Of a stretch of DNA of 64,000 nucleotides, positions 1 through 64,000 are shown one piece after another. The stretch spans positions 37,909,501 to 37,973,500 of the forward strand of contig NC_088927.1 in the NCBI RefSeq assembly GCF_038396675.1, written 5' to 3'. How positions within the stretch are numbered: position 1 is the first letter of the stretch; every line of letters starts with the position of its first letter. This DNA comes from Hydra vulgaris (Eukaryota; Cnidaria; Hydrozoa; Anthoathecata; Hydridae). The translations under genes were made by a program, and so were the position numbers. The notes under the pieces were generated by a model. The model did not search any database, was not told the origin of the DNA, and was given only the letters and a program-made list of their open reading frames with translations.

Positions 1-476
1 AATCTAATATGCCATTTTTATTTGTTTCTTATAATTTTATTGAAAGTTTATTATATATATATATGATAAGTTTATATATATATATATATATATAAATATA
101 TATATACTTTTATATATATATAATTTTTTTTAAATTCAAAATTATTTTTAAGAAGTTGAGTGCAGTTTTATATTGTTTTCTAACATCCTTGAGCGTAAAT
201 ATTTGTTTTGAAAAGAAAAGAAAAAACTAACAAAAAATTACCTGCCTCTGAGAATTGTCTCATATTATGTTACTTGGTTTACCTATAGTTACCTATAATT
301 ACCAATACCTAAAATTACCATTGCCGCGTAAGACAATGATTTTTTTACAGTCTGTGTCACATTTTGTTTTTAAAAAAAGATTTTCTTTCTCGGAATTCCG
401 ACATTTCGGCTTGAAATATTGTAAATCCAGCCGGAACCGGAATAACCTAAAAGTCACAAAGTCCGGCGGAACGGAA

Positions 477-484
477 TTCCATCC

Positions 485-580
<96 letters not shown>

Positions 581-590
581 GGATGGAATA
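477..590. repeat. (TA)n array inside a 12-bp inverted repeat
   Basis: The array is bounded by ttccatccctaa (477-488) and its exact reverse complement (579-590). A second TA run lies at about 598-636. The sequence left of it (about 370-480) is comparatively GC-rich, with several CCGG/GGAATTCC words, and looks like the end of a short DNA element. No gene is visible in 1-1330; the rest is plain AT-rich sequence. Confidence 0.8.
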
Positions 591-641
<51 letters not shown>

Positions 642-1339
642 ATAAATACAAGAACAAGCAGTTTAAACACACAAATAATGCAATAGACATAAAAAAACCG
701 TGCATTTTTGTGAGCTTTTTCCGCGAAATTAAAGTCAAACATTTATCAAATTTTCGCATTTTACATGTGTTCAGAATAATATTGGTTTTGCAAGGTTTAT
801 TAAATAGGATAAATTTAGTTTTTTTAGCATTTAATGAAAGTTACTTATAAAGCACTCATTTAATTTACTAAATTCTTTGTTAAATGTTTCAAAAGAACAA
901 TAATATCTTTGAAAAATAAAACAGATTTGAGTCATTTGCAAATAAGATATACTTTAAATGCCAGGGACAACGACACCGGGTAAAGGGGACAGGGGCCACA
1001 TAAATCTTGCTAAATAAATGATTGTTAAATTATTGTAGATATTTAACCTAAGAACTGATATATTAGACATACTTATACTGATCGCATATATATGGCATTG
1101 GTCCAATCATTCCCACAGGGAGCAGTTGTGACCTGGTTTAAAAGTGACCTAGATTAAAAGCTTTAAGCGATACTATAATTAAAACAAGTTTCAAAACGTC
1201 CTATGTAGAATAAGTTAAGATAAGCTTGTACTTACCCAATAAATCTTTTAACTTTTAAAACAAGAAAGAATCAAACACTTTCATTGATTATTTAAATTCT
1301 TTTAAATTAGCCTAACGATTGTTTACGAATCATAAAAAA

Positions 1340-1610
1340 GTATTTAGACAAAAAAGACATTATTGCACCTCAGCAATTCAATAACAATTGTTTACATAAG
1401 GATTGGATTCAGGTTCTTATAACAAGATATTTTCATCTCGCATTATTTACAAGCAACATAAAGTGCAAGAGAACAGAAACATCTGTGATTATTACTTTAT
1501 AAATTTATCAAGTGAAATCATGAATATACCACCTGATAATATATGGAATTATGATCACACCAATCTTAATGATAATCGAGGTGGAAAAAAAAAGATAATA
1601 AAATAGCCTG
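1340..1610 (+). pseudogene. pogo/Tigger-like transposase remnant
   Basis: A short plus-strand reading frame contains IPPDNIWNYDHTNLNDNRGG followed by KKKIIK. This matches the pogo/Tigger/jerky transposase segment around the first catalytic aspartate (consensus about PxNIWNYDETNLxDDPG, known from the family). Here the expected DET is DHT, so the acidic Asp is kept but its neighbour is changed. The segment is isolated: upstream and downstream frames contain stops and no DNA-binding domain is recognisable. It abuts the TIR element that starts at 1701. This is a dead fragment with no sign of a functional gene. Confidence 0.6.
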
Positions 1611-1700
1611 TATCTTGAACGCGTCATTAATTCTATAAAACTCTTGAGTCTAAATGAAAAGTGGTTACAAAATCACTCTATATATTATGGAATATATAGA

Positions 1701-2347
1701 GTAACCAGGGGCAAAGCGAGACACAGGGTAGAGTGAGGCATTTAACTATTTAATTCTTGTGTAGGTTTTTTTTGTGGTAGTTAAGTTTCTATTTTCATTC
1801 ATGTTTAAATATTTTTTCTTTAATATTTAAAAATGGTTTCAAAAATAAAGCAAGTCAAAAAACAAACTTCATCAAATTTCTTCATTTTTATGAGGAAAGT
1901 GCGACAACACTTGATGAATTAAGTTTTGGAAAACCAAGCATCACTTTATCTAAGAATTAACTAATATAAGTTAAAGTAAAACTTAATAATAAAAAAAACA
2001 TTTTTTAAAAGTTTAGTCGTTAATTATTTAATCATTTGTTTCATAATAGTTCATATGTAACATATTACTAATTCTCTAATATTAAAACAACCGATTAATT
2101 TTTCTAATTTGTTAAAAAATCTGTTGAATTTGTTAAAAATATGACAATAATTGACAATTAAATCTTTAATTTGCCTTTTTTTTGCTTCAAACCAAATTCA
2201 GATTCTGGGGAAAGTGAAAAAGGATAGTTTACGTAATTTTAAATTGATGTAAAACGCTTGATTTCCAAAATTTCCAATAGCTCAAAGCGATTCTATCCAA
2301 GTTTTAAAAACTTTCATAAAAAGTGTTTTGCCTTTGCCCGTGGTTAC
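1701..2347. mobile_element. Non-autonomous TIR element of about 0.65 kb
   Basis: The left end gtaaccaggggcaaag (1701-1716) and the right end ctttgcccgtggttac (2332-2347) are inverted repeats with one mismatch in 16. The interior is AT-rich and non-coding. Its size and TIRs fit a MITE-like derivative. The neighbouring pogo-like fragment suggests, but does not prove, a pogo origin. Confidence 0.6.
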
Positions 2348-2689
2348 ATTATTAAAAAAAATTTTAGAAATTTTATTTGAATTTTAAAAGAAAAAAATAT
2401 TATTTCTATAGAAGTTGCTATAATTTTGAATTGCTATATGATAAATGTAAAGGAAAAAAAAGTCTTTTTATACCAATTTCTATAATTGTTAGAATTTCTA
2501 TAAAGCTGCTATAAAAATTTTATACTGCTATATGAAAAGGAAAAAAAAAATCTTTTTTTGCCAATTTCTATTAAAGTTATTAAAGTTTCTATAGAAATTC
2601 TAAATTCTAGAAAAAATAACTGATAACCAAAACTTTTTAAAAACTCTTATGTATCGTGGTTGTCAAAACTGGTATCTTTTTTTTGTTCC

Positions 2690-2904
2690 AAAACCCTATA
2701 TAACTTTTAAAAGAGAGTATGCTGTAAAATCCTATAGAACATTTAAAAGCGGGTAAGCTGTAAAATCCTATAGAACATTTAAAAGAGGGTATGCTGTAAA
2801 ATCCTATAGAACTTTTAAAAAGGGTATGCTGTAAAATCCTATAGAACATTTAAAAGAGGGTATGCTGTAAAATCCTATAGAACATTTAAAAGAGGGTATG
2901 CTGT
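2690..2904. repeat. 36-bp minisatellite, six copies
   Basis: There are six head-to-tail copies of a 36-bp unit (core aaaatcctatagaaca and agggtatgctgt). One copy is 35 bp. The unit length is a multiple of three, so the minus strand stays open across several units and reads as a repeated 12-residue peptide (IPSFKCSIGFYS). The one-base deletion in copy four breaks that frame, which argues against selection on a protein. Confidence 0.85.
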
Positions 2905-3182
2905 AAATAAAAATTATCCTGATACAGTTAATAAGATCATCTATAGGTATATGACGTTCAATTAACAGCACAGTATGTTTTGTTTTGAGGATTCTTTCGA
3001 GAAACATTTAGAAACTAAAAATAAACGTAAGAATTTATCTTAATATATTTTTTTTAGCTCAAAATTTCCTTCTGCCATAAAAGATTGACAGTTCTCTTGA
3101 TATTAATATTTACATATAATTTACATTATAACATTATAATCATTGCAAAATGGCAAAAAAAAGATATACCAAAATAACATAA

Positions 3183-3658
3183 TCAAATAGGTTTTAAGCC
3201 AACCCAGCTTCTAAGTCGCTCAAATATAAGAAATGAGATAGTAGTGTGAGGGCCTATTCGTACCCAATTTGGTACTAATCCTTTATAAAAACCTAAAAGT
3301 CCTTCAGTATTTAGAATTTTTACAAAACATGAATATGCCGACGTATAAACCAAGTTTTTGTTTCTTACGATTCTTTCGTTCATGATGCGTGTTTTTATTA
3401 CATCAACAGGGCTGGTTACTAATGCTGTGATCAACCCGGCAGTAACAGACGCTATTAAATGCAATTTGAAGCCTTCTTCCATAAAATTATTTCTCAATAA
3501 AATAGATTTGCTATGATCATAAGAAGGTATTTGAGAAGCAGTAAGTATAGCAGCTCGTAAAACTGTAGGTCCAACGCCTCTCCACATCCCTAAAATACCT
3601 TCATTAGTTAATATATCTTGGAAAGCTGCAAACGTGTGGCGATAGCGGGCACACTCAC
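3183..3658 (-). CDS. Mitochondrial carrier (SLC25) gene, last exon
   Basis: This is the 3' exon of an SLC25-family inner-membrane transporter. It begins after a ...ttttgttttag acceptor at 3659-3660 and ends at the stop at 3183. The exon completes a glycine codon and then reads ECARYRHTF, an EGILGMWRGVGPTVLRAA stretch and TASQIPSYDHSK, which belong to the second carrier repeat. The third repeat follows, with the signature SPVDVIKTRI, then EGLLGFYKGLVPNWVRIGPH and a C-terminal helix. The wording (RAAILTASQ, IPSYDHSK) is closest to the UCP/dicarboxylate-carrier branch, especially carriers annotated as ucpB-like. The transported substrate cannot be read from sequence. The junction to the exon at 7986-8200 is in phase. 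I am sure of the family and unsure of the subfamily. Confidence 0.9.
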
Positions 3659-4633
3659 CTAAAACAAAATAATCAATCATGTTTCATTTGCAATATTAGC
3701 TACTAAACTTATATGGCCAAATAATTTTTTATTTATATTTTAAAAAAAAATTACTCTGAGAGGTATAATACAAGTGGAATTTCTTCCAGATATAATAAAC
3801 TCATGCTGGTTACACTAAAAGTCTTATTTACTTTTATTCATATTTACTTTTGATTAGTGAGATTTTAAATTAATTTTTTGTTTTGGGTGCCTTAAGAAGA
3901 CCTATCGGTCTTGTCACGGGCGCCTAAAAATACTTTTTGACTATTTAATGTCTAATTAGACCGAAACTTTCAGTAAAAATGCTGAAATCTAGTCAATTTA
4001 TTTAAAGCTACTCCAATTCAAAGTAAAGAAACTTAAAATAAACACCTTTAACCTGACGAAGATTTAAAAAAAAATTTCAAAAATTTCACTTGAGAAGATT
4101 GCTTGCTTGGAAAGTGTAGTATTAGTAGAAAGAGATATTTTTTCAAGTTGGACAGCTAGAGTAGGTCAAATGCATAAACAATGCCTTTTTGGACCTTGTC
4201 TAAAAGAGAAAAAGCATCATTAGAAGATTCCAGTCCAAACCGAGTTCCATACAAGAATATGACAGTATGACAACAGCATTCCATACAAAATTTAATAAGA
4301 GATTTATATAGATAAATTACAAAAATCAGGAGTAAGAAATTGGCGAGCATAAATACAGCAATAAAAAGTGGCATAACCCACTTAAATACACACAGCCTGC
4401 CTGATGGTTTAATATCTGATAAGCAGTAGTTTCTAGTTTAGATCTTTACTTTTTTAAAGTGATTACCTTGTTTTAATAAGTTTCATTTTGCATTTTTAAA
4501 TTTCTATTCTAACAAAATCCCCCTGAAAAAAGTGCTTTGTAGTTATTTGCAAAAAAAACGTCGATACTTAAAAAAGCTTCATCAAGTTCAGAAACAAAAA
4601 AAATTGAAAACTAATTCTGAGTAGAGTAAAAGT

Positions 4634-4680
4634 GGGTAGAATGAAATAGAGGATAGAATGAAATAGAGGGTAGAATGAAA
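4634..4680. repeat. 17-bp tandem repeat
   Basis: There are about 2.7 copies of a unit like ggtagaatgaaatagag, inside the carrier gene's long intron. No coding meaning is visible. Confidence 0.6.
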
Positions 4681-4999
4681 GTTATGATAATCTACTTATT
4701 TATTGAATAGACATTTTGCAAATATTTTTTGATCATGTTGTGAAGAATCTTTTTCTGAATAAGATGATATAAATTTTAATACAAAATAAGTAATTTTTTT
4801 CTACTAATGGTCAAATTTTCAGTTGCTTTAACTTTTTTTGTTGTTGTTATGAAAAATAGGCATAAAAATCTTGAAAGTGAAATTTGCTGGCATTTTGATA
4901 TAAACTATACCTCAAAGAAACTTGCACGCATATAAAAATAAAAAGTGGCAAACATTCACTCAACAAAGCAGCATACCAGTAGCAACTTTTTATAGGTGT

Positions 5000-6420
5000 C
5001 AATGACATAGGTGAAATAATTGGCAGAGGTTTAAACACAAGATTGCTGCAACATTTTGAATCAAATTTAGTAGATACACTCATCAAATTATCCAATCGAG
5101 GCTTTAGTACAACTTAGAATGACATTATCACTTTAGTTACAGACTATTTGCAACACCAAGGTCAATCTCATCTTTTTTCCAACGGTATACCAGGAAAAGA
5201 TTGGTACAAGCTTTTCATCAACCGGTAGAGTCTTAGTTAAACATCAGAGCTGCTTCTCGCCCACAGGAAATAGTAGCAAAGTATTTTAACACACTGCAAA
5301 AAGAATTCAACAAAGCAGGTATTAACAAGAACACTTTATGTCATTTGTAGAATTTTGATAAAAATGGCTACTCTGGTGATCAAGGAAAGCAACACATAGA
5401 TTGCAGACATGGTTCTAAACAACCGTTGAAATTGCTTGGCAACAATAAAAAAATCAATTATACAATTGGAAATTGCATTTATGCAGGTGATTATCGGTAA
5501 ATAGTTTAGTTAATTTGTTAAAAATTAGTTTAATCAACTATTTAATTCAATAAATCAAACTTTGGTTATCCAATAAGATACTCATATTTTATTTGTAGAT
5601 GGACACTTGACACATGTTACGTATATTGTTGTACTTAATTGTATTGAAAACAATATCTTGTTAATTTGCTACCAGCTCATTCGTCGCATATTTTGCAGTT
5701 ACCATGTCAAAAGAGTTTAGCGCAAATTACTTCATGAGTTTTATGCAGAGACACAATTCAGCAATTTGTCAAAAGAATGTTTTAGTAAACTGGGGATAAA
5801 ACTTTTTAGCTCGGGTGAAGTTTTTAAACACATGCAAAAAGTCACTGGATTTTTAAGTATTGATTTGTTTCCGCTCAACATCAAGAAAATCGATCCATCT
5901 AAATTACAAATTGCTAATACATTTGAATCACTTTCATCTTAACCTGAGCTTTTGTCATCTCAACCACTAGAATCTAGTGCACCAGCTCCACTAGATACAT
6001 CATCTCAGCCACTGCCTTCTGAATCTACACCAAAAACATACATCGTATAGCACCAGCTCTATATTTAATTCCACAGTCAACTCGCCTGCAACCAACCTTA
6101 AATATAACTCTGGCTATTCAGGAGATTCAAAAAGAAGTTGAAAAACGATTGCAATTGGCCTAATCACTTGCCGCAGCTTTGTAGCAAATGTCTCGCATCC
6201 AACACAATGACATAAAAAATCGTATACAAAAAAATGTAGACATGATAAATCAATCAACAACAGCGACTGAAACAACAAAAACAGCAGCAAACCAAGTCAA
6301 GTGCAATTTTTAAGCGAAGCTTCAGTAAGTCAAAATAGTGAATGTTATCAGTGCAAAAATTCAAAATGCAAGGTTTGGCTTTGTCAAATATGCATTTGTT
6401 ACACAAAAAGTGCAGATCAA
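5000..6420 (+). pseudogene. pogo/Tigger-like transposase remnant inside an intron
   Basis: With several stops and frame changes, the plus strand reads in order: FSNGIPGKDWYKLFINR (the PGKDW motif of CENP-B/Tigger HTH domains); FNTLQKEFNKAGINKNTL, NFDKNGYSGDQGK and CRHGSKQPLKLLGNNKKINY (start of the DDE core); LFVDGHLTHVTYIVVLNCIE (second catalytic Asp, the DGHxSH motif); and then a Ser/Pro-rich tail with a Cys cluster (CYQCKNSKCKVW) near 6340-6380. The order matches pogo-like transposases. At least four in-frame stops show that it is inactive. It lies antisense within the 4.3-kb intron of the carrier gene. Confidence is high for the superfamily and low for the exact borders. Confidence 0.7.
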
Positions 6421-6853
6421 GTGACAACTCTTAAAGACTTAACATCATCATATAAAAATGTTTTCTTTATTAATTGGTTGTTTTTTTTTTTAATTGTTAT
6501 TATTGATTATTTTTAATTATTATTATTATTGGTTGTTTTTTTAAGTTATTTTCAATTAAGCAACAATTATCATTGGTTGAATTTTTTAATAAGTATTAAT
6601 TACTCATCAATTTGCATATTTCATTCTCCCCAAGTATGAGGATAGGAAACGAGGAGTTTTTTTTCCAATTATATAAAAATCTTTCTTAAAAATCTTTTTA
6701 AGAAAATTATTTGATTTTTATTTAAATCCTGCACCTACAATACACCAATACTACCTACAATACACCTACCCTCCTACAATACACCTTGAAATTTTCTACT
6801 TAAAAAAAAAAAGAATTAAAAATCTTTTTCCTGTAAAAAAGTTAAAACTCCTT

Positions 6854-6936
6854 TTTTTTTAAATAAGCTATTTGTAGGTTACAAGAACTGATATCACATC
6901 AGTTCTTGTAACCTACAAATAGCTTATTTAAAAAAA
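6854..6936. repeat. Perfect 39-bp-arm hairpin, 5-nt loop
   Basis: The arms 6854-6892 and 6898-6936 are exact reverse complements. The loop is atcac. The hairpin lies in the carrier gene's intron and has no coding capacity. Confidence 0.9.
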
Positions 6937-7650
6937 TAGATGATGGTGTTTTCAACAAAGTCAAAAAAATTGTAGTTTGCGCTCATAACAAGTTGAAAAT
7001 AGAAAATATTTAAAAAATCTACACAAATTGAAACTGAAATCGATGTCTGTTAAGAGAACAACGTACTTGGAAATCATGCAGCAGATAGATATTACATTAA
7101 GTTCATAATTTTATTATGGACACAATTATAAAAAAAAGCTACAACTATTTTTCCACAAATATTGCCTCACTTTATCCAAAGAACTTTTAGGATATTAAAC
7201 AACCTGTTTATCAGGACAGAATTTTTCATTGTAGTACTAACACTTGGAGAATTACCATCCTAGTAGTATTAACACTAGGAGAATTAGCAAGGTTTACAAA
7301 TTCCTCCTACTCATATGCACAATCAAAATAAATCAGAGTTTTTCGTTTTCTAGGTAAATTGCCTTTAACACAACTAATGAGTCTCATCTGGCCTAATATA
7401 GGATCAATTTAACACCAAGTACAGGACAAATAATGTTTAATAATGAATTATAGATCATGTAGCCAAAATAACACTCAGAAATTGGGTATACTATAATCAT
7501 CATCAGTAAATCCTAATAAATTAATTCATAATTTAAATGATTCTTAATACTTAGTCTAAATATAATCAATTATATTTGCTATTTATTGTTTTAGACTTAT
7601 TATTAGTGTATATTGTAATTTGAAAAGTGATCTGCTACTTTGGAGACCTC

Positions 7651-7710
7651 ATTCAGGCTTGGTCTGCAAATTTGCACAAAACTCAGGCTTGGTCTGCAAA
7701 TTTGCACAAA
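7651..7710. repeat. 30-bp direct duplication
   Basis: Two head-to-tail copies are nearly identical (core caggcttggtctgcaaattt). The surrounding 6940-7980 is AT-rich intron with nothing else recognised. Confidence 0.85.
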
Positions 7711-7985
7711 ATGTACAGAACAAAAGTCATGAAGATAAACTTTATATTTATTTTTCCTGCTTGAACACCTTAGTCCACCCCTGAAAGTATGCTATAGGAT
7801 TTTAGAATAAGAAAAGTCAGTTTTGACACCAATTAAATAGATAAAAATAAATTTAAAAAATTTTCATATCATTTTTTGTGGCTATGAATATTTGATACAA
7901 AATAAAGTTTTATGACAATATAATATAAAACAGTTTATGAGTAAAAATTTAAAGTGACCAAAAAGCTTTAATATAAATCAGTTAC

Positions 7986-8200
7986 CAGGTTTAAGCTTTT
8001 CTTGAGCTTGCATTCTTATCTTTACTAAATCAGTTGGATTTGCAATTGCACTCCCTATCGCACCAACTATTGCTCCTGCTATTACTTTTTTCCATAATGG
8101 TGCATATATAGAAGTAGCACCTAGCTTACTTTTAACTGGTTCATATGCACCTAATCTAAACGTGCTATAAATACTTTCTCGCATGATTGATGCAGTAACC
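7986..8200 (-). CDS. Mitochondrial carrier (SLC25) gene, internal exon
   Basis: This exon lies between an acceptor (ag at 8201-8202) and a GTAAC donor (7985-7981). It encodes VTASIMRESIYSTFRLGAYE and then PVKSKLG, followed by the second repeat with AGAIVGAIGSAIANPTDLVK and IRMQAQEKLKPG. The carrier signature P-x-D-x-x-K is NPTDLVK. The split glycine codon joins exactly to the exon ending at 3658. That gives the usual spacing between the second signature and the RYRHTF block. The intron between the two exons is about 4.3 kb and contains a dead pogo-like transposon and a perfect hairpin. Confidence 0.9.
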
Positions 8201-8400
8201 CTACAAAAAATTAATTAATGAAAATAATGCAGATAAGAGGGAATAAAATATAATTGATAAGAAAGTATAATCATTTCAAATAATAAGTGAGAAAGAGAGT
8301 TAAACAGCTTCAGAAATTTAAAAGATCATTAAATCTAATTGATAAAAGAGAGATCAATTTTGGAAAACTGTAAAATGTTAAATAAATATTAAATATTCAC

Positions 8401-8554
8401 CCTTTGTACAAACCACCAAAGCCTTCATTTTTAAAAATATATATTGCACTCCTAATAAAACCATTGTATTTTCTTTTATAAAAAATATTTTTATTTTCAG
8501 AAAGTTGGTTGTCTAATTGGAGACGAATTTTAATGACATCAATAGGATTGGTAA
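8401..8554 (-). CDS. Mitochondrial carrier (SLC25) gene, upstream internal exon
   Basis: This exon starts after a tttag acceptor (8555-8556) and ends at a GTGAAT donor. It reads TNPIDVIKIRLQL, the first carrier signature. A lysine-rich loop follows (NQLSENKNIFYKRK), then YNGFIRSAIYIFKNEGFGGL and YKG. The terminal GG plus the first G of the next exon restores a glycine before VTASIMRES, as expected for a carrier. All three P-x-D-x-x-K signatures of the protein are therefore present in the three exons. The N-terminal exon, with transmembrane helix 1 and the start codon, should lie to the right of 8556 on this strand. I could not identify it. Confidence 0.85.
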
Positions 8555-9288
8555 CTAAATATAAAAGAGTAATAAAGTATTGGCAACTAAATACTAAAAA
8601 TTTGCACCAGAATATAAAAAAATAAATATAAAAAAAAACCTTAAAAAAAATATATTTTTTTTTTTTTTGTTTACTGACATTCTTTCAGTTTCTTTTCTTA
8701 GTATTTCATTCTTTTTTTTTTTTATTAAACTCTTTTTATCATAAATATGTCTTTATTATCTTATTATCCTTCATAACTTTATTCTATTTTTTTATTTAAC
8801 TTTTACTTGGGAATATAAAAAATATATATCTTTTTAATATTTGTGATTTTTGACTGGTTAAATGATTTGAATTTTTGTCATCTAATGAACTAAATAAAAA
8901 AATTTTTATAAATAAAGTAGAAATAAAAATGATTTAGCTGGCACATCTGTTTTTAATATTCAATTGTACAAACGTATTTAAAAGTCTAACATTTTGACTT
9001 ATAAACTTTTTTTCAAAATCTTTTTAATCAAAGTACTTTAAAAGCTTATCAAAATTATTAAAAGTCTTCTTAAAAAATTTTTTTTGCCAGGAATAATTTT
9101 TTAGCAGTTGTTCGGAAGCAGTATTACAATTATTTTCGATTACAATTACTTTACTCTGGCTGAGATATATAAAAATAATTTTAATAACATCTTAGTGTTG
9201 GATATTTAAAAAAACAACAACACTCATAAAATAAATAGTGATTTGAAAAACTCAACCATTTTTTTCAAACCGAATCTTGAATCGAAGC

Positions 9289-9331
9289 GACACTTGATTT
9301 GCGAATTGAAACAATTCGCAAATCAAGTGTC
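9289..9331. repeat. 19-bp-arm hairpin
   Basis: The arms gacacttgatttgcgaatt (9289-9307) and its exact reverse complement (9313-9331) flank the loop gaaac. It sits just before the microsatellite block. Confidence 0.85.
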
Positions 9332-9344
9332 TCTGAGTAATAGT

Positions 9345-9848
<504 letters not shown>

Positions 9849-10479
9849 CATGTATGATACATATTACTTCTGCAAAAACAACTTACTAAAACCAGCACTG
9901 ATACAAGAAACGCCGGAACAAAAAAAACGTGCAAGATTCTCATACTCTAACTTTTTTTCAATATTAATAGCTGAATCCCTCGTAGGCAAAAGTACCATTT
10001 TATGAGAAAGTCATACTCGTATTTTTATAATAGGTAGCTTATTTCTAGATTAGGGATTTTAATTACTATAAAAGATATCCAATAATCTGACATAATGATT
10101 TTTAAATATCTTAATATAGTAATAAATATTCATATTAGTATTTTAAAAAACATTCACAAAATGAAAAACAGATTCAGCAATATTTGTGAAATTCGATGAT
10201 AGTTCCCGACATGTTGAGACCTGTAGTGTGTGCGCATGGAGACCTGCACATTACATCTCATAAAGCCTTTCTGATAAAGCGGAAATATGATTTTCTGAAA
10301 CATGTTTTCGATTCTAATTTTTTTTCATTTTTACGGGATGTACTCATTAAAATTTGGTTGCAGTGCAGAGTTAAAAAAAAAAGTGCAGTGCAGAGTTAAA
10401 AAAAAAAAAGAAAAAAAAAGCAGAGTTTTTGTTAAATCTTTAAATTGCATATTGTAACAATCAAGTTTCTGCGGTATCA

Positions 10480-11860
10480 AGAGTTCTCATACTCGATACC
10501 TCGAATTTTTTCCCGATCCTTGGACATAATGTACTTGGGCTTTGATCCTCTCAATATCTCAAAACTCAATATCTCGGATTTTTATATCTCAATATCTCGG
10601 ACCTGGGACGATATTCTTTCGCTATATCGAACTTTTCAACAATTCTTTTCAACAATTGTTTTAATAACATGCCATTTTTTAAAAATTCTAATCAGGTGCA
10701 GACCAGACTACTCTTATAGGAAGGGGGGGAGGGCAATTTTAAAGATTTTAAATGCGTTATGAACTATCGAGATATCAATTTTAATTAATCAGGATATCAA
10801 TTTAAATTTTAAATCGATTTTGATAAATATCGATTCAAAATTCGCATCTTAATATTGTATTAAAATATCATATCATTTTTTAAAAATATATCAATATCCC
10901 GGGCCGTTTTTAAAATTTAAACGTTTGAAAAGTATTCCTTTAGGAGATTAATAATAATTGATTTTAATAAAACTTTTTATCAAATGTAAAAGAATGCTTC
11001 TAGTTAACCGAAAATTTATAAGCAAATCTATGATGGAAAAATGCAAGACATTAAAAGTTTAGGCAACACCAACTCTAACACCACATCTGTCCATTAGTCC
11101 ATGAATGTAATACAAAGCTTATTATTGTCGCAAAATTTTGCGTCTGTGTATTTAGTCTGTGGATAATACCGAACCCCCGCCAATTTCTATCCTGTAAGCT
11201 ATAAACGATTTCATTTCTTTATGGAATGCCTTGATGACAGGCTCTTGGAAAGAGACTGCCATTAATCTTTTAAAAAAATCTTGTATCAGCAAAACAAACC
11301 AAAAAGATGGAAGAAGTTGATGACAATGTTTTGTTCAAATTTTTGACATAAGAGCACAACCCTTTGTGAGAATTAGATCCTAGTGCCTTCCAAGAATAGC
11401 TCTCAGTAGAATCTTACATCGGTTTAGGTTGCAATGTACTAATCACATGTTTACAAGCTACAGATGCTGAAAGCATTTTGAAAATAACGATGATAAAAAT
11501 AGCGTTAACAAAGGTGTAGAAGTTGAATTCACCACGTCTATCTGGTTTTCAATTAAATGATGCTTTTAAAACGCTTTAAAATACTTTGCTATGCAGCCCA
11601 AAATACGGAAATAAAACACAATTCCTAGCACTGATGCTTGGGGATATAATGAAGATGGAAAAGATAAATAGTTTAAAGCAATGCCAGGCTTAAATTTATT
11701 CCAAATGGTAGCTTTTTTTGTCAGCAATTTTTTTCAGATAAAAAATAATGTGTTTTTGGTAAAAGTTGGACCGTTTTCAACTCCTTTCTCAATATTTTAA
11801 ATTCTCAATATCTCAAACTTTTTTTCCGGCTCCCTGAGAGGTCGATCAAGAGGTATTTTA
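10480..11860 (+). mobile_element. Tigger/pogo-like element, badly decayed
   Basis: Both flanks carry repeated 'caatatctc' and 'tatctcgga' words with tttttcccgatcc (about 10480-10620) or tttttttccggctccctgag (about 11815-11840). This resembles the ends of Tigger-type elements. Inside, a frame near 11235-11300 reads SWKETAINLFKKSCIS, like the AWxxVxxxTIxNCFKKAGI segment that follows the DDE core of pogo-like transposases. No intact domain remains. The superfamily call rests on this segment and the flank wording, so it is moderate only. Confidence 0.45.
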
Positions 11861-13029
11861 AGAAAAGATAAGAAGAATTAAATAATCAATTAAAAAAGAC
11901 AAAGCAAAACTAGAGATAAAAGATTGTTTTTTTTTGTTTGTTGTCGTTTTAAACTTTTTATTTGAGCATTTCCAAGATCTTTATACTTCTTATAGCAAAA
12001 AGGTTTCTTCAACTCATATGAGTCTTTTAAAGCCGCCGCGTCGCATCTTAGAGCAGAGACCGCTACTCTAATTTTTAGGAACCATACAAAACAGTTATGA
12101 ATAAGCTGGCATCGTTAAACTTTTTTGCCTTGTCCACTGTTAATATCTGCTGTGTAGCTTTGATCATTTGAATTATAAAAATATATATCAGCCATGAATC
12201 TTGCCTCATGGATTGCACCAGGCTGCAAGTTCACTCGCCTGAATTGTGTCAAGTAAGTTATATAGTTATCTTTTTAAATCTAATATAAAGTAATTTTTAT
12301 GGACTCTTAGTACCACCTCACAAAACTTCTAAGAAATGTGAAATGTGGATTTTTATAAATATTTCCTGTAGAGAGCTCAAAGGATGGTCAATAATATTGG
12401 TAAGAGTTGCTATTGTTCCGTGGTATTTTATGGTATTTACCAGTTTTGCAACTGTTTGTGTCTAAATTAACTGCAAAAACATGATCTACCAAATCGTATT
12501 ATTGAAAAAATCTCTACTGCCTGAACTTCTCCAATTGAATTTTCAATTATGTGAACACTTAACAGAATGTCTTTCAAATCCGGAGCATCTGAAGTGGATA
12601 CACCTAATTAGAGGCGTAGGTAGGCATTTGTATATGGGCAGTTGCCAAGGACGCAACATTTAAAGAGCGCCAAAATCATTTCAGATAAATTGCATATACC
12701 TAATTTGTATAATTCTGTAGGAAATAAAATGCATATGCGCATTTTTGTTAATAAGCATAATTCGTGCGCATATGAATTTACGACACATTCACACATAATA
12801 GCCTGTGTAAAGATAATAAATTTACAAATTCTTTAAAATTGTGCCGCTCTTTGCTTCACGTTTGACAAAGAATCAGTGTTAAATGAAATTTTTCAAATAC
12901 AGAGACGTAAAGCTATATTTTGATTGATCAGCTGTGGTTATAAGTTGAGTCTATTATCTCTGAACTTTGTACTGTAGTGCAATATTTTACTGTAGTACTG
13001 TAGTGTAAATATTTTTTTATATATTTTTT
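11861..13029. other. AT-rich sequence without a recognisable gene
   Basis: No supported gene was seen. At 12600-12670 a short stretch (gaggcgtaggtagg ... gggcagttgcc) resembles the conserved tip of a DNA-transposon MITE, but no partner end was found. The open frames of about 60 residues around 12480-12840 have no recognisable domain. Confidence 0.5.
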
Positions 13030-13238
13030 TAATGTTAATTCATCCTCCAAGACCGAGAGTTTCTTAATTGTGGTTATAACCCTCTCTCAACTCAAAAACT
13101 CCGAAACAAGAACCTTGCCGAATAAGAACGCTGCACAAAGAAACAAGTTGAGCGCGGTACTACCAGGGATATGGTGGGAATCGAACTCGGAACCACTCGC
13201 TTATGAAGCGAGCGCTCTACCACTACACCACTACCGCA
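13030..13238 (-). mobile_element. tRNA-derived SINE, copy 1
   Basis: On the minus strand the element starts with a tRNA-like head (13238 down to about 13165). It has an A-box-like segment (gtagtggtagagcg), an anticodon-arm-like hairpin with CTCGC/GCGAG stem and loop TTCATAA (CAT in the anticodon position), and a B box (gagttcgattccc). A shared non-tRNA body follows, which includes tgagcgcggta on the plus side and gagagagggttataacc near its 3' part. A second copy lies at 32836-33060 in the same orientation. The long conserved body shows that this is a SINE and not a working tRNA gene. Confidence 0.75.
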
Positions 13239-13242
13239 TAAA

Positions 13243-13357
13243 GTTTGAACACCACCTCGTATCAGTAGCCAAAAAAACCCAAAAATATTGAGACTACAAT
13301 ACAAAATTCGCAGATTATAGTTTCAAATTCAAATCACAGCATTATATTTATAACATG

Positions 13358-13451
<94 letters not shown>

Positions 13452-13515
13452 TACATGTTTTAAATGTATGATATATATATATATATATATATATATCATA
13501 CATGTTTTAAATGTA

Positions 13516-13581
<66 letters not shown>

Positions 13582-13702
13582 TACATGTTTTAAATATAGT
13601 GCTGTGGTTTAAATTTGAAACTATAATTTGCGAATTTTGTATTATAGTGTAAATATTCTTGGGTATTTTTGGCTGCAGATACGAGTTGGTGTTCGAATTT
13701 AA
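13243..13702. repeat. Foldback with (TA)n arrays in the centre
   Basis: The left arm (about 13243-13360) and right arm (about 13585-13702) are imperfect inverted repeats of about 115 bp. For example, the left arm's tacaatacaaaattcgcaga pairs with the right arm's gcgaattttgtattatagtg. The centre holds three TA runs separated by the palindrome atcatacatgttttaaatgtatgat, which occurs twice. It looks like a MITE or foldback element whose loop grew by TA expansion. Confidence 0.7.
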
Positions 13703-13999
13703 ATGCAGTTAATGCTGTAAAAGAAAATTTGGTATCTATTATTTTGGTGTTAAATGAAATTCAAAATGATCGTTCGAATAGAGATGCGTTATAACTAAAT
13801 CGTTGAGCAAATGTTTATATACGTATAAGTTTATTGCATTTTTATATGTGTGATATTTAATTCTGGAGCGTATAAACAATGTAAGTCTATCTCTACAAAA
13901 AAGAGATCAGAACATTTACAAATCCTCTATACTAATAAAAGGCCTTAAAATAATTTTCAATATTTTAGAAGTGATGAAATTAATAAAGGTTTTAGTCAG

Positions 14000-14410
14000 A
14001 TTAAAAAATATGTGAACAAATGAACATAGAATTTATAAAAGAACGAATAAGAAAAAAAGAGAAAATATCGGTGGAGTTTGGTGAAGATGAAACAGAAAAC
14101 TTCGAAACAATAAAAATTTCATGCCGTGCAGTACTTGATAGTGTAATAATGCAGTTAACTGAAAGATTTAAAAATCATAAAATTATTGCAGAAGAATTTA
14201 ACTTTTTAACAGATTAAATGTGCCATTTGGAATTGTTAAATATTTTAGGAGAATGGGAACCGCAAGAATCATTCCCAAACATTAAAAAAAATTTAAAATT
14301 GTTTCTTGCATTGCCATTTACTGTAGCTATGGGTTAAACAAGTTTTAGCAAATTGAAACTAATAAAAAACTATTTACGATTGACATCTGCCGAAGAAAGG
14401 ACTTGTCAAA
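14000..14410 (+). pseudogene. hAT transposase C-terminal fragment
   Basis: The plus strand reads RAVLDSVIMQLTERFKNHKI and, after two stops, LPFTVAMG, a stop, then TSFSKLKLIKNYLRLTSAEE. The second block is the hAT dimerisation motif (usual form LPVSVAxxERSFSKLKLIKxYLRSTM). The first block matches the region just upstream in THAP12/ZMYM-like hAT proteins. The conserved Glu-Arg before SFSKL is lost to a stop. The fragment abuts an oppositely oriented mariner-like remnant at about 14411. This is a dead transposon end. Confidence 0.7.
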
Positions 14411-15240
14411 TATCTTTAATGTTTTTGCAAAGCTTTTTTGTTTTTTTCATTTTTCTTTTAATAATAGCCCAGTACTTTTCAATAACTCTCAATTCTGGGC
14501 AGTTTGAAGGATTTTCTGTTTTAGGCACAAATTTCACATTATTTTATAAGTTAAATCAGGCCAGAACACAGATCTGTTTTTGCGTGATTTAATGAGAGGT
14601 AAAAGGCGCTTTTGCAAACATTCTTTAACATATATTTGACCAGAAAGTGTGGACTGAGAAATACAAGGTGCTGATTTTTTGCCACAACTGCAAATAGCTT
14701 GCCAAAGTTTTTTAGCGAACTTGTCCTGTTTTGTGTATTTAAATTTTTTATCTGCTTTTCCTCTATATTTGGCAATATAATAAACAGCACTAGAAATTTG
14801 TTGATGATCGTACTTGATATAAGTTTCATCGTCTTCAATAATACAGAAATTTTTAGAAATAAAATTGTCATACAAATTTCTGCCGCGGGTTCTAGCACTT
14901 TTTTTGTTGAGTTTCAGAACAGTTGGGCACTTTTTGTGCTCTGAAAGAATGAAAACCATGTTTGTTTTTAACTTTTGCAACAAAACTATGAAAAAATCTA
15001 TATATTTTTGTGCGTTCCCTTAGTGAAAGGCTTGAGTCATTCTTAAAACTGTTAACCAGTTTTCTAACTAGTTTTATATTTTTTGGGGGGCGACCACAAC
15101 AACAACAAGATATTCCTCTCCTCCATAGGATTCTGCAAGCTGCATGTCTGTGACTTCTGGGTTTTGCTTAATAATAGTTAAGCGAGGATTTAAATAATAT
15201 TCAATAGCCATTAAAAGAATGTTGTCATCGAAATCCTAAA
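14350..15240 (-). pseudogene. mariner/Tc1-like (IS630-type) transposase remnant
   Basis: Minus-strand frames 14534-14983 and the sequence to their left give NFCIIEDDETYI (first Asp), KKLWQAICSCGKKSAP, a QIYVKECLQKRLLPLI stretch with VFWPDLTY (second Asp), and, after a frame change, NCPELRVIEKYWAIIKRK (third acidic residue and the PELRPIE motif). The right part (about 15060-15240) would hold the N-terminal HTH but is too degraded to read cleanly. The same family occurs three times in the 3.28-kb tandem array (KRLLPFIHKYHG, FWPDLA). Several frameshifts make it inactive. Confidence 0.7.
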
Positions 15241-15370
15241 ATAAACACACACAAAAAAAAGTTTAATAATCCTTATTATTCATAAAGGAAAGTCCATCTA
15301 AACAAGTTTAACTTTTAACTAAGCAGGAAAAAAATTATTATAATACCCTATCATGACATACTTGTAGTGT

Positions 15371-16215
<845 letters not shown>

Positions 16216-16219
16216 TAAG

Positions 16220-17525
16220 AAACTAATGGTTTATTATATAAATTGTTAATAATTATTAATACCTAATGCAATTAGCTTTAGATATATGTAAACGAAGATC
16301 TAAATGAAAGGTTACTGTACCCGGACACAAAAATTTACAATTTATTAAAAACTTGAAGACCTTAATTTTTTTATTCTGCCTAAATATTTTCCCAAACAGA
16401 AAAATGACTGTTTTTTTGTGTTACTTAACAAAAAAAACTACTTCATACAGAAAATGGTTTTGTAGTCACAGTCATCACAAAATTTGAAGTTGCCTGTTGT
16501 GCAATAAACAAAGATATTATTTATTATATATGTGTTTTTTTAAAGATATTATTTATTATATACGTGTTTGCTTTTTGTTCTAATTATTAGAGCAAAAGCG
16601 TATATAATAAATAATATAAAAAATAAGTATGTGTATTGAAGTCAAGTACTAATTAGAACAAGTCCATATTCTAATTTAATTAGTATATGGATTTGTTATA
16701 ATTAGTAATTTTTTTTTTTAATATTTTTAATTTTTATTTTTATAATTTTTAATATCTATTTTATTTTAGACTTCAACTATACATTAACCTTGACTCTTCA
16801 TTGAAACATCTTTCCTAAAAGAAATAAAAAAGTATGACAGACAATGCAATAGAATAAACTGCCTAAAAAAACGGTTATTTTCATAGCCACATATATTTAA
16901 AAACATTGTTTTATCTGAACATTCATGTGTTTGTTACAGAGTAACTGAAGCAAGTTAAGTTTTTTATGTAAATAATTTTTTCATTATAATACAAATCTAT
17001 GATACTTTTCTGAATGTGAAGATACCTATGTTTATATATTATAATATTTGTTTTAATTGCATACTCTCCTTTGCATAAAGAAGATTCATTGACTAGGCTA
17101 AGAAGACATTTTTAAACTGCTTTTTCAGACAAGCTATAAAAAATTTACAGCTAGGTGATACAGCACTTTAAAAACAAAAATTCACAGTAAGTTTTTTTTA
17201 ATTAACAAAATCTTTATATTTACCAACATTATTTCATTTTAGTGATACTGTTGAGAAACAGTTAGTTGAATACTGTTGCAAAATGGTTTTAATTTAGTAA
17301 TTTTCAAGATCTGAAATTTACTCTATTGATCATTAACTAACAGTTTAGGAAAGAAAAAAAAAATCTAAGGTAAGAATAATTTTGTTTATTGTTAACATCA
17401 AAAAATGGTTTTTATATTCAAATATACAAATATAAGATTAAAATTTTTAGCCAAGAGTAAAAGAATATAATCCTGGTGATATTAAAACCCTAGTTATTCC
17501 CTTTTTATTCTATGGTAAGATGAAA
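16220..17525. other. AT-rich sequence without a recognisable gene
   Basis: There is an inverted repeat near 16545-16620 (atattatttattatata... and its complement around a small loop). No reading frame with a recognisable domain was seen. Confidence 0.5.
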
Positions 17526-17526
17526 A

Positions 17527-19986
17527 CAGTGGTGGGGTTTAGCTAGTTCACACCGGTTTGCAAGAACCGGTTCCTGGACAGTAACATACTCTGCGAACCG
17601 GTTACTAAATCCTCAAAACATGTAACGAAATATAGGGCTCTCACAATATTTAATTACTCGGAGTGGTCACACAACAAAAATGGCTTCCCTGACGAAGGCA
17701 AAACACATATAATCTCTTAGAATTACAAATATTGGATATTACACCATATTACATCAAAATATTGAAGACAACTTTAATAAATTAAGTTATTATGTTATAA
17801 ATAATAGTTTAAATTGATATGAGATCCAAAGCTAACAATGTTATATAGCGTTCGATAGACATTATGATCGCCACATTGTGAAAGAGTCTTATATTAGTTC
17901 ATTAGTTCCTGAAAATGAAGAGACAGCAGAGGATATTCCACTTTGTACAGAAAGTAAGGTACTCTGGATGAGACTGCTTTGTCTTCAGATCCTGTTACTG
18001 CATCCCTGCATAATGCTATGGTAGAAGAAGAAACAGATACCATATTAGTTCCTAATGCAGTGCTACAAAAGAACAATGCTGATTCATCTCAGGATACTAT
18101 GCTGCAGGAAAAAATGAGCACCACCTCAGCTCCCAACGCTGTTCAGCAAGAAAAACAACTTCCAGACTGCTGGAGTATGAAGCAGTATGATTCATTTAAA
18201 CAAAAATATGATGGAATAATTACGCAGGACAAAAAACTTGTTTGCTTTCATTGTGGAAAATTTGATTCTCTGAATATGAAAAGCATAGATATTTCAATAG
18301 AATGGAAAAAGTGTCAAGTATTAGTATCAGGGAAGAACAAACAACACAGCAAGCTTACCTCAGAAAGAAAATGAACGCTCATTTTACATCCAAGGGTCAT
18401 GCAGTTTGTGTAAATCAAGTTGATGCCTGTAAATATGATACCATTGCCAAAAGCATTGATAAAGCTAATGAGAAGTACATCAGTTCAACATGCAAAGTTT
18501 TCAACACAGTGTATAGCTTAGCAAAAAGGTTTCTGGCTTCATTCCCGCAAAATTGCAGCAAAAATAGTATCTCACATTGCAAAGGACATTAGAGGTCAAA
18601 GAAGAAGGCCGTAAATATGTGTCATCGTTGATGAAGTTTATACAATATCAAATAAGCCTGTTCTTACAATCTATGTGAAAGTGGAAGATAATGAGCTGTC
18701 TTCAATGATTTTCCTAAGACTTGCGGAACTTGAAGGACAAGGAGGAGAAAACATGCATATGTGTTTAGTAGAAACGTTGAATAGTGTTGGTTTTGGTATG
18801 GATTTTTGAAAAAGAATCTCATTGCTTTTTGCTTAGATGGGGCCAGTGTGATGCTCGGACAATCGTCAGGTGTGGGTGTTAGACTGAAAAATTTTTTTCC
18901 TAACATTATACTTTGGCATTGCTTAAACCATCAGCTGCAACTTGTTTTGGATGATGCCATATAGAAAATAAAACAAGTTAATCACTTCAAAATCTTTATG
19001 GATAAGATATATTCAATCTTTCACCAGTCAAACCAAAATCAAATGCAGCTGTACAGTATTTCTCAGCAGCTGGGACAGGAGATCTTGAAAATAGGCAGAG
19101 TTTTAGGGCCAAGATGGGCTGAGTGTAGTTTGAGAGCAGCATAAGCAATTTGGCGGATTTATTTTTTTCTGCATGAATTTTTCTGCAGTGATGCAAAGTT
19201 TTTAGGAATAGCTGCACGGATGTCTAAAAATTATTTCTTACATGACTTGGCACTCATGTTAGATATACTTCTTGAAATTTCTCTTCTTTCAAATGCATTG
19301 CAAGCCAGAAGCGTATCACTGCCAATGGCTGAGAAACTAATTTAGAGGACAGTAAAAGCAATTGAAATGCTCAAGAAAGATAGAGGACAACATAAAAAAG
19401 AAATTTATGTAAAACTAGACTTTGAAAACTTCAAGAAAATAGGTTTTACTGAAAATTCTAAGTTTGTCAATTTTCTAAGTGAGAAGCGGTTGGATTCTTT
19501 AATCCAGATCACACAGATCTGGATTAAAGGGTTAATGGATTCCAACCATTTGTCAAGTAGAGACAATTATAAAGGTTCACATCTAGTGCATGATCTCATA
19601 AACTTGGTAGAAGTTAAATCATGGAACATTGAAGAGGTCACTATACCATGGATGGAGGCAGAAGAAAAACTTTGCATGTTTCAGGAAATTTGCTGCTACA
19701 AAATTGATGTTAATGATTTTAGAAACTTTGTTGAAAGTACAATACAGATGAAAACTACACCATACCACCAAGTATTAGAAAGGCCAAAAGTATTGTGAAC
19801 ACCATAGCAGTCAGTTCAGCAAAAGCTGTAAGAGGCTTTTCAAAAATGAATAATATCTATTCAAATAAAAGAAGTAGGTTTTTTGTTGAAAATGTGAACA
19901 ATTTAATGACTGCTGTGAACAATTTAATGAAATGTGAACAATTTAATGATTTGCTGGGTCAATCACTAGAAGATTGGGATCCCTAA
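17527..19986 (+). pseudogene. hAT element, KIAA1586-like transposase, decayed
   Basis: The sequence at 17527 starts cagtggtgggg and contains repeated ACCGGTT words, typical of one class of hAT ends. The coding remnant runs from about 17880. It has an acidic/Gln-rich N-terminus, a zinc-finger-like CWSMKQYDSFKQ and KKLVCFHCGKF segment, LRKKMNAHFTSKGHAV, then DEVYTISNKPVL, FCLDGASVMLGQSSGVGVRL with WHCLNHQLQLVLDDAI (RNase-H-like core, with the conserved CxxH-type segment), and finally the dimerisation motif SSAKAVRGFSKMNNIYSNKR near 19810-19870. At least five stops and two frame changes interrupt it. The domain order fits transposase-derived proteins of the KIAA1586 type. No right-hand TIR was found. 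Confidence 0.7.
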
Positions 19987-19989
19987 TCA

Positions 19990-20465
19990 TCTGTAAAATC
20001 ATGGCAAAAGTAATGTTTTTATTGAGTTAACATTTCATTATGTATAATTTTAATATCATAGTTTTAAAATGATATTTCAAATAGTATACCAACTTTTACT
20101 TTTAAAAAATATATTTGTCAACATGTTTTATCAAATTTTTAACATATTCTAAATACCAATAAATATTACCACATATTTTATTAAATATTATATTATTCTG
20201 TTGATTACAATTTTCTAGATCAATAAATTGATAATTGATGTTAGTAACAAATATTTGGATGAAATTATAAATATGTGTAAAACATTTAAAAGTATTTTTA
20301 CATTTGTAATATCGTATATGTTTCCTTTTCTTTTTACAGTTAAATTATTTTAACTATATAACTTTTTCATTTTGTTAAATTAAATGACAGGAAATGCTGT
20401 ATTTGTGTTATTTATTAATATTAACTTTAAGAATTTGTTCCACATGTTATTCAAGATCATACTTC
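19990..20465. other. AT-rich sequence without a recognisable gene
   Basis: This is non-coding sequence between the hAT remnant and the next repeat. The hAT right end is expected here but is not visible. Confidence 0.4.
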
Positions 20466-20469
20466 TCCT

Positions 20470-20665
20470 CAATAAGGAAAAATGAGGTTGGCAATAATTT
20501 GCAGACCTTAATCTGTTAAAGGTTGGCATCAGGTCTGCCAAAAAATTGAAACAGGTTTTACCATAAAAAAGAGAAACAAGGTCTGCAATTTTTTGCTGAC
20601 CTTTTACACTTCTAGGTCCGCAGTTAGGTTAGCATTGCAGAATGCCGATCCTAATTCCAAAGGCT
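20470..20665 (+). mobile_element. Short interspersed repeat with AGGTCnGCA motifs, copy 1
   Basis: This non-coding repeat of about 195 bp contains several aggt(c/t)(t/g)gca words in both orientations. The same sequence occurs inverted at 26575-26765 (for example ggaaaaatgaggt(t/c)ggcaat and cagttaggtt(a/g)(a/g)cattgc). Both copies end against long TA arrays. It is probably a MITE-like family. Confidence 0.7.
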
Positions 20666-21154
<489 letters not shown>

Positions 21155-21181
21155 TGGATTTGCCATCAAGTTTTAATAGTG

Positions 21182-21720
21182 TTACACCAAGACTTTACGA
21201 GCTTTTCTGGCAGCAAAGTTAAAAGTTACAACACCATAATTAACTTTCTTTACAAGATCTGTTTCAATTGAAAGGATAAGACAATTGTTAAGAAAATCTT
21301 TTCCTATAGTAACTCTAAGGGAGTATTTAACAAGAGCCATCTTGCTAAAAGATCTCTCGCCTTTAGCCACAGATACTGGCAAAGTAAAAAAGATTCTAAG
21401 ACAGATATCTATATAGCATATCCAGGGGAAATTTCCTTTGAATCCATTTGCATAAATGCTATTCAGAAAATCTAAGGGTCGATCATGTGTCAGTGGATAG
21501 TGTAAACAGACAAAAAATGGCGGAACTCATCAATAAATTTGTCTTCATTAAAGATCATTTGAATACAGAAATACGAGATCATTAACTTTTCTTGACTGAA
21601 CAATTCTTGACTGTTTTTTAAGTCCAAGTTGATGTCAGGCGAATACCAGATAAAGGAAATTATTCTACATTGCTGTTTGAAAGCTTGAAGTCTTAATTTT
21701 TTTATTGGATGTTTTCAATT
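21182..21720 (-). pseudogene. hAT transposase C-terminal fragment
   Basis: The minus-strand frame 21182-21382 reads MPVSVAKGERSFSKMALVKY and SLRVTIGKDFLNNCLILSIE. This is a well-preserved hAT dimerisation motif with ERSFSK intact. The frames to its right (to about 21720) can be read as EFRHFLSVYTIH and similar pieces with stops. This is a truncated copy, different from the hAT at 17.5-20 kb. Confidence 0.75.
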
Positions 21721-21899
21721 TTTTATTTGGCATACCGATAATTTTTTTTTTGTCATCTGATGATGCCTCTTAAACCTGATGCGTGAGGAAAACGGATCCT
21801 CCACCCTCTGTGGACTCCTGTATTTATGCATATATACATGCATATACTTATTTATATATCCATGTATATATATGTGTATATATTTCTACATAAACATAA

Positions 21900-21914
21900 A
21901 TATATTTATATATT

Positions 21915-21969
<55 letters not shown>

Positions 21970-21971
21970 TG

Positions 21972-22049
<78 letters not shown>

Positions 22050-22060
22050 CAAATTTTTTA
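21900..22060. repeat. (TA)n array inside a 17-bp inverted repeat
   Basis: The arms aaaatttgtatatgtat (21964-21980) and the exact reverse complement (22041-22057) enclose a TA run. A further TA run lies to the left at 21917-21962. Confidence 0.85.
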
Positions 22061-22690
22061 TTTTTTGATGTCATTTAAGAAAGTTATGAGTTTTTTAGGC
22101 ACAAAAATTTTAATAGGGAAAGTTGAATAATGTTGTGACCGCAACTTGTAATTATCAACTTAAATTAATCATAACTTTCGTAAAAATGATCCAATTTACA
22201 TAAATTTGGTATCACTTGAAAGCTGGAGTAAATACAAATGATCGGGGGCGCGTGGGGGGGGCGGATAGTGCCTCTGACACCCACCCAAAAGTGGATTAGT
22301 TTTTTGTAATAAACAACATAAGTCAATGAGATTCAAAATTTATTTGTTGATAAATGAGTGATCAATAGAAAGTTAAAGAAAAAATCAATTGTCTCTGGGT
22401 AGCAAAGATTAATGGGTATTCAGGGGAGTATATAGGTGGTAGGAGGGTTGGTGTGTGGTAGGTAGTTAAGGTTGGTGGCGTAAGTAAATAATTTTCAAAA
22501 GTTTATGTTTTTAGGTAAAACAAAATATCTAGGAAAAAAAATGCAGTAAATGAAAAAAAAAGGGTCAACACAAACTGATAGTTATATTCATTTATTTCAT
22601 AAAAGTTAAAACTACAAAAACTTCAAAGCCGCATAATGTTTTTAAAAGATATGTGACTATGAAAATAGCCTTTTTTAAATATTAACCAAC
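22061..22690. other. Intergenic sequence with a GC-rich island
   Basis: This holds no gene I can support. It contains an unusual G-rich stretch for this region (gggggcgcgtggggggggcgg near 22244) and a purine-rich GGTGGTAGGAGGGTTGGTG run near 22435-22475. Confidence 0.5.
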
Positions 22691-24670
22691 ACTTAGTTTT
22701 CAGGATAACATAAGGTCTCCATAGATTATATCAGCAGCAAGTTCGTATTTTGAAATGTCATAATCCACTGCATCATTATCATAGGATTCATTATCTTTCC
22801 AGTATGCTACAACACAAACTGGCTTACCATTTTTTACCTTCATTTTTTCAAGTTTACCAAAATAAAGAACTGCTTCTTGCATTTCTGAATTAAACCATAA
22901 ATGGCAAATGTTTCTACCAACTACTGTATCTGATAGCATATCGGAGAGGTCTGATAATTGCTTAGACTCGAGTTCTTGATTTTTTGTTGAAATATCTGAC
23001 CAACTAAGGTTTTGAATTTGAAGAGCCAATGTTTTTCTACTTTTATCCTCTTTTTTTTGCTTCTTCAACATGTTACGACCAATCATTTCAAGCTTTATTT
23101 CATAAATATTTTTTTTATTTAACTCTCTCTTTTTTCTGGTTTTATTTATTGTCCAGTAGACAACTTTCATTTTCTCATCTTTATCTACTTGGTCAATGTA
23201 ATCACTTACATTATTTTTTATTGCTCTTAATTTTGATGACAAAAAACATAAAGTAGAGTTAGGAGCACGATGTTTAGCAGCACTGAACATACCCATGACT
23301 TCTTCTGCATCAATATTATGAAGCCTGGCTGTCTGCGTCTCTTTTATAAGTTGTTCTGATACCTCCAAATTAAAATATCTTTTATACTGTCTTTCTAAAA
23401 CAGCAATAATAGTTGATAAACAGGATACAATCATTTGTTCAACTTCTTTTTCTTTTGGGCACACCAAAGCAATTTCTTCAAAGATCTTATCATTTTCAAT
23501 TATATTTCCAAACAAATCTTTTGTGCTAAAACAATATAGGATTGTCTTTTACATGATAAAGATTTTTTTAAACATTTTCAACCAATTTTATCCCTTCAAT
23601 ATGGCTTAAACTTCCTGTAGCTGACTGATAAAATAATGTCATCCATGGTCCTGTTAAAGTCTTTCCCAATAGCCCTAAGACGCACATTTCTTTTTTAGCT
23701 GTTTCATTAATAAAGTCTATTCTTAAACTACTTTGTAGCCCTCCACATGAAACTGTACTGGTACTTAAAAATTTAATAAATAAGTTGTAATGCTGGATTA
23801 ATATACCACATATATGAAACAAAATATGCAATCTGTTCCCTCTGTAACGAGGAATGAGTCCTTTGGGAAGTTTCATCTCATCTAAAAAGATTTAAAAACC
23901 TTTAGGATTTCCTTTACCATCTTTGTATCGCATCTTATTCAATTGTAAACTATATTACCAGCGATACAATCTTTCCCAAACAGCGCTCCATTTTGTGTTT
24001 CAATCATTTTTAATGCAGACCTGCATGAGCTGGATATTGTTTCAAGAGGGTGTAAGTGAAATTAAGTTCATTTAAAACTTTTCCCCATGAAGAATTTATT
24101 AGCTGAACAGTTGCATGATTTATGGCAACACTGTCAGTCATAGAGTTTGTAATGTTTTGAATAATTTTTGAGCGGCTCTTTTGATAGTCACAATTATGGA
24201 AATCAGAATACAAAAAGGCAAGTTGATCTATTGAAGATACAACATGAGTTTGATAATCGTGTGCAGTACCACCTGACAACTGATCTATTGCTATAACATG
24301 AAACTGTGTTTTGGTTGTAAAATGAATAGAGTTTATATGTACTCCTTCTTGGGTTGTTGCATCAAAACCAAGGGTAAAATTGGCTGTAGAAATCGCAACT
24401 TCAGCAGCATGAAGGTCGCTGATTATACCTAATTCACAAACCATCTCTTCAACTGTGCTACGATGTGGGAAATTTTCTATATGTGCAATGCCTAAATGTT
24501 TAAAAATTTTTGGAAACAAAATTGGAATACTTTTTCTTGGTACCTGGTTAACAATGGCATCATAAATCATTAATCGTAGCTGCCATGTAAATGTTTTTTT
24601 ATCTTTTTTGAATGGCAAATGTTCATTAGCAGAATCCTTTAACTTATCCAATATGTATAGCAAGTTCATA
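22690..24670 (-). pseudogene. Transposon-like protein family of unknown type, decayed
   Basis: Three minus-strand frames read in one direction. 24669-24010 (about 219 aa) has KKTFTWQLRLMIYDAIV, IENFPHRSTVEEMVCELGII, TLGFDATTQEGVHINSIHF, a GGTAHDYQTHV motif and MTDSVAINHATVQLI. 23876-23568 has MKLPKGLIPRYRGNRLHILF and GPWMTLFYQSATG. 23515-22700 (271 aa) is Lys/Glu-rich. I recall this arrangement (an FDATT core, then ITNSMTDxxAxNH, then LPRGLIPRYRGNRLH) as a repetitive cnidarian/invertebrate family. An RNase-H-like (DDE) core is plausible but not shown. Stops and frame changes lie between the three parts. I do not assign a superfamily. Confidence 0.5.
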
Positions 24671-24829
24671 CTTTCATGTTCTTTATCCGGTTATCTTTAA
24701 TCAAATTGGTATAACTCCAGTCATTTTGTTTTTCTTTCTTTTTAAGCTTTATTATCTTTATATGTTTTTTTAAACATTTATTTTCTTTTAGTATCAAACT
24801 TTTTGCTGAAACTTCGGCTAATTAAAATT

Positions 24830-26200
24830 AAACAAAATTAAAAATCTTAAATATTTGAATAAGATCTCCTCTCTTCCTTCTTTCTGACAATTTTGTTAAA
24901 CCAAGTATCTGTAAACGGTCTTCATACAGCAAGCTTCTTAAGTTCTTTATCATCCTTGTCACTCTGTGTTGCACCCTTTCTAATATTTCAATGTCACCTT
25001 TGCAGTTTGGTGACCAAACTGGCGCTGCAAATTCAATCAGAGGTCTAACAAAAGTATTATATAGTTGCTAGAGAATATGCTGATCCAAATGGACAAAAGT
25101 GTTTTTTATCATTCCCATTATTGCATTAGCTTTTGATGAACACGCTACTATGTGTTTCTTCCATTTCAGTGATGTATCAAAATTTACACCAAGATCACGT
25201 TCATGCGTAGAATTATTAATTTTTGACCCATTTACTGTGTAATTAAAATTTATGTTGTTTTTTCCATATTGCATTACTACACATTTACTTTCATTCAGTT
25301 TGATTAACCATTTTTCTGACCAATCTTCTATAATATTTAAATCTCTTTGAACTAATTTGGCGTCCTCAATTGAATATACAGCTGTTAAGATTTTAGTGTC
25401 GTCTGCATATATTTTCACCATATTTTTGATTTTTTCTGGCAAGTCATTTATGTATGCTATGAAAAGGAATGGCCTCAGAATGGATACCTGTGGAACGCCA
25501 CTTGATACTTTTTTCCATGTTGACACCGCTTCACCCTGGACAACTCTTTGAGTTCGATTATTCAGAAATGCCTCAATCCAGTTCAAAAATTTTCCTTTTA
25601 TTCCATAAGCATTCAACTTTAATAAAAGTCGCTTGTGTGGCACTGTATCAAATGCTTTCGCAAAATCTAGCATTATAACATCTACTGGTATGTTTTTTTG
25701 CTAGTTTCTGTGTGATAAAATTAAGTGTCTCTAAAAGATTTGTTGTACACGATCTCCGTTTTACGAAGCCATGTTGGCATTTTGAGATTATATTATGGTT
25801 GTCAAAAAAATTTTGCATTTCATTTCTTATAACTCCTTCAAATACTTTACATGCTATTGATGTGATTGACACAGGTCTGTAGTTGGATGTGTTTAGCTTA
25901 CATCCTTTTTTAAAAATTGGAGTCACATTTGCTGCGCGCCATTGTAGAGGAAGGTTACTTGTATTGTAAGATGATTTGTAGATTAATGTAAGTGGTAGTG
26001 CCAATGATTTTGCACAATGCTTTAGTAAAATAGGATGTAAATTATCCACACCACAAGCTTTATCTGTATTTAATTTTTCAAGACGATTCTGAATATCTAT
26101 GTAGTCAATAAAATTATCGTTTAGATCAAGTATGCAACTTATTAACCTTATTAATGCAACTATACCTATTCCTAAACCATCAACAAGTTTAGTAATATTG
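24830..26200 (-). pseudogene. Non-LTR retrotransposon (jockey/CR1-like) reverse transcriptase
   Basis: Reading on the minus strand from about 26100 the remnant gives DNLHPILLKHCAKSLALPL, a FKKGCKLNTSNYRPVSITSI segment (RT motif 1-2) and KCQHGFVKRRSCTTNLLE. After a one-base frame change at about 25680 it gives MLDFAKAFDTVPHKRLLLKL (motif A Asp), GVPQVSILRPFLFIAYINDL (motif B, altered from the usual GVPQGSVLGP), KIYADDTKIL (motif C, YADD kept), a thumb region to 25068, and QQLYNTFVRPLIEFAAPVWS past a stop (to about 24830). No endonuclease or ORF1 is present, so the copy is 5'-truncated. It is inactive because of the frameshift and stops. Confidence 0.8.
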
Positions 26201-26472
26201 TTAAGGCAGAGGATGACTTTGACGCTTCATGAAAAATTCGGAAACACTTTTTTAAGCATATTTCGGCTAACGTAAAATTGAAATTCACGCATCCCTACAT
26301 ATTTTTTACAACTATTAGTTTCATGCTAAACCCTAATGTTTTAATGCTAAAGTTGTAAAAAATATTTAGTTTTAATTATAAAAAATATATAAATACAGTT
26401 CTGTTTTAACTTAACTTATTTTAATTTACTTTAATTCATCGAGCAATCTCCTGAAGATATATGCAAACCAAA

Positions 26473-26475
<3 letters not shown>

Positions 26476-26560
<85 letters not shown>
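26476..26560. repeat. (TA)n microsatellite
   Basis: This TA run abuts the left edge of the short interspersed repeat at 26566-26770. Confidence 0.9.
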
Positions 26561-26563
<3 letters not shown>

Positions 26564-26565
26564 AC

Positions 26566-27720
<1,155 letters not shown>

Positions 27721-27721
27721 T

Positions 27722-30700
27722 TATTTATTCAATCAATCAAACTTATTGACAGGCTCAAGGCCCAATATAATAAATAAACAATGGGTAAAATAAAGTGGAT
27801 TAGAATGAAACAAAGACTAAAGCACTTGAATATAAACAAAATCCAAAAAAAATAATAATAAAATAAAGATAAGAAATTAAAGTGTTATAAATATAACTCA
27901 GCTCTCCATTTAAACATCAGTGGAGACCGCAAGAACCTGTCTGAATTAACAAAAGCTTTTATGACGAGGTTCTCACTATTCTGCAGCAGTAAAAGTGAGG
28001 AGTATTGTTGCTTGCGAATAACAACATTAAGTGAATGGGCACTATGTTTCACAAATAATTCACTAGCACTGTTCCATGGTGGCTTGTTTAATATCAAGCG
28101 AAGTGCATTATTATATGCAACACATAGGTGGTGGAATGAGTCTTTTCTTCAAGGATACCACAACTGACACCCATAGATTGGGCTGCAAAAGGCATTAAAT
28201 AACATGATCTTTATTTGTATTTGTGTAGAGCTGAACTTTCTACGGATGAGGTTAGCTTTAGCATACATAGAGCACACGTGTTTTAAAATATCTTTGTCAT
28301 CCTGCATATCGTTTGAGATCAAGTGACCCAGGTATTTATATTGACTAGTGTATGCGAGAACCATGTAAGATAATGTGAAATGAGGGCTATTTATAAGGGG
28401 TTTAAAAATTTCAAAAAACATTATTTGAGACTTAATATTGTTATAAACTGTATCATGTTTTACAGCATAACTGGATCATAAGTCAAGTTAGATCTGGAGA
28501 CCTTTATCTGAGGGTGCACACAGGACAATATCATCAGCATAAAGAAGATGGTTAACAAGAGAAGGACCCAAGCAACAACCTACGGTAGTTTTATTGAGTA
28601 AAACACTAAGATTATTAATATGTATTAAATAGAAGTGGAAACAGTACACCTTCTTGTCGCACTCCATTACTGATATTAAATGTTTTGGATAATATTCCAC
28701 CCTACAGGATCTGAGCTGTTTGACCAGCGTAAAGTTACACCAGAGAATTTTAGATAGTTTCGTAAATAGTGTATCAAAGCGAACTCTATGAAAGGCTTTA
28801 CTAATGACAATAAATGCCACATGCATATTTGACCATGTGATAGGTAAAAATTTAAAATATCTTTTAAAATAAGAACTGGCATAAAAGTGCTATGGTTTTT
28901 ATTAAATCCAAATTGGTTGGGAGTCCCAGTAAAACTTTCATTAATGCGTGAGACAAAAATATGTTCCAAAATCTTGGAGAAAATTGTCACCAAAGCAATT
29001 GGACGATAATTAGCAGAATCGGAGATGTCACCATTCTTATCTTTAACCACAGGAAAAATAACAGAGTGTGAAGCACCAGTAGACATGTATCCATGTCAAA
29101 GCATGGAGGAAAAACACAAAGACAAAATATTAAAGTAATTTGGGCTAGCATAGAGATAATGATCCGACTGAAGTCCAAAATGGTCAGCTGCTTTTCCACA
29201 GGACATATGATTTATGATAGATTGGACTTCATCAGGAGTGACAAGATAGGCATCATCTATAAGAAGATTACAGTGTTTAACTATCAAGTTGTCATTTATA
29301 TCGCATGTTGGCTTGACTGAGTTGAACAGGGTGAAATAGTTATTATACCACATGTGGCATACATTATCAGGACCTGAGGCAGAGTCAATAGAAGGCGGAA
29401 GACTACATTTATCGCTGCGAATACAAGTCACGAAAGACTAGAAATTGGTATAGTTCTTATTTGCTAAACTGTTCGCCAGTTTTTCTGCTTTTATAGTATC
29501 TTCTTTTTTTGCAGAAACGAATGGCATATTTATATAAGGCTCTTAAATTTTTAAAAAGATTGAAGATTGGGCCAAATTTTGGTTTATTATAGCTACGCCA
29601 TAAACAGAACTTATCTTTAGCAGCCTTATTAGCATCTTTTACATAATCTGTCCAACCTGTCATAGGTTGTTTTCTACTTAAACTTGATTTAGAATAATAA
29701 CGACACTGAGATAAAGATTGAGTAAGACGTTCATTCAGGATATTGTACAGGTGATTAATCTGCTTAACATGCTTATGTGAGTTACAATGTGCAGTTAATT
29801 ACTTCAAACTGACCCATGTTAATTGAAAACACTAAGTTAAACACAGTGGAAGTATACTCCTTTATCATAATGGTCGACAAAGCGTTAAAATTTATTTTAG
29901 GAAATTTTGTCAAAGTAAGGTGAGCAGTATAGGAAGAAGATATATTAATTTTAAACGAGATATCAAACGCTAAAGGTAAATGATCAGATGAACTAGTTGA
30001 CTAAATTATTTCGAAGTTATTAACAATGCATAGAGAATTTTGGGAGACAAAGCAGTGATCAATCTAAGAAGAAGTGCCCCATGCTTCACTAACAAAGGTA
30101 AAGGAATCATGTGGAAGGCAGATATCAGCTGTAACAAGATGTTCATCTGTATAAAAATCAACTAGGAGACTACTACATGGAGACCAAAATCTTGGATCAC
30201 AATTAAAGTCACCAGTAATAAAAAATTTACCATTTAAATCTGAAATACAAGCTGAAAGACTACCAAGGCATTCAAGATACTTATCAACATTCTCATATGA
30301 ATCACAAGGCACATAGATATTGATAATTGTAAACTTATCAGAAAAGTTATTTATAAGTTGGGTAGCAAATGACCATGAATTATCAGTAGTAACAACTCAA
30401 GTTCTGCAGAAGACAGAATCACGACACAGGATAGTAACACCACCAAACGGTCTGCAACGAATAAAACCTGCTGAAGAATCAGTTGGAGACACTCTAAAGC
30501 CAAAAAAACCAGGTACAATGTTGTTCAAGAAACTAAGTTCAGTGTTGAGTAACCAAATCTTTTGGAGACAAATGATATCATATGTTGCAAACAAGAGTAC
30601 TAATTCGTGTGTAGAACTTTTTACACCACGACAATTAAAGCTACAAACTCTTACTGCCATTTTCAAAGAAACGGCGCACAAGCGCATTTTCTGGCCATTT

Positions 30701-30893
30701 GCTACCGTCGTAGAGCATGACAGCATCTCCAGCAGAAACAGACACTTTAAAGGAAGAGTGATATTTACTTGTTACAATTTTTAAGCAAGTGGCTTTAGTT
30801 TTAAATGTTATGTTGACAAATTCAGCTAATTCTTCAGCAGAGACAATTGGCGATAAACGAGAGACAAATATAGAAGTAGTTTTAGAGCAGCGG
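27722..30893 (-). mobile_element. CR1/L2-group LINE, 5'-truncated, decayed
   Basis: On the minus strand the order is: an ORF1 tail (30890-30660: SAEELAEFVNITFKTKATCL, then YHSSFKVSVSAGDAVMLYDG and KWPENALVRRFFENG); endonuclease (30726-30064: VRVCSFNCRGVKSS, the GDFNCDPRFWSP motif); and RT (29431-28488: PDEVQSIINHMSCGKAADHF, DSANYRPIALVTIFSKILEH, FGFNKNHSTFMPVLILKDIL, and LLYADDIVLCAPSD with YADD kept). A C-terminal region follows (28421-28149: YLGHLISNDMQDDKDI, SPIYGCQLWYP). The 3' end has a short ttgattgattgaataaata tail on the minus strand near 27722-27740. The wording of the ORF1 tail and C-terminus fits the CR1/L2/Crack group. The element starts inside ORF1 at about 30893. There are many stops and frame changes. 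Confidence 0.75.
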
Positions 30894-31010
30894 TTCTCAA
30901 TCTTTACATTGCCACGACCTTTTTAATACAACTCTTATGATATAGCGACCCCAACTGTAAAATTATTTACGCTCATAGGCCTAAGTAACTGTACTTTTGC
31001 TATTGTTATA
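30892..31010. mobile_element. Possible hAT-type MITE end
   Basis: The sequence cagcggttctcaatcttta and the following 'ccacgacc ... gcgacccc' resemble the widespread hAT tip CAGnGGTTCTCAAnCTTT with GCGACCCC. It directly abuts the truncated 5' end of the LINE. No opposite end was found. Confidence 0.4.
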
Positions 31011-31140
31011 ATATAAAATTATATATCGTAATATAAATTTCCGCATATACAGGAGCTATTTTCATTGTGAAAAACTAAACATAGCATAAGTCTTATGTTT
31101 AATCACAAAACATGTAATTAAAATAAAATATGTAAAACAA

Positions 31141-31416
31141 TATATAATTTCATTTTGTTCAAAATAGATTTGTAATTATAATTAAATTACAAGTAAATGA
31201 ATTTTATCTTTATGACTTGCATTTATATTTACTTTTCTATATCTCGTATTCACCATATTCATGTTGCATACTTATGTGTATATAATTTCATTTTGTTCAA
31301 AATAGATTTGTAATTATAATTAAATTACAAGTAAATGAATTTTATCTTTATGACTTGCATTTATATTTACTTTTCTATATCTCGTATTCACCATATTCAT
31401 GTTGCATACTTATGTG
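31141..31416. repeat. 138-bp tandem duplication
   Basis: Two essentially identical head-to-tail copies (31141-31278 and 31279-31416) start at tatataatttcattttgttc. The sequence 31417-31980 is AT-rich with poly-A/T tracts and no gene. Confidence 0.9.
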
Positions 31417-31984
31417 AAAATTTGACGTAACTTATACTCGCGAGGATGCCCACCAAGAAGTTGATATATATAGATCGTGAATTTCTAACACTTTTATTGA
31501 AACCTCTCTTATAATTCTCCATCCCCTCAAGAATTCTGTCATATCCATATTTTGAATAATCGGTCTAGTTATATATAGATCTCTTAAATATTTTCTTTCA
31601 AGTATGATTGCATTAACTAGCCTCCTCATGATTATATTATTCAGTATTAGTTTATTCAATCAGTTCCATTAAGTTTGTCGAGTGATTATTTATGACACAA
31701 AAAAGATTCGGGTTTTTTGAATCACTATTTATTTTGTGGAAGTTATTAATTTTCAGATATCCAACTCTTTAGATGCTATCAAAATGTTTTTATTTATATC
31801 ATCCAGAGTAAAGTAATAGTAGTCGAAAGTAATTGTAATACTGCTTCCAAATAACCCCTAAAAATTACTCCATGCAAAAAAAAAAATTTTTAAGTAGATT
31901 AAAAAAAAAAAAAAAAATTACTAATAAAAAATTTGGATTTCCTCATATTCCTGATTTGAGTCGTAATTAGATTTGAAACTAAAA

Positions 31985-32002
31985 ATGCTGATTCACAGGG
32001 CC

Positions 32003-32082
<80 letters not shown>

Positions 32083-32100
32083 GGCCCTGTGAATCAGCAT
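31985..32100. repeat. (TA)n array inside a perfect 24-bp inverted repeat
   Basis: The arm 31985-32008 (atgctgattcacagggccct plus aata) and its exact reverse complement at 32077-32100 enclose a pure TA run. Confidence 0.9.
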
Positions 32101-32149
32101 GTGTGTATATATTATTTACATAGTTACAAAGGTGTACACTGGATTTTTA

Positions 32150-32720
32150 GATGTATGAGTTTTGACACGTACAGGCATTGTGCTAACTCCAAACTTTTTG
32201 TTTATTTATGCTTATGTCAAATGAGAATGTTTTGCAAAGAATTGCAGTGATAGGAGATTGGAAACAAAAAAATCCTAATTTTTAGGTCTGCCCAGCCCTT
32301 AACGTGAGAGCAATGAGTTGATAAAATATTTCCTCTACTATTTTTATCTAAATTTATATTCATCAATAAGTTTCAAATTTCATGCAATAATCTCTTATTT
32401 TTCAAAAATTGTTACTATGGGGCTGTAAAATTTGCAGGGTCATAAAAGGTGAACACTAAGAGGTTATTGCATGAAATTTGAAATGTGTTGATAAATTTAA
32501 ATTTAGATAAGAATAGTAAAGAAAATATTTTACCAACTCATTGCTCCCAGCAATGAGTTAGTAAAATATTTTCAATAGAGGGCTGAGTGGGCCTAAAATT
32601 AGGGGTTCCAATTACCACAATTCTTTGCAAAACATTCTTATTTGAGATAAGCATGAACATACAAAAGTTTAAAGTTTGCACAATGTCTATAAGTGCCAAA
32701 AGTCAAACATGTAATACAAA
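32150..32720. mobile_element. Foldback element, about 270-bp arms
   Basis: The left arm (about 32155-32440) pairs imperfectly with the right arm (about 32443-32715). Examples are atgagaatgttttgcaaaga against tctttgcaaaacattcttat, and gagcaatgagttgataaaat against attttaccaactcattgctc. A second near-copy of the agcaatgagtt word at 32548 makes the middle more complex. No coding capacity. Confidence 0.75.
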
Positions 32721-32835
32721 ACCTTCCAAATATTGTTCTATCTGACGGAATTTAAATCATCCTGCAAGAACAGTACAGTTTTAATTGAAATTCCTTTGGA
32801 GAGCATTTATGGCTTGCATTATTAATTTTATTTTT

Positions 32836-33060
32836 GTTAATTCACCTCCTCAAGGCCGAGAAGGCCGCTACAGACGAGGAGGCTACTTATTTGTGGTATA
32901 ACCCTCTCTCAACTCTATAACTCTGAAACATGAACCTTGAGAAACAAGACCGATGCGCAGAGAAATGAGTTGAGCGCGGTAGAATCAAGGACGTGGTGAG
33001 GATCGAACTCGGAACCTCTCACTTATGAAGCGAGCGCTTTACCATTGCACCACTACTGCA
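32836..33060 (-). mobile_element. tRNA-derived SINE, copy 2
   Basis: This is the same family and orientation as 13030-13238. The head (33060 downwards) reads tgcagtagtggtgcaatggt with an A-box-like gcaatggtaaagcg. The anticodon arm has loop TTCATAA and the B box is gagttcgatcctc. The shared body includes gagttgagagagggttatac. The two copies differ by many substitutions and by a 16-20 bp extra segment near the 3' end (gccgctacagacgaggagg), so neither is very recent. Confidence 0.75.
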
Positions 33061-33260
33061 TATGTTTACTGCATATTTGTGAGTGGAAAAGGAATTATTA
33101 AATTATTTATTAAGCAGGAAAGAGCTTTCTTTGATCAAACCAAATATCTTCTGTTTTGTGATAAGATAAATTCAATAAACACTATTGAAAACAAACCACA
33201 ATCAATACCACCATCTTGTTACTTTAATGAGAGCACTTTTACTGTTATCTCATCTTTTTT

Positions 33261-33357
33261 GTACTTTAAAAGCGCACATATTTGTTTTTGTGTTTGAAGG
33301 CTTAACCAGTGGTTAAGCCTTGAAACACAAAAACAAATATGTGCGCTTTTAAAGTAC
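33261..33357. repeat. 48-bp-arm hairpin with one mismatch and 1-nt loop
   Basis: The arms 33261-33308 and 33310-33357 are reverse complements apart from one position. The loop is a single g. Confidence 0.9.
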
Positions 33358-33371
33358 CATTTGTACAAATG

Positions 33372-33416
33372 TAATGTGCTTGATAGGTGGTTAATAACCA
33401 CCTATCAAGCACATTA
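33372..33416. repeat. Perfect 22-bp-arm hairpin, 1-nt loop
   Basis: The arms 33372-33393 and 33395-33416 are exact reverse complements around a single a. It lies only 15 bp from the previous hairpin. Confidence 0.9.
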
Positions 33417-33424
33417 ATTTCACC

Positions 33425-34650
33425 TTATGTGCAACCATATGTAGTAATGGCAAGCCAATGGTAATCCCCGTTATATAAAATTTGTACAAATGGTAAAGAA
33501 CCAAGAACATCAGACTTTAATAATTGCCCCAATCTTGAATCTTGAAGTCCATTTGCATATGGGTTAGCTTTCTTTAACATATCTTGGAAACATATGATAA
33601 CTGTATTAGATAACATTCGATTATTTGAAATTAGGAAAGTCTTCAAAATTTTCTAGTGGAAGCAAAGAATAATTTTTTTCAAATAAAACCGATTTTCCTG
33701 AATAATCATTTTTCAAAAAATGTTTCATTGTAAGAGAATTTGTTTGAAAAGTTTCTTCACCAGTTATTCGATTTTCAGCAATAATTGGTTCCTGTACTGG
33801 TGCTTCCTGAGAGTTGCTTTCAACACTTCCTGAGAGTTGCTTTTAATATAGAGGCTACCATCAATTTGTCCTTTTTTTCCCCCACACGATTTGAATAAAA
33901 AAGATTTTAACAACAGGTAAATGTACGTAATCATGCATACCATAACCTGAACTTAATGGTAGACCTTTCTTGCTTGATAAAGCTTTTTGAGTATATTTCA
34001 AAGTGTTTCACCTGTATCACATAATTCTTCTGATGATTCATTAAAATCAAATGTTAAATTTTTTATGCTTGTTAACATTTAGCGGAATACAGAGGTCATA
34101 GAGTTTCTTTTTCTTGTACTATCTTGATATGGATTTGTTGATGTTGTACTGCAAATAGTGTCACTAATTAAGTTGAAACTAGTATGATTTGCATGGTTAC
34201 GTTTGAGTATATTTGATTTACTTAACACAAAATCATTGGTGAATGTGTCAATATTTAAAAATGGAGAATATATAAATTCTATATTAATAATATTCTATAT
34301 AAAGATGATATAGACTCTCATCCCCATGTTAGTAGGTACTTTCTAAAAATTATAAAAAAGTGTTTGCATAGATAAGAAGATTTGAACCAATCATTACATG
34401 AACATTTTGGTATGTTCTTCTTGTCACAAGGTAAAGTGAACAAGGTAATTTTTGTTTGCAAATTAAAAGCTATTGACTACAAATACTCCAAGATCTTTTA
34501 TTTGCACTTTATTTAGATCAGATTTGTTAGCCAAATTTTGCTTCTCTAAACAATGTTTAATAAAATGATGTGGCCTATTTATCAAGAATTCAGGTACATT
34601 AGAACTGTATTGTTTAAATCGACAATCCATTTTGTAATTAGATTCTGAAT
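33425..34650 (-). pseudogene. Mutator-type transposon remnant with SWIM-like and C48-like segments
   Basis: Reading on the minus strand from about 34640: NKVQIKDLGVFVVNS and a frame giving CSCNDWFKSSYLCKHFFIIF (CxC...CxH, the SWIM zinc-binding pattern, about 34440-34330). After a long degraded stretch come EETFQTNSLTMKHFLKNDY, MLKKANPYANGLQDSRLGQL and VQILYNGDYHWLAITTYGC (33640-33425). The last block resembles the catalytic His-Trp segment of Ulp1/C48-type cysteine proteases (hWhxh). SWIM and C48 domains together are known from Mutator-like elements and related repetitive genes. The family assignment is inference. Numerous stops show that it is dead. Confidence 0.45.
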
Positions 34651-34915
34651 ATTAAATTTGTTGCATTCTTGTATTCGTTTATATATATTAAAAACAACTA
34701 TCTAAGCGTTTTTCAACCTTCTGTTTTATTACATAAAATCGTATATAAATACAAAGTTATAACTCCCATGACAATTATAAAACAACAATAGTCATTAAAA
34801 ACCATAAATGAATGCGTGATTGCGTTTCTCTACGTGACTTTTACCACGTTTCTCTACGTGACTTATACCACGTATATGTAATAATTTTAATTCACCAACT
34901 TTAATAGAACAAAAT

Positions 34916-36221
<1,306 letters not shown>

Positions 36222-36288
36222 AATGACTTACTATACACAAATTTTTATATTACTTTGTAAAAATAAAGGTAATTTAATTTTTGTTTAG

Positions 36289-36953
36289 ATGAACTTGCTT
36301 TAGAGAGGATCAGTCAGTTATATCCTTATTATATGAATTAATTTAGTATTTAGTCATTTACTATTAGTTTTCAAATACAGTTCTATATTATGCCTATGTA
36401 GATTGTTGTTAGTTGTATTTTTGTATACCTAATACTTATTTTACTTATTTTATTAAGTCGCTCTTTTTTTTATGTAGACAAATTAGAACAAACAATAAGT
36501 AAGTTTAGTTTAAATTGTTTTAGTTACTATATCATTTAAAAGTATTTGTATGCAGTGTTAGTATTCTTTGTTAGCTTTGAATAAACATTTTGATTTAAAA
36601 TTGGCATTTAGGTGAGTACGGCCAGCAGATATGTAAGTTTCATAGATTTCTATATTTTTTAACATATAACTAATTGATACATCATTACAAATATAAACTT
36701 CAAGTAAATGTTTTAATTTAAAATTGGCATTTTGGTGAATATGGCAAACAAATATGTAAGTTTTGTAGGCTTCAATATTTTAAAGTGCATGACTTGTTAA
36801 TACATCATTATAAAGATATTATAACTCGAAACAAGTGTATTTTAAAGTTGAAAAATATTCCATTCACATTCCAACAATTTTAATTTATTTTTTTTATCTT
36901 TAGCATACCTTACTTCGATAATTGGTGAGAGAATTTTTATATATATAGAATTG

Positions 36954-37039
<86 letters not shown>

Positions 37040-37102
37040 GGACGGAGACTTGTATTATTGCATTTAATTTATATTTAGTGTCACTGTCGTCTATTCCTGC
37101 TG
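36289..37102 (+). CDS. Micro-exon gene, 5' block (five candidate micro-exons)
   Basis: The candidate exons, each with AG before and GT after, are: 36289-36312 (24 nt, DELALERI), 36478-36498 (21 nt, completing N/D then KLEQTI), 36612-36632 (21 nt, SEYGQQI), 36904-36924 (21 nt, SYLTSII) and 37079-37102 (24 nt, VSLSSIPA). Every one starts with the last two bases and ends with the first base of a codon, so all are symmetric phase 1-1 and join without a shift. The introns are 113-271 bp. The last exon has the same Val-Ser-rich style as the downstream block beyond the LINE. The start codon and any signal peptide are not found. The first three are weaker because their peptides differ from the repeat. 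The function is unknown. Confidence 0.5.
36585..36820. repeat. Tandem duplication of about 123 bp containing a micro-exon
   Basis: The segment starting at about 36590 (ttaaaattggcattta) recurs from about 36713 (ttaaaattggcatttt). The first copy has an ag acceptor before gtgagtacggccagcagata. In the second copy the same place reads tg (36733-36734), so its exon (36735-36755) has lost the acceptor. Confidence 0.75.
36958..37034. repeat. (TA)n microsatellite
   Basis: It fills most of the intron between the micro-exons at 36904 and 37079. Confidence 0.9.
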
Positions 37103-37836
37103 GTAAGGTATATATATATATTCAATGCTAAAAAGTGTTCCTAATTTTACATGTCTGAAAAACGAAACGAACTAAACTACCTCAGCAAACAGTTCAGGAG
37201 TCTGGAGTCATAGCATGCCATGACATGAGCAATCAGCTAACAGGTGACAGCACACAGGCAGAATTTTTTTTTTTCTTTTTCTTTTATTATAAAATAATAA
37301 GTATTTACAATTTTTTAATAACATTAACTAAGGTTTTATGTTTTTACAATATATGGTTTTACAATTTTTCACAAGTATATACATTTTCTGTTTTGTAAAT
37401 TATATTACATAATTTTTTTATTTTTAATTTTTAATTTTTTTGTGTTTTTTGATTTTATATTTTTTTGTGTTTTTTGGTTTTATATTTTTTTGTTTTTTAT
37501 TTTTTTGCAGTTGTGCGGAAAGAAATCGAGAGTTTAGAATAAGTTAAAAAAAGAAGAAATTTTAAAATAGGGTAAGGAAAGGTTCATAAGGTAAAATGAA
37601 TGATTTATATGCAAAAAAATTAAAAAAGGAATTACAGGACTTTTAAATAAACATTACGTTACGAACACTATAGATACAAAAAAAATTTATGTGTTAAAAT
37701 AATATTTCATAAGATAAGGACTGGCAGTGATTTGCTTATTTTGTATAATAATAAGTTTGTTGTATAACATAAATAAAATTGCAAGAGGGAAGGAAGTCTT
37801 TACTAAACATACAACGAGCCGTTGTTTTAATTCAGC

Positions 37837-38316
37837 TCATATGTTTAGTTTCAGACTTCCATTCTCTACTTGACAGAAAACATTTTTAATAGAAAAATAC
37901 TCACAGAAAATGTCCGTTGTATTTCTACGGACATGATAATTATATTTTAAGGTAATAATATTCCTGATGTTCCTGATTCTTACCCTGATCACTGCCATTG
38001 GGTCAATTTTTTTGTTGCTGAACATGTGGTGGCATCTACTGTTCCATATTGCACTCATGATGATTTGAGTGAGTGTCAACAGCAGCTGCGAATTGGGGTT
38101 TTTCACCGATAAATTCGCTGTTTCAATCGAGAAAATCGAATTTATCGGAGAAAAGTTGTTTCGGGATGTCAAGGAGTTATATACATGTTTAAAATACTCC
38201 CAAATTTCAACAGAAGGAGGACAGTAGACAAAGATATGCATGTTGTCCTCGATTTTACCACAAGTTTTGCATTTGTTATTTTTGACGATCTGTTGCCTTG
38301 TGCTTTTGGCTAGCAA
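37837..38316 (-). CDS. LINE ORF2 C-terminal segment (frameshifted), zinc-finger-like
   Basis: This is the continuation of ORF2 in another frame. The upstream frame ends ...LLRLASQKHKATDRQK, and the sequence over the same stretch reads AKSTRQQIVKNNKCKTCGKI here. It carries CKTCGKIEDNMHIFVYCP, a CCHC pattern typical of the zf-RVT region after LINE RTs, then NSRCHHMFSNKKIDPMAVIR. One frameshift within 38276-38316 separates it from ORF2. If this is real and not a sequencing error, the element is disabled by a single lesion. Confidence 0.8.
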   Translation of the reverse strand: MLAKSTRQQIVKNNKCKTCGKIEDNMHIFVYCPPSVEIWEYFKHVYNSLTSRNNFSPINSIFSIETANLSVKNPNSQLLLTLTQIIMSAIWNSRCHHMFSNKKIDPMAVIRVRIRNIRNIITLKYNYHVRRNTTDIFCEYFSIKNVFCQVENGSLKLNI

Positions 38317-41300
38317 GGCGCAGAAGGTAACTGTTGTGTAAAAAACGAAAGAGGATGTTTTGAGTCGGTCCGCATGCGTGGGAGGTGAAGTTCTTTTTCC
38401 AAATTTGGGTCCACGGTATCGTTGTTTTTGTTGAACTGTTCCAAAAAAGTTCTGCTGGCACGACTGTCTTTTTGTTTTTTGCCACTTCTAAGTAAAAACT
38501 TTTTGTTGTTTTTAGGGGGATGTTAAAAAGGAACCCGTTTTTGCATAATATTTCGATTGTTGTTTTGTAGTACTGAGACGTTTTGTTGTCCCAGTGTTTT
38601 GGAAAATTGTTCTGCTTTAAAAAGTTCCAGCTTTGGTTTTGGTTCGTAAATTTTATAAGTGAACTCGCCAACCAATACTTTGAAAAGTAGTAATAATCGT
38701 GAGCTTTGTCCTCTTCACATTCTTTCAGTCGAAAGAGTGTTTTGAGGCGAAGTGCAAGACTTTGCTTCTTCGGTGATAAAATTCCGAGAACCCCGCTTTT
38801 GACGGGTAAGAAAAGTGTTTCTCTCTTGACCGGATTGTAATTGGTCTTTTGAAACAGATTTTCGAAAATGGCTCTGTGCAGACGTTCTATTACCCATTCG
38901 GAAACGGGCAGCACGTTTGCCAGAAACCACACTTTTGACATTGCTAACGTATTTATCAATATAGTCTTTCCCCTAAGTGACAAAGTACGTAGTCCCAGAA
39001 ACTTGAGTTTTTTCTCTATTTTGTTTAGAGTTACTAACCAGTTAAAATTGATAGTATCGCTCAGTCTGGTGTAAAAAGTAACACCTAAAATTTTGAAACC
39101 GGTGTTGTTGTTCCACTCTATGCCGTCCAATTCCGGGTACATTTTGGGATCAAAACCCCCAAGGGCGAGACCCTTGGTTTTTGAGGCATTGATCACTGAA
39201 CCACTTGCTTTTTCAAACAGTTTTACTTTTTCGAAGAAACAACGGACTGATTTTATGTCCCTGGCAAAAAAGTTCGAATCGTCTGCATACTGCTGTATTT
39301 TGAGGGGTTTAGGTGTACGTGGTAGCGGGAAACCCTCTATTCTGCTATCTGCTCTGATCACCAAAGCGAGAGCTTTGGCGACGAAAACATACAGCAAGAG
39401 GGAGAGGGGATCGCCCTGTCTAACTCCCCCTTCCGTAGGAAAGGAGGCTGACAGGAAAGCGCAATTCAGAACAGATGCCAAAACTTCTGAATATAAGGTG
39501 TTAACAAAAGATACAAAATTTTCTCCGAGATTGAATTTTCGGAGAATCTGAAGCAGAAACGCACGATCGACTTCATCAAACGCCTTTTCTTGGTCAATTG
39601 ACAAAATGAAACTAGGTAAATTTTTAAATTGCGCGTAATCTATAAGATCACGGACTAAATGTAAATTTGAGAATATTGTTCTACCTGGGATTCCGCAAGT
39701 TTGATTTGGTTCTACAATTTCCCCAATTACTTTTGCAAGTCTTTGGGCCAGCGCTTTTGTGATTATTTTGTAATCAGCGCCGATTAGGGATATAGGCTTC
39801 CAGTTTTTGCATTCGGTAAGATCTCCTTGTTTGGGGATCAGTGAAATAATAGATTTTTTCATAGAGTGGCTGGTGTTTTTTTCTACGAAAAATATTTCGT
39901 AAGCAAGTTCTTCAAAGTCTTTTTCTAAAATGTGCCAAAAGGTTTTATAAAATTCAGCTGGAAGTCCGTCATAGCCCGGAGATTTTCCGTTTTCAAATTT
40001 AAAAAGGGCTTCTTTTAGTTCGGCGACGGTTAGGCGGGTGTTTAAAAATTGATTTTCATCATCACTTAAACGTTTAGTGATGTGTGACAAGACATAATAT
40101 TGGCTGTCTTTGCATAAACTAGTTTTGGTGTAAATGTTTTTGTAATATGAAACTAGGGAGTTTAGTATTTCACCAGGTTCACTCGTCAATGTGCCGTCAT
40201 TCTTGCGAATTTCGGTAATTGACTTGTTCTGCTGTTGAACTTTTTCCAAATTATACAAAAATTTTGAAGGTTTTTCTCTTTCTTCGATTAGTTTTTGTTT
40301 CGTGCGAATAAACGCTCCGGGAAACTGGAGCAAGAAAAGAGCATCGCGTTTTTCTTTGATGCTATCTAAATTCGGGATTGCGTTTTGTCGCTCCCGTTGG
40401 ATTTCATTTTCAATCCTTTTGATATTTTTTTTGTTTTTCGCACTTTCCTGTATCGATATGTGTTGTAATTCAGCCCTAACAAAAAGTTTGCAGTCGTCTA
40501 ACCATTTTAAAATTGACGTATAGGACCGTTTTTTAGTTTGCCAATCTTGAATTAAGAGCTCATTTTTTTGCCTATGTACCCCTATTTCCAAAAAAGAGCA
40601 GTTTAATTTCCAATATCCTGGTCCTCTCCTGGTTTTACTAAAATTGACAGTTGTTGACACAAACTCGTGGTCGGAAAAAGGGTTGGTGAGAATTTTGTTG
40701 TATGTTGTTTTTTTGGCGACTTTTTCAGGGCAGTAGATTCTGTCGAGTCTACATTTAACCGTCTGATTGCGCCATGTGAATTCTCTTTTGTTGGGAAATT
40801 TATAACGATAAACATCTACGAGGTTATACTTACCTTGGAGGACCCCGAGTTTAGCAATGCCGTAGGTGTGATATTTAGCGTTGTTTGTGCCCTCTGTGTC
40901 AAGAGGCAGGCTTTCGACCATGTTGAAATCCCCGGCCATCAGGACGGGTAGTCCTGTGTCCTGCAAGAAATCTCCAAGGTCGCTAAAAAAGAGGCGCTTT
41001 TCTCTCGGCACATTAGGTGCGTAAATGTTCAGCACCTGCATTTCGTGTTCGTCAATTTTTATCATGACATTTAATATTCTTCCGTTGTTGTCCCTTTTTA
41101 GTTCGTGTAAAGAAACATTGGATTTAGCGAGTATCGCCACCCCACAACAGTTTTGACTCGGACCAGAGTTCCAAATAGACTCGCAAGTCCATTCGTCACT
41201 CCACTGTTTAACAGTGGACGGTCCGGATTTTGTTTCCTGAAGGAGGATAAGATCGAAGGTAGACTTTTTGAGAAACCCAAAAAAATTACCGCGTTTGTCT

Positions 41301-41347
41301 TGGTCGTTTAGACCGTTTATGTTGCACGTTAAAATATTATTAGCCAT
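38276..41347 (-). CDS. LINE ORF2 protein: endonuclease and reverse transcriptase
   Basis: This is a 1023-residue frame starting MANNILTCNINGLNDQDKRG. The APE-type endonuclease occupies about 1-235 (LLQETKS, AGDFNMVES, RLDRIYCP, SDHEFVSTTV). A linker helix region follows. RT spans about 470-740: ISLIPKQGDLTECKNWKPIS, LIGADYKIITKALAQRLAKV, QTCGIPGRTIFSNLHLVRDL, motif A SFILSIDQEKAFDEVDR, motif B GGVRQGDPLSLLLYVF and motif C IQQYADDSNFFAR (YADD intact). The thumb and C-terminal region follow. The wording (NWKPISLIGADYKI, IxGRTIxxNLxLVRD) fits the Tx1/L1 group. The frame ends at 38276 by a frame change and continues in the frame at 37837-38316. Apart from that, all visible catalytic motifs are present. 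Confidence 0.85.
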   Translation of the reverse strand: MANNILTCNINGLNDQDKRGNFFGFLKKSTFDLILLQETKSGPSTVKQWSDEWTCESIWNSGPSQNCCGVAILAKSNVSLHELKRDNNGRILNVMIKIDEHEMQVLNIYAPNVPREKRLFFSDLGDFLQDTGLPVLMAGDFNMVESLPLDTEGTNNAKYHTYGIAKLGVLQGKYNLVDVYRYKFPNKREFTWRNQTVKCRLDRIYCPEKVAKKTTYNKILTNPFSDHEFVSTTVNFSKTRRGPGYWKLNCSFLEIGVHRQKNELLIQDWQTKKRSYTSILKWLDDCKLFVRAELQHISIQESAKNKKNIKRIENEIQRERQNAIPNLDSIKEKRDALFLLQFPGAFIRTKQKLIEEREKPSKFLYNLEKVQQQNKSITEIRKNDGTLTSEPGEILNSLVSYYKNIYTKTSLCKDSQYYVLSHITKRLSDDENQFLNTRLTVAELKEALFKFENGKSPGYDGLPAEFYKTFWHILEKDFEELAYEIFFVEKNTSHSMKKSIISLIPKQGDLTECKNWKPISLIGADYKIITKALAQRLAKVIGEIVEPNQTCGIPGRTIFSNLHLVRDLIDYAQFKNLPSFILSIDQEKAFDEVDRAFLLQILRKFNLGENFVSFVNTLYSEVLASVLNCAFLSASFPTEGGVRQGDPLSLLLYVFVAKALALVIRADSRIEGFPLPRTPKPLKIQQYADDSNFFARDIKSVRCFFEKVKLFEKASGSVINASKTKGLALGGFDPKMYPELDGIEWNNNTGFKILGVTFYTRLSDTINFNWLVTLNKIEKKLKFLGLRTLSLRGKTILINTLAMSKVWFLANVLPVSEWVIERLHRAIFENLFQKTNYNPVKRETLFLPVKSGVLGILSPKKQSLALRLKTLFRLKECEEDKAHDYYYFSKYWLASSLIKFTNQNQSWNFLKQNNFPKHWDNKTSQYYKTTIEILCKNGFLFNIPLKTTKSFYLEVAKNKKTVVPAELFWNSSTKTTIPWTQIWKKNFTSHACGPTQNILFRFLHNSYLLRLASQKHKATDRQK

Positions 41348-41810
41348 GATGGGGAGGATCAGGTTTCTTAATTTGAAAACTCGTGTACCTTAAACATAAA
41401 TATAATAATTTTACAACCTGACATAAAAATCACAAACATATAAACCTTAACCTTATATCACGAGTTTTCGTTTGAACTGACGTAATACGAACAGAAGGAC
41501 GCACTGGACCATAACATTCCACAAAAAAGCGCGAACTACAACAATACGAATTACGACAGCTTAAGCGCTTATTCAAAAACGTGACACGCATAATTAATGA
41601 GTAGAAAAATAGAACGTAAAAAAAGAATTTTTGTAGAAAGAAAAAGAAATAAAAGTTTAGAACAAAAAATTCGAAATAAAATTCTGATTTGAGAACAAAG
41701 CTAAAAAAGTAAGATGAAACAAAAAAAAAAGAGAGAGAGAAATAAACTTACGATTTCTTTTCCGCACCAATTTGGCTGTCAAGTTCTTCATCGATTATTA
41801 AAGAGTCCGT

Positions 41811-42740
41811 TTAGATTTCGAAACACATTTCCACACTTTCTTCTGACAAAAGAACTTCTTCCAACGACATGCCTTCCTTTATATCGTTCGTGTTTATTAA
41901 TTTTTTGGGGGTTTCGCATTCCGACTGCCCCAAACGTTTTCTGGTCGGTTGGATGGGTTTTGCTTTCGGTGTTTTTGATGGATGTTCTTTTTCACTAAGA
42001 CATTTTTTCCCGGAATCAACCTTAGCATTTACCTCAACACAGGCGTTTTGAACGTCGTTTTCCACATTCACACTGTTGACTTGTGTTTCTGTGGGTTGTG
42101 TGGAAGATACGGATGGAATGGTTGTGTTTTTTAAATTTGGTGGGTTAGGTTCGGGCTGGCCAGAGTGTTTGTAGCGTAGGTTGAGTCCATCGACGTTTTG
42201 ATAGCGGGGTAGAGGGTTTAAGCATGGGTTTTTAATAATAATTATCACATTACCTGTATATATATCCTCCCCGTGAGCCTTGCACTTTTGTAAGTAGAAG
42301 GAGTCAAACTCACCTCGTCCTGCAGTTAGGTGTTTACCAAGCAGGATGATGGCGCTCTGACATCCATTCCTAAGTGTACCAATGGGAATGTTTTGAACCA
42401 AAACGTGATATTTTCGCACATATTTTTGTTGGAACTTTAACACGCATCCTTTCATTTCAATTTCTGCCTCGAGGTAGGTTGCGACAGATGAGTTGTTAAC
42501 AACGGCGAACTCAAAATGCTTGTTGGTGTAATGCCTTGTCACACCCCAAACATTGCCAAGTAACTTTTTCTCGGCTAAACTTGAAAGAAAATCATTGACG
42601 CTCACGTTCAAATCACCGTATCGACAAATAAGAACATTTGAATTGTCAATCTCTGTCTTAGCATTGAAAATACCAAGATTAGTTCTCAATTGAACAGCAG
42701 TGTTACCAGACGATAAAACACCAGCATAACTTTTAGCCAT
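41811..42740 (-). CDS. LINE ORF1 protein (RNA-binding)
   Basis: This is an uninterrupted 309-residue frame, the first ORF of the LINE. It begins MAKSYAGVLSSGNTAVQLR. Residues about 32-115 (VLICRYGDLNVSVNDFLSSL ... FEFAVVNNSSVATYLEAEIE) and about 110-150 (KYHVLVQNIPIGT) look like two ferredoxin/RRM-type alpha-beta folds. The C-terminal third is Pro/Asn/Thr-rich and charged (about 200-290), ending in an acidic tail EEVLLSEESVEM. No CCHC knuckle is visible, although many L1/Tx1 ORF1 proteins have one. The role, chaperoning the element's RNA, is inferred from the family. The frame is complete, which suggests recent activity. Confidence 0.75.
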   Translation of the reverse strand: MAKSYAGVLSSGNTAVQLRTNLGIFNAKTEIDNSNVLICRYGDLNVSVNDFLSSLAEKKLLGNVWGVTRHYTNKHFEFAVVNNSSVATYLEAEIEMKGCVLKFQQKYVRKYHVLVQNIPIGTLRNGCQSAIILLGKHLTAGRGEFDSFYLQKCKAHGEDIYTGNVIIIIKNPCLNPLPRYQNVDGLNLRYKHSGQPEPNPPNLKNTTIPSVSSTQPTETQVNSVNVENDVQNACVEVNAKVDSGKKCLSEKEHPSKTPKAKPIQPTRKRLGQSECETPKKLINTNDIKEGMSLEEVLLSEESVEMCFEI

Positions 42741-43020
42741 GAATACAACTCAATAAAAAACAAATTACACTCAATAAAATTCGCGACGAAAAAATCATCA
42801 AACGATAATTTAACGGTAAAAACCACAAGGAAGACTAAACGTCTTTTATGACTTAACTTTTTTAATTCAATTATTTTTTGACTTATTTGGTTGCTCTCAG
42901 GCAGAATTTCGTTGACAAGTGCCGTTTTCCAGCGGACAAACAAGTGCAACTTTTTTGATTTGTTTCATTTTCTTAAGTCTGGTCCGTGTCAACGTCACGG
43001 AAGTTTTTTAATAATTAAAG

Positions 43021-43168
43021 GAAGTATCCAGAAGTTTCCAGAAGCATGCAGAAGTTTCCAGAAGAAGCATCTGGAAGCATCCAGAAATATCCAGAAACAT
43101 TCAGAAGCTTCCAGAAGCATCTAGAATCTTCCAGAACAGGTTCACACAGTTTCATTTTACTATATAAG
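43021..43168 (+). promoter_or_regulatory. Heat-shock-element-like array and TATA box before the Tc1 transposase
   Basis: 43021-43137 is built of GAA/TTC pentamers in a 10-bp register (GAA at 43021, 43031, 43041, 43051 and again at 43084, 43094, 43104, 43114, 43124, 43134). It includes two TTCCAGAA palindromes (43109-43116 and 43129-43136), the nTTCnnGAAn arrangement bound by HSF. A TATA box (tatataag, 43161-43168) follows 24 bp later. A start site about 30 bp downstream would give a 5' leader of about 240 bp, rich in CAAG/ATCAA words, before the ATG at 43435. Confidence 0.7.
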
Positions 43169-43434
43169 AGACATGTAAATCGATATGTAATTCAGTCACT
43201 ATATGCAAGTCAATCAGTCAGTATTATCAAGACAGTTTATCGAAGTGAGTTTTATCAAAGTGTTTTATCGAAGAACATCAATACAAGAAGTGAAATACAA
43301 CAAGTGTTTCATTACATCAATGCAGTCCACATCCAACCAAGACGTTGTGTTCCACAGAGCATTATTGTATCATCACAAGGTAAATGTAACACGGTAAGCC
43401 TTGAGAAGCGTGATTATTTATTTTTATTATTTTT

Positions 43435-44448
43435 ATGACTTCAAGTGCAAAAATGGCTCTCGACAGTCTTGGATTGGAACTACGAAAGAAAATTATTGGC
43501 AATTACGTAAGTGGAATGTCACAAAAAAGTGTTTGTGATAAATATCGCATGAAAAAATGGACCGTATCAAGACTATGTTCCAAATATCGTTCTACGGGGA
43601 AGTTGGCAGCAGATAACAAAGGTGGAAGACAGCGTTCCACCACTTCTAGAGAGGATTCTATGATCGTCAGATCCGTCAAGAAGGATCCCTGGATATCATC
43701 AGTCGAGATACAAAAGCAATTAGAGCTGCCTGTATCGGATCGAACAATCAGACAACGTGCAAAGAAACCGCTGATTTCACTAAAAAAACAGAAGAAAAGA
43801 CTCCTGTTTTCTACATCTCATATTGACTGGAATGTGCAGAAATGGCGAACTGTCCTGTTCAGTGATGAATCGAAGTTCAACATCATTGGGAGCGATGGCA
43901 TTTGGCGTGTACGTCGACCGGCCGGAAAACGCCTCAATTTAAGTTACTGCCATAAGACCGTGAAGCATGGTCTTATGGCAGTAACTGGTATATTTTAGGC
44001 AATGCAATGGTCTGGGGGTATTTTTCTGCTAACGGTCTAGGTCCAATACATCGAAACGATGGAATAATGGACCGTTTCATGTATAAAAATATCCTGAAAG
44101 ATGTTGTTACCTAATGCTGAATGGAATATGCCAATAAAATGGGTTTTTCAGCAAGACAACGATCCGAAACACACTGCAAAAGTAGTCAAGTAGTGGTTTC
44201 AAGACAACCACCTATCGGTGATGGATTGGCCGCCTCAATCTCCGGATCTCAACCCTATCGAGAACCTGTGGGAGATCGTCAACCGCAGAATTAATTGTGA
44301 AGGTGTTCGTAATAAGGATCAACTGTTTGAACAAATCCAAAAGGCCTGGGCAGCGATTCCACAAAGTTTCATTGATCACCTGATCGAATCTATGCCTCGA
44401 AGATGCAAGGCTGTGATCGACAACAAAGGATTCGCCACGAAATATTGA
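43435..44448 (+). pseudogene. Tc1-like transposase, broken by an inverted insertion and frameshifts
   Basis: The frame starts MTSSAKMALDSLGLELRKKI. It has a paired-type HTH (about 15-60: GNYVSGMSQKSVCDKYRMKK, WTVSRLCSKYRSTGKL), a basic hinge GGRQRSTTSRED, a second HTH (about 85-120) and the first catalytic Asp in VLFSDESKFNIIGSDG. After KHG (about 43968) an inverted copy of the preceding sequence adds foreign residues and a stop at about 43998. Afterwards the Tc1 sequence resumes (GNAMVWGYFSANGLGPIHRN), passes further frame changes, shows FQQDNDPKHTAK (second Asp, about 44146-44190), and ends with DWPPQSPDLNPIENLWEIVN (third residue Glu) in the last frame 44218-44448. All three DDE residues survive, but the protein cannot be made from this copy. 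Confidence 0.85.
43942..43986. repeat. 18-bp-arm perfect hairpin inside the transposase
   Basis: The arms 43942-43959 and 43969-43986 are exact reverse complements (loop gtgaagcat). The right arm is the foreign insertion that breaks the reading frame. Confidence 0.9.
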
Positions 44449-44792
44449 TAGCGAAATACAGCTTGGTCAACATTTTGTCGAGTTACACTTGTTTTGTCCA
44501 GAAGGAAATCAACTTTTTTTAATACTATTGAATAATTTATTAATTTTCGTGTGCAAATAATGAACTTTGTGATGAATAAAACTTGAAGAACTTTGTCTCT
44601 AAACAGTTACATAGTTATTTCTCTAAATTGAAAAAATGCAGCACTTTTATATAAAGAAACTAAATTAGCATTATTTGGTTGCACTCGTTTTGTCCGATAC
44701 TGTATATTGTTAATTACAAATAATTTTAAGTATGGTTTCAATTATTATATAATTGCACAGTTATGTTGGGTATTGCATTTTCTATTTTTTAG

Positions 44793-45320
44793 TATCAACT
44801 TCATCGCTTATAATGGGTAAGGTTTTTATATTTTTATTTTCATATATGATTTTAATTTCTAAATTATTTTAAGGTTTTGCTATATTATTTAATTTTTTCA
44901 TATAACATTTTTTTATCATATAAGTCTATGCTATAGTAATTTATATTTTTATTTTTTAGCGCCATCATCTAAACAAGTTGGTATGGTATAATCTAAACCT
45001 TTCAACATGATTGTTATTACAAAATAAATACAAGATTTTATTTTTTATTTTAGTGCCACTTGCATCTGTTCCAGTTGGTAATGTCATATATTTTCATTAA
45101 GAATTTATAGATCTTAAATAACAAATATTTTCCAGTATTGACAAATAATTTACATATATAATTGCAAGATAATGTAATGTATCTTTATTTTTTAGTTTTA
45201 TCTTCTTCTGTTAAATACTGGTAAGGTTTACATATCTTTACTTTTTAACAACCAAATAATTTTAAGACGATGCTGTATTTTATGTTTATTTTTTAGTGCC
45301 ATCGTCATCTGAACGAATTG
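44793..45320 (+). CDS. Micro-exon gene, middle block
   Basis: The exons are: 44793-44816 (24 nt, VSTSSLIM), 44960-44980 (21 nt, APSSKQV), 45054-45077 (24 nt, VPLASVPV), 45196-45220 (25 nt, VLSSSVKY-like, see below) and 45297-45320 (24 nt, VPSSSERI). Each is preceded by a T-rich tract and AG and followed by GTAA/GTAT. The exons are phase 1-1, so each adds a cassette of 7-8 residues of the form V-P-S-S-S-x-x-x. The introns are only 73-143 bp. The 45196-45220 exon is 25 nt by its visible splice sites and would shift the frame if included, so it is either skipped or decayed. Exons of this length with strict symmetry are typical of micro-exon genes. I know no homologue. Confidence 0.65.
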
Positions 45321-45411
45321 GTAAGGTGCATAAATTTTTCAAAATGATTGTAATTGGAAAATTACTACAAGAATTTAATTTTTGCTTATTATGCTTATTT
45401 CTTTATTTTAG

Positions 45412-46180
45412 TGCAAATTTCATCTGTTCCTGTTGGTAATGACATATATTTTCTCTCTTTGAAAATTGATTTAAGTATTTTATTATTATTATTATTATTA
45501 TTGTTATTATTATTATTATTATTATTATGCCTTTTTTTATTAATACGTTGCTACTTGTAAGGCTATATATATCAACTTTGCTACATGAGTTTAAATAAAA
45601 AATATTTGCAATTTTTGTTTTTGTATTATGCTTTTGTTTTTAGTGCCACCTCTGCCTACTCAAACTGGTAAGACAATATTTATCAACTTTGCATTAAGAT
45701 TTAAATAAAAAACATATTATATTATATGATTTCTTTGTTTAAATTTTTTATAGTATCATCATCATCTGCTTTAACTGGTTAAGTTTGTATAATTAAAGAT
45801 AGCAAACTGATTTAAAACTATAATATTTTTTTTATTTTTACCCAGTGTTGTCATTTATCTATTAAATTATCTATGTTTATAATCATTTTGTTAACTTTAC
45901 TTTTAATCTAATTTGCATAACCTAATTGAGATATTACTTATTTTATTGTTTTTATATTGTCGTTATAGAACCAACTTACGAAGATTACATAAAATATAGG
46001 TCTCGCTACCCAGGACCACTAACCAACCCATCATTTTTATGTTGGTTGCAGAATAATGGGGAGGACAAGCCATCTTTTAAATGGTCTCGTCCTCCATACC
46101 TGGGTGGTGGGATCTATCAGCAAAGACAAGGTGGCAGAAGAGGTCCGGGTGGAATAGCAAATGTTTACGTTCAATGCTAG
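45412..46180 (+). CDS. Micro-exon gene, 3' block and terminal exon (array copy 1)
   Basis: The micro-exons are 45412-45435 (VQISSVPV), 45644-45667 (VPPLPTQT) and 45754-45777 (VSSSSALT, donor gttaag), all 24 nt and phase 1-1. The terminal exon is 45969-46180. It starts in the same phase (g plus aa gives Glu) and encodes 70 residues: EPTYEDYIKYRSRYPGPLTN, then PSFLCWLQNNGEDKPSFKWS, RPPYLGGGIYQQRQGGRRGP and GGIANVYVQC, then a stop. It is Tyr/Pro-rich at first, Gly/Arg-rich later, basic, with two Cys. The GC content of this exon stands out against its surroundings. An AATAAA lies at 46233-46238. The role is unknown. A secreted or structural repeat protein is possible, but no signal peptide has been found. 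Confidence 0.65.
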
Positions 46181-46232
46181 GTCCACCCGGATTTTTTTTG
46201 TTTTTACGTTTTTTTGTTAATACATAAAGTTA

Positions 46233-46238
46233 AATAAA
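46233..46238 (+). terminator. Poly(A) signal of the micro-exon gene, copy 1
   Basis: AATAAA lies 53 bp after the stop codon. It is repeated at the same place in the other three array copies. Confidence 0.6.
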
Positions 46239-47430
46239 ATTTGTTTTTATTTCGATGCTAATTTATATATGAAATTTAACTATTAAGTTGTTAACTTTAG
46301 CTTTAGTGTTTAAAAACATTAATTTCTGGGATTAAGTTACGATGTTTCTTTATCCTTAATGGAGGAAACATGTTTTTTTTTCTTCTACCCTTTAATAAAA
46401 TAATATCGTTTAGGCAGTATGGTAGGATGGTGTTGCGTAGCACATTTTTTAGAATTTTTCATTAACTTAGAAGTTTTTTTAAAAGTAGAATAGTTGAACT
46501 TTTTTAAAGAGTATTTTTTTATTATATTGACGAAAGTTAAAGTGTTATTTATTGATATCAAAAACTGTGTTGTACTTCTTGTGCTTAGTAAATGTTGAAG
46601 ATATTATCTTTTTTTTTTCTATCCTATTCTTTTTTTTTAAGTTTATACGTTTTCTATGCACATGCCAAATTTCAAGAATTTATTTTAACTTTAAATTTTG
46701 TTTTTCCGACTTCTGTTTGGGGGAGGAGGGGGGGGGATGACTGAAGGATATTAAATATTCGTATTTATAAGCCAATAATAATTATTATTAAAAAATTTAA
46801 TAATTATTCTATACAATGATTTTGTGATAGAAGTACTAATATTACATTTATAAAGTATCAATGTAAAAATAACATTTATTATATATTAAATCAATAGTAC
46901 ATGTTTTTTGCTCAGTCCAATCATATTATTTCATTTTTAAAAAGCTTTGTATCATATAATAATATAATATATTGCTTTTTTATGTATTTAGAATATATCA
47001 TATATTAGTAATATACTGATATTTGTCTAAAAATATATAGACATAATATATTTATAGTATACTAAATTTAATATACTATTTATAGTATATTATATTTATA
47101 GTATATTATATATTTAATATATACTGTATTATAATATATATTAAATATATACTATAATACAATATATATTTAATACATACTATATTAATAATAATTATGA
47201 ATGATATGATTTCGATACAGCAATGACAATTATTATATGAAAAAGTTCCAGCTAGTTGCTGACATCGTAGTTGATGTTTTCATTGAGTTGATGTTTCCAG
47301 TGATGTTTTCATTTTTATTGATGTTTCCAGTGAGTTGATGTTTTTCTAATGTGAATATGTTGCCATTATGTTTTGATAATTGGACTTTTGTTGCATTTTA
47401 TTATCTTACTACATGATTTTACTATTTTTT

Positions 47431-47600
<170 letters not shown>

Positions 47601-47893
47601 TGCAACAAGTAGTGGAACTTGCAAAAAAAATTACAGCGAGTAGTGGAACTTGCAAAGATATGTACATCGAGTTGTGGAACTTGCAAAAATATTAAGCGAG
47701 TAGTGGAACTTGCAATTTTTTTGATAGACGGGTCTAGCTTACATTCACGTCGTGTCTAACGGGTGATGCGGAAGTTATCGGACAAATCCTAATTTCATTA
47801 TTTGAGCATAATAATTAGTTTTTGTGGTTTTATGCGTAGGCATAAACGTTCTATAAAATATAAACTTTATTATTTGAAACACAATTATTTAAA

Positions 47894-48647
47894 ATGAGGT
47901 TAAATGCAGCTGAACGAGAATCTTTTCGAAAGCGACTAAAAATGTTTTTTGTAAATAAACCTAATATAAAAATAAAAAAAATCGTAAATCATTTTGAAAA
48001 GGAAGGATTTGCTCGAAATACAATATATGATAACCTAAAAAGACTTGAAACTGTTCAATCGTTTTCTGATAGAAAGCACCCTGGTCGACCGACATCCTGG
48101 ACTAGAGAAAAGAAAGCCGAATTAACGAGACTTGTCAACAATCGAAAAGGGGTCAGTCAGAGAAAAATAGGTATTAAATTCGGTGTAAATCAATCGACAA
48201 TTGGTCGTCAGTTAAAAAAAATGAATGTTAAATGTAGAAAACGTGAAAAGACTCCAAAATACACTATAGAACAACAAATAAAGGCAAAGAAAAGAAGCAG
48301 GAAACTAGTTAACTAACTCTATAACACAAAATCGCTTCTAGTCATCGATGACGAAAAATACTTTTGTTTTGCAGGGGACAACATGCCTGGAAATTCTGGA
48401 TACTACACAAACAACAAAAAGACATGCCCAGAAAGTGTTCGTTTTATAGGAAAAGAGAAATTTCCAAAAAAATTATTAATGTGGATAGCCATATCTGACC
48501 GTGGTATGTCCGAGCCATTGTTTCGCACTTCCAAGGCTGTAGCGATCAATTCATCAATCTATATTAATGAATGTTTAGGAAAACGACTTCTTCCATTTAT
48601 TCACAAGTATCATGGAGACTTTAACTATTTATTTTGGCCAGATTTAG
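47894..48647 (+). pseudogene. mariner-like transposase, in-frame stop and 3' truncated (unit 1)
   Basis: The frame MRLNAAERESFRKRLKMFF contains two HTH segments (about 20-60, and 95-130 with VSQRKIGIKFGVNQSTIGRQ) separated by a GRP hinge (HPGRPTSW). A TAA at 48314-48316 interrupts it. The same frame then continues LYNTKSLLVIDDEKYFCFAG (first Asp) and KKLLMWIAISDRGMSEPLF, and ends FWPDLA (second Asp) exactly at the array junction. The last catalytic residue and C-terminus are absent, replaced by intron sequence of the micro-exon gene. The stop and truncation are shared by all three copies, so they predate the amplification. Same family as the remnant at 14350-15240. Confidence 0.85.
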
Positions 48648-48780
48648 CAAGAATTTAATTTTTGCTTATTATGCTTATTTCTTTATTTTAGTGCAAATTT
48701 CATCTGTTCCTGCTGGTAATGACATATATTTTCTCTCTTTGAAAATTGATTTAAGTATTTTATTATTATTATTATTATTA

Positions 48781-48811
<31 letters not shown>

Positions 48812-49251
48812 GCCTTTTTTTATTAATACGTTGCTACTTGTAAGGCTATATATATCAACTTTGCTACATGAGTTTAAATAAAAAATATTTGCAATTTTTG
48901 TTTTTGTATTATGCTTTTGTTTTTAGTGCCACCTCTGCCTACTCAAACTGGTAAGACAATATTTATCAACTTTGCATTAAGATTTAAATAAAAAACATAT
49001 TATATTATATGATTTCTTTGTTTAAATTTTTTTTAGTATCATCATCATCTGCTTTAACTGGTTAAGTTTGTATAATTAAAGATAGCAAACTGATTTAAAA
49101 CTATAATATTTTTTTTATTTTTACCCAGTGTTGTCATTTATCTATTAAATTATCTATGTTTATAATCATTTTGTTAACTTTACTTTTAATCTAATTTGCA
49201 TAACCTAATTGAGATATTACTTATTTTATTGTTTTTATATTGTCGTTATAG

Positions 49252-49463
49252 AACCAACTTACGAAGATTACATAAAATATAGGTCTCGCTACCCAGGACC
49301 ACTAACCAACCCATCATTTTTATGTTGGTTGCAGAATAATGGGGAGGACAAGCCATCTTTTAAATGGTCTCGTCCTCCATACCTGGGTGGTGGGATCTAT
49401 CAGCAAAGACAAGGTGGCAGAAGAGGTCCGGGTGGAATAGCAAATGTTTACGTTCAATGCTAG
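49252..49463 (+). CDS. Micro-exon gene terminal exon, copy 2
   Basis: Identical in its 70-residue translation to 45969-46180, with the same phase-1 acceptor and poly(A) signal. It could serve as an alternative 3' end or be spliced past. Without a promoter of its own it depends on transcription from upstream. Confidence 0.6.
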
Positions 49464-50713
49464 GTCCACCCGGATTTTTTTTGTTTTTACGTTTTTTTGT
49501 TAATACATAAAGTTAAATAAAATTTGTTTTTATTTCGATGCTAATTTATATATGAAATTTAACTATTAAGTTGTTAACTTTAGCTTTAGTGTTTAAAAAC
49601 ATTAATTTCTGGGATTAAGTTACGATGTTTCTTTATCCTTAATGGAGGAAACATGTTTTTTTTTCTTCTACCCTTTAATAAAATAATATCGTTTAGGCAG
49701 TATGGTAGGATGGTGTTGCGTAGCACATTTTTTAGAATTTTTCATTAACTTAGAAGTTTTTTTAAAAGTAGAATAGTTGAACTTTTTTAAAGAGTATTTT
49801 TTTATTATATTGACGAAAGTTAAAGTGTTATTTATTGATATCAAAAACTGTGTTGTACTTCTTGTGCTTAGTAAATGTTGAAGATATTATCTTTTTTTTT
49901 TCTATCCTATTCTTTTTTTTTAAGTTTATACGTTTTCTATGCACATGCCAAATTTCAAGAATTTATTTTAACTTTAAATTTTGTTTTTCCGACTTCTGTT
50001 TGGGGGAGGAGGGGGGGGGATGACTGAAGGATATTAAATATTCGTATTTATAAGCCAATAATAATTATTATTAAAAAATTTAATAATTATTCTATACAAT
50101 GATTTTGTGATAGAAGTACTAATATTACATTTATAAAGTATCAATGTAAAAATAACATTTATTATATATTAAATCAATAGTACATGTTTTTTGCTCAGTC
50201 CAATCATATTATTTCATTTTTAAAAAGCTTTGTATCATATAATAATATAATATATTGCTTTTTTATGTATTTAGAATATATCATATATTAGTAATATACT
50301 GATATTTGTCTAAAAATATATAGACATAATATATTTATAGTATACTAAATTTAATATACTATTTATAGTATATTATATTTATAGTATATTATATATTTAA
50401 TATATACTGTATTATAATATATATTAAATATATACTATAATACAATATATATTTAATACATACTATATTAATAATAATTATGAATGATATGATTTCGATA
50501 CAGCAATGACAATTATTATATGAAAAAGTTCCAGCTAGTTGCTGACATCGTAGTTGATGTTTTCATTGAGTTGATGTTTCCAGTGATGTTTTCATTTTTA
50601 TTGATGTTTCCAGTGAGTTGATGTTTTTCTAATGTGAATATGTTGCCATTATGTTTTGATAATTGGACTTTTGTTGCATTTTATTATCTTACTACATGAT
50701 TTTACTATTTTTT

Positions 50714-50891
<178 letters not shown>

Positions 50892-51184
50892 TGCAACAAG
50901 TAGTGGAACTTGCAAAAAAAATTACAGCGAGTAGTGGAACTTGCAAAGATATGTACATCGAGTTGTGGAACTTGCAAAAATATTAAGCGAGTAGTGGAAC
51001 TTGCAATTTTTTTGATAGACGGGTCTAGCTTACATTCACGTCGTGTCTAACGGGTGATGCGGAAGTTATCGGACAAATCCTAATTTCATTATTTGAGCAT
51101 AATAATTAGTTTTTGTGGTTTTATGCGTAGGCATAAACGTTCTATAAAATATAAACTTTATTATTTGAAACACAATTATTTAAA

Positions 51185-51938
51185 ATGAGGTTAAATGCAG
51201 CTGAACGAGAATCTTTTCGAAAGCGACTAAAAATGTTTTTTGTAAATAAACCTAATATAAAAATAAAAAAAATCGTAAATCATTTTGAAAAGGAAGGATT
51301 TGCTCGAAATACAATATATGATAACCTAAAAAGACTTGAAACTGTTCAATCGTTTTCTGATAGAAAGCACCCTGGTCGACCGACATCCTGGACTAGAGAA
51401 AAGAAAGCCGAATTAACGAGACTTGTCAACAATCGAAAAGGGGTCAGTCAGAGAAAAATAGGTATTAAATTCGGTGTAAATCAATCGACAATTGGTCGTC
51501 AGTTAAAAAAAATGAATGTTAAATGTAGAAAACGTGAAAAGACTCCAAAATACACTATAGAACAACAAATAAAGGCAAAGAAAAGAAGCAGGAAACTAGT
51601 TAACTAACTCTATAACACAAAATCGCTTCTAGTCATCGATGACGAAAAATACTTTTGTTTTGCAGGGGACAACATGCCTGGAAATTCTGGATACTACACA
51701 AACAACAAAAAGACATGCCCAGAAAGTGTTCGTTTTATAGGAAAAGAGAAATTTCCAAAAAAATTATTAATGTGGATAGCCATATCTGACCGTGGTATGT
51801 CCGAGCCATTGTTTCGCACTTCCAAGGCTGTAGCGATCAATTCATCAATCTATATTAATGAATGTTTAGGAAAACGACTTCTTCCATTTATTCACAAGTA
51901 TCATGGAGACTTTAACTATTTATTTTGGCCAGATTTAG
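51185..51938 (+). pseudogene. mariner-like transposase, truncated (unit 2)
   Basis: Same sequence as 47894-48647, including the in-frame stop (51605-51607) and the cut after FWPDLA. Confidence 0.85.
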
Positions 51939-52071
51939 CAAGAATTTAATTTTTGCTTATTATGCTTATTTCTTTATTTTAGTGCAAATTTCATCTGTTC
52001 CTGCTGGTAATGACATATATTTTCTCTCTTTGAAAATTGATTTAAGTATTTTATTATTATTATTATTATTA

Positions 52072-52102
<31 letters not shown>

Positions 52103-52542
52103 GCCTTTTTTTATTAATACGTTGCTACTTGTAAGGCTATATATATCAACTTTGCTACATGAGTTTAAATAAAAAATATTTGCAATTTTTGTTTTTGTAT
52201 TATGCTTTTGTTTTTAGTGCCACCTCTGCCTACTCAAACTGGTAAGACAATATTTATCAACTTTGCATTAAGATTTAAATAAAAAACATATTATATTATA
52301 TGATTTCTTTGTTTAAATTTTTTTTAGTATCATCATCATCTGCTTTAACTGGTTAAGTTTGTATAATTAAAGATAGCAAACTGATTTAAAACTATAATAT
52401 TTTTTTTATTTTTACCCAGTGTTGTCATTTATCTATTAAATTATCTATGTTTATAATCATTTTGTTAACTTTACTTTTAATCTAATTTGCATAACCTAAT
52501 TGAGATATTACTTATTTTATTGTTTTTATATTGTCGTTATAG

Positions 52543-52754
52543 AACCAACTTACGAAGATTACATAAAATATAGGTCTCGCTACCCAGGACCACTAACCAA
52601 CCCATCATTTTTATGTTGGTTGCAGAATAATGGGGAGGACAAGCCATCTTTTAAATGGTCTCGTCCTCCATACCTGGGTGGTGGGATCTATCAGCAAAGA
52701 CAAGGTGGCAGAAGAGGTCCGGGTGGAATAGCAAATGTTTACGTTCAATGCTAG
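52543..52754 (+). CDS. Micro-exon gene terminal exon, copy 3
   Basis: Same 70-residue translation and acceptor as copies 1 and 2. Confidence 0.6.
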
Positions 52755-54004
52755 GTCCACCCGGATTTTTTTTGTTTTTACGTTTTTTTGTTAATACATA
52801 AAGTTAAATAAAATTTGTTTTTATTTCGATGCTAATTTATATATGAAATTTAACTATTAAGTTGTTAACTTTAGCTTTAGTGTTTAAAAACATTAATTTC
52901 TGGGATTAAGTTACGATGTTTCTTTATCCTTAATGGAGGAAACATGTTTTTTTTTCTTCTACCCTTTAATAAAATAATATCGTTTAGGCAGTATGGTAGG
53001 ATGGTGTTGCGTAGCACATTTTTTAGAATTTTTCATTAACTTAGAAGTTTTTTTAAAAGTAGAATAGTTGAACTTTTTTAAAGAGTATTTTTTTATTATA
53101 TTGACGAAAGTTAAAGTGTTATTTATTGATATCAAAAACTGTGTTGTACTTCTTGTGCTTAGTAAATGTTGAAGATATTATCTTTTTTTTTTCTATCCTA
53201 TTCTTTTTTTTTAAGTTTATACGTTTTCTATGCACATGCCAAATTTCAAGAATTTATTTTAACTTTAAATTTTGTTTTTCCGACTTCTGTTTGGGGGAGG
53301 AGGGGGGGGGATGACTGAAGGATATTAAATATTCGTATTTATAAGCCAATAATAATTATTATTAAAAAATTTAATAATTATTCTATACAATGATTTTGTG
53401 ATAGAAGTACTAATATTACATTTATAAAGTATCAATGTAAAAATAACATTTATTATATATTAAATCAATAGTACATGTTTTTTGCTCAGTCCAATCATAT
53501 TATTTCATTTTTAAAAAGCTTTGTATCATATAATAATATAATATATTGCTTTTTTATGTATTTAGAATATATCATATATTAGTAATATACTGATATTTGT
53601 CTAAAAATATATAGACATAATATATTTATAGTATACTAAATTTAATATACTATTTATAGTATATTATATTTATAGTATATTATATATTTAATATATACTG
53701 TATTATAATATATATTAAATATATACTATAATACAATATATATTTAATACATACTATATTAATAATAATTATGAATGATATGATTTCGATACAGCAATGA
53801 CAATTATTATATGAAAAAGTTCCAGCTAGTTGCTGACATCGTAGTTGATGTTTTCATTGAGTTGATGTTTCCAGTGATGTTTTCATTTTTATTGATGTTT
53901 CCAGTGAGTTGATGTTTTTCTAATGTGAATATGTTGCCATTATGTTTTGATAATTGGACTTTTGTTGCATTTTATTATCTTACTACATGATTTTACTATT
54001 TTTT

Positions 54005-54174
<170 letters not shown>

Positions 54175-54467
54175 TGCAACAAGTAGTGGAACTTGCAAAA
54201 AAAATTACAGCGAGTAGTGGAACTTGCAAAGATATGTACATCGAGTTGTGGAACTTGCAAAAATATTAAGCGAGTAGTGGAACTTGCAATTTTTTTGATA
54301 GACGGGTCTAGCTTACATTCACGTCGTGTCTAACGGGTGATGCGGAAGTTATCGGACAAATCCTAATTTCATTATTTGAGCATAATAATTAGTTTTTGTG
54401 GTTTTATGCGTAGGCATAAACGTTCTATAAAATATAAACTTTATTATTTGAAACACAATTATTTAAA

Positions 54468-55221
54468 ATGAGGTTAAATGCAGCTGAACGAGAATCTTTT
54501 CGAAAGCGACTAAAAATGTTTTTTGTAAATAAACCTAATATAAAAATAAAAAAAATCGTAAATCATTTTGAAAAGGAAGGATTTGCTCGAAATACAATAT
54601 ATGATAACCTAAAAAGACTTGAAACTGTTCAATCGTTTTCTGATAGAAAGCACCCTGGTCGACCGACATCCTGGACTAGAGAAAAGAAAGCCGAATTAAC
54701 GAGACTTGTCAACAATCGAAAAGGGGTCAGTCAGAGAAAAATAGGTATTAAATTCGGTGTAAATCAATCGACAATTGGTCGTCAGTTAAAAAAAATGAAT
54801 GTTAAATGTAGAAAACGTGAAAAGACTCCAAAATACACTATAGAACAACAAATAAAGGCAAAGAAAAGAAGCAGGAAACTAGTTAACTAACTCTATAACA
54901 CAAAATCGCTTCTAGTCATCGATGACGAAAAATACTTTTGTTTTGCAGGGGACAACATGCCTGGAAATTCTGGATACTACACAAACAACAAAAAGACATG
55001 CCCAGAAAGTGTTCGTTTTATAGGAAAAGAGAAATTTCCAAAAAAATTATTAATGTGGATAGCCATATCTGACCGTGGTATGTCCGAGCCATTGTTTCGC
55101 ACTTCCAAGGCTGTAGCGATCAATTCATCAATCTATATTAATGAATGTTTAGGAAAACGACTTCTTCCATTTATTCACAAGTATCATGGAGACTTTAACT
55201 ATTTATTTTGGCCAGATTTAG
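54468..55221 (+). pseudogene. mariner-like transposase, truncated (unit 3)
   Basis: Same as in units 1 and 2, with the stop at 54888-54890 and the cut after FWPDLA. Confidence 0.85.
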
Positions 55222-55354
55222 CAAGAATTTAATTTTTGCTTATTATGCTTATTTCTTTATTTTAGTGCAAATTTCATCTGTTCCTGCTGGTAATGACATA
55301 TATTTTCTCTCTTTGAAAATTGATTTAAGTATTTTATTATTATTATTATTATTA

Positions 55355-55385
<31 letters not shown>

Positions 55386-56233
55386 GCCTTTTTTTATTAA
55401 TACGTTGCTACTTGTAAGGCTATATATATCAACTTTGCTACATGAGTTTAAATAAAAAATATTTGCAATTTTTGTTTTTGTATTATGCTTTTGTTTTTAG
55501 TGCCACCTCTGCCTACTCAAACTGGTAAGACAATATTTATCAACTTTGCATTAAGATTTAAATAAAAAACATATTATATTATATGATTTCTTTGTTTAAA
55601 TTTTTTTTAGTATCATCATCATCTGCTTTAACTGGTTAAGTTTGTATAATTAAAGATAGCAAACTGATTTAAAACTATAATATTTTTTTTATTTTTACCC
55701 AGTGTTGTCATTTATCTATTAAATTATCTATGTTTATAATCATTTTGTTAACTTTACTTTTAATCTAATTTGCATAACCTAATTGAGATATTACTTATTT
55801 TATTGTTTTTATATTGTCGTTATAGAACCAACTTACGAAGATTACATAAAATATAGGTCTCGCTACCCAGGACCACTAACCAACCCATCATTTTTATGTT
55901 GGTTGCAGAATAATGGGGAGGACAAGCCATCTTTTAAATGGTCTCGTCCTCCATACCTGGGTGGTGGGATCTATCAGCAAAGACAAGGTGGCAGAAGAGG
56001 TCCGGGTGGAATAGCAAATGTTTACGTTCAATGCTAGGTCCACCCGGATTTTTTTTGTTTTTACGTTTTTTTGTTAATACATAAAGTTAAATAAAATTTG
56101 TTTTTATTTCGATGCTAATTTATATATGAAATTTAACTATTAAGTTGTTAACTTTAGCTTTAGTGTTTAAAAACATTAATTTCTGGGATTAAGTTACGAT
56201 GTTTCTTTATCCTTAATGGAGGAAACATGTTTT
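55222..56233 (+). repeat. Tandem array, partial unit 4
   Basis: It contains the micro-exons 55266-55289, 55501-55524 and 55611-55634, and the terminal exon, then stops matching after ggaggaaacatgtttt (about 56233). The rest of the unit, including the transposase, is replaced by other sequence in which aaacatgttttcga is repeated. The 3' part of the transposase, expected at the right edge of a simple tandem duplication, is missing. Confidence 0.9.
55826..56037 (+). CDS. Micro-exon gene terminal exon, copy 4
   Basis: Same 70-residue translation as the other copies. It is the last exon of the locus on this side. Confidence 0.6.
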
Positions 56234-56301
56234 CGAAATTATGGATTATTACATGTTTAAAATTGCTTTTTTTTTAGGAAACATGTTTTCGAAACATGTT
56301 T

Positions 56302-56306
<5 letters not shown>

Positions 56307-56377
<71 letters not shown>
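56307..56377. repeat. (TA)n microsatellite
   Basis: This TA run lies directly left of the small TIR element. Confidence 0.9.
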
Positions 56378-56380
<3 letters not shown>

Positions 56381-56549
56381 TGCCGGTTTTAGCACTACCA
56401 GCGCCCTGGGCGAGATTTCTACGGCACCCCTAGCTCAATCTAACCCCATTCAAAAAAAAGGGCAAAGGGTAAAATAACCAATTAGTTTCGCCCCTTTATA
56501 TTCGGCGCCCTGGGCCATCGCCCAACCAGGCCCTACCCTAACGCCGCGA

Positions 56550-56552
<3 letters not shown>
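56378..56552. mobile_element. Small TIR element (MITE) between TA arrays
   Basis: The left end cagtgccggttttag and the inverted right end (cagtcgcggcgttag on the minus strand) match at about 11 of 15 positions. Inside are gcgccctgggc words in both halves. It is GC-rich compared with its surroundings, 175 bp long, and non-coding. TA dinucleotides flank both ends, which fits a TA-targeting DNA transposon family. Confidence 0.65.
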
Positions 56553-56872
<320 letters not shown>

Positions 56873-56936
56873 TAACCAACTTTAAAAAGTATTCTACACA
56901 ATAGAGTGCTCAATGTTCTTAAAAGAACAGAGCAAT

Positions 56937-57223
<287 letters not shown>

Positions 57224-57656
57224 GAGTAAGCATTCTAGTAATTGATTAATTCTATTCATAAACTTCTAAATTAAAATACATATTACCAACTATACAATAT
57301 ATTTAATACATTTATTTATTTATAACATTGTTATAAACAAAATAAATGTAATAAATTCTGCATTTATTAAACTGAAAATCTTTATATATTGCGTTACCTT
57401 TTATATTTCGGCTTTCATCATCAGAGCTTATTTCATCAGAACTGCTGAGATTCAAATTTTCGCCATATATAGATAAATCCATAATCTTTGTTTTTGTTTG
57501 CTTTAATAATAATTGCTTTAATAAGTTTTTAATATCACGTTTCCTCGTGCAATTATTTGCTGTTTTGAATTAACTCGAACAAATAAAAAACTTAACGGCC
57601 GCAGAAAAAATCGACCTACTTTGGAGTAGTGTTAACGTCTGCTAACCCCTAAGTAA

Positions 57657-57855
57657 AGGTCTGCATCTCGAAATGATTTTGAATCGAAATGATTTCGATT
57701 CGATTTTTTTTTTTTGGAAAAGGCAATCGATTCGATATCGAGAGAAAAAAGAGAATTGAAATGACAATCGATTCGATATCGAGTAATTTCGATATTTCGA
57801 TTCGAAATGCAATCGATTCGATACTAATCGAGACATATCGAGGAATATCGAGAAT
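57657..57855. repeat. ATCGATTCGAT-rich cryptic repeat
   Basis: The words aatcgattcgatatcgag, gattcgat and atatcgag recur at least eight times in both orientations. This resembles the subterminal regions of some hAT elements, but no transposase is attached. Confidence 0.6.
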
Positions 57856-57979
57856 AAAATACTATTCTTATTGGGCAAGTCCAAAGACAAGTCCTTTCAA
57901 AAACAGACTTAACAGTAAGTGTAAAAGAACCAAGATGATCTGCAGGAACACCAACCTAAAAATCCTGTAAAGGAAAAAG

Positions 57980-60560
57980 GTTATTGGTATTGACCTACAA
58001 ATCCAACTAAGTTGGATTTGGTAATATTTTTTAGAAATTTTGTTAAACCCTTATTTAAAACATGTGTAAACCAGCATTAATTATTTTGACTTTAGATAGA
58101 AACTCCATCTGTTGGCCATATTGTTGTGCAATAGTTGAAAACATAATTTTTTAGTTTTATGCTATAAATTTATAAAATTAAAATAGGGCAAGTCCCCAAG
58201 GACAAGCCCGTTTAGAATCAACCAAACTGTTATGTAACAAATTTTATTAAACAAAAGTATATAATAAATGAAGAGAATCAAAATAGATGAACGTCAACAA
58301 ATTATTAGTTAAACTTATAGTATTCAACTTTACATGTTTATAAAACGCCATTGAGTTATAAATTGTAAAGATTTCAACTTAATCTGTTGCCAAAGTTTTG
58401 GTTTTAAGTATAAACAAAAATAGTTTATACCTACAATTAAGGTTAAATTGGGTATAATATGTTAACCTAAATAAAGAAATTAATGTTAAAAGAACAGTTT
58501 GTTCAAAGATTGCAACTCCATCTGTTGAGTAATTTTTTGTAGAAACTTAACTTTAGTAAAATATTTGATATAAAATTAAATTAAGAGGCCAGTCCTTAGA
58601 CAAGCCCTTCCAAAAATTGATAAATGGAATTATCAAAAACAGAATTAGCAATTTTAAACATGTAATAATCCATAATGTAATAGAATAATTGTAAAATGCT
58701 ATTGAAAAATACTTTTTAAACAATTTTAATTTGTGTGTTGGCAAAATTTTTGTTTAAAAGTAAAAAAATTTAAATATATATATATCATTTATTATAATTT
58801 TTAAGTAAAATATTTAATAAACTAATATTTAAAGCATATTTCATTTTACAATTGCAACTCCATCTGTTGATTAACGGTTTTATAAAAATCAAAATGTTCC
58901 GAGAAATAAAGAGACATTTTAAGAATAACAAATTTATTATAGAAATTAAAAATAATAATAGTTACAATCATCTTCTCTTGCCAATGAACAAAAATAAAGA
59001 AATACTTTATAACCTTACTTAAAATAATGATAAAATGCTATTGAATATTATTTCTAAGATTGTACAGTAATGTGTTGCTAAAGTTTTCATAAAAATGTTA
59101 AAAAGTTAATAGTTTTACAATGAATTTTGACATATTGTTTATCTATTATATGCTAACAGATTTTAAAAAAGAAATGATAAAAGAATATATTGTTTCAAGA
59201 CTGTAACTCCATTTGTTGGCAAAGTTTTTGGAGAAAGTTAAAAGTTCCGAGAAATTTAAAAAGTTCCGAAAACAATTATTTTTAAGAATTATGCCAAAAA
59301 TTTATGAAACAAATTAATATAATAGTATTATGAAACAATGCAGACAAGAAAACATCTGACATGAAACATAAATTAAAAGACTCCTATTCTTTATGCTTAT
59401 AAAAGGCCATTGTGTTTTAAAATCTAAAGATAGTAATGTCATCTGTTACAAAATTGTTGTTCAAAAGTTCCGAGAAATTACAAGATATTTCAAGAATTAT
59501 TCTTTTATTTAACAAAGTAATAATATAAGTGAAGATGATTTCAACAATGAAAACTCAGAGTGGTAAAAATTATTTTATTCCCTTACTTTAATTAGCTTTA
59601 CAACGCCATTGAGTATTATAAATTTAAAAATAGTAATTTATTAAACAAAATTATTTAATAAGTAGTCTTGATGTACAAAACTTCCAAAACCAAAAATGAG
59701 AATAAATTTTACACTTTTACTTGAAGTTATTATAAAACGCCTTTGATTTTTAGTTTCTATTTCTAAAGACAGTAACGCCATCTGTTGGTTAACTTAAGAA
59801 GTCAAAATGTTCCGAGAAATAATTACATATTTCTGGATTTCAAAATTTTTAATACAAAGTTATAACATATTAGAGTTAGAGCGTTGTCAACCAATCATAC
59901 TATGCAAAGAAAGAAATTGACAATTGAAATTGTTTGTTAATAAAATGCTATTGAGTAATGATATTTAAAAATATTAACACCATCTGTTGGCAAAGTTTTT
60001 GTTCATAGTTAAAAAGTTCCGAGAAATTTATATAGTTCCGAGAAATAACAAGACATTTCAAGTATAATAATATAAGAAATTTATCAAACAAATTTATAAA
60101 ATAGAATTACAAAGCGTCAAGAAAAAGAATCTTCAAATAAATAAGCAATGTCAAGCCTCTTACTCTCTATACTTATAAAACGCTATTGAGTTATAAATTC
60201 AACAGATTGTTATTCCATCTGTTGTCAAAGTTTTTGTTCATAGTTTAAAAGTTCCAAAAATTTTCAAATTTGAAATGTTTCGAAAAATAATGCAGCATTT
60301 CAATACTTACAAATTTATAATACAAATTTATAATATAGTAAGTTTAAGCAACTGATCAATTAATGGATGGTAAAAATATTTGAAAAAGTCAATAACCTGA
60401 CTAAAAACTTCTTAAAATGACATTGAGTTTATAATCTAAAGATAGTAACACCCTCTGTTGGCAAAGTTTTTGCTTAAAGTTGTAAAGTTCCGAAACAAGC
60501 TAGTTCTAAAGAATAAAGTAAAAACTCTTAAAATTTATATTATTTCGATACATTTCAATA
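57980..60560. repeat. Diverged satellite, units of roughly 250-350 bp
   Basis: Two words alternate about nine times each. One is a version of aacgccattgagttataa (for example near 58345, 59030, 59600, 59950, 60180, 60415). The other is a version of actccatctgttggcaaagt (near 58105, 58510, 58855, 59205, 59775, 59985, 60205, 60450). The second is often followed by aaaaagttccgagaaat. Spacing is irregular and units differ by indels. No reading frame persists. Confidence 0.75.
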
Positions 60561-60738
60561 CATACCTAGAAATGCCCAGTAGTTCTGATAATTTTACTTA
60601 AAACCTTTGAAATAAAAGAAACCAAAAAGAAAACTAATTGTGTGCTTTAAACAAAAGTTATTTTATTAATCTCTGTTATCAAATTCATAATGATATTTTA
60701 TTAATTAAGAAAACTTGTCAAAATTGTCAACAAAAAAT

Positions 60739-61720
60739 TTAAATGTCAGATGATGAACGTCCTGGAGTTGGTGGATGAGAAGGGCCAGCAGTTGGTGTGC
60801 GAGAAGGACCAGCAAATGTTGTGGCAGTTGACTGAGTAGAGTGTGAGCTGTCTAGTGGAACATCACCACCATCATCATCATCATCATCACCAATGTTGAT
60901 GACTTCTCGAGAAGACAGTCGGTCCAATGCAGATCGAGATATTTGACTGCTAGTTTCTGGCTCAAAAATGGCCCGAGATGGCAACCTTTTTGCAGCTTCT
61001 TCAGCCATAGTAGCAAGTTCTGCTTTGGTTGTCAAATAGTAGGAATGAAACGTGATCCTGTCAATGTTTTGCTGAATGTAAATCAATTTTTTCACATTCT
61101 CTGGCTGGAGCTTTGTTCTTTTTGCGCTGACTATATTACCACCTGCACTAAAAATTCGCTTACATGGAGCAGATGAAGCGGGAATACACAGCCATTTGCG
61201 TGCTGCTTCAGACAGCAGAGGAAATTTGTCTTTATTGTCCCGCCAAAATTCAAGTACTGGCTGTTTGGTAGCTGGCATTGCTGAAAATATCTCCCACTCA
61301 GTTTGAATCTTGGACTTGGCTGGAACAGTAGAAGGTACTTCTATTTCTGATTCTGGTTTTTCTATAATTTCAAAAAAAGGATCATCCATGTCTTCCAATA
61401 CTGGATTGTCAACAGGTGGATTATTACGTGACGGTTCCAAAGAAGCCAACCATTCTCTATGACTGACGTTTTTGGTAATTAAAACATCAAACCAATGTTG
61501 TAGCTCTTTCCAAGGCATCACTAAGGTTAAGGCACTCAGTTTCTTTGCAACTGTCAATGGAGTCTGTGACTGCAAGATTCAAAAGATGGCCTGCACACCT
61601 AAGTGAGTGATTCACATTTTTGCACTTGGGAATTGCAGCAATCATGTTGGATGCATTGTCATGAGTGCAAGCTACGTTGCCAGCTCCGGAGTTTCCAGGC
61701 AAAGTACTTACCAAGCTGTA
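60739..61720 (-). pseudogene. hAT (ZBED/Tam3-like) transposase with internal deletion
   Basis: From 61714 the minus strand reads VACTHDNASNMIAAIPKCKN and LRCAGHLLNLAVTDSI (the catalytic DNASNM and CxxH segments of ZBED-like hAT proteins). After only a few dozen residues and a frame change near 61490-61575 it continues with VSHREWLASLEPSRNNPPVD, EFWRDNKDKFPLLSEAARKW, LCIPASSAPCKRIFSAGGNI and VSAKRTKLQPENVKKLIYIQ (dimerisation motif; usual form SSAPSERVFSxxGxIxxxxR). The tail is unusual: an acidic IGDDDDDDGGD run and a Pro/Ser/Thr-rich C-terminus. Several hundred residues of the core are missing. A splice site could instead explain the junction, which I cannot exclude. 61721-62370 shows no gene. 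Confidence 0.7.
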
Positions 61721-62373
61721 AAAAACAAATTTAAACTTTTACTAATTATAAAAACAAACAACAAAAAAACAAAATTTGTTTTACAACACAAGATATCAAA
61801 ATTTCTCGATTTATTTCAGTATACCTTTAAATTAATTGAATTAAAAAGTTTCTTGGTTAATAATATTAGTCCATGTATTTGTATTTAAGTTTTTTAAACT
61901 ACAAAATAGAGATTAGCTTGTTTTTTAGTTTCAAGCTGTCTCTGTACTTTTTCACTCATCTTAAAGTTTAGTCTTATATCTAAAAATCTAAAAAAATCTA
62001 AAAATATTTAAAAAGTTTGAATACTTTACTGTACCAATTAAGTTACCAACCCTTTCCCAAAAAATTGAAATCTTTTAAAAGATTCGTATTAAAGTACAAA
62101 TATCGTAGGAAATACAAAAATATTCGTAGATTACTTTTTGCAATTCCAATTTTATAAATATTAAATACAACCCCTAAAACATTATTTTATAATTTTAACT
62201 TACTTTTCATTGTATTATCCTAAACATTTTTATTCACTTATAAGATGCAATCTGTCATTGGCTTCTACAAACATGTCCTGAAATTCTGAGCCAAATTCTT
62301 TTACAACAATAGCAAGTGCAAAAAAAATTATTTCAAGGAAAAAGAACTTGTTTATAATGATTTCAACTTTATA

Positions 62374-63936
62374 ATGAACTTTGAGTTACTTCATTTAATG
62401 ATTCTCGAAGTTATGAAATGTCCGAGTTGCTTTTCTTCAATTTTCATACAAAATTGTCCTAATAAAAGAATGGGACTTTGTTTGACCTTAGAACTTTGCT
62501 GTACTTCCTGTGATTGGTGTCATTCATTTCAAACTTCCAGACCTATTTCAAATCTTTTCAATAATTCTGTAGGAAGAGATAGCTATGAAATAAATATTCT
62601 TTCTGTATTAGTATTTAGAGAAATAGGTGAAGGTTATGAACCAATGAAACTATACCACCAGCTCATGAACATTCCTTCAATTACCTCCAATGCATATGAT
62701 AAAATTAACAAAAAGTTATACAATGCTTATGAAACTGTTGCTCAACAGGTTACTAACAAAGCAGCATTTGAAACTAGAAACTTGATTAATAATAATGCTT
62801 CACATGATGATATAATTCAATGTCAAGTTTCAGTTGATGGAACGGGGCAAAAAAGAGGTCACTCATCATTTAATGGTGTTGTCACAACCATATCAACTTT
62901 AACAGGCAAATGTATAGATGCTGTTGTGTTGTCAAAACATTGTAAAGGATGTATTCTTTGGAAAAACAAAAAAGGAACTCTAGAATATGAGGATTGGAAA
63001 GCCAACCATAAATGTCTTGCTAATCATCAAAGATCATCTGGTGCTATGGAAGGTGCAGGTGCAATTATTATTTTCCATCGCTCTGTCGAAAAATATAACT
63101 TACAATATACTAGTTATTTGGGTGATGGTGATACCTCATCATATTCTGCAGTATTAGCTTAATGCCCATACAAAGATATAGAGATCAAAAAAGCAGAATG
63201 TATTGGGCACATCCAAAAAAGATAGAAAGTCGTGGTCACGCACTGCGTCAACGTCTATGTAGAAAAAAGTTGTGTGATGGAAAGCCAGTAGCAGGAAAAG
63301 GGAGGTTAACCGAAGGCACTTAACCTTTCACAAAATTATTTTGGAATGGCTATTAGACAAAATTTAGGTAATATATATCAAATGAAAAAGGCTGTATGGG
63401 CAGTGTTTTTTCACAACTCTGATATTAAAGACATGAATATACGTCATCAATTTTGCCCACGAACTATTGCCAGCTGGTGTAAATGGCAACGTGACCATAT
63501 AAGTGGACATAAAACATATAAACCCAAGCTAAGCTTGCCATTAGCAATAAAAAATATTCTTGTTCCTGTATTCAAAGACTTAAGCAGTGAAGAACTACTT
63601 AAAAAGTGCCAACACGGTCTAACACAAAACAATAATGAGGCATTAAATGCCTCTGGAATCTGGAAAAGATGCCCCAAACACACTTTTGTAAATAGAAACA
63701 TTATCGAAATGTCAGTAAATTCTGCAATTATCAATTTTAATGAAGGTACCCATGGAATTATTGGTGTTTTGCAAAATTTGGGAATACGTATTGGACATTT
63801 TACTCATATCAGATTGATTAACCGTGATAAATGTAGAATTAAAAAATGTACAATTAAGTCTTCACTTACTTCAAAATCCCAACGACAGAAGTTGCGCCAT
63901 CAAAAAAAGGGTTTAATGATAAGGAAGCTCAAATAG
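62374..63936 (+). pseudogene. Mutator-like transposase, frameshifted in the middle
   Basis: The first frame (262 aa, to 63162) has Cys pairs CPSC and CCTSCDWC, then EINILSVLVFREIGEGYEP, SVDGTGQKRGHSSFNGVVTT (first catalytic Asp), SKHCKGCILWKNKK, NHQRSSGAMEGAGAIIIF and YLGDGDTSSYSAV (second Asp, LGDGD). The text then continues past a stop with YKDIEIKKAECIGHIQK and a frame change (ESRGHALRQRLC). A second frame (63346-63936) gives MAIRQNLGNIYQMKKAVWAV and LTQNNNEALNASGIWKRCPK (third acidic residue region). The motifs match the metazoan Mutator-like transposase domain. The frames would need two or three corrections to be continuous, so this copy is probably dead. Its 3' end is within the window and no TIR was found. 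Confidence 0.75.
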
Positions 63937-64000
63937 AACCATGCCAACCTTATTCTGCTGGATTTTGTTAGTTTTTCATACTTTATAGTTTACTTTTTTT

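Follow-up and report, generated by a model that had tools for sequence, protein, structure and literature searches.

A probable micro-exon gene locus in Hydra vulgaris built from 21- and 24-nucleotide cassette exons

Micro-exon genes described elsewhere

Genes made almost wholly of micro-exons have been reported from schistosomes and aphids, and in these two accounts are tied to secreted effector-type proteins (PMC10526429, PMC9168663). As defined for Schistosoma, a micro-exon gene (MEG) carries between 10 and 20 tiny exons of 6-81 bp, most of them divisible by three in length; the MEG proteins of Schistosoma mansoni are small, the longest having 189 residues, and automatic annotation handles the genes badly (PMC10526429). 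The locus described here lies in a 64,000-nucleotide stretch of Hydra vulgaris DNA (the window), in which a neighbouring host exon of 157 residues is 100% identical to H. vulgaris. It resembles a MEG in gathering many very short exons in one gene, 12 of them intact and of 21 or 24 nt and one of 25 nt, but differs in that nearly all are of just these two lengths and repeat related cassettes. Introns of MEGs span 100 to almost 5000 bp; those of the Hydra gene measure 73 to 271 nt, except for one of 7690 nt that is filled with transposons. Alternative splicing of the micro-exons is a further MEG trait, as is an N-terminal signal peptide; at the Hydra locus, where the 5' end was not located, no hydrophobic start above the set threshold occurred among upstream candidates combining an ATG with a donor. 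No sequence relationship to schistosome MEG proteins was found among 159 and 1947 candidates, in which the sole significant homologue is from Hydra.

Aphid bicycle genes have many small exons, nearly all of which begin at codon position 2 (PMC9168663). The same start is seen in all 12 micro-exons and in the terminal exon of the Hydra locus. Bicycle proteins are marked by paired Cys-Tyr-Cys motifs, whereas the 162-residue Hydra reading contains no C-Y-C, no aphid homologue was found among the same two candidate sets and, unlike for bicycle genes, an effector role is unsupported. Within the Cnidaria, the sea anemone 8 (SA8) genes also possess what their authors term microexons, but the available text gives only 3-5 of them per gene, places the genes in a cysteine-rich toxin-type family and describes no equal-length cassette array (PMC10210398). 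No earlier description of the Hydra gene was found in the micro-exon and cnidarian literature or under the gene identifier, in a search outside which most subscription papers lie; other microexon papers listed there dealt with SRRM4 and with neuronal, cancer, mouse and plant microexons. In fibrillar collagen genes, 54-bp exons correspond to a whole number of structural repeats, the Gly-X-Y triplets. Exon length may likewise track a structural repeat in Hydra, although the repeats there would be heptads and Ser/Val/Pro octapeptides and the 54-bp collagen exons are not micro-exons. We consider it likely that the window holds a genuine H. vulgaris micro-exon gene locus with at least one paralogue, and that its protein is put together from cassettes on a one-exon-one-unit basis.

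The exon array and its paralogue

The initial annotation proposed 12 in-frame units, each consisting of an AG, 21 or 24 nt and a GT, between 36.3 and 46.2 kb. Every unit proved exact in its flanking AG, its length and its GT (Table 1). One phase is open throughout, and the 12 exons joined to the terminal exon, which stops at a TAG (46178-46180), give a stop-free reading of 162 residues. The array extends further to the right than had been described: its last four exons recur three more times, down to 56.2 kb. Exons 5-12 do encode Ser/Val/Pro-rich hepta- or octapeptides, which exons 1-4 do not, and the motif V-P-S-S-S-x-x-x, of which eight variants had been counted, is loose as worded. The 25-nt cassette and the decayed duplicate of micro-exon 3, as well as the three extra 3' copies, had been missed. 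The presumed cnidarian source was right, as the full identity of the neighbouring host exon to H. vulgaris shows.

Table 1. Positions of exons, duplicates, mobile elements and tandem units of the array locus within the window
Feature	Position	Strand	Description
Micro-exon 1	36289..36312	+	24 nt, (D)ELALERI, donor GTCAGT; first residue presumes a preceding G
Micro-exon 2	36478..36498	+	21 nt, one heptad, NKLEQTI
Micro-exon 3	36612..36632	+	21 nt, one heptad, SEYGQQI; weak pyrimidine tract
Decayed duplicate of micro-exon 3	36735..36755	+	Equal length and frame, xEYGKQI; GTAAGT donor retained
Micro-exon 4	36904..36924	+	21 nt, one heptad, SYLTSII
Micro-exon 5	37079..37102	+	24 nt, VSLSSIPA; passes looser scan only
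7690-nt intron	37103..44792	+	Contains a LINE and a Tc1-like element
LINE in 7690-nt intron	ORFs 38276-41389, 41811-42749	-	
Tc1-like element in 7690-nt intron	ORF 43414-43998	+	
Micro-exon 6	44793..44816	+	24 nt, VSTSSLIM
Micro-exon 7	44960..44980	+	21 nt, APSSKQV; paralogue version APSSSKQV
Micro-exon 8	45054..45077	+	24 nt, VPLASVPV
Unlisted 25-nt cassette	45196..45220	+	VLSSSVKY-like; position of the paralogue's DLSSSVNT
Micro-exon 9	45297..45320	+	24 nt, VPSSSERI
Micro-exon 10	45412..45435	+	24 nt, VQISSVPV
Micro-exon 11	45644..45667	+	24 nt, VPPLPTQT
Micro-exon 12	45754..45777	+	24 nt, VSSSSALT; weak donor GTTAAG; passes looser scan only
Terminal exon with stop	45969..46180	+	Conserved core, then Gly/Arg-rich tail
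First tandem unit	45368..48647	+	Exons 10-12, terminal exon, 3' flank, broken transposase-like ORFs
Second tandem unit	48648..51938	+	Exons 48692, 48927, 49037, terminal 49252
Third tandem unit	51939..55221	+	Exons 51983, 52218, 52328, terminal 52543
Fourth tandem unit, partial	55222..56233	+	Exons 55266, 55501, 55611, terminal 55826

A single significant homologue was recovered, the uncharacterised 133-aa H. vulgaris protein LOC136092362 (P0001; E 5.6e-43), which matches the locus reading in 88 of 107 aligned columns (82%). In this protein the cassettes of exons 7-12 are joined to one another and to the terminal exon in the order of the locus. For these exons it supports the proposal of a micro-exon gene, which the chance statistics given below support as well. 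An 8-residue gap in the alignment coincides exactly with the 45054/45297 exon junction, the site of the 25-nt cassette, and P0001 carries its DLSSSVNT cassette in frame. The annotated first residue of P0001 aligns with the final Met of exon 6, and exons 1-5 receive no support from it. The core of the terminal module is common to both, whereas the Gly/Arg-rich tail is read in another frame in P0001. The two loci look like unlinked paralogues, because the H. vulgaris contig matched by the 157-residue host exon differs in length from that of P0001. Our family searches, which covered proteins some 89-283 residues long that have short words in common, returned one significant match among 159 candidates and, with a two-sequence profile, one among 1947, the profile adding no relative beyond P0001. 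Pfam gave only a below-cut-off match to BKRF4 for the 162-residue reading (E 0.18) and none for P0001, and a sequence search of the PDB returned no match. In a low-confidence AlphaFold2 model of P0001 (mean pLDDT 52.6, pTM 0.26, 27 of 133 residues at 70-90), two short helices, 61-70 and 78-87, are placed in the conserved core of the terminal module.

The 5' end was sought upstream of 36289 by scanning for an ATG followed after 10-400 nt by a scored donor in the right phase. From 20 kb on, 13 candidates were obtained, none of them convincing; no candidate in 1-36288 exceeded the hydropathy threshold, and a signal-peptide exon was not found there. The nearest candidate, 36223-36268, would leave a 20-nt intron.

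It is possible, though on the whole doubtful, that a functional micro-exon gene lies elsewhere (LOC136092362 or another) and that the locus in the window is a decaying copy of it, which has inherited the anatomy but no longer makes the protein. The copy may indeed be decaying in part, because its tail frame differs from that of the paralogue and the acceptor is gone from the duplicate of exon 3, TG standing in place of AG (the adjoining intron is duplicated too). If the 25-nt cassette were included, a stop would arise in the next exon; the large intron holds transposons, the upstream scan gave no start exon, and neither family search recovered an annotated protein of the array locus among the proteins covered. 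However, very small exons are often missed by annotation pipelines, the splice dinucleotides and open frame are kept in 12 of 12 exons, no difference is listed among the four terminal exons, and every decayed cassette can be skipped with the frame intact, as when omission of the 25-nt cassette leaves it open.

A secreted, fast-changing effector-type protein like those of schistosome MEGs or aphid bicycle genes seems unlikely. The exon architecture and frame-preserving design are alike and relatives are few, as the searches indicate, but no signal peptide emerged from the start-exon scan, and a possible coiled coil with a Gly/Arg-rich tail would suit an intracellular protein too. The likeness to variable secreted schistosome proteins that had been drawn from the array was not supported, no signal-peptide exon having been found upstream.

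Duplication and splice signals

Intron flanks within the array resemble each other, the best of 182 comparisons being 45644/45754 (z 10.0), 45054/45412 (z 8.0), 44960/45297 (z 7.4) and micro-exon 3 with its duplicate (z 5.3), and the pairs 45054/45644 (z 5.0) and 44793/45196 (z 3.8) being weak. When the array was compared with itself by BLAST, long matches of 57-64% appeared in the AT-rich introns and were given no weight. As judged from the flanks, the array appears to have grown, at least partly, by duplication of exons together with their introns.

At a larger scale, near-identical 3.28-kb units make up four copies of the 3' end. Copies 2-4 differ from one another only within a TA repeat, outside which copy 1 departs from them by two single bases and one triplet. 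Such close identity could reflect an error of assembly at a locus that truly has a single 3' end. We regard this as improbable, since the differences from copy 1 are common to copies 2-4, which fits a real and recent tandem duplication, and a new junction occurs at every unit start.

A strict scan combining pyrimidine tract, donor score and open phase was applied to the gene sequence (36000-37140 plus 44700-46200; 2.7 kb), with 2000 dinucleotide shuffles as control. Nine units of 21 or 24 nt were found, against a mean of 0.05 and a maximum of 2 in the shuffles, none of which reached the observed count, and none of the remaining 15 exon lengths divisible by three between 12 and 60 nt gave a unit. 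Across the whole plus strand the scan gave 15 units, the nine of the gene plus six in which exons 45412 and 45644 recur as tandem copies, and on the minus strand it gave none. Exons 36612 and 37079 failed it for their pyrimidine tract and 45754 for tract and donor. In a looser scan, the left block gave five sites (mean 0.2, maximum 3 in 2000 simulations) and the right block seven (mean 0.3, maximum 4 in 2000 simulations). Four of the five left-block sites are listed exons; 36612 fails and the unlisted 36524 passes. Outside the region, three sites lay on the plus and five on the minus strand, and a further site of the 3' flank recurs at 47728, 51019 and 54302, once in each of three units. Exon 36612 passes another scan with different settings, but its splice signals are the weakest of all the exons because it fails the looser cut too. 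That AT-rich DNA should have yielded T-tract-AG-N-GT patterns from which a reader picked those of equal length is very hard to credit, even though the DNA is AT-rich and looser settings do give sites elsewhere, including the unlisted one in the left block, as no shuffle in 2000 matched the count and the paralogue protein joins the exon 7-12 cassettes.

A proposed modular protein

The genuine micro-exon gene that we favour would encode a protein of three parts. In their best heptad register, exons 1-4 place hydrophobic residues at seven of nine a/d positions, the last seven of them consecutive (permutation p = 0.018, a modest value), which suggests a coiled-coil-like pattern with exactly one heptad in each of the 21-nt exons 2, 3 and 4. 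Since this pattern emerges when the left exons are joined, it lends them some support, but exon 36612, one of the four, has a weak acceptor. The first four exons could accordingly be read as a heptad coiled coil, the next eight, with the one whose frame is broken, as Ser/Val/Pro-rich spacer units of 7-8 residues, and the conventional terminal exon as a small C-terminal module.

Because every intact exon is symmetric and shares one phase, gain, loss or skipping of a cassette keeps the reading frame; for the 21-nt exons, at one heptad each, such changes would also leave the heptad register unchanged. The locus is presumably transcribed, and its cassettes may be skipped. Most likely, the short coiled coil would work by joining chains into an oligomer, the spacer behind it would be flexible and of variable length, and the C-terminal module would bind a partner. 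New here are the coiled-coil-like heptads, the 25-nt cassette, the duplication of exons with their introns and the four 3' units. More speculatively, the locus could belong to a cnidarian micro-exon family whose exon lengths are tied to protein structure, a heptad per 21-nt and a spacer octapeptide per 24-nt exon. Splicing and duplication would then adjust an oligomeric stalk by whole units at a time, with frame and coiled-coil register preserved, and several tandem 3' ends could be selected.

Our searches found the paralogue, whereas no annotated protein of the array locus came up, a hint that loci of this kind go unannotated. The match of one heptad per exon, if true, would show clearly how the structure of a gene can follow the geometry of its protein. 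Finally, a case in a free-living cnidarian, unrelated in sequence to those of schistosomes and aphids, would suggest that this gene architecture arose independently and is not necessarily related to a host.

Micro-exon pattern and a paralogue

All 12 of the plus-strand micro-exons proposed in the initial annotation proved exact, each with AG immediately 5', a length of 21 or 24 nt and GT immediately 3', and all start at codon position 2, in the common phase that had been claimed. Spliced in silico to the terminal exon, which carries the stop, they give a stop-free reading of 162 residues. The view that such a pattern is hard to get by chance also held: a strict scan of the 2.7 kb of gene sequence found 9 sites, against a mean of 0.05 and a maximum of 2 in 2000 dinucleotide shuffles; the minus strand had no site, and 15 further exon lengths divisible by three gave none either. 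Across the entire plus strand there were 15 strict sites: these 9, plus 6 that duplicate two of them in tandem. The strict cut-off excludes 36612, 37079 and 45754 from among the listed exons. Looser cut-offs gave seven sites in the right block, all of them listed exons (0.3 expected), and five in the left block (0.2 expected), of which four are listed and a fifth, at 36524, is not; exon 36612 fails here as well. Elsewhere they gave three plus-strand sites outside the region and five on the minus strand; one 3'-flank site is present in three of the tandem units.

Independent support for the pattern comes from P0001, the uncharacterised 133-residue product of H. vulgaris LOC136092362, which contains the cassettes (units of 7 or 8 residues, each encoded by one micro-exon) of exons 7-12 followed by the terminal exon, arranged as in the window. 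It was the one significant homologue among 159 candidates and is identical to the window reading in 88 of 107 aligned columns; a two-sequence profile of both yielded no further relatives among 1947 candidates, each search being limited to proteins with short words in common and a length of about 89-283 residues. P0001 is listed on a contig of 57,695,572 bases and the match to the window's ucpB exon (P0002) on one of 69,506,405; given these different lengths the two loci, if both come from one assembly, are unlinked paralogues. P0001 begins with the methionine that ends exon 6 and thus provides no test of exons 1-5. Its only long alignment gap, of 8 residues, falls exactly at the 45054/45297 junction, the site of the 25-nt exon. 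By its length this exon breaks the frame: its inclusion leads to a stop in the next exon, and its skipping keeps the reading open. An alternative frame of the terminal exon tail (45969-46240) ends in a peptide similar to the annotated tail of P0001, so the paralogues use different frames there. P0001, if single-exon, would be a processed copy, and even then would hint at spliced RNA.

Features of the micro-exon locus and its surroundings
Feature	Position	Strand	Remarks
ucpB exon (mitochondrial carrier)	3183-3683	minus	matches H. vulgaris ucpB (P0002) at 100% identity across 157 residues
Tandem duplication	31141-31416		perfect, 138 bp
Exons 1-5 (left block)	36289, 36478, 36612, 36904, 37079	plus	starts
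Duplicate of exon 36612	36735-36755	plus	length, frame and donor kept; TG replaces AG
LINE	38276-42749	minus	large intron; endonuclease and reverse transcriptase domains
Tc1/Tc3-type transposase ORF	43414-43998		same intron as LINE
Exons 6-12 (right block)	44793, 44960, 45054, 45297, 45412, 45644, 45754	plus	starts
25-nt exon	45196-45220	plus	at P0001 gap site; cassette similar to P0001's
Terminal exon	45969-46180	plus	carries stop
3.28-kb units	45368, 48648, 51939, 55222	plus	starts; fourth unit partial
hAT dimerisation domain ORF, near Mutator-like transposase ORF	60739-63162	minus (hAT), plus (Mutator-like)	

The next-best match to the ucpB exon, another H. vulgaris ucpB listed on a contig as long as that of P0002, has 64% identity, and the perfect match makes Hydra vulgaris the most likely source of the window. 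The LINE has an upstream ORF of 312 residues with no Pfam match.

Growth of the array

Flanking sequence, compared with splice signals left out, indicates that duplication of exons together with introns built the array, at least partly. The best of 182 comparisons were 45644/45754 (the most alike, z 10.0), 45054/45412 (z 8.0), 44960/45297 (z 7.4) and exon 36612 with its duplicate (z 5.3); likeness was weaker for 45054/45644 (z 5.0) and 44793/45196 (z 3.8). These values are compatible with copying of a three-exon module from 44793-45077 to 45196-45435.

At the 3' end, exons 10-12 and the terminal exon lie in a 3.28-kb unit present in four near-identical copies across 45368-56233. Outside a TA repeat, copy 1 differs from copies 2-4 by one triplet and two single bases, one of which turns a Val of exon 10 into Ala; copies 2-4 differ from each other only within that repeat. 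Either the unit was duplicated very recently or the copies are an artefact of assembly. Each of the three full units also holds a pair of broken ORFs that resemble transposases (of mariner type, as judged by eye), the second adjoining the unit junction; Pfam gave no match for the one piece tested.

Possible design and relation to other micro-exon genes

In a heptad reading of exons 1-4, 7 of the 9 a/d positions are hydrophobic, with an unbroken run over the final seven, and each of the three 21-nt exons is exactly one heptad. Because the permutation test is modest (p = 0.018) and the acceptor of exon 36612 is weak, this coiled-coil pattern is only suggestive. The likely design is a coil from exons 1-4 that would oligomerise chains, Ser/Val/Pro cassettes that may act as a flexible spacer and a small C-terminal module from the terminal exon, with two short helices in a low-confidence structure model. 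The main rival is that the window locus is a copy, now in decay, of a gene that works. Four features speak against a functional protein at this locus: the 25-nt cassette, the acceptor lost in the duplicate of exon 36612, a tail frame that differs from that of P0001 and a start exon that was not found.

No earlier description of the gene was found in the literature searched, nor any sequence relationship to schistosome micro-exon genes or aphid bicycle genes. The former share its many short exons (PMC10526429) and the latter its exon starts at codon position 2 (PMC9168663). Among cnidarians, the SA8 genes of sea anemones, said to consist of 3-5 microexons, are smaller and different in design (PMC10210398). 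In the Hydra gene proposed here, symmetric exons of a single phase mean that whole units can be gained, lost or skipped.
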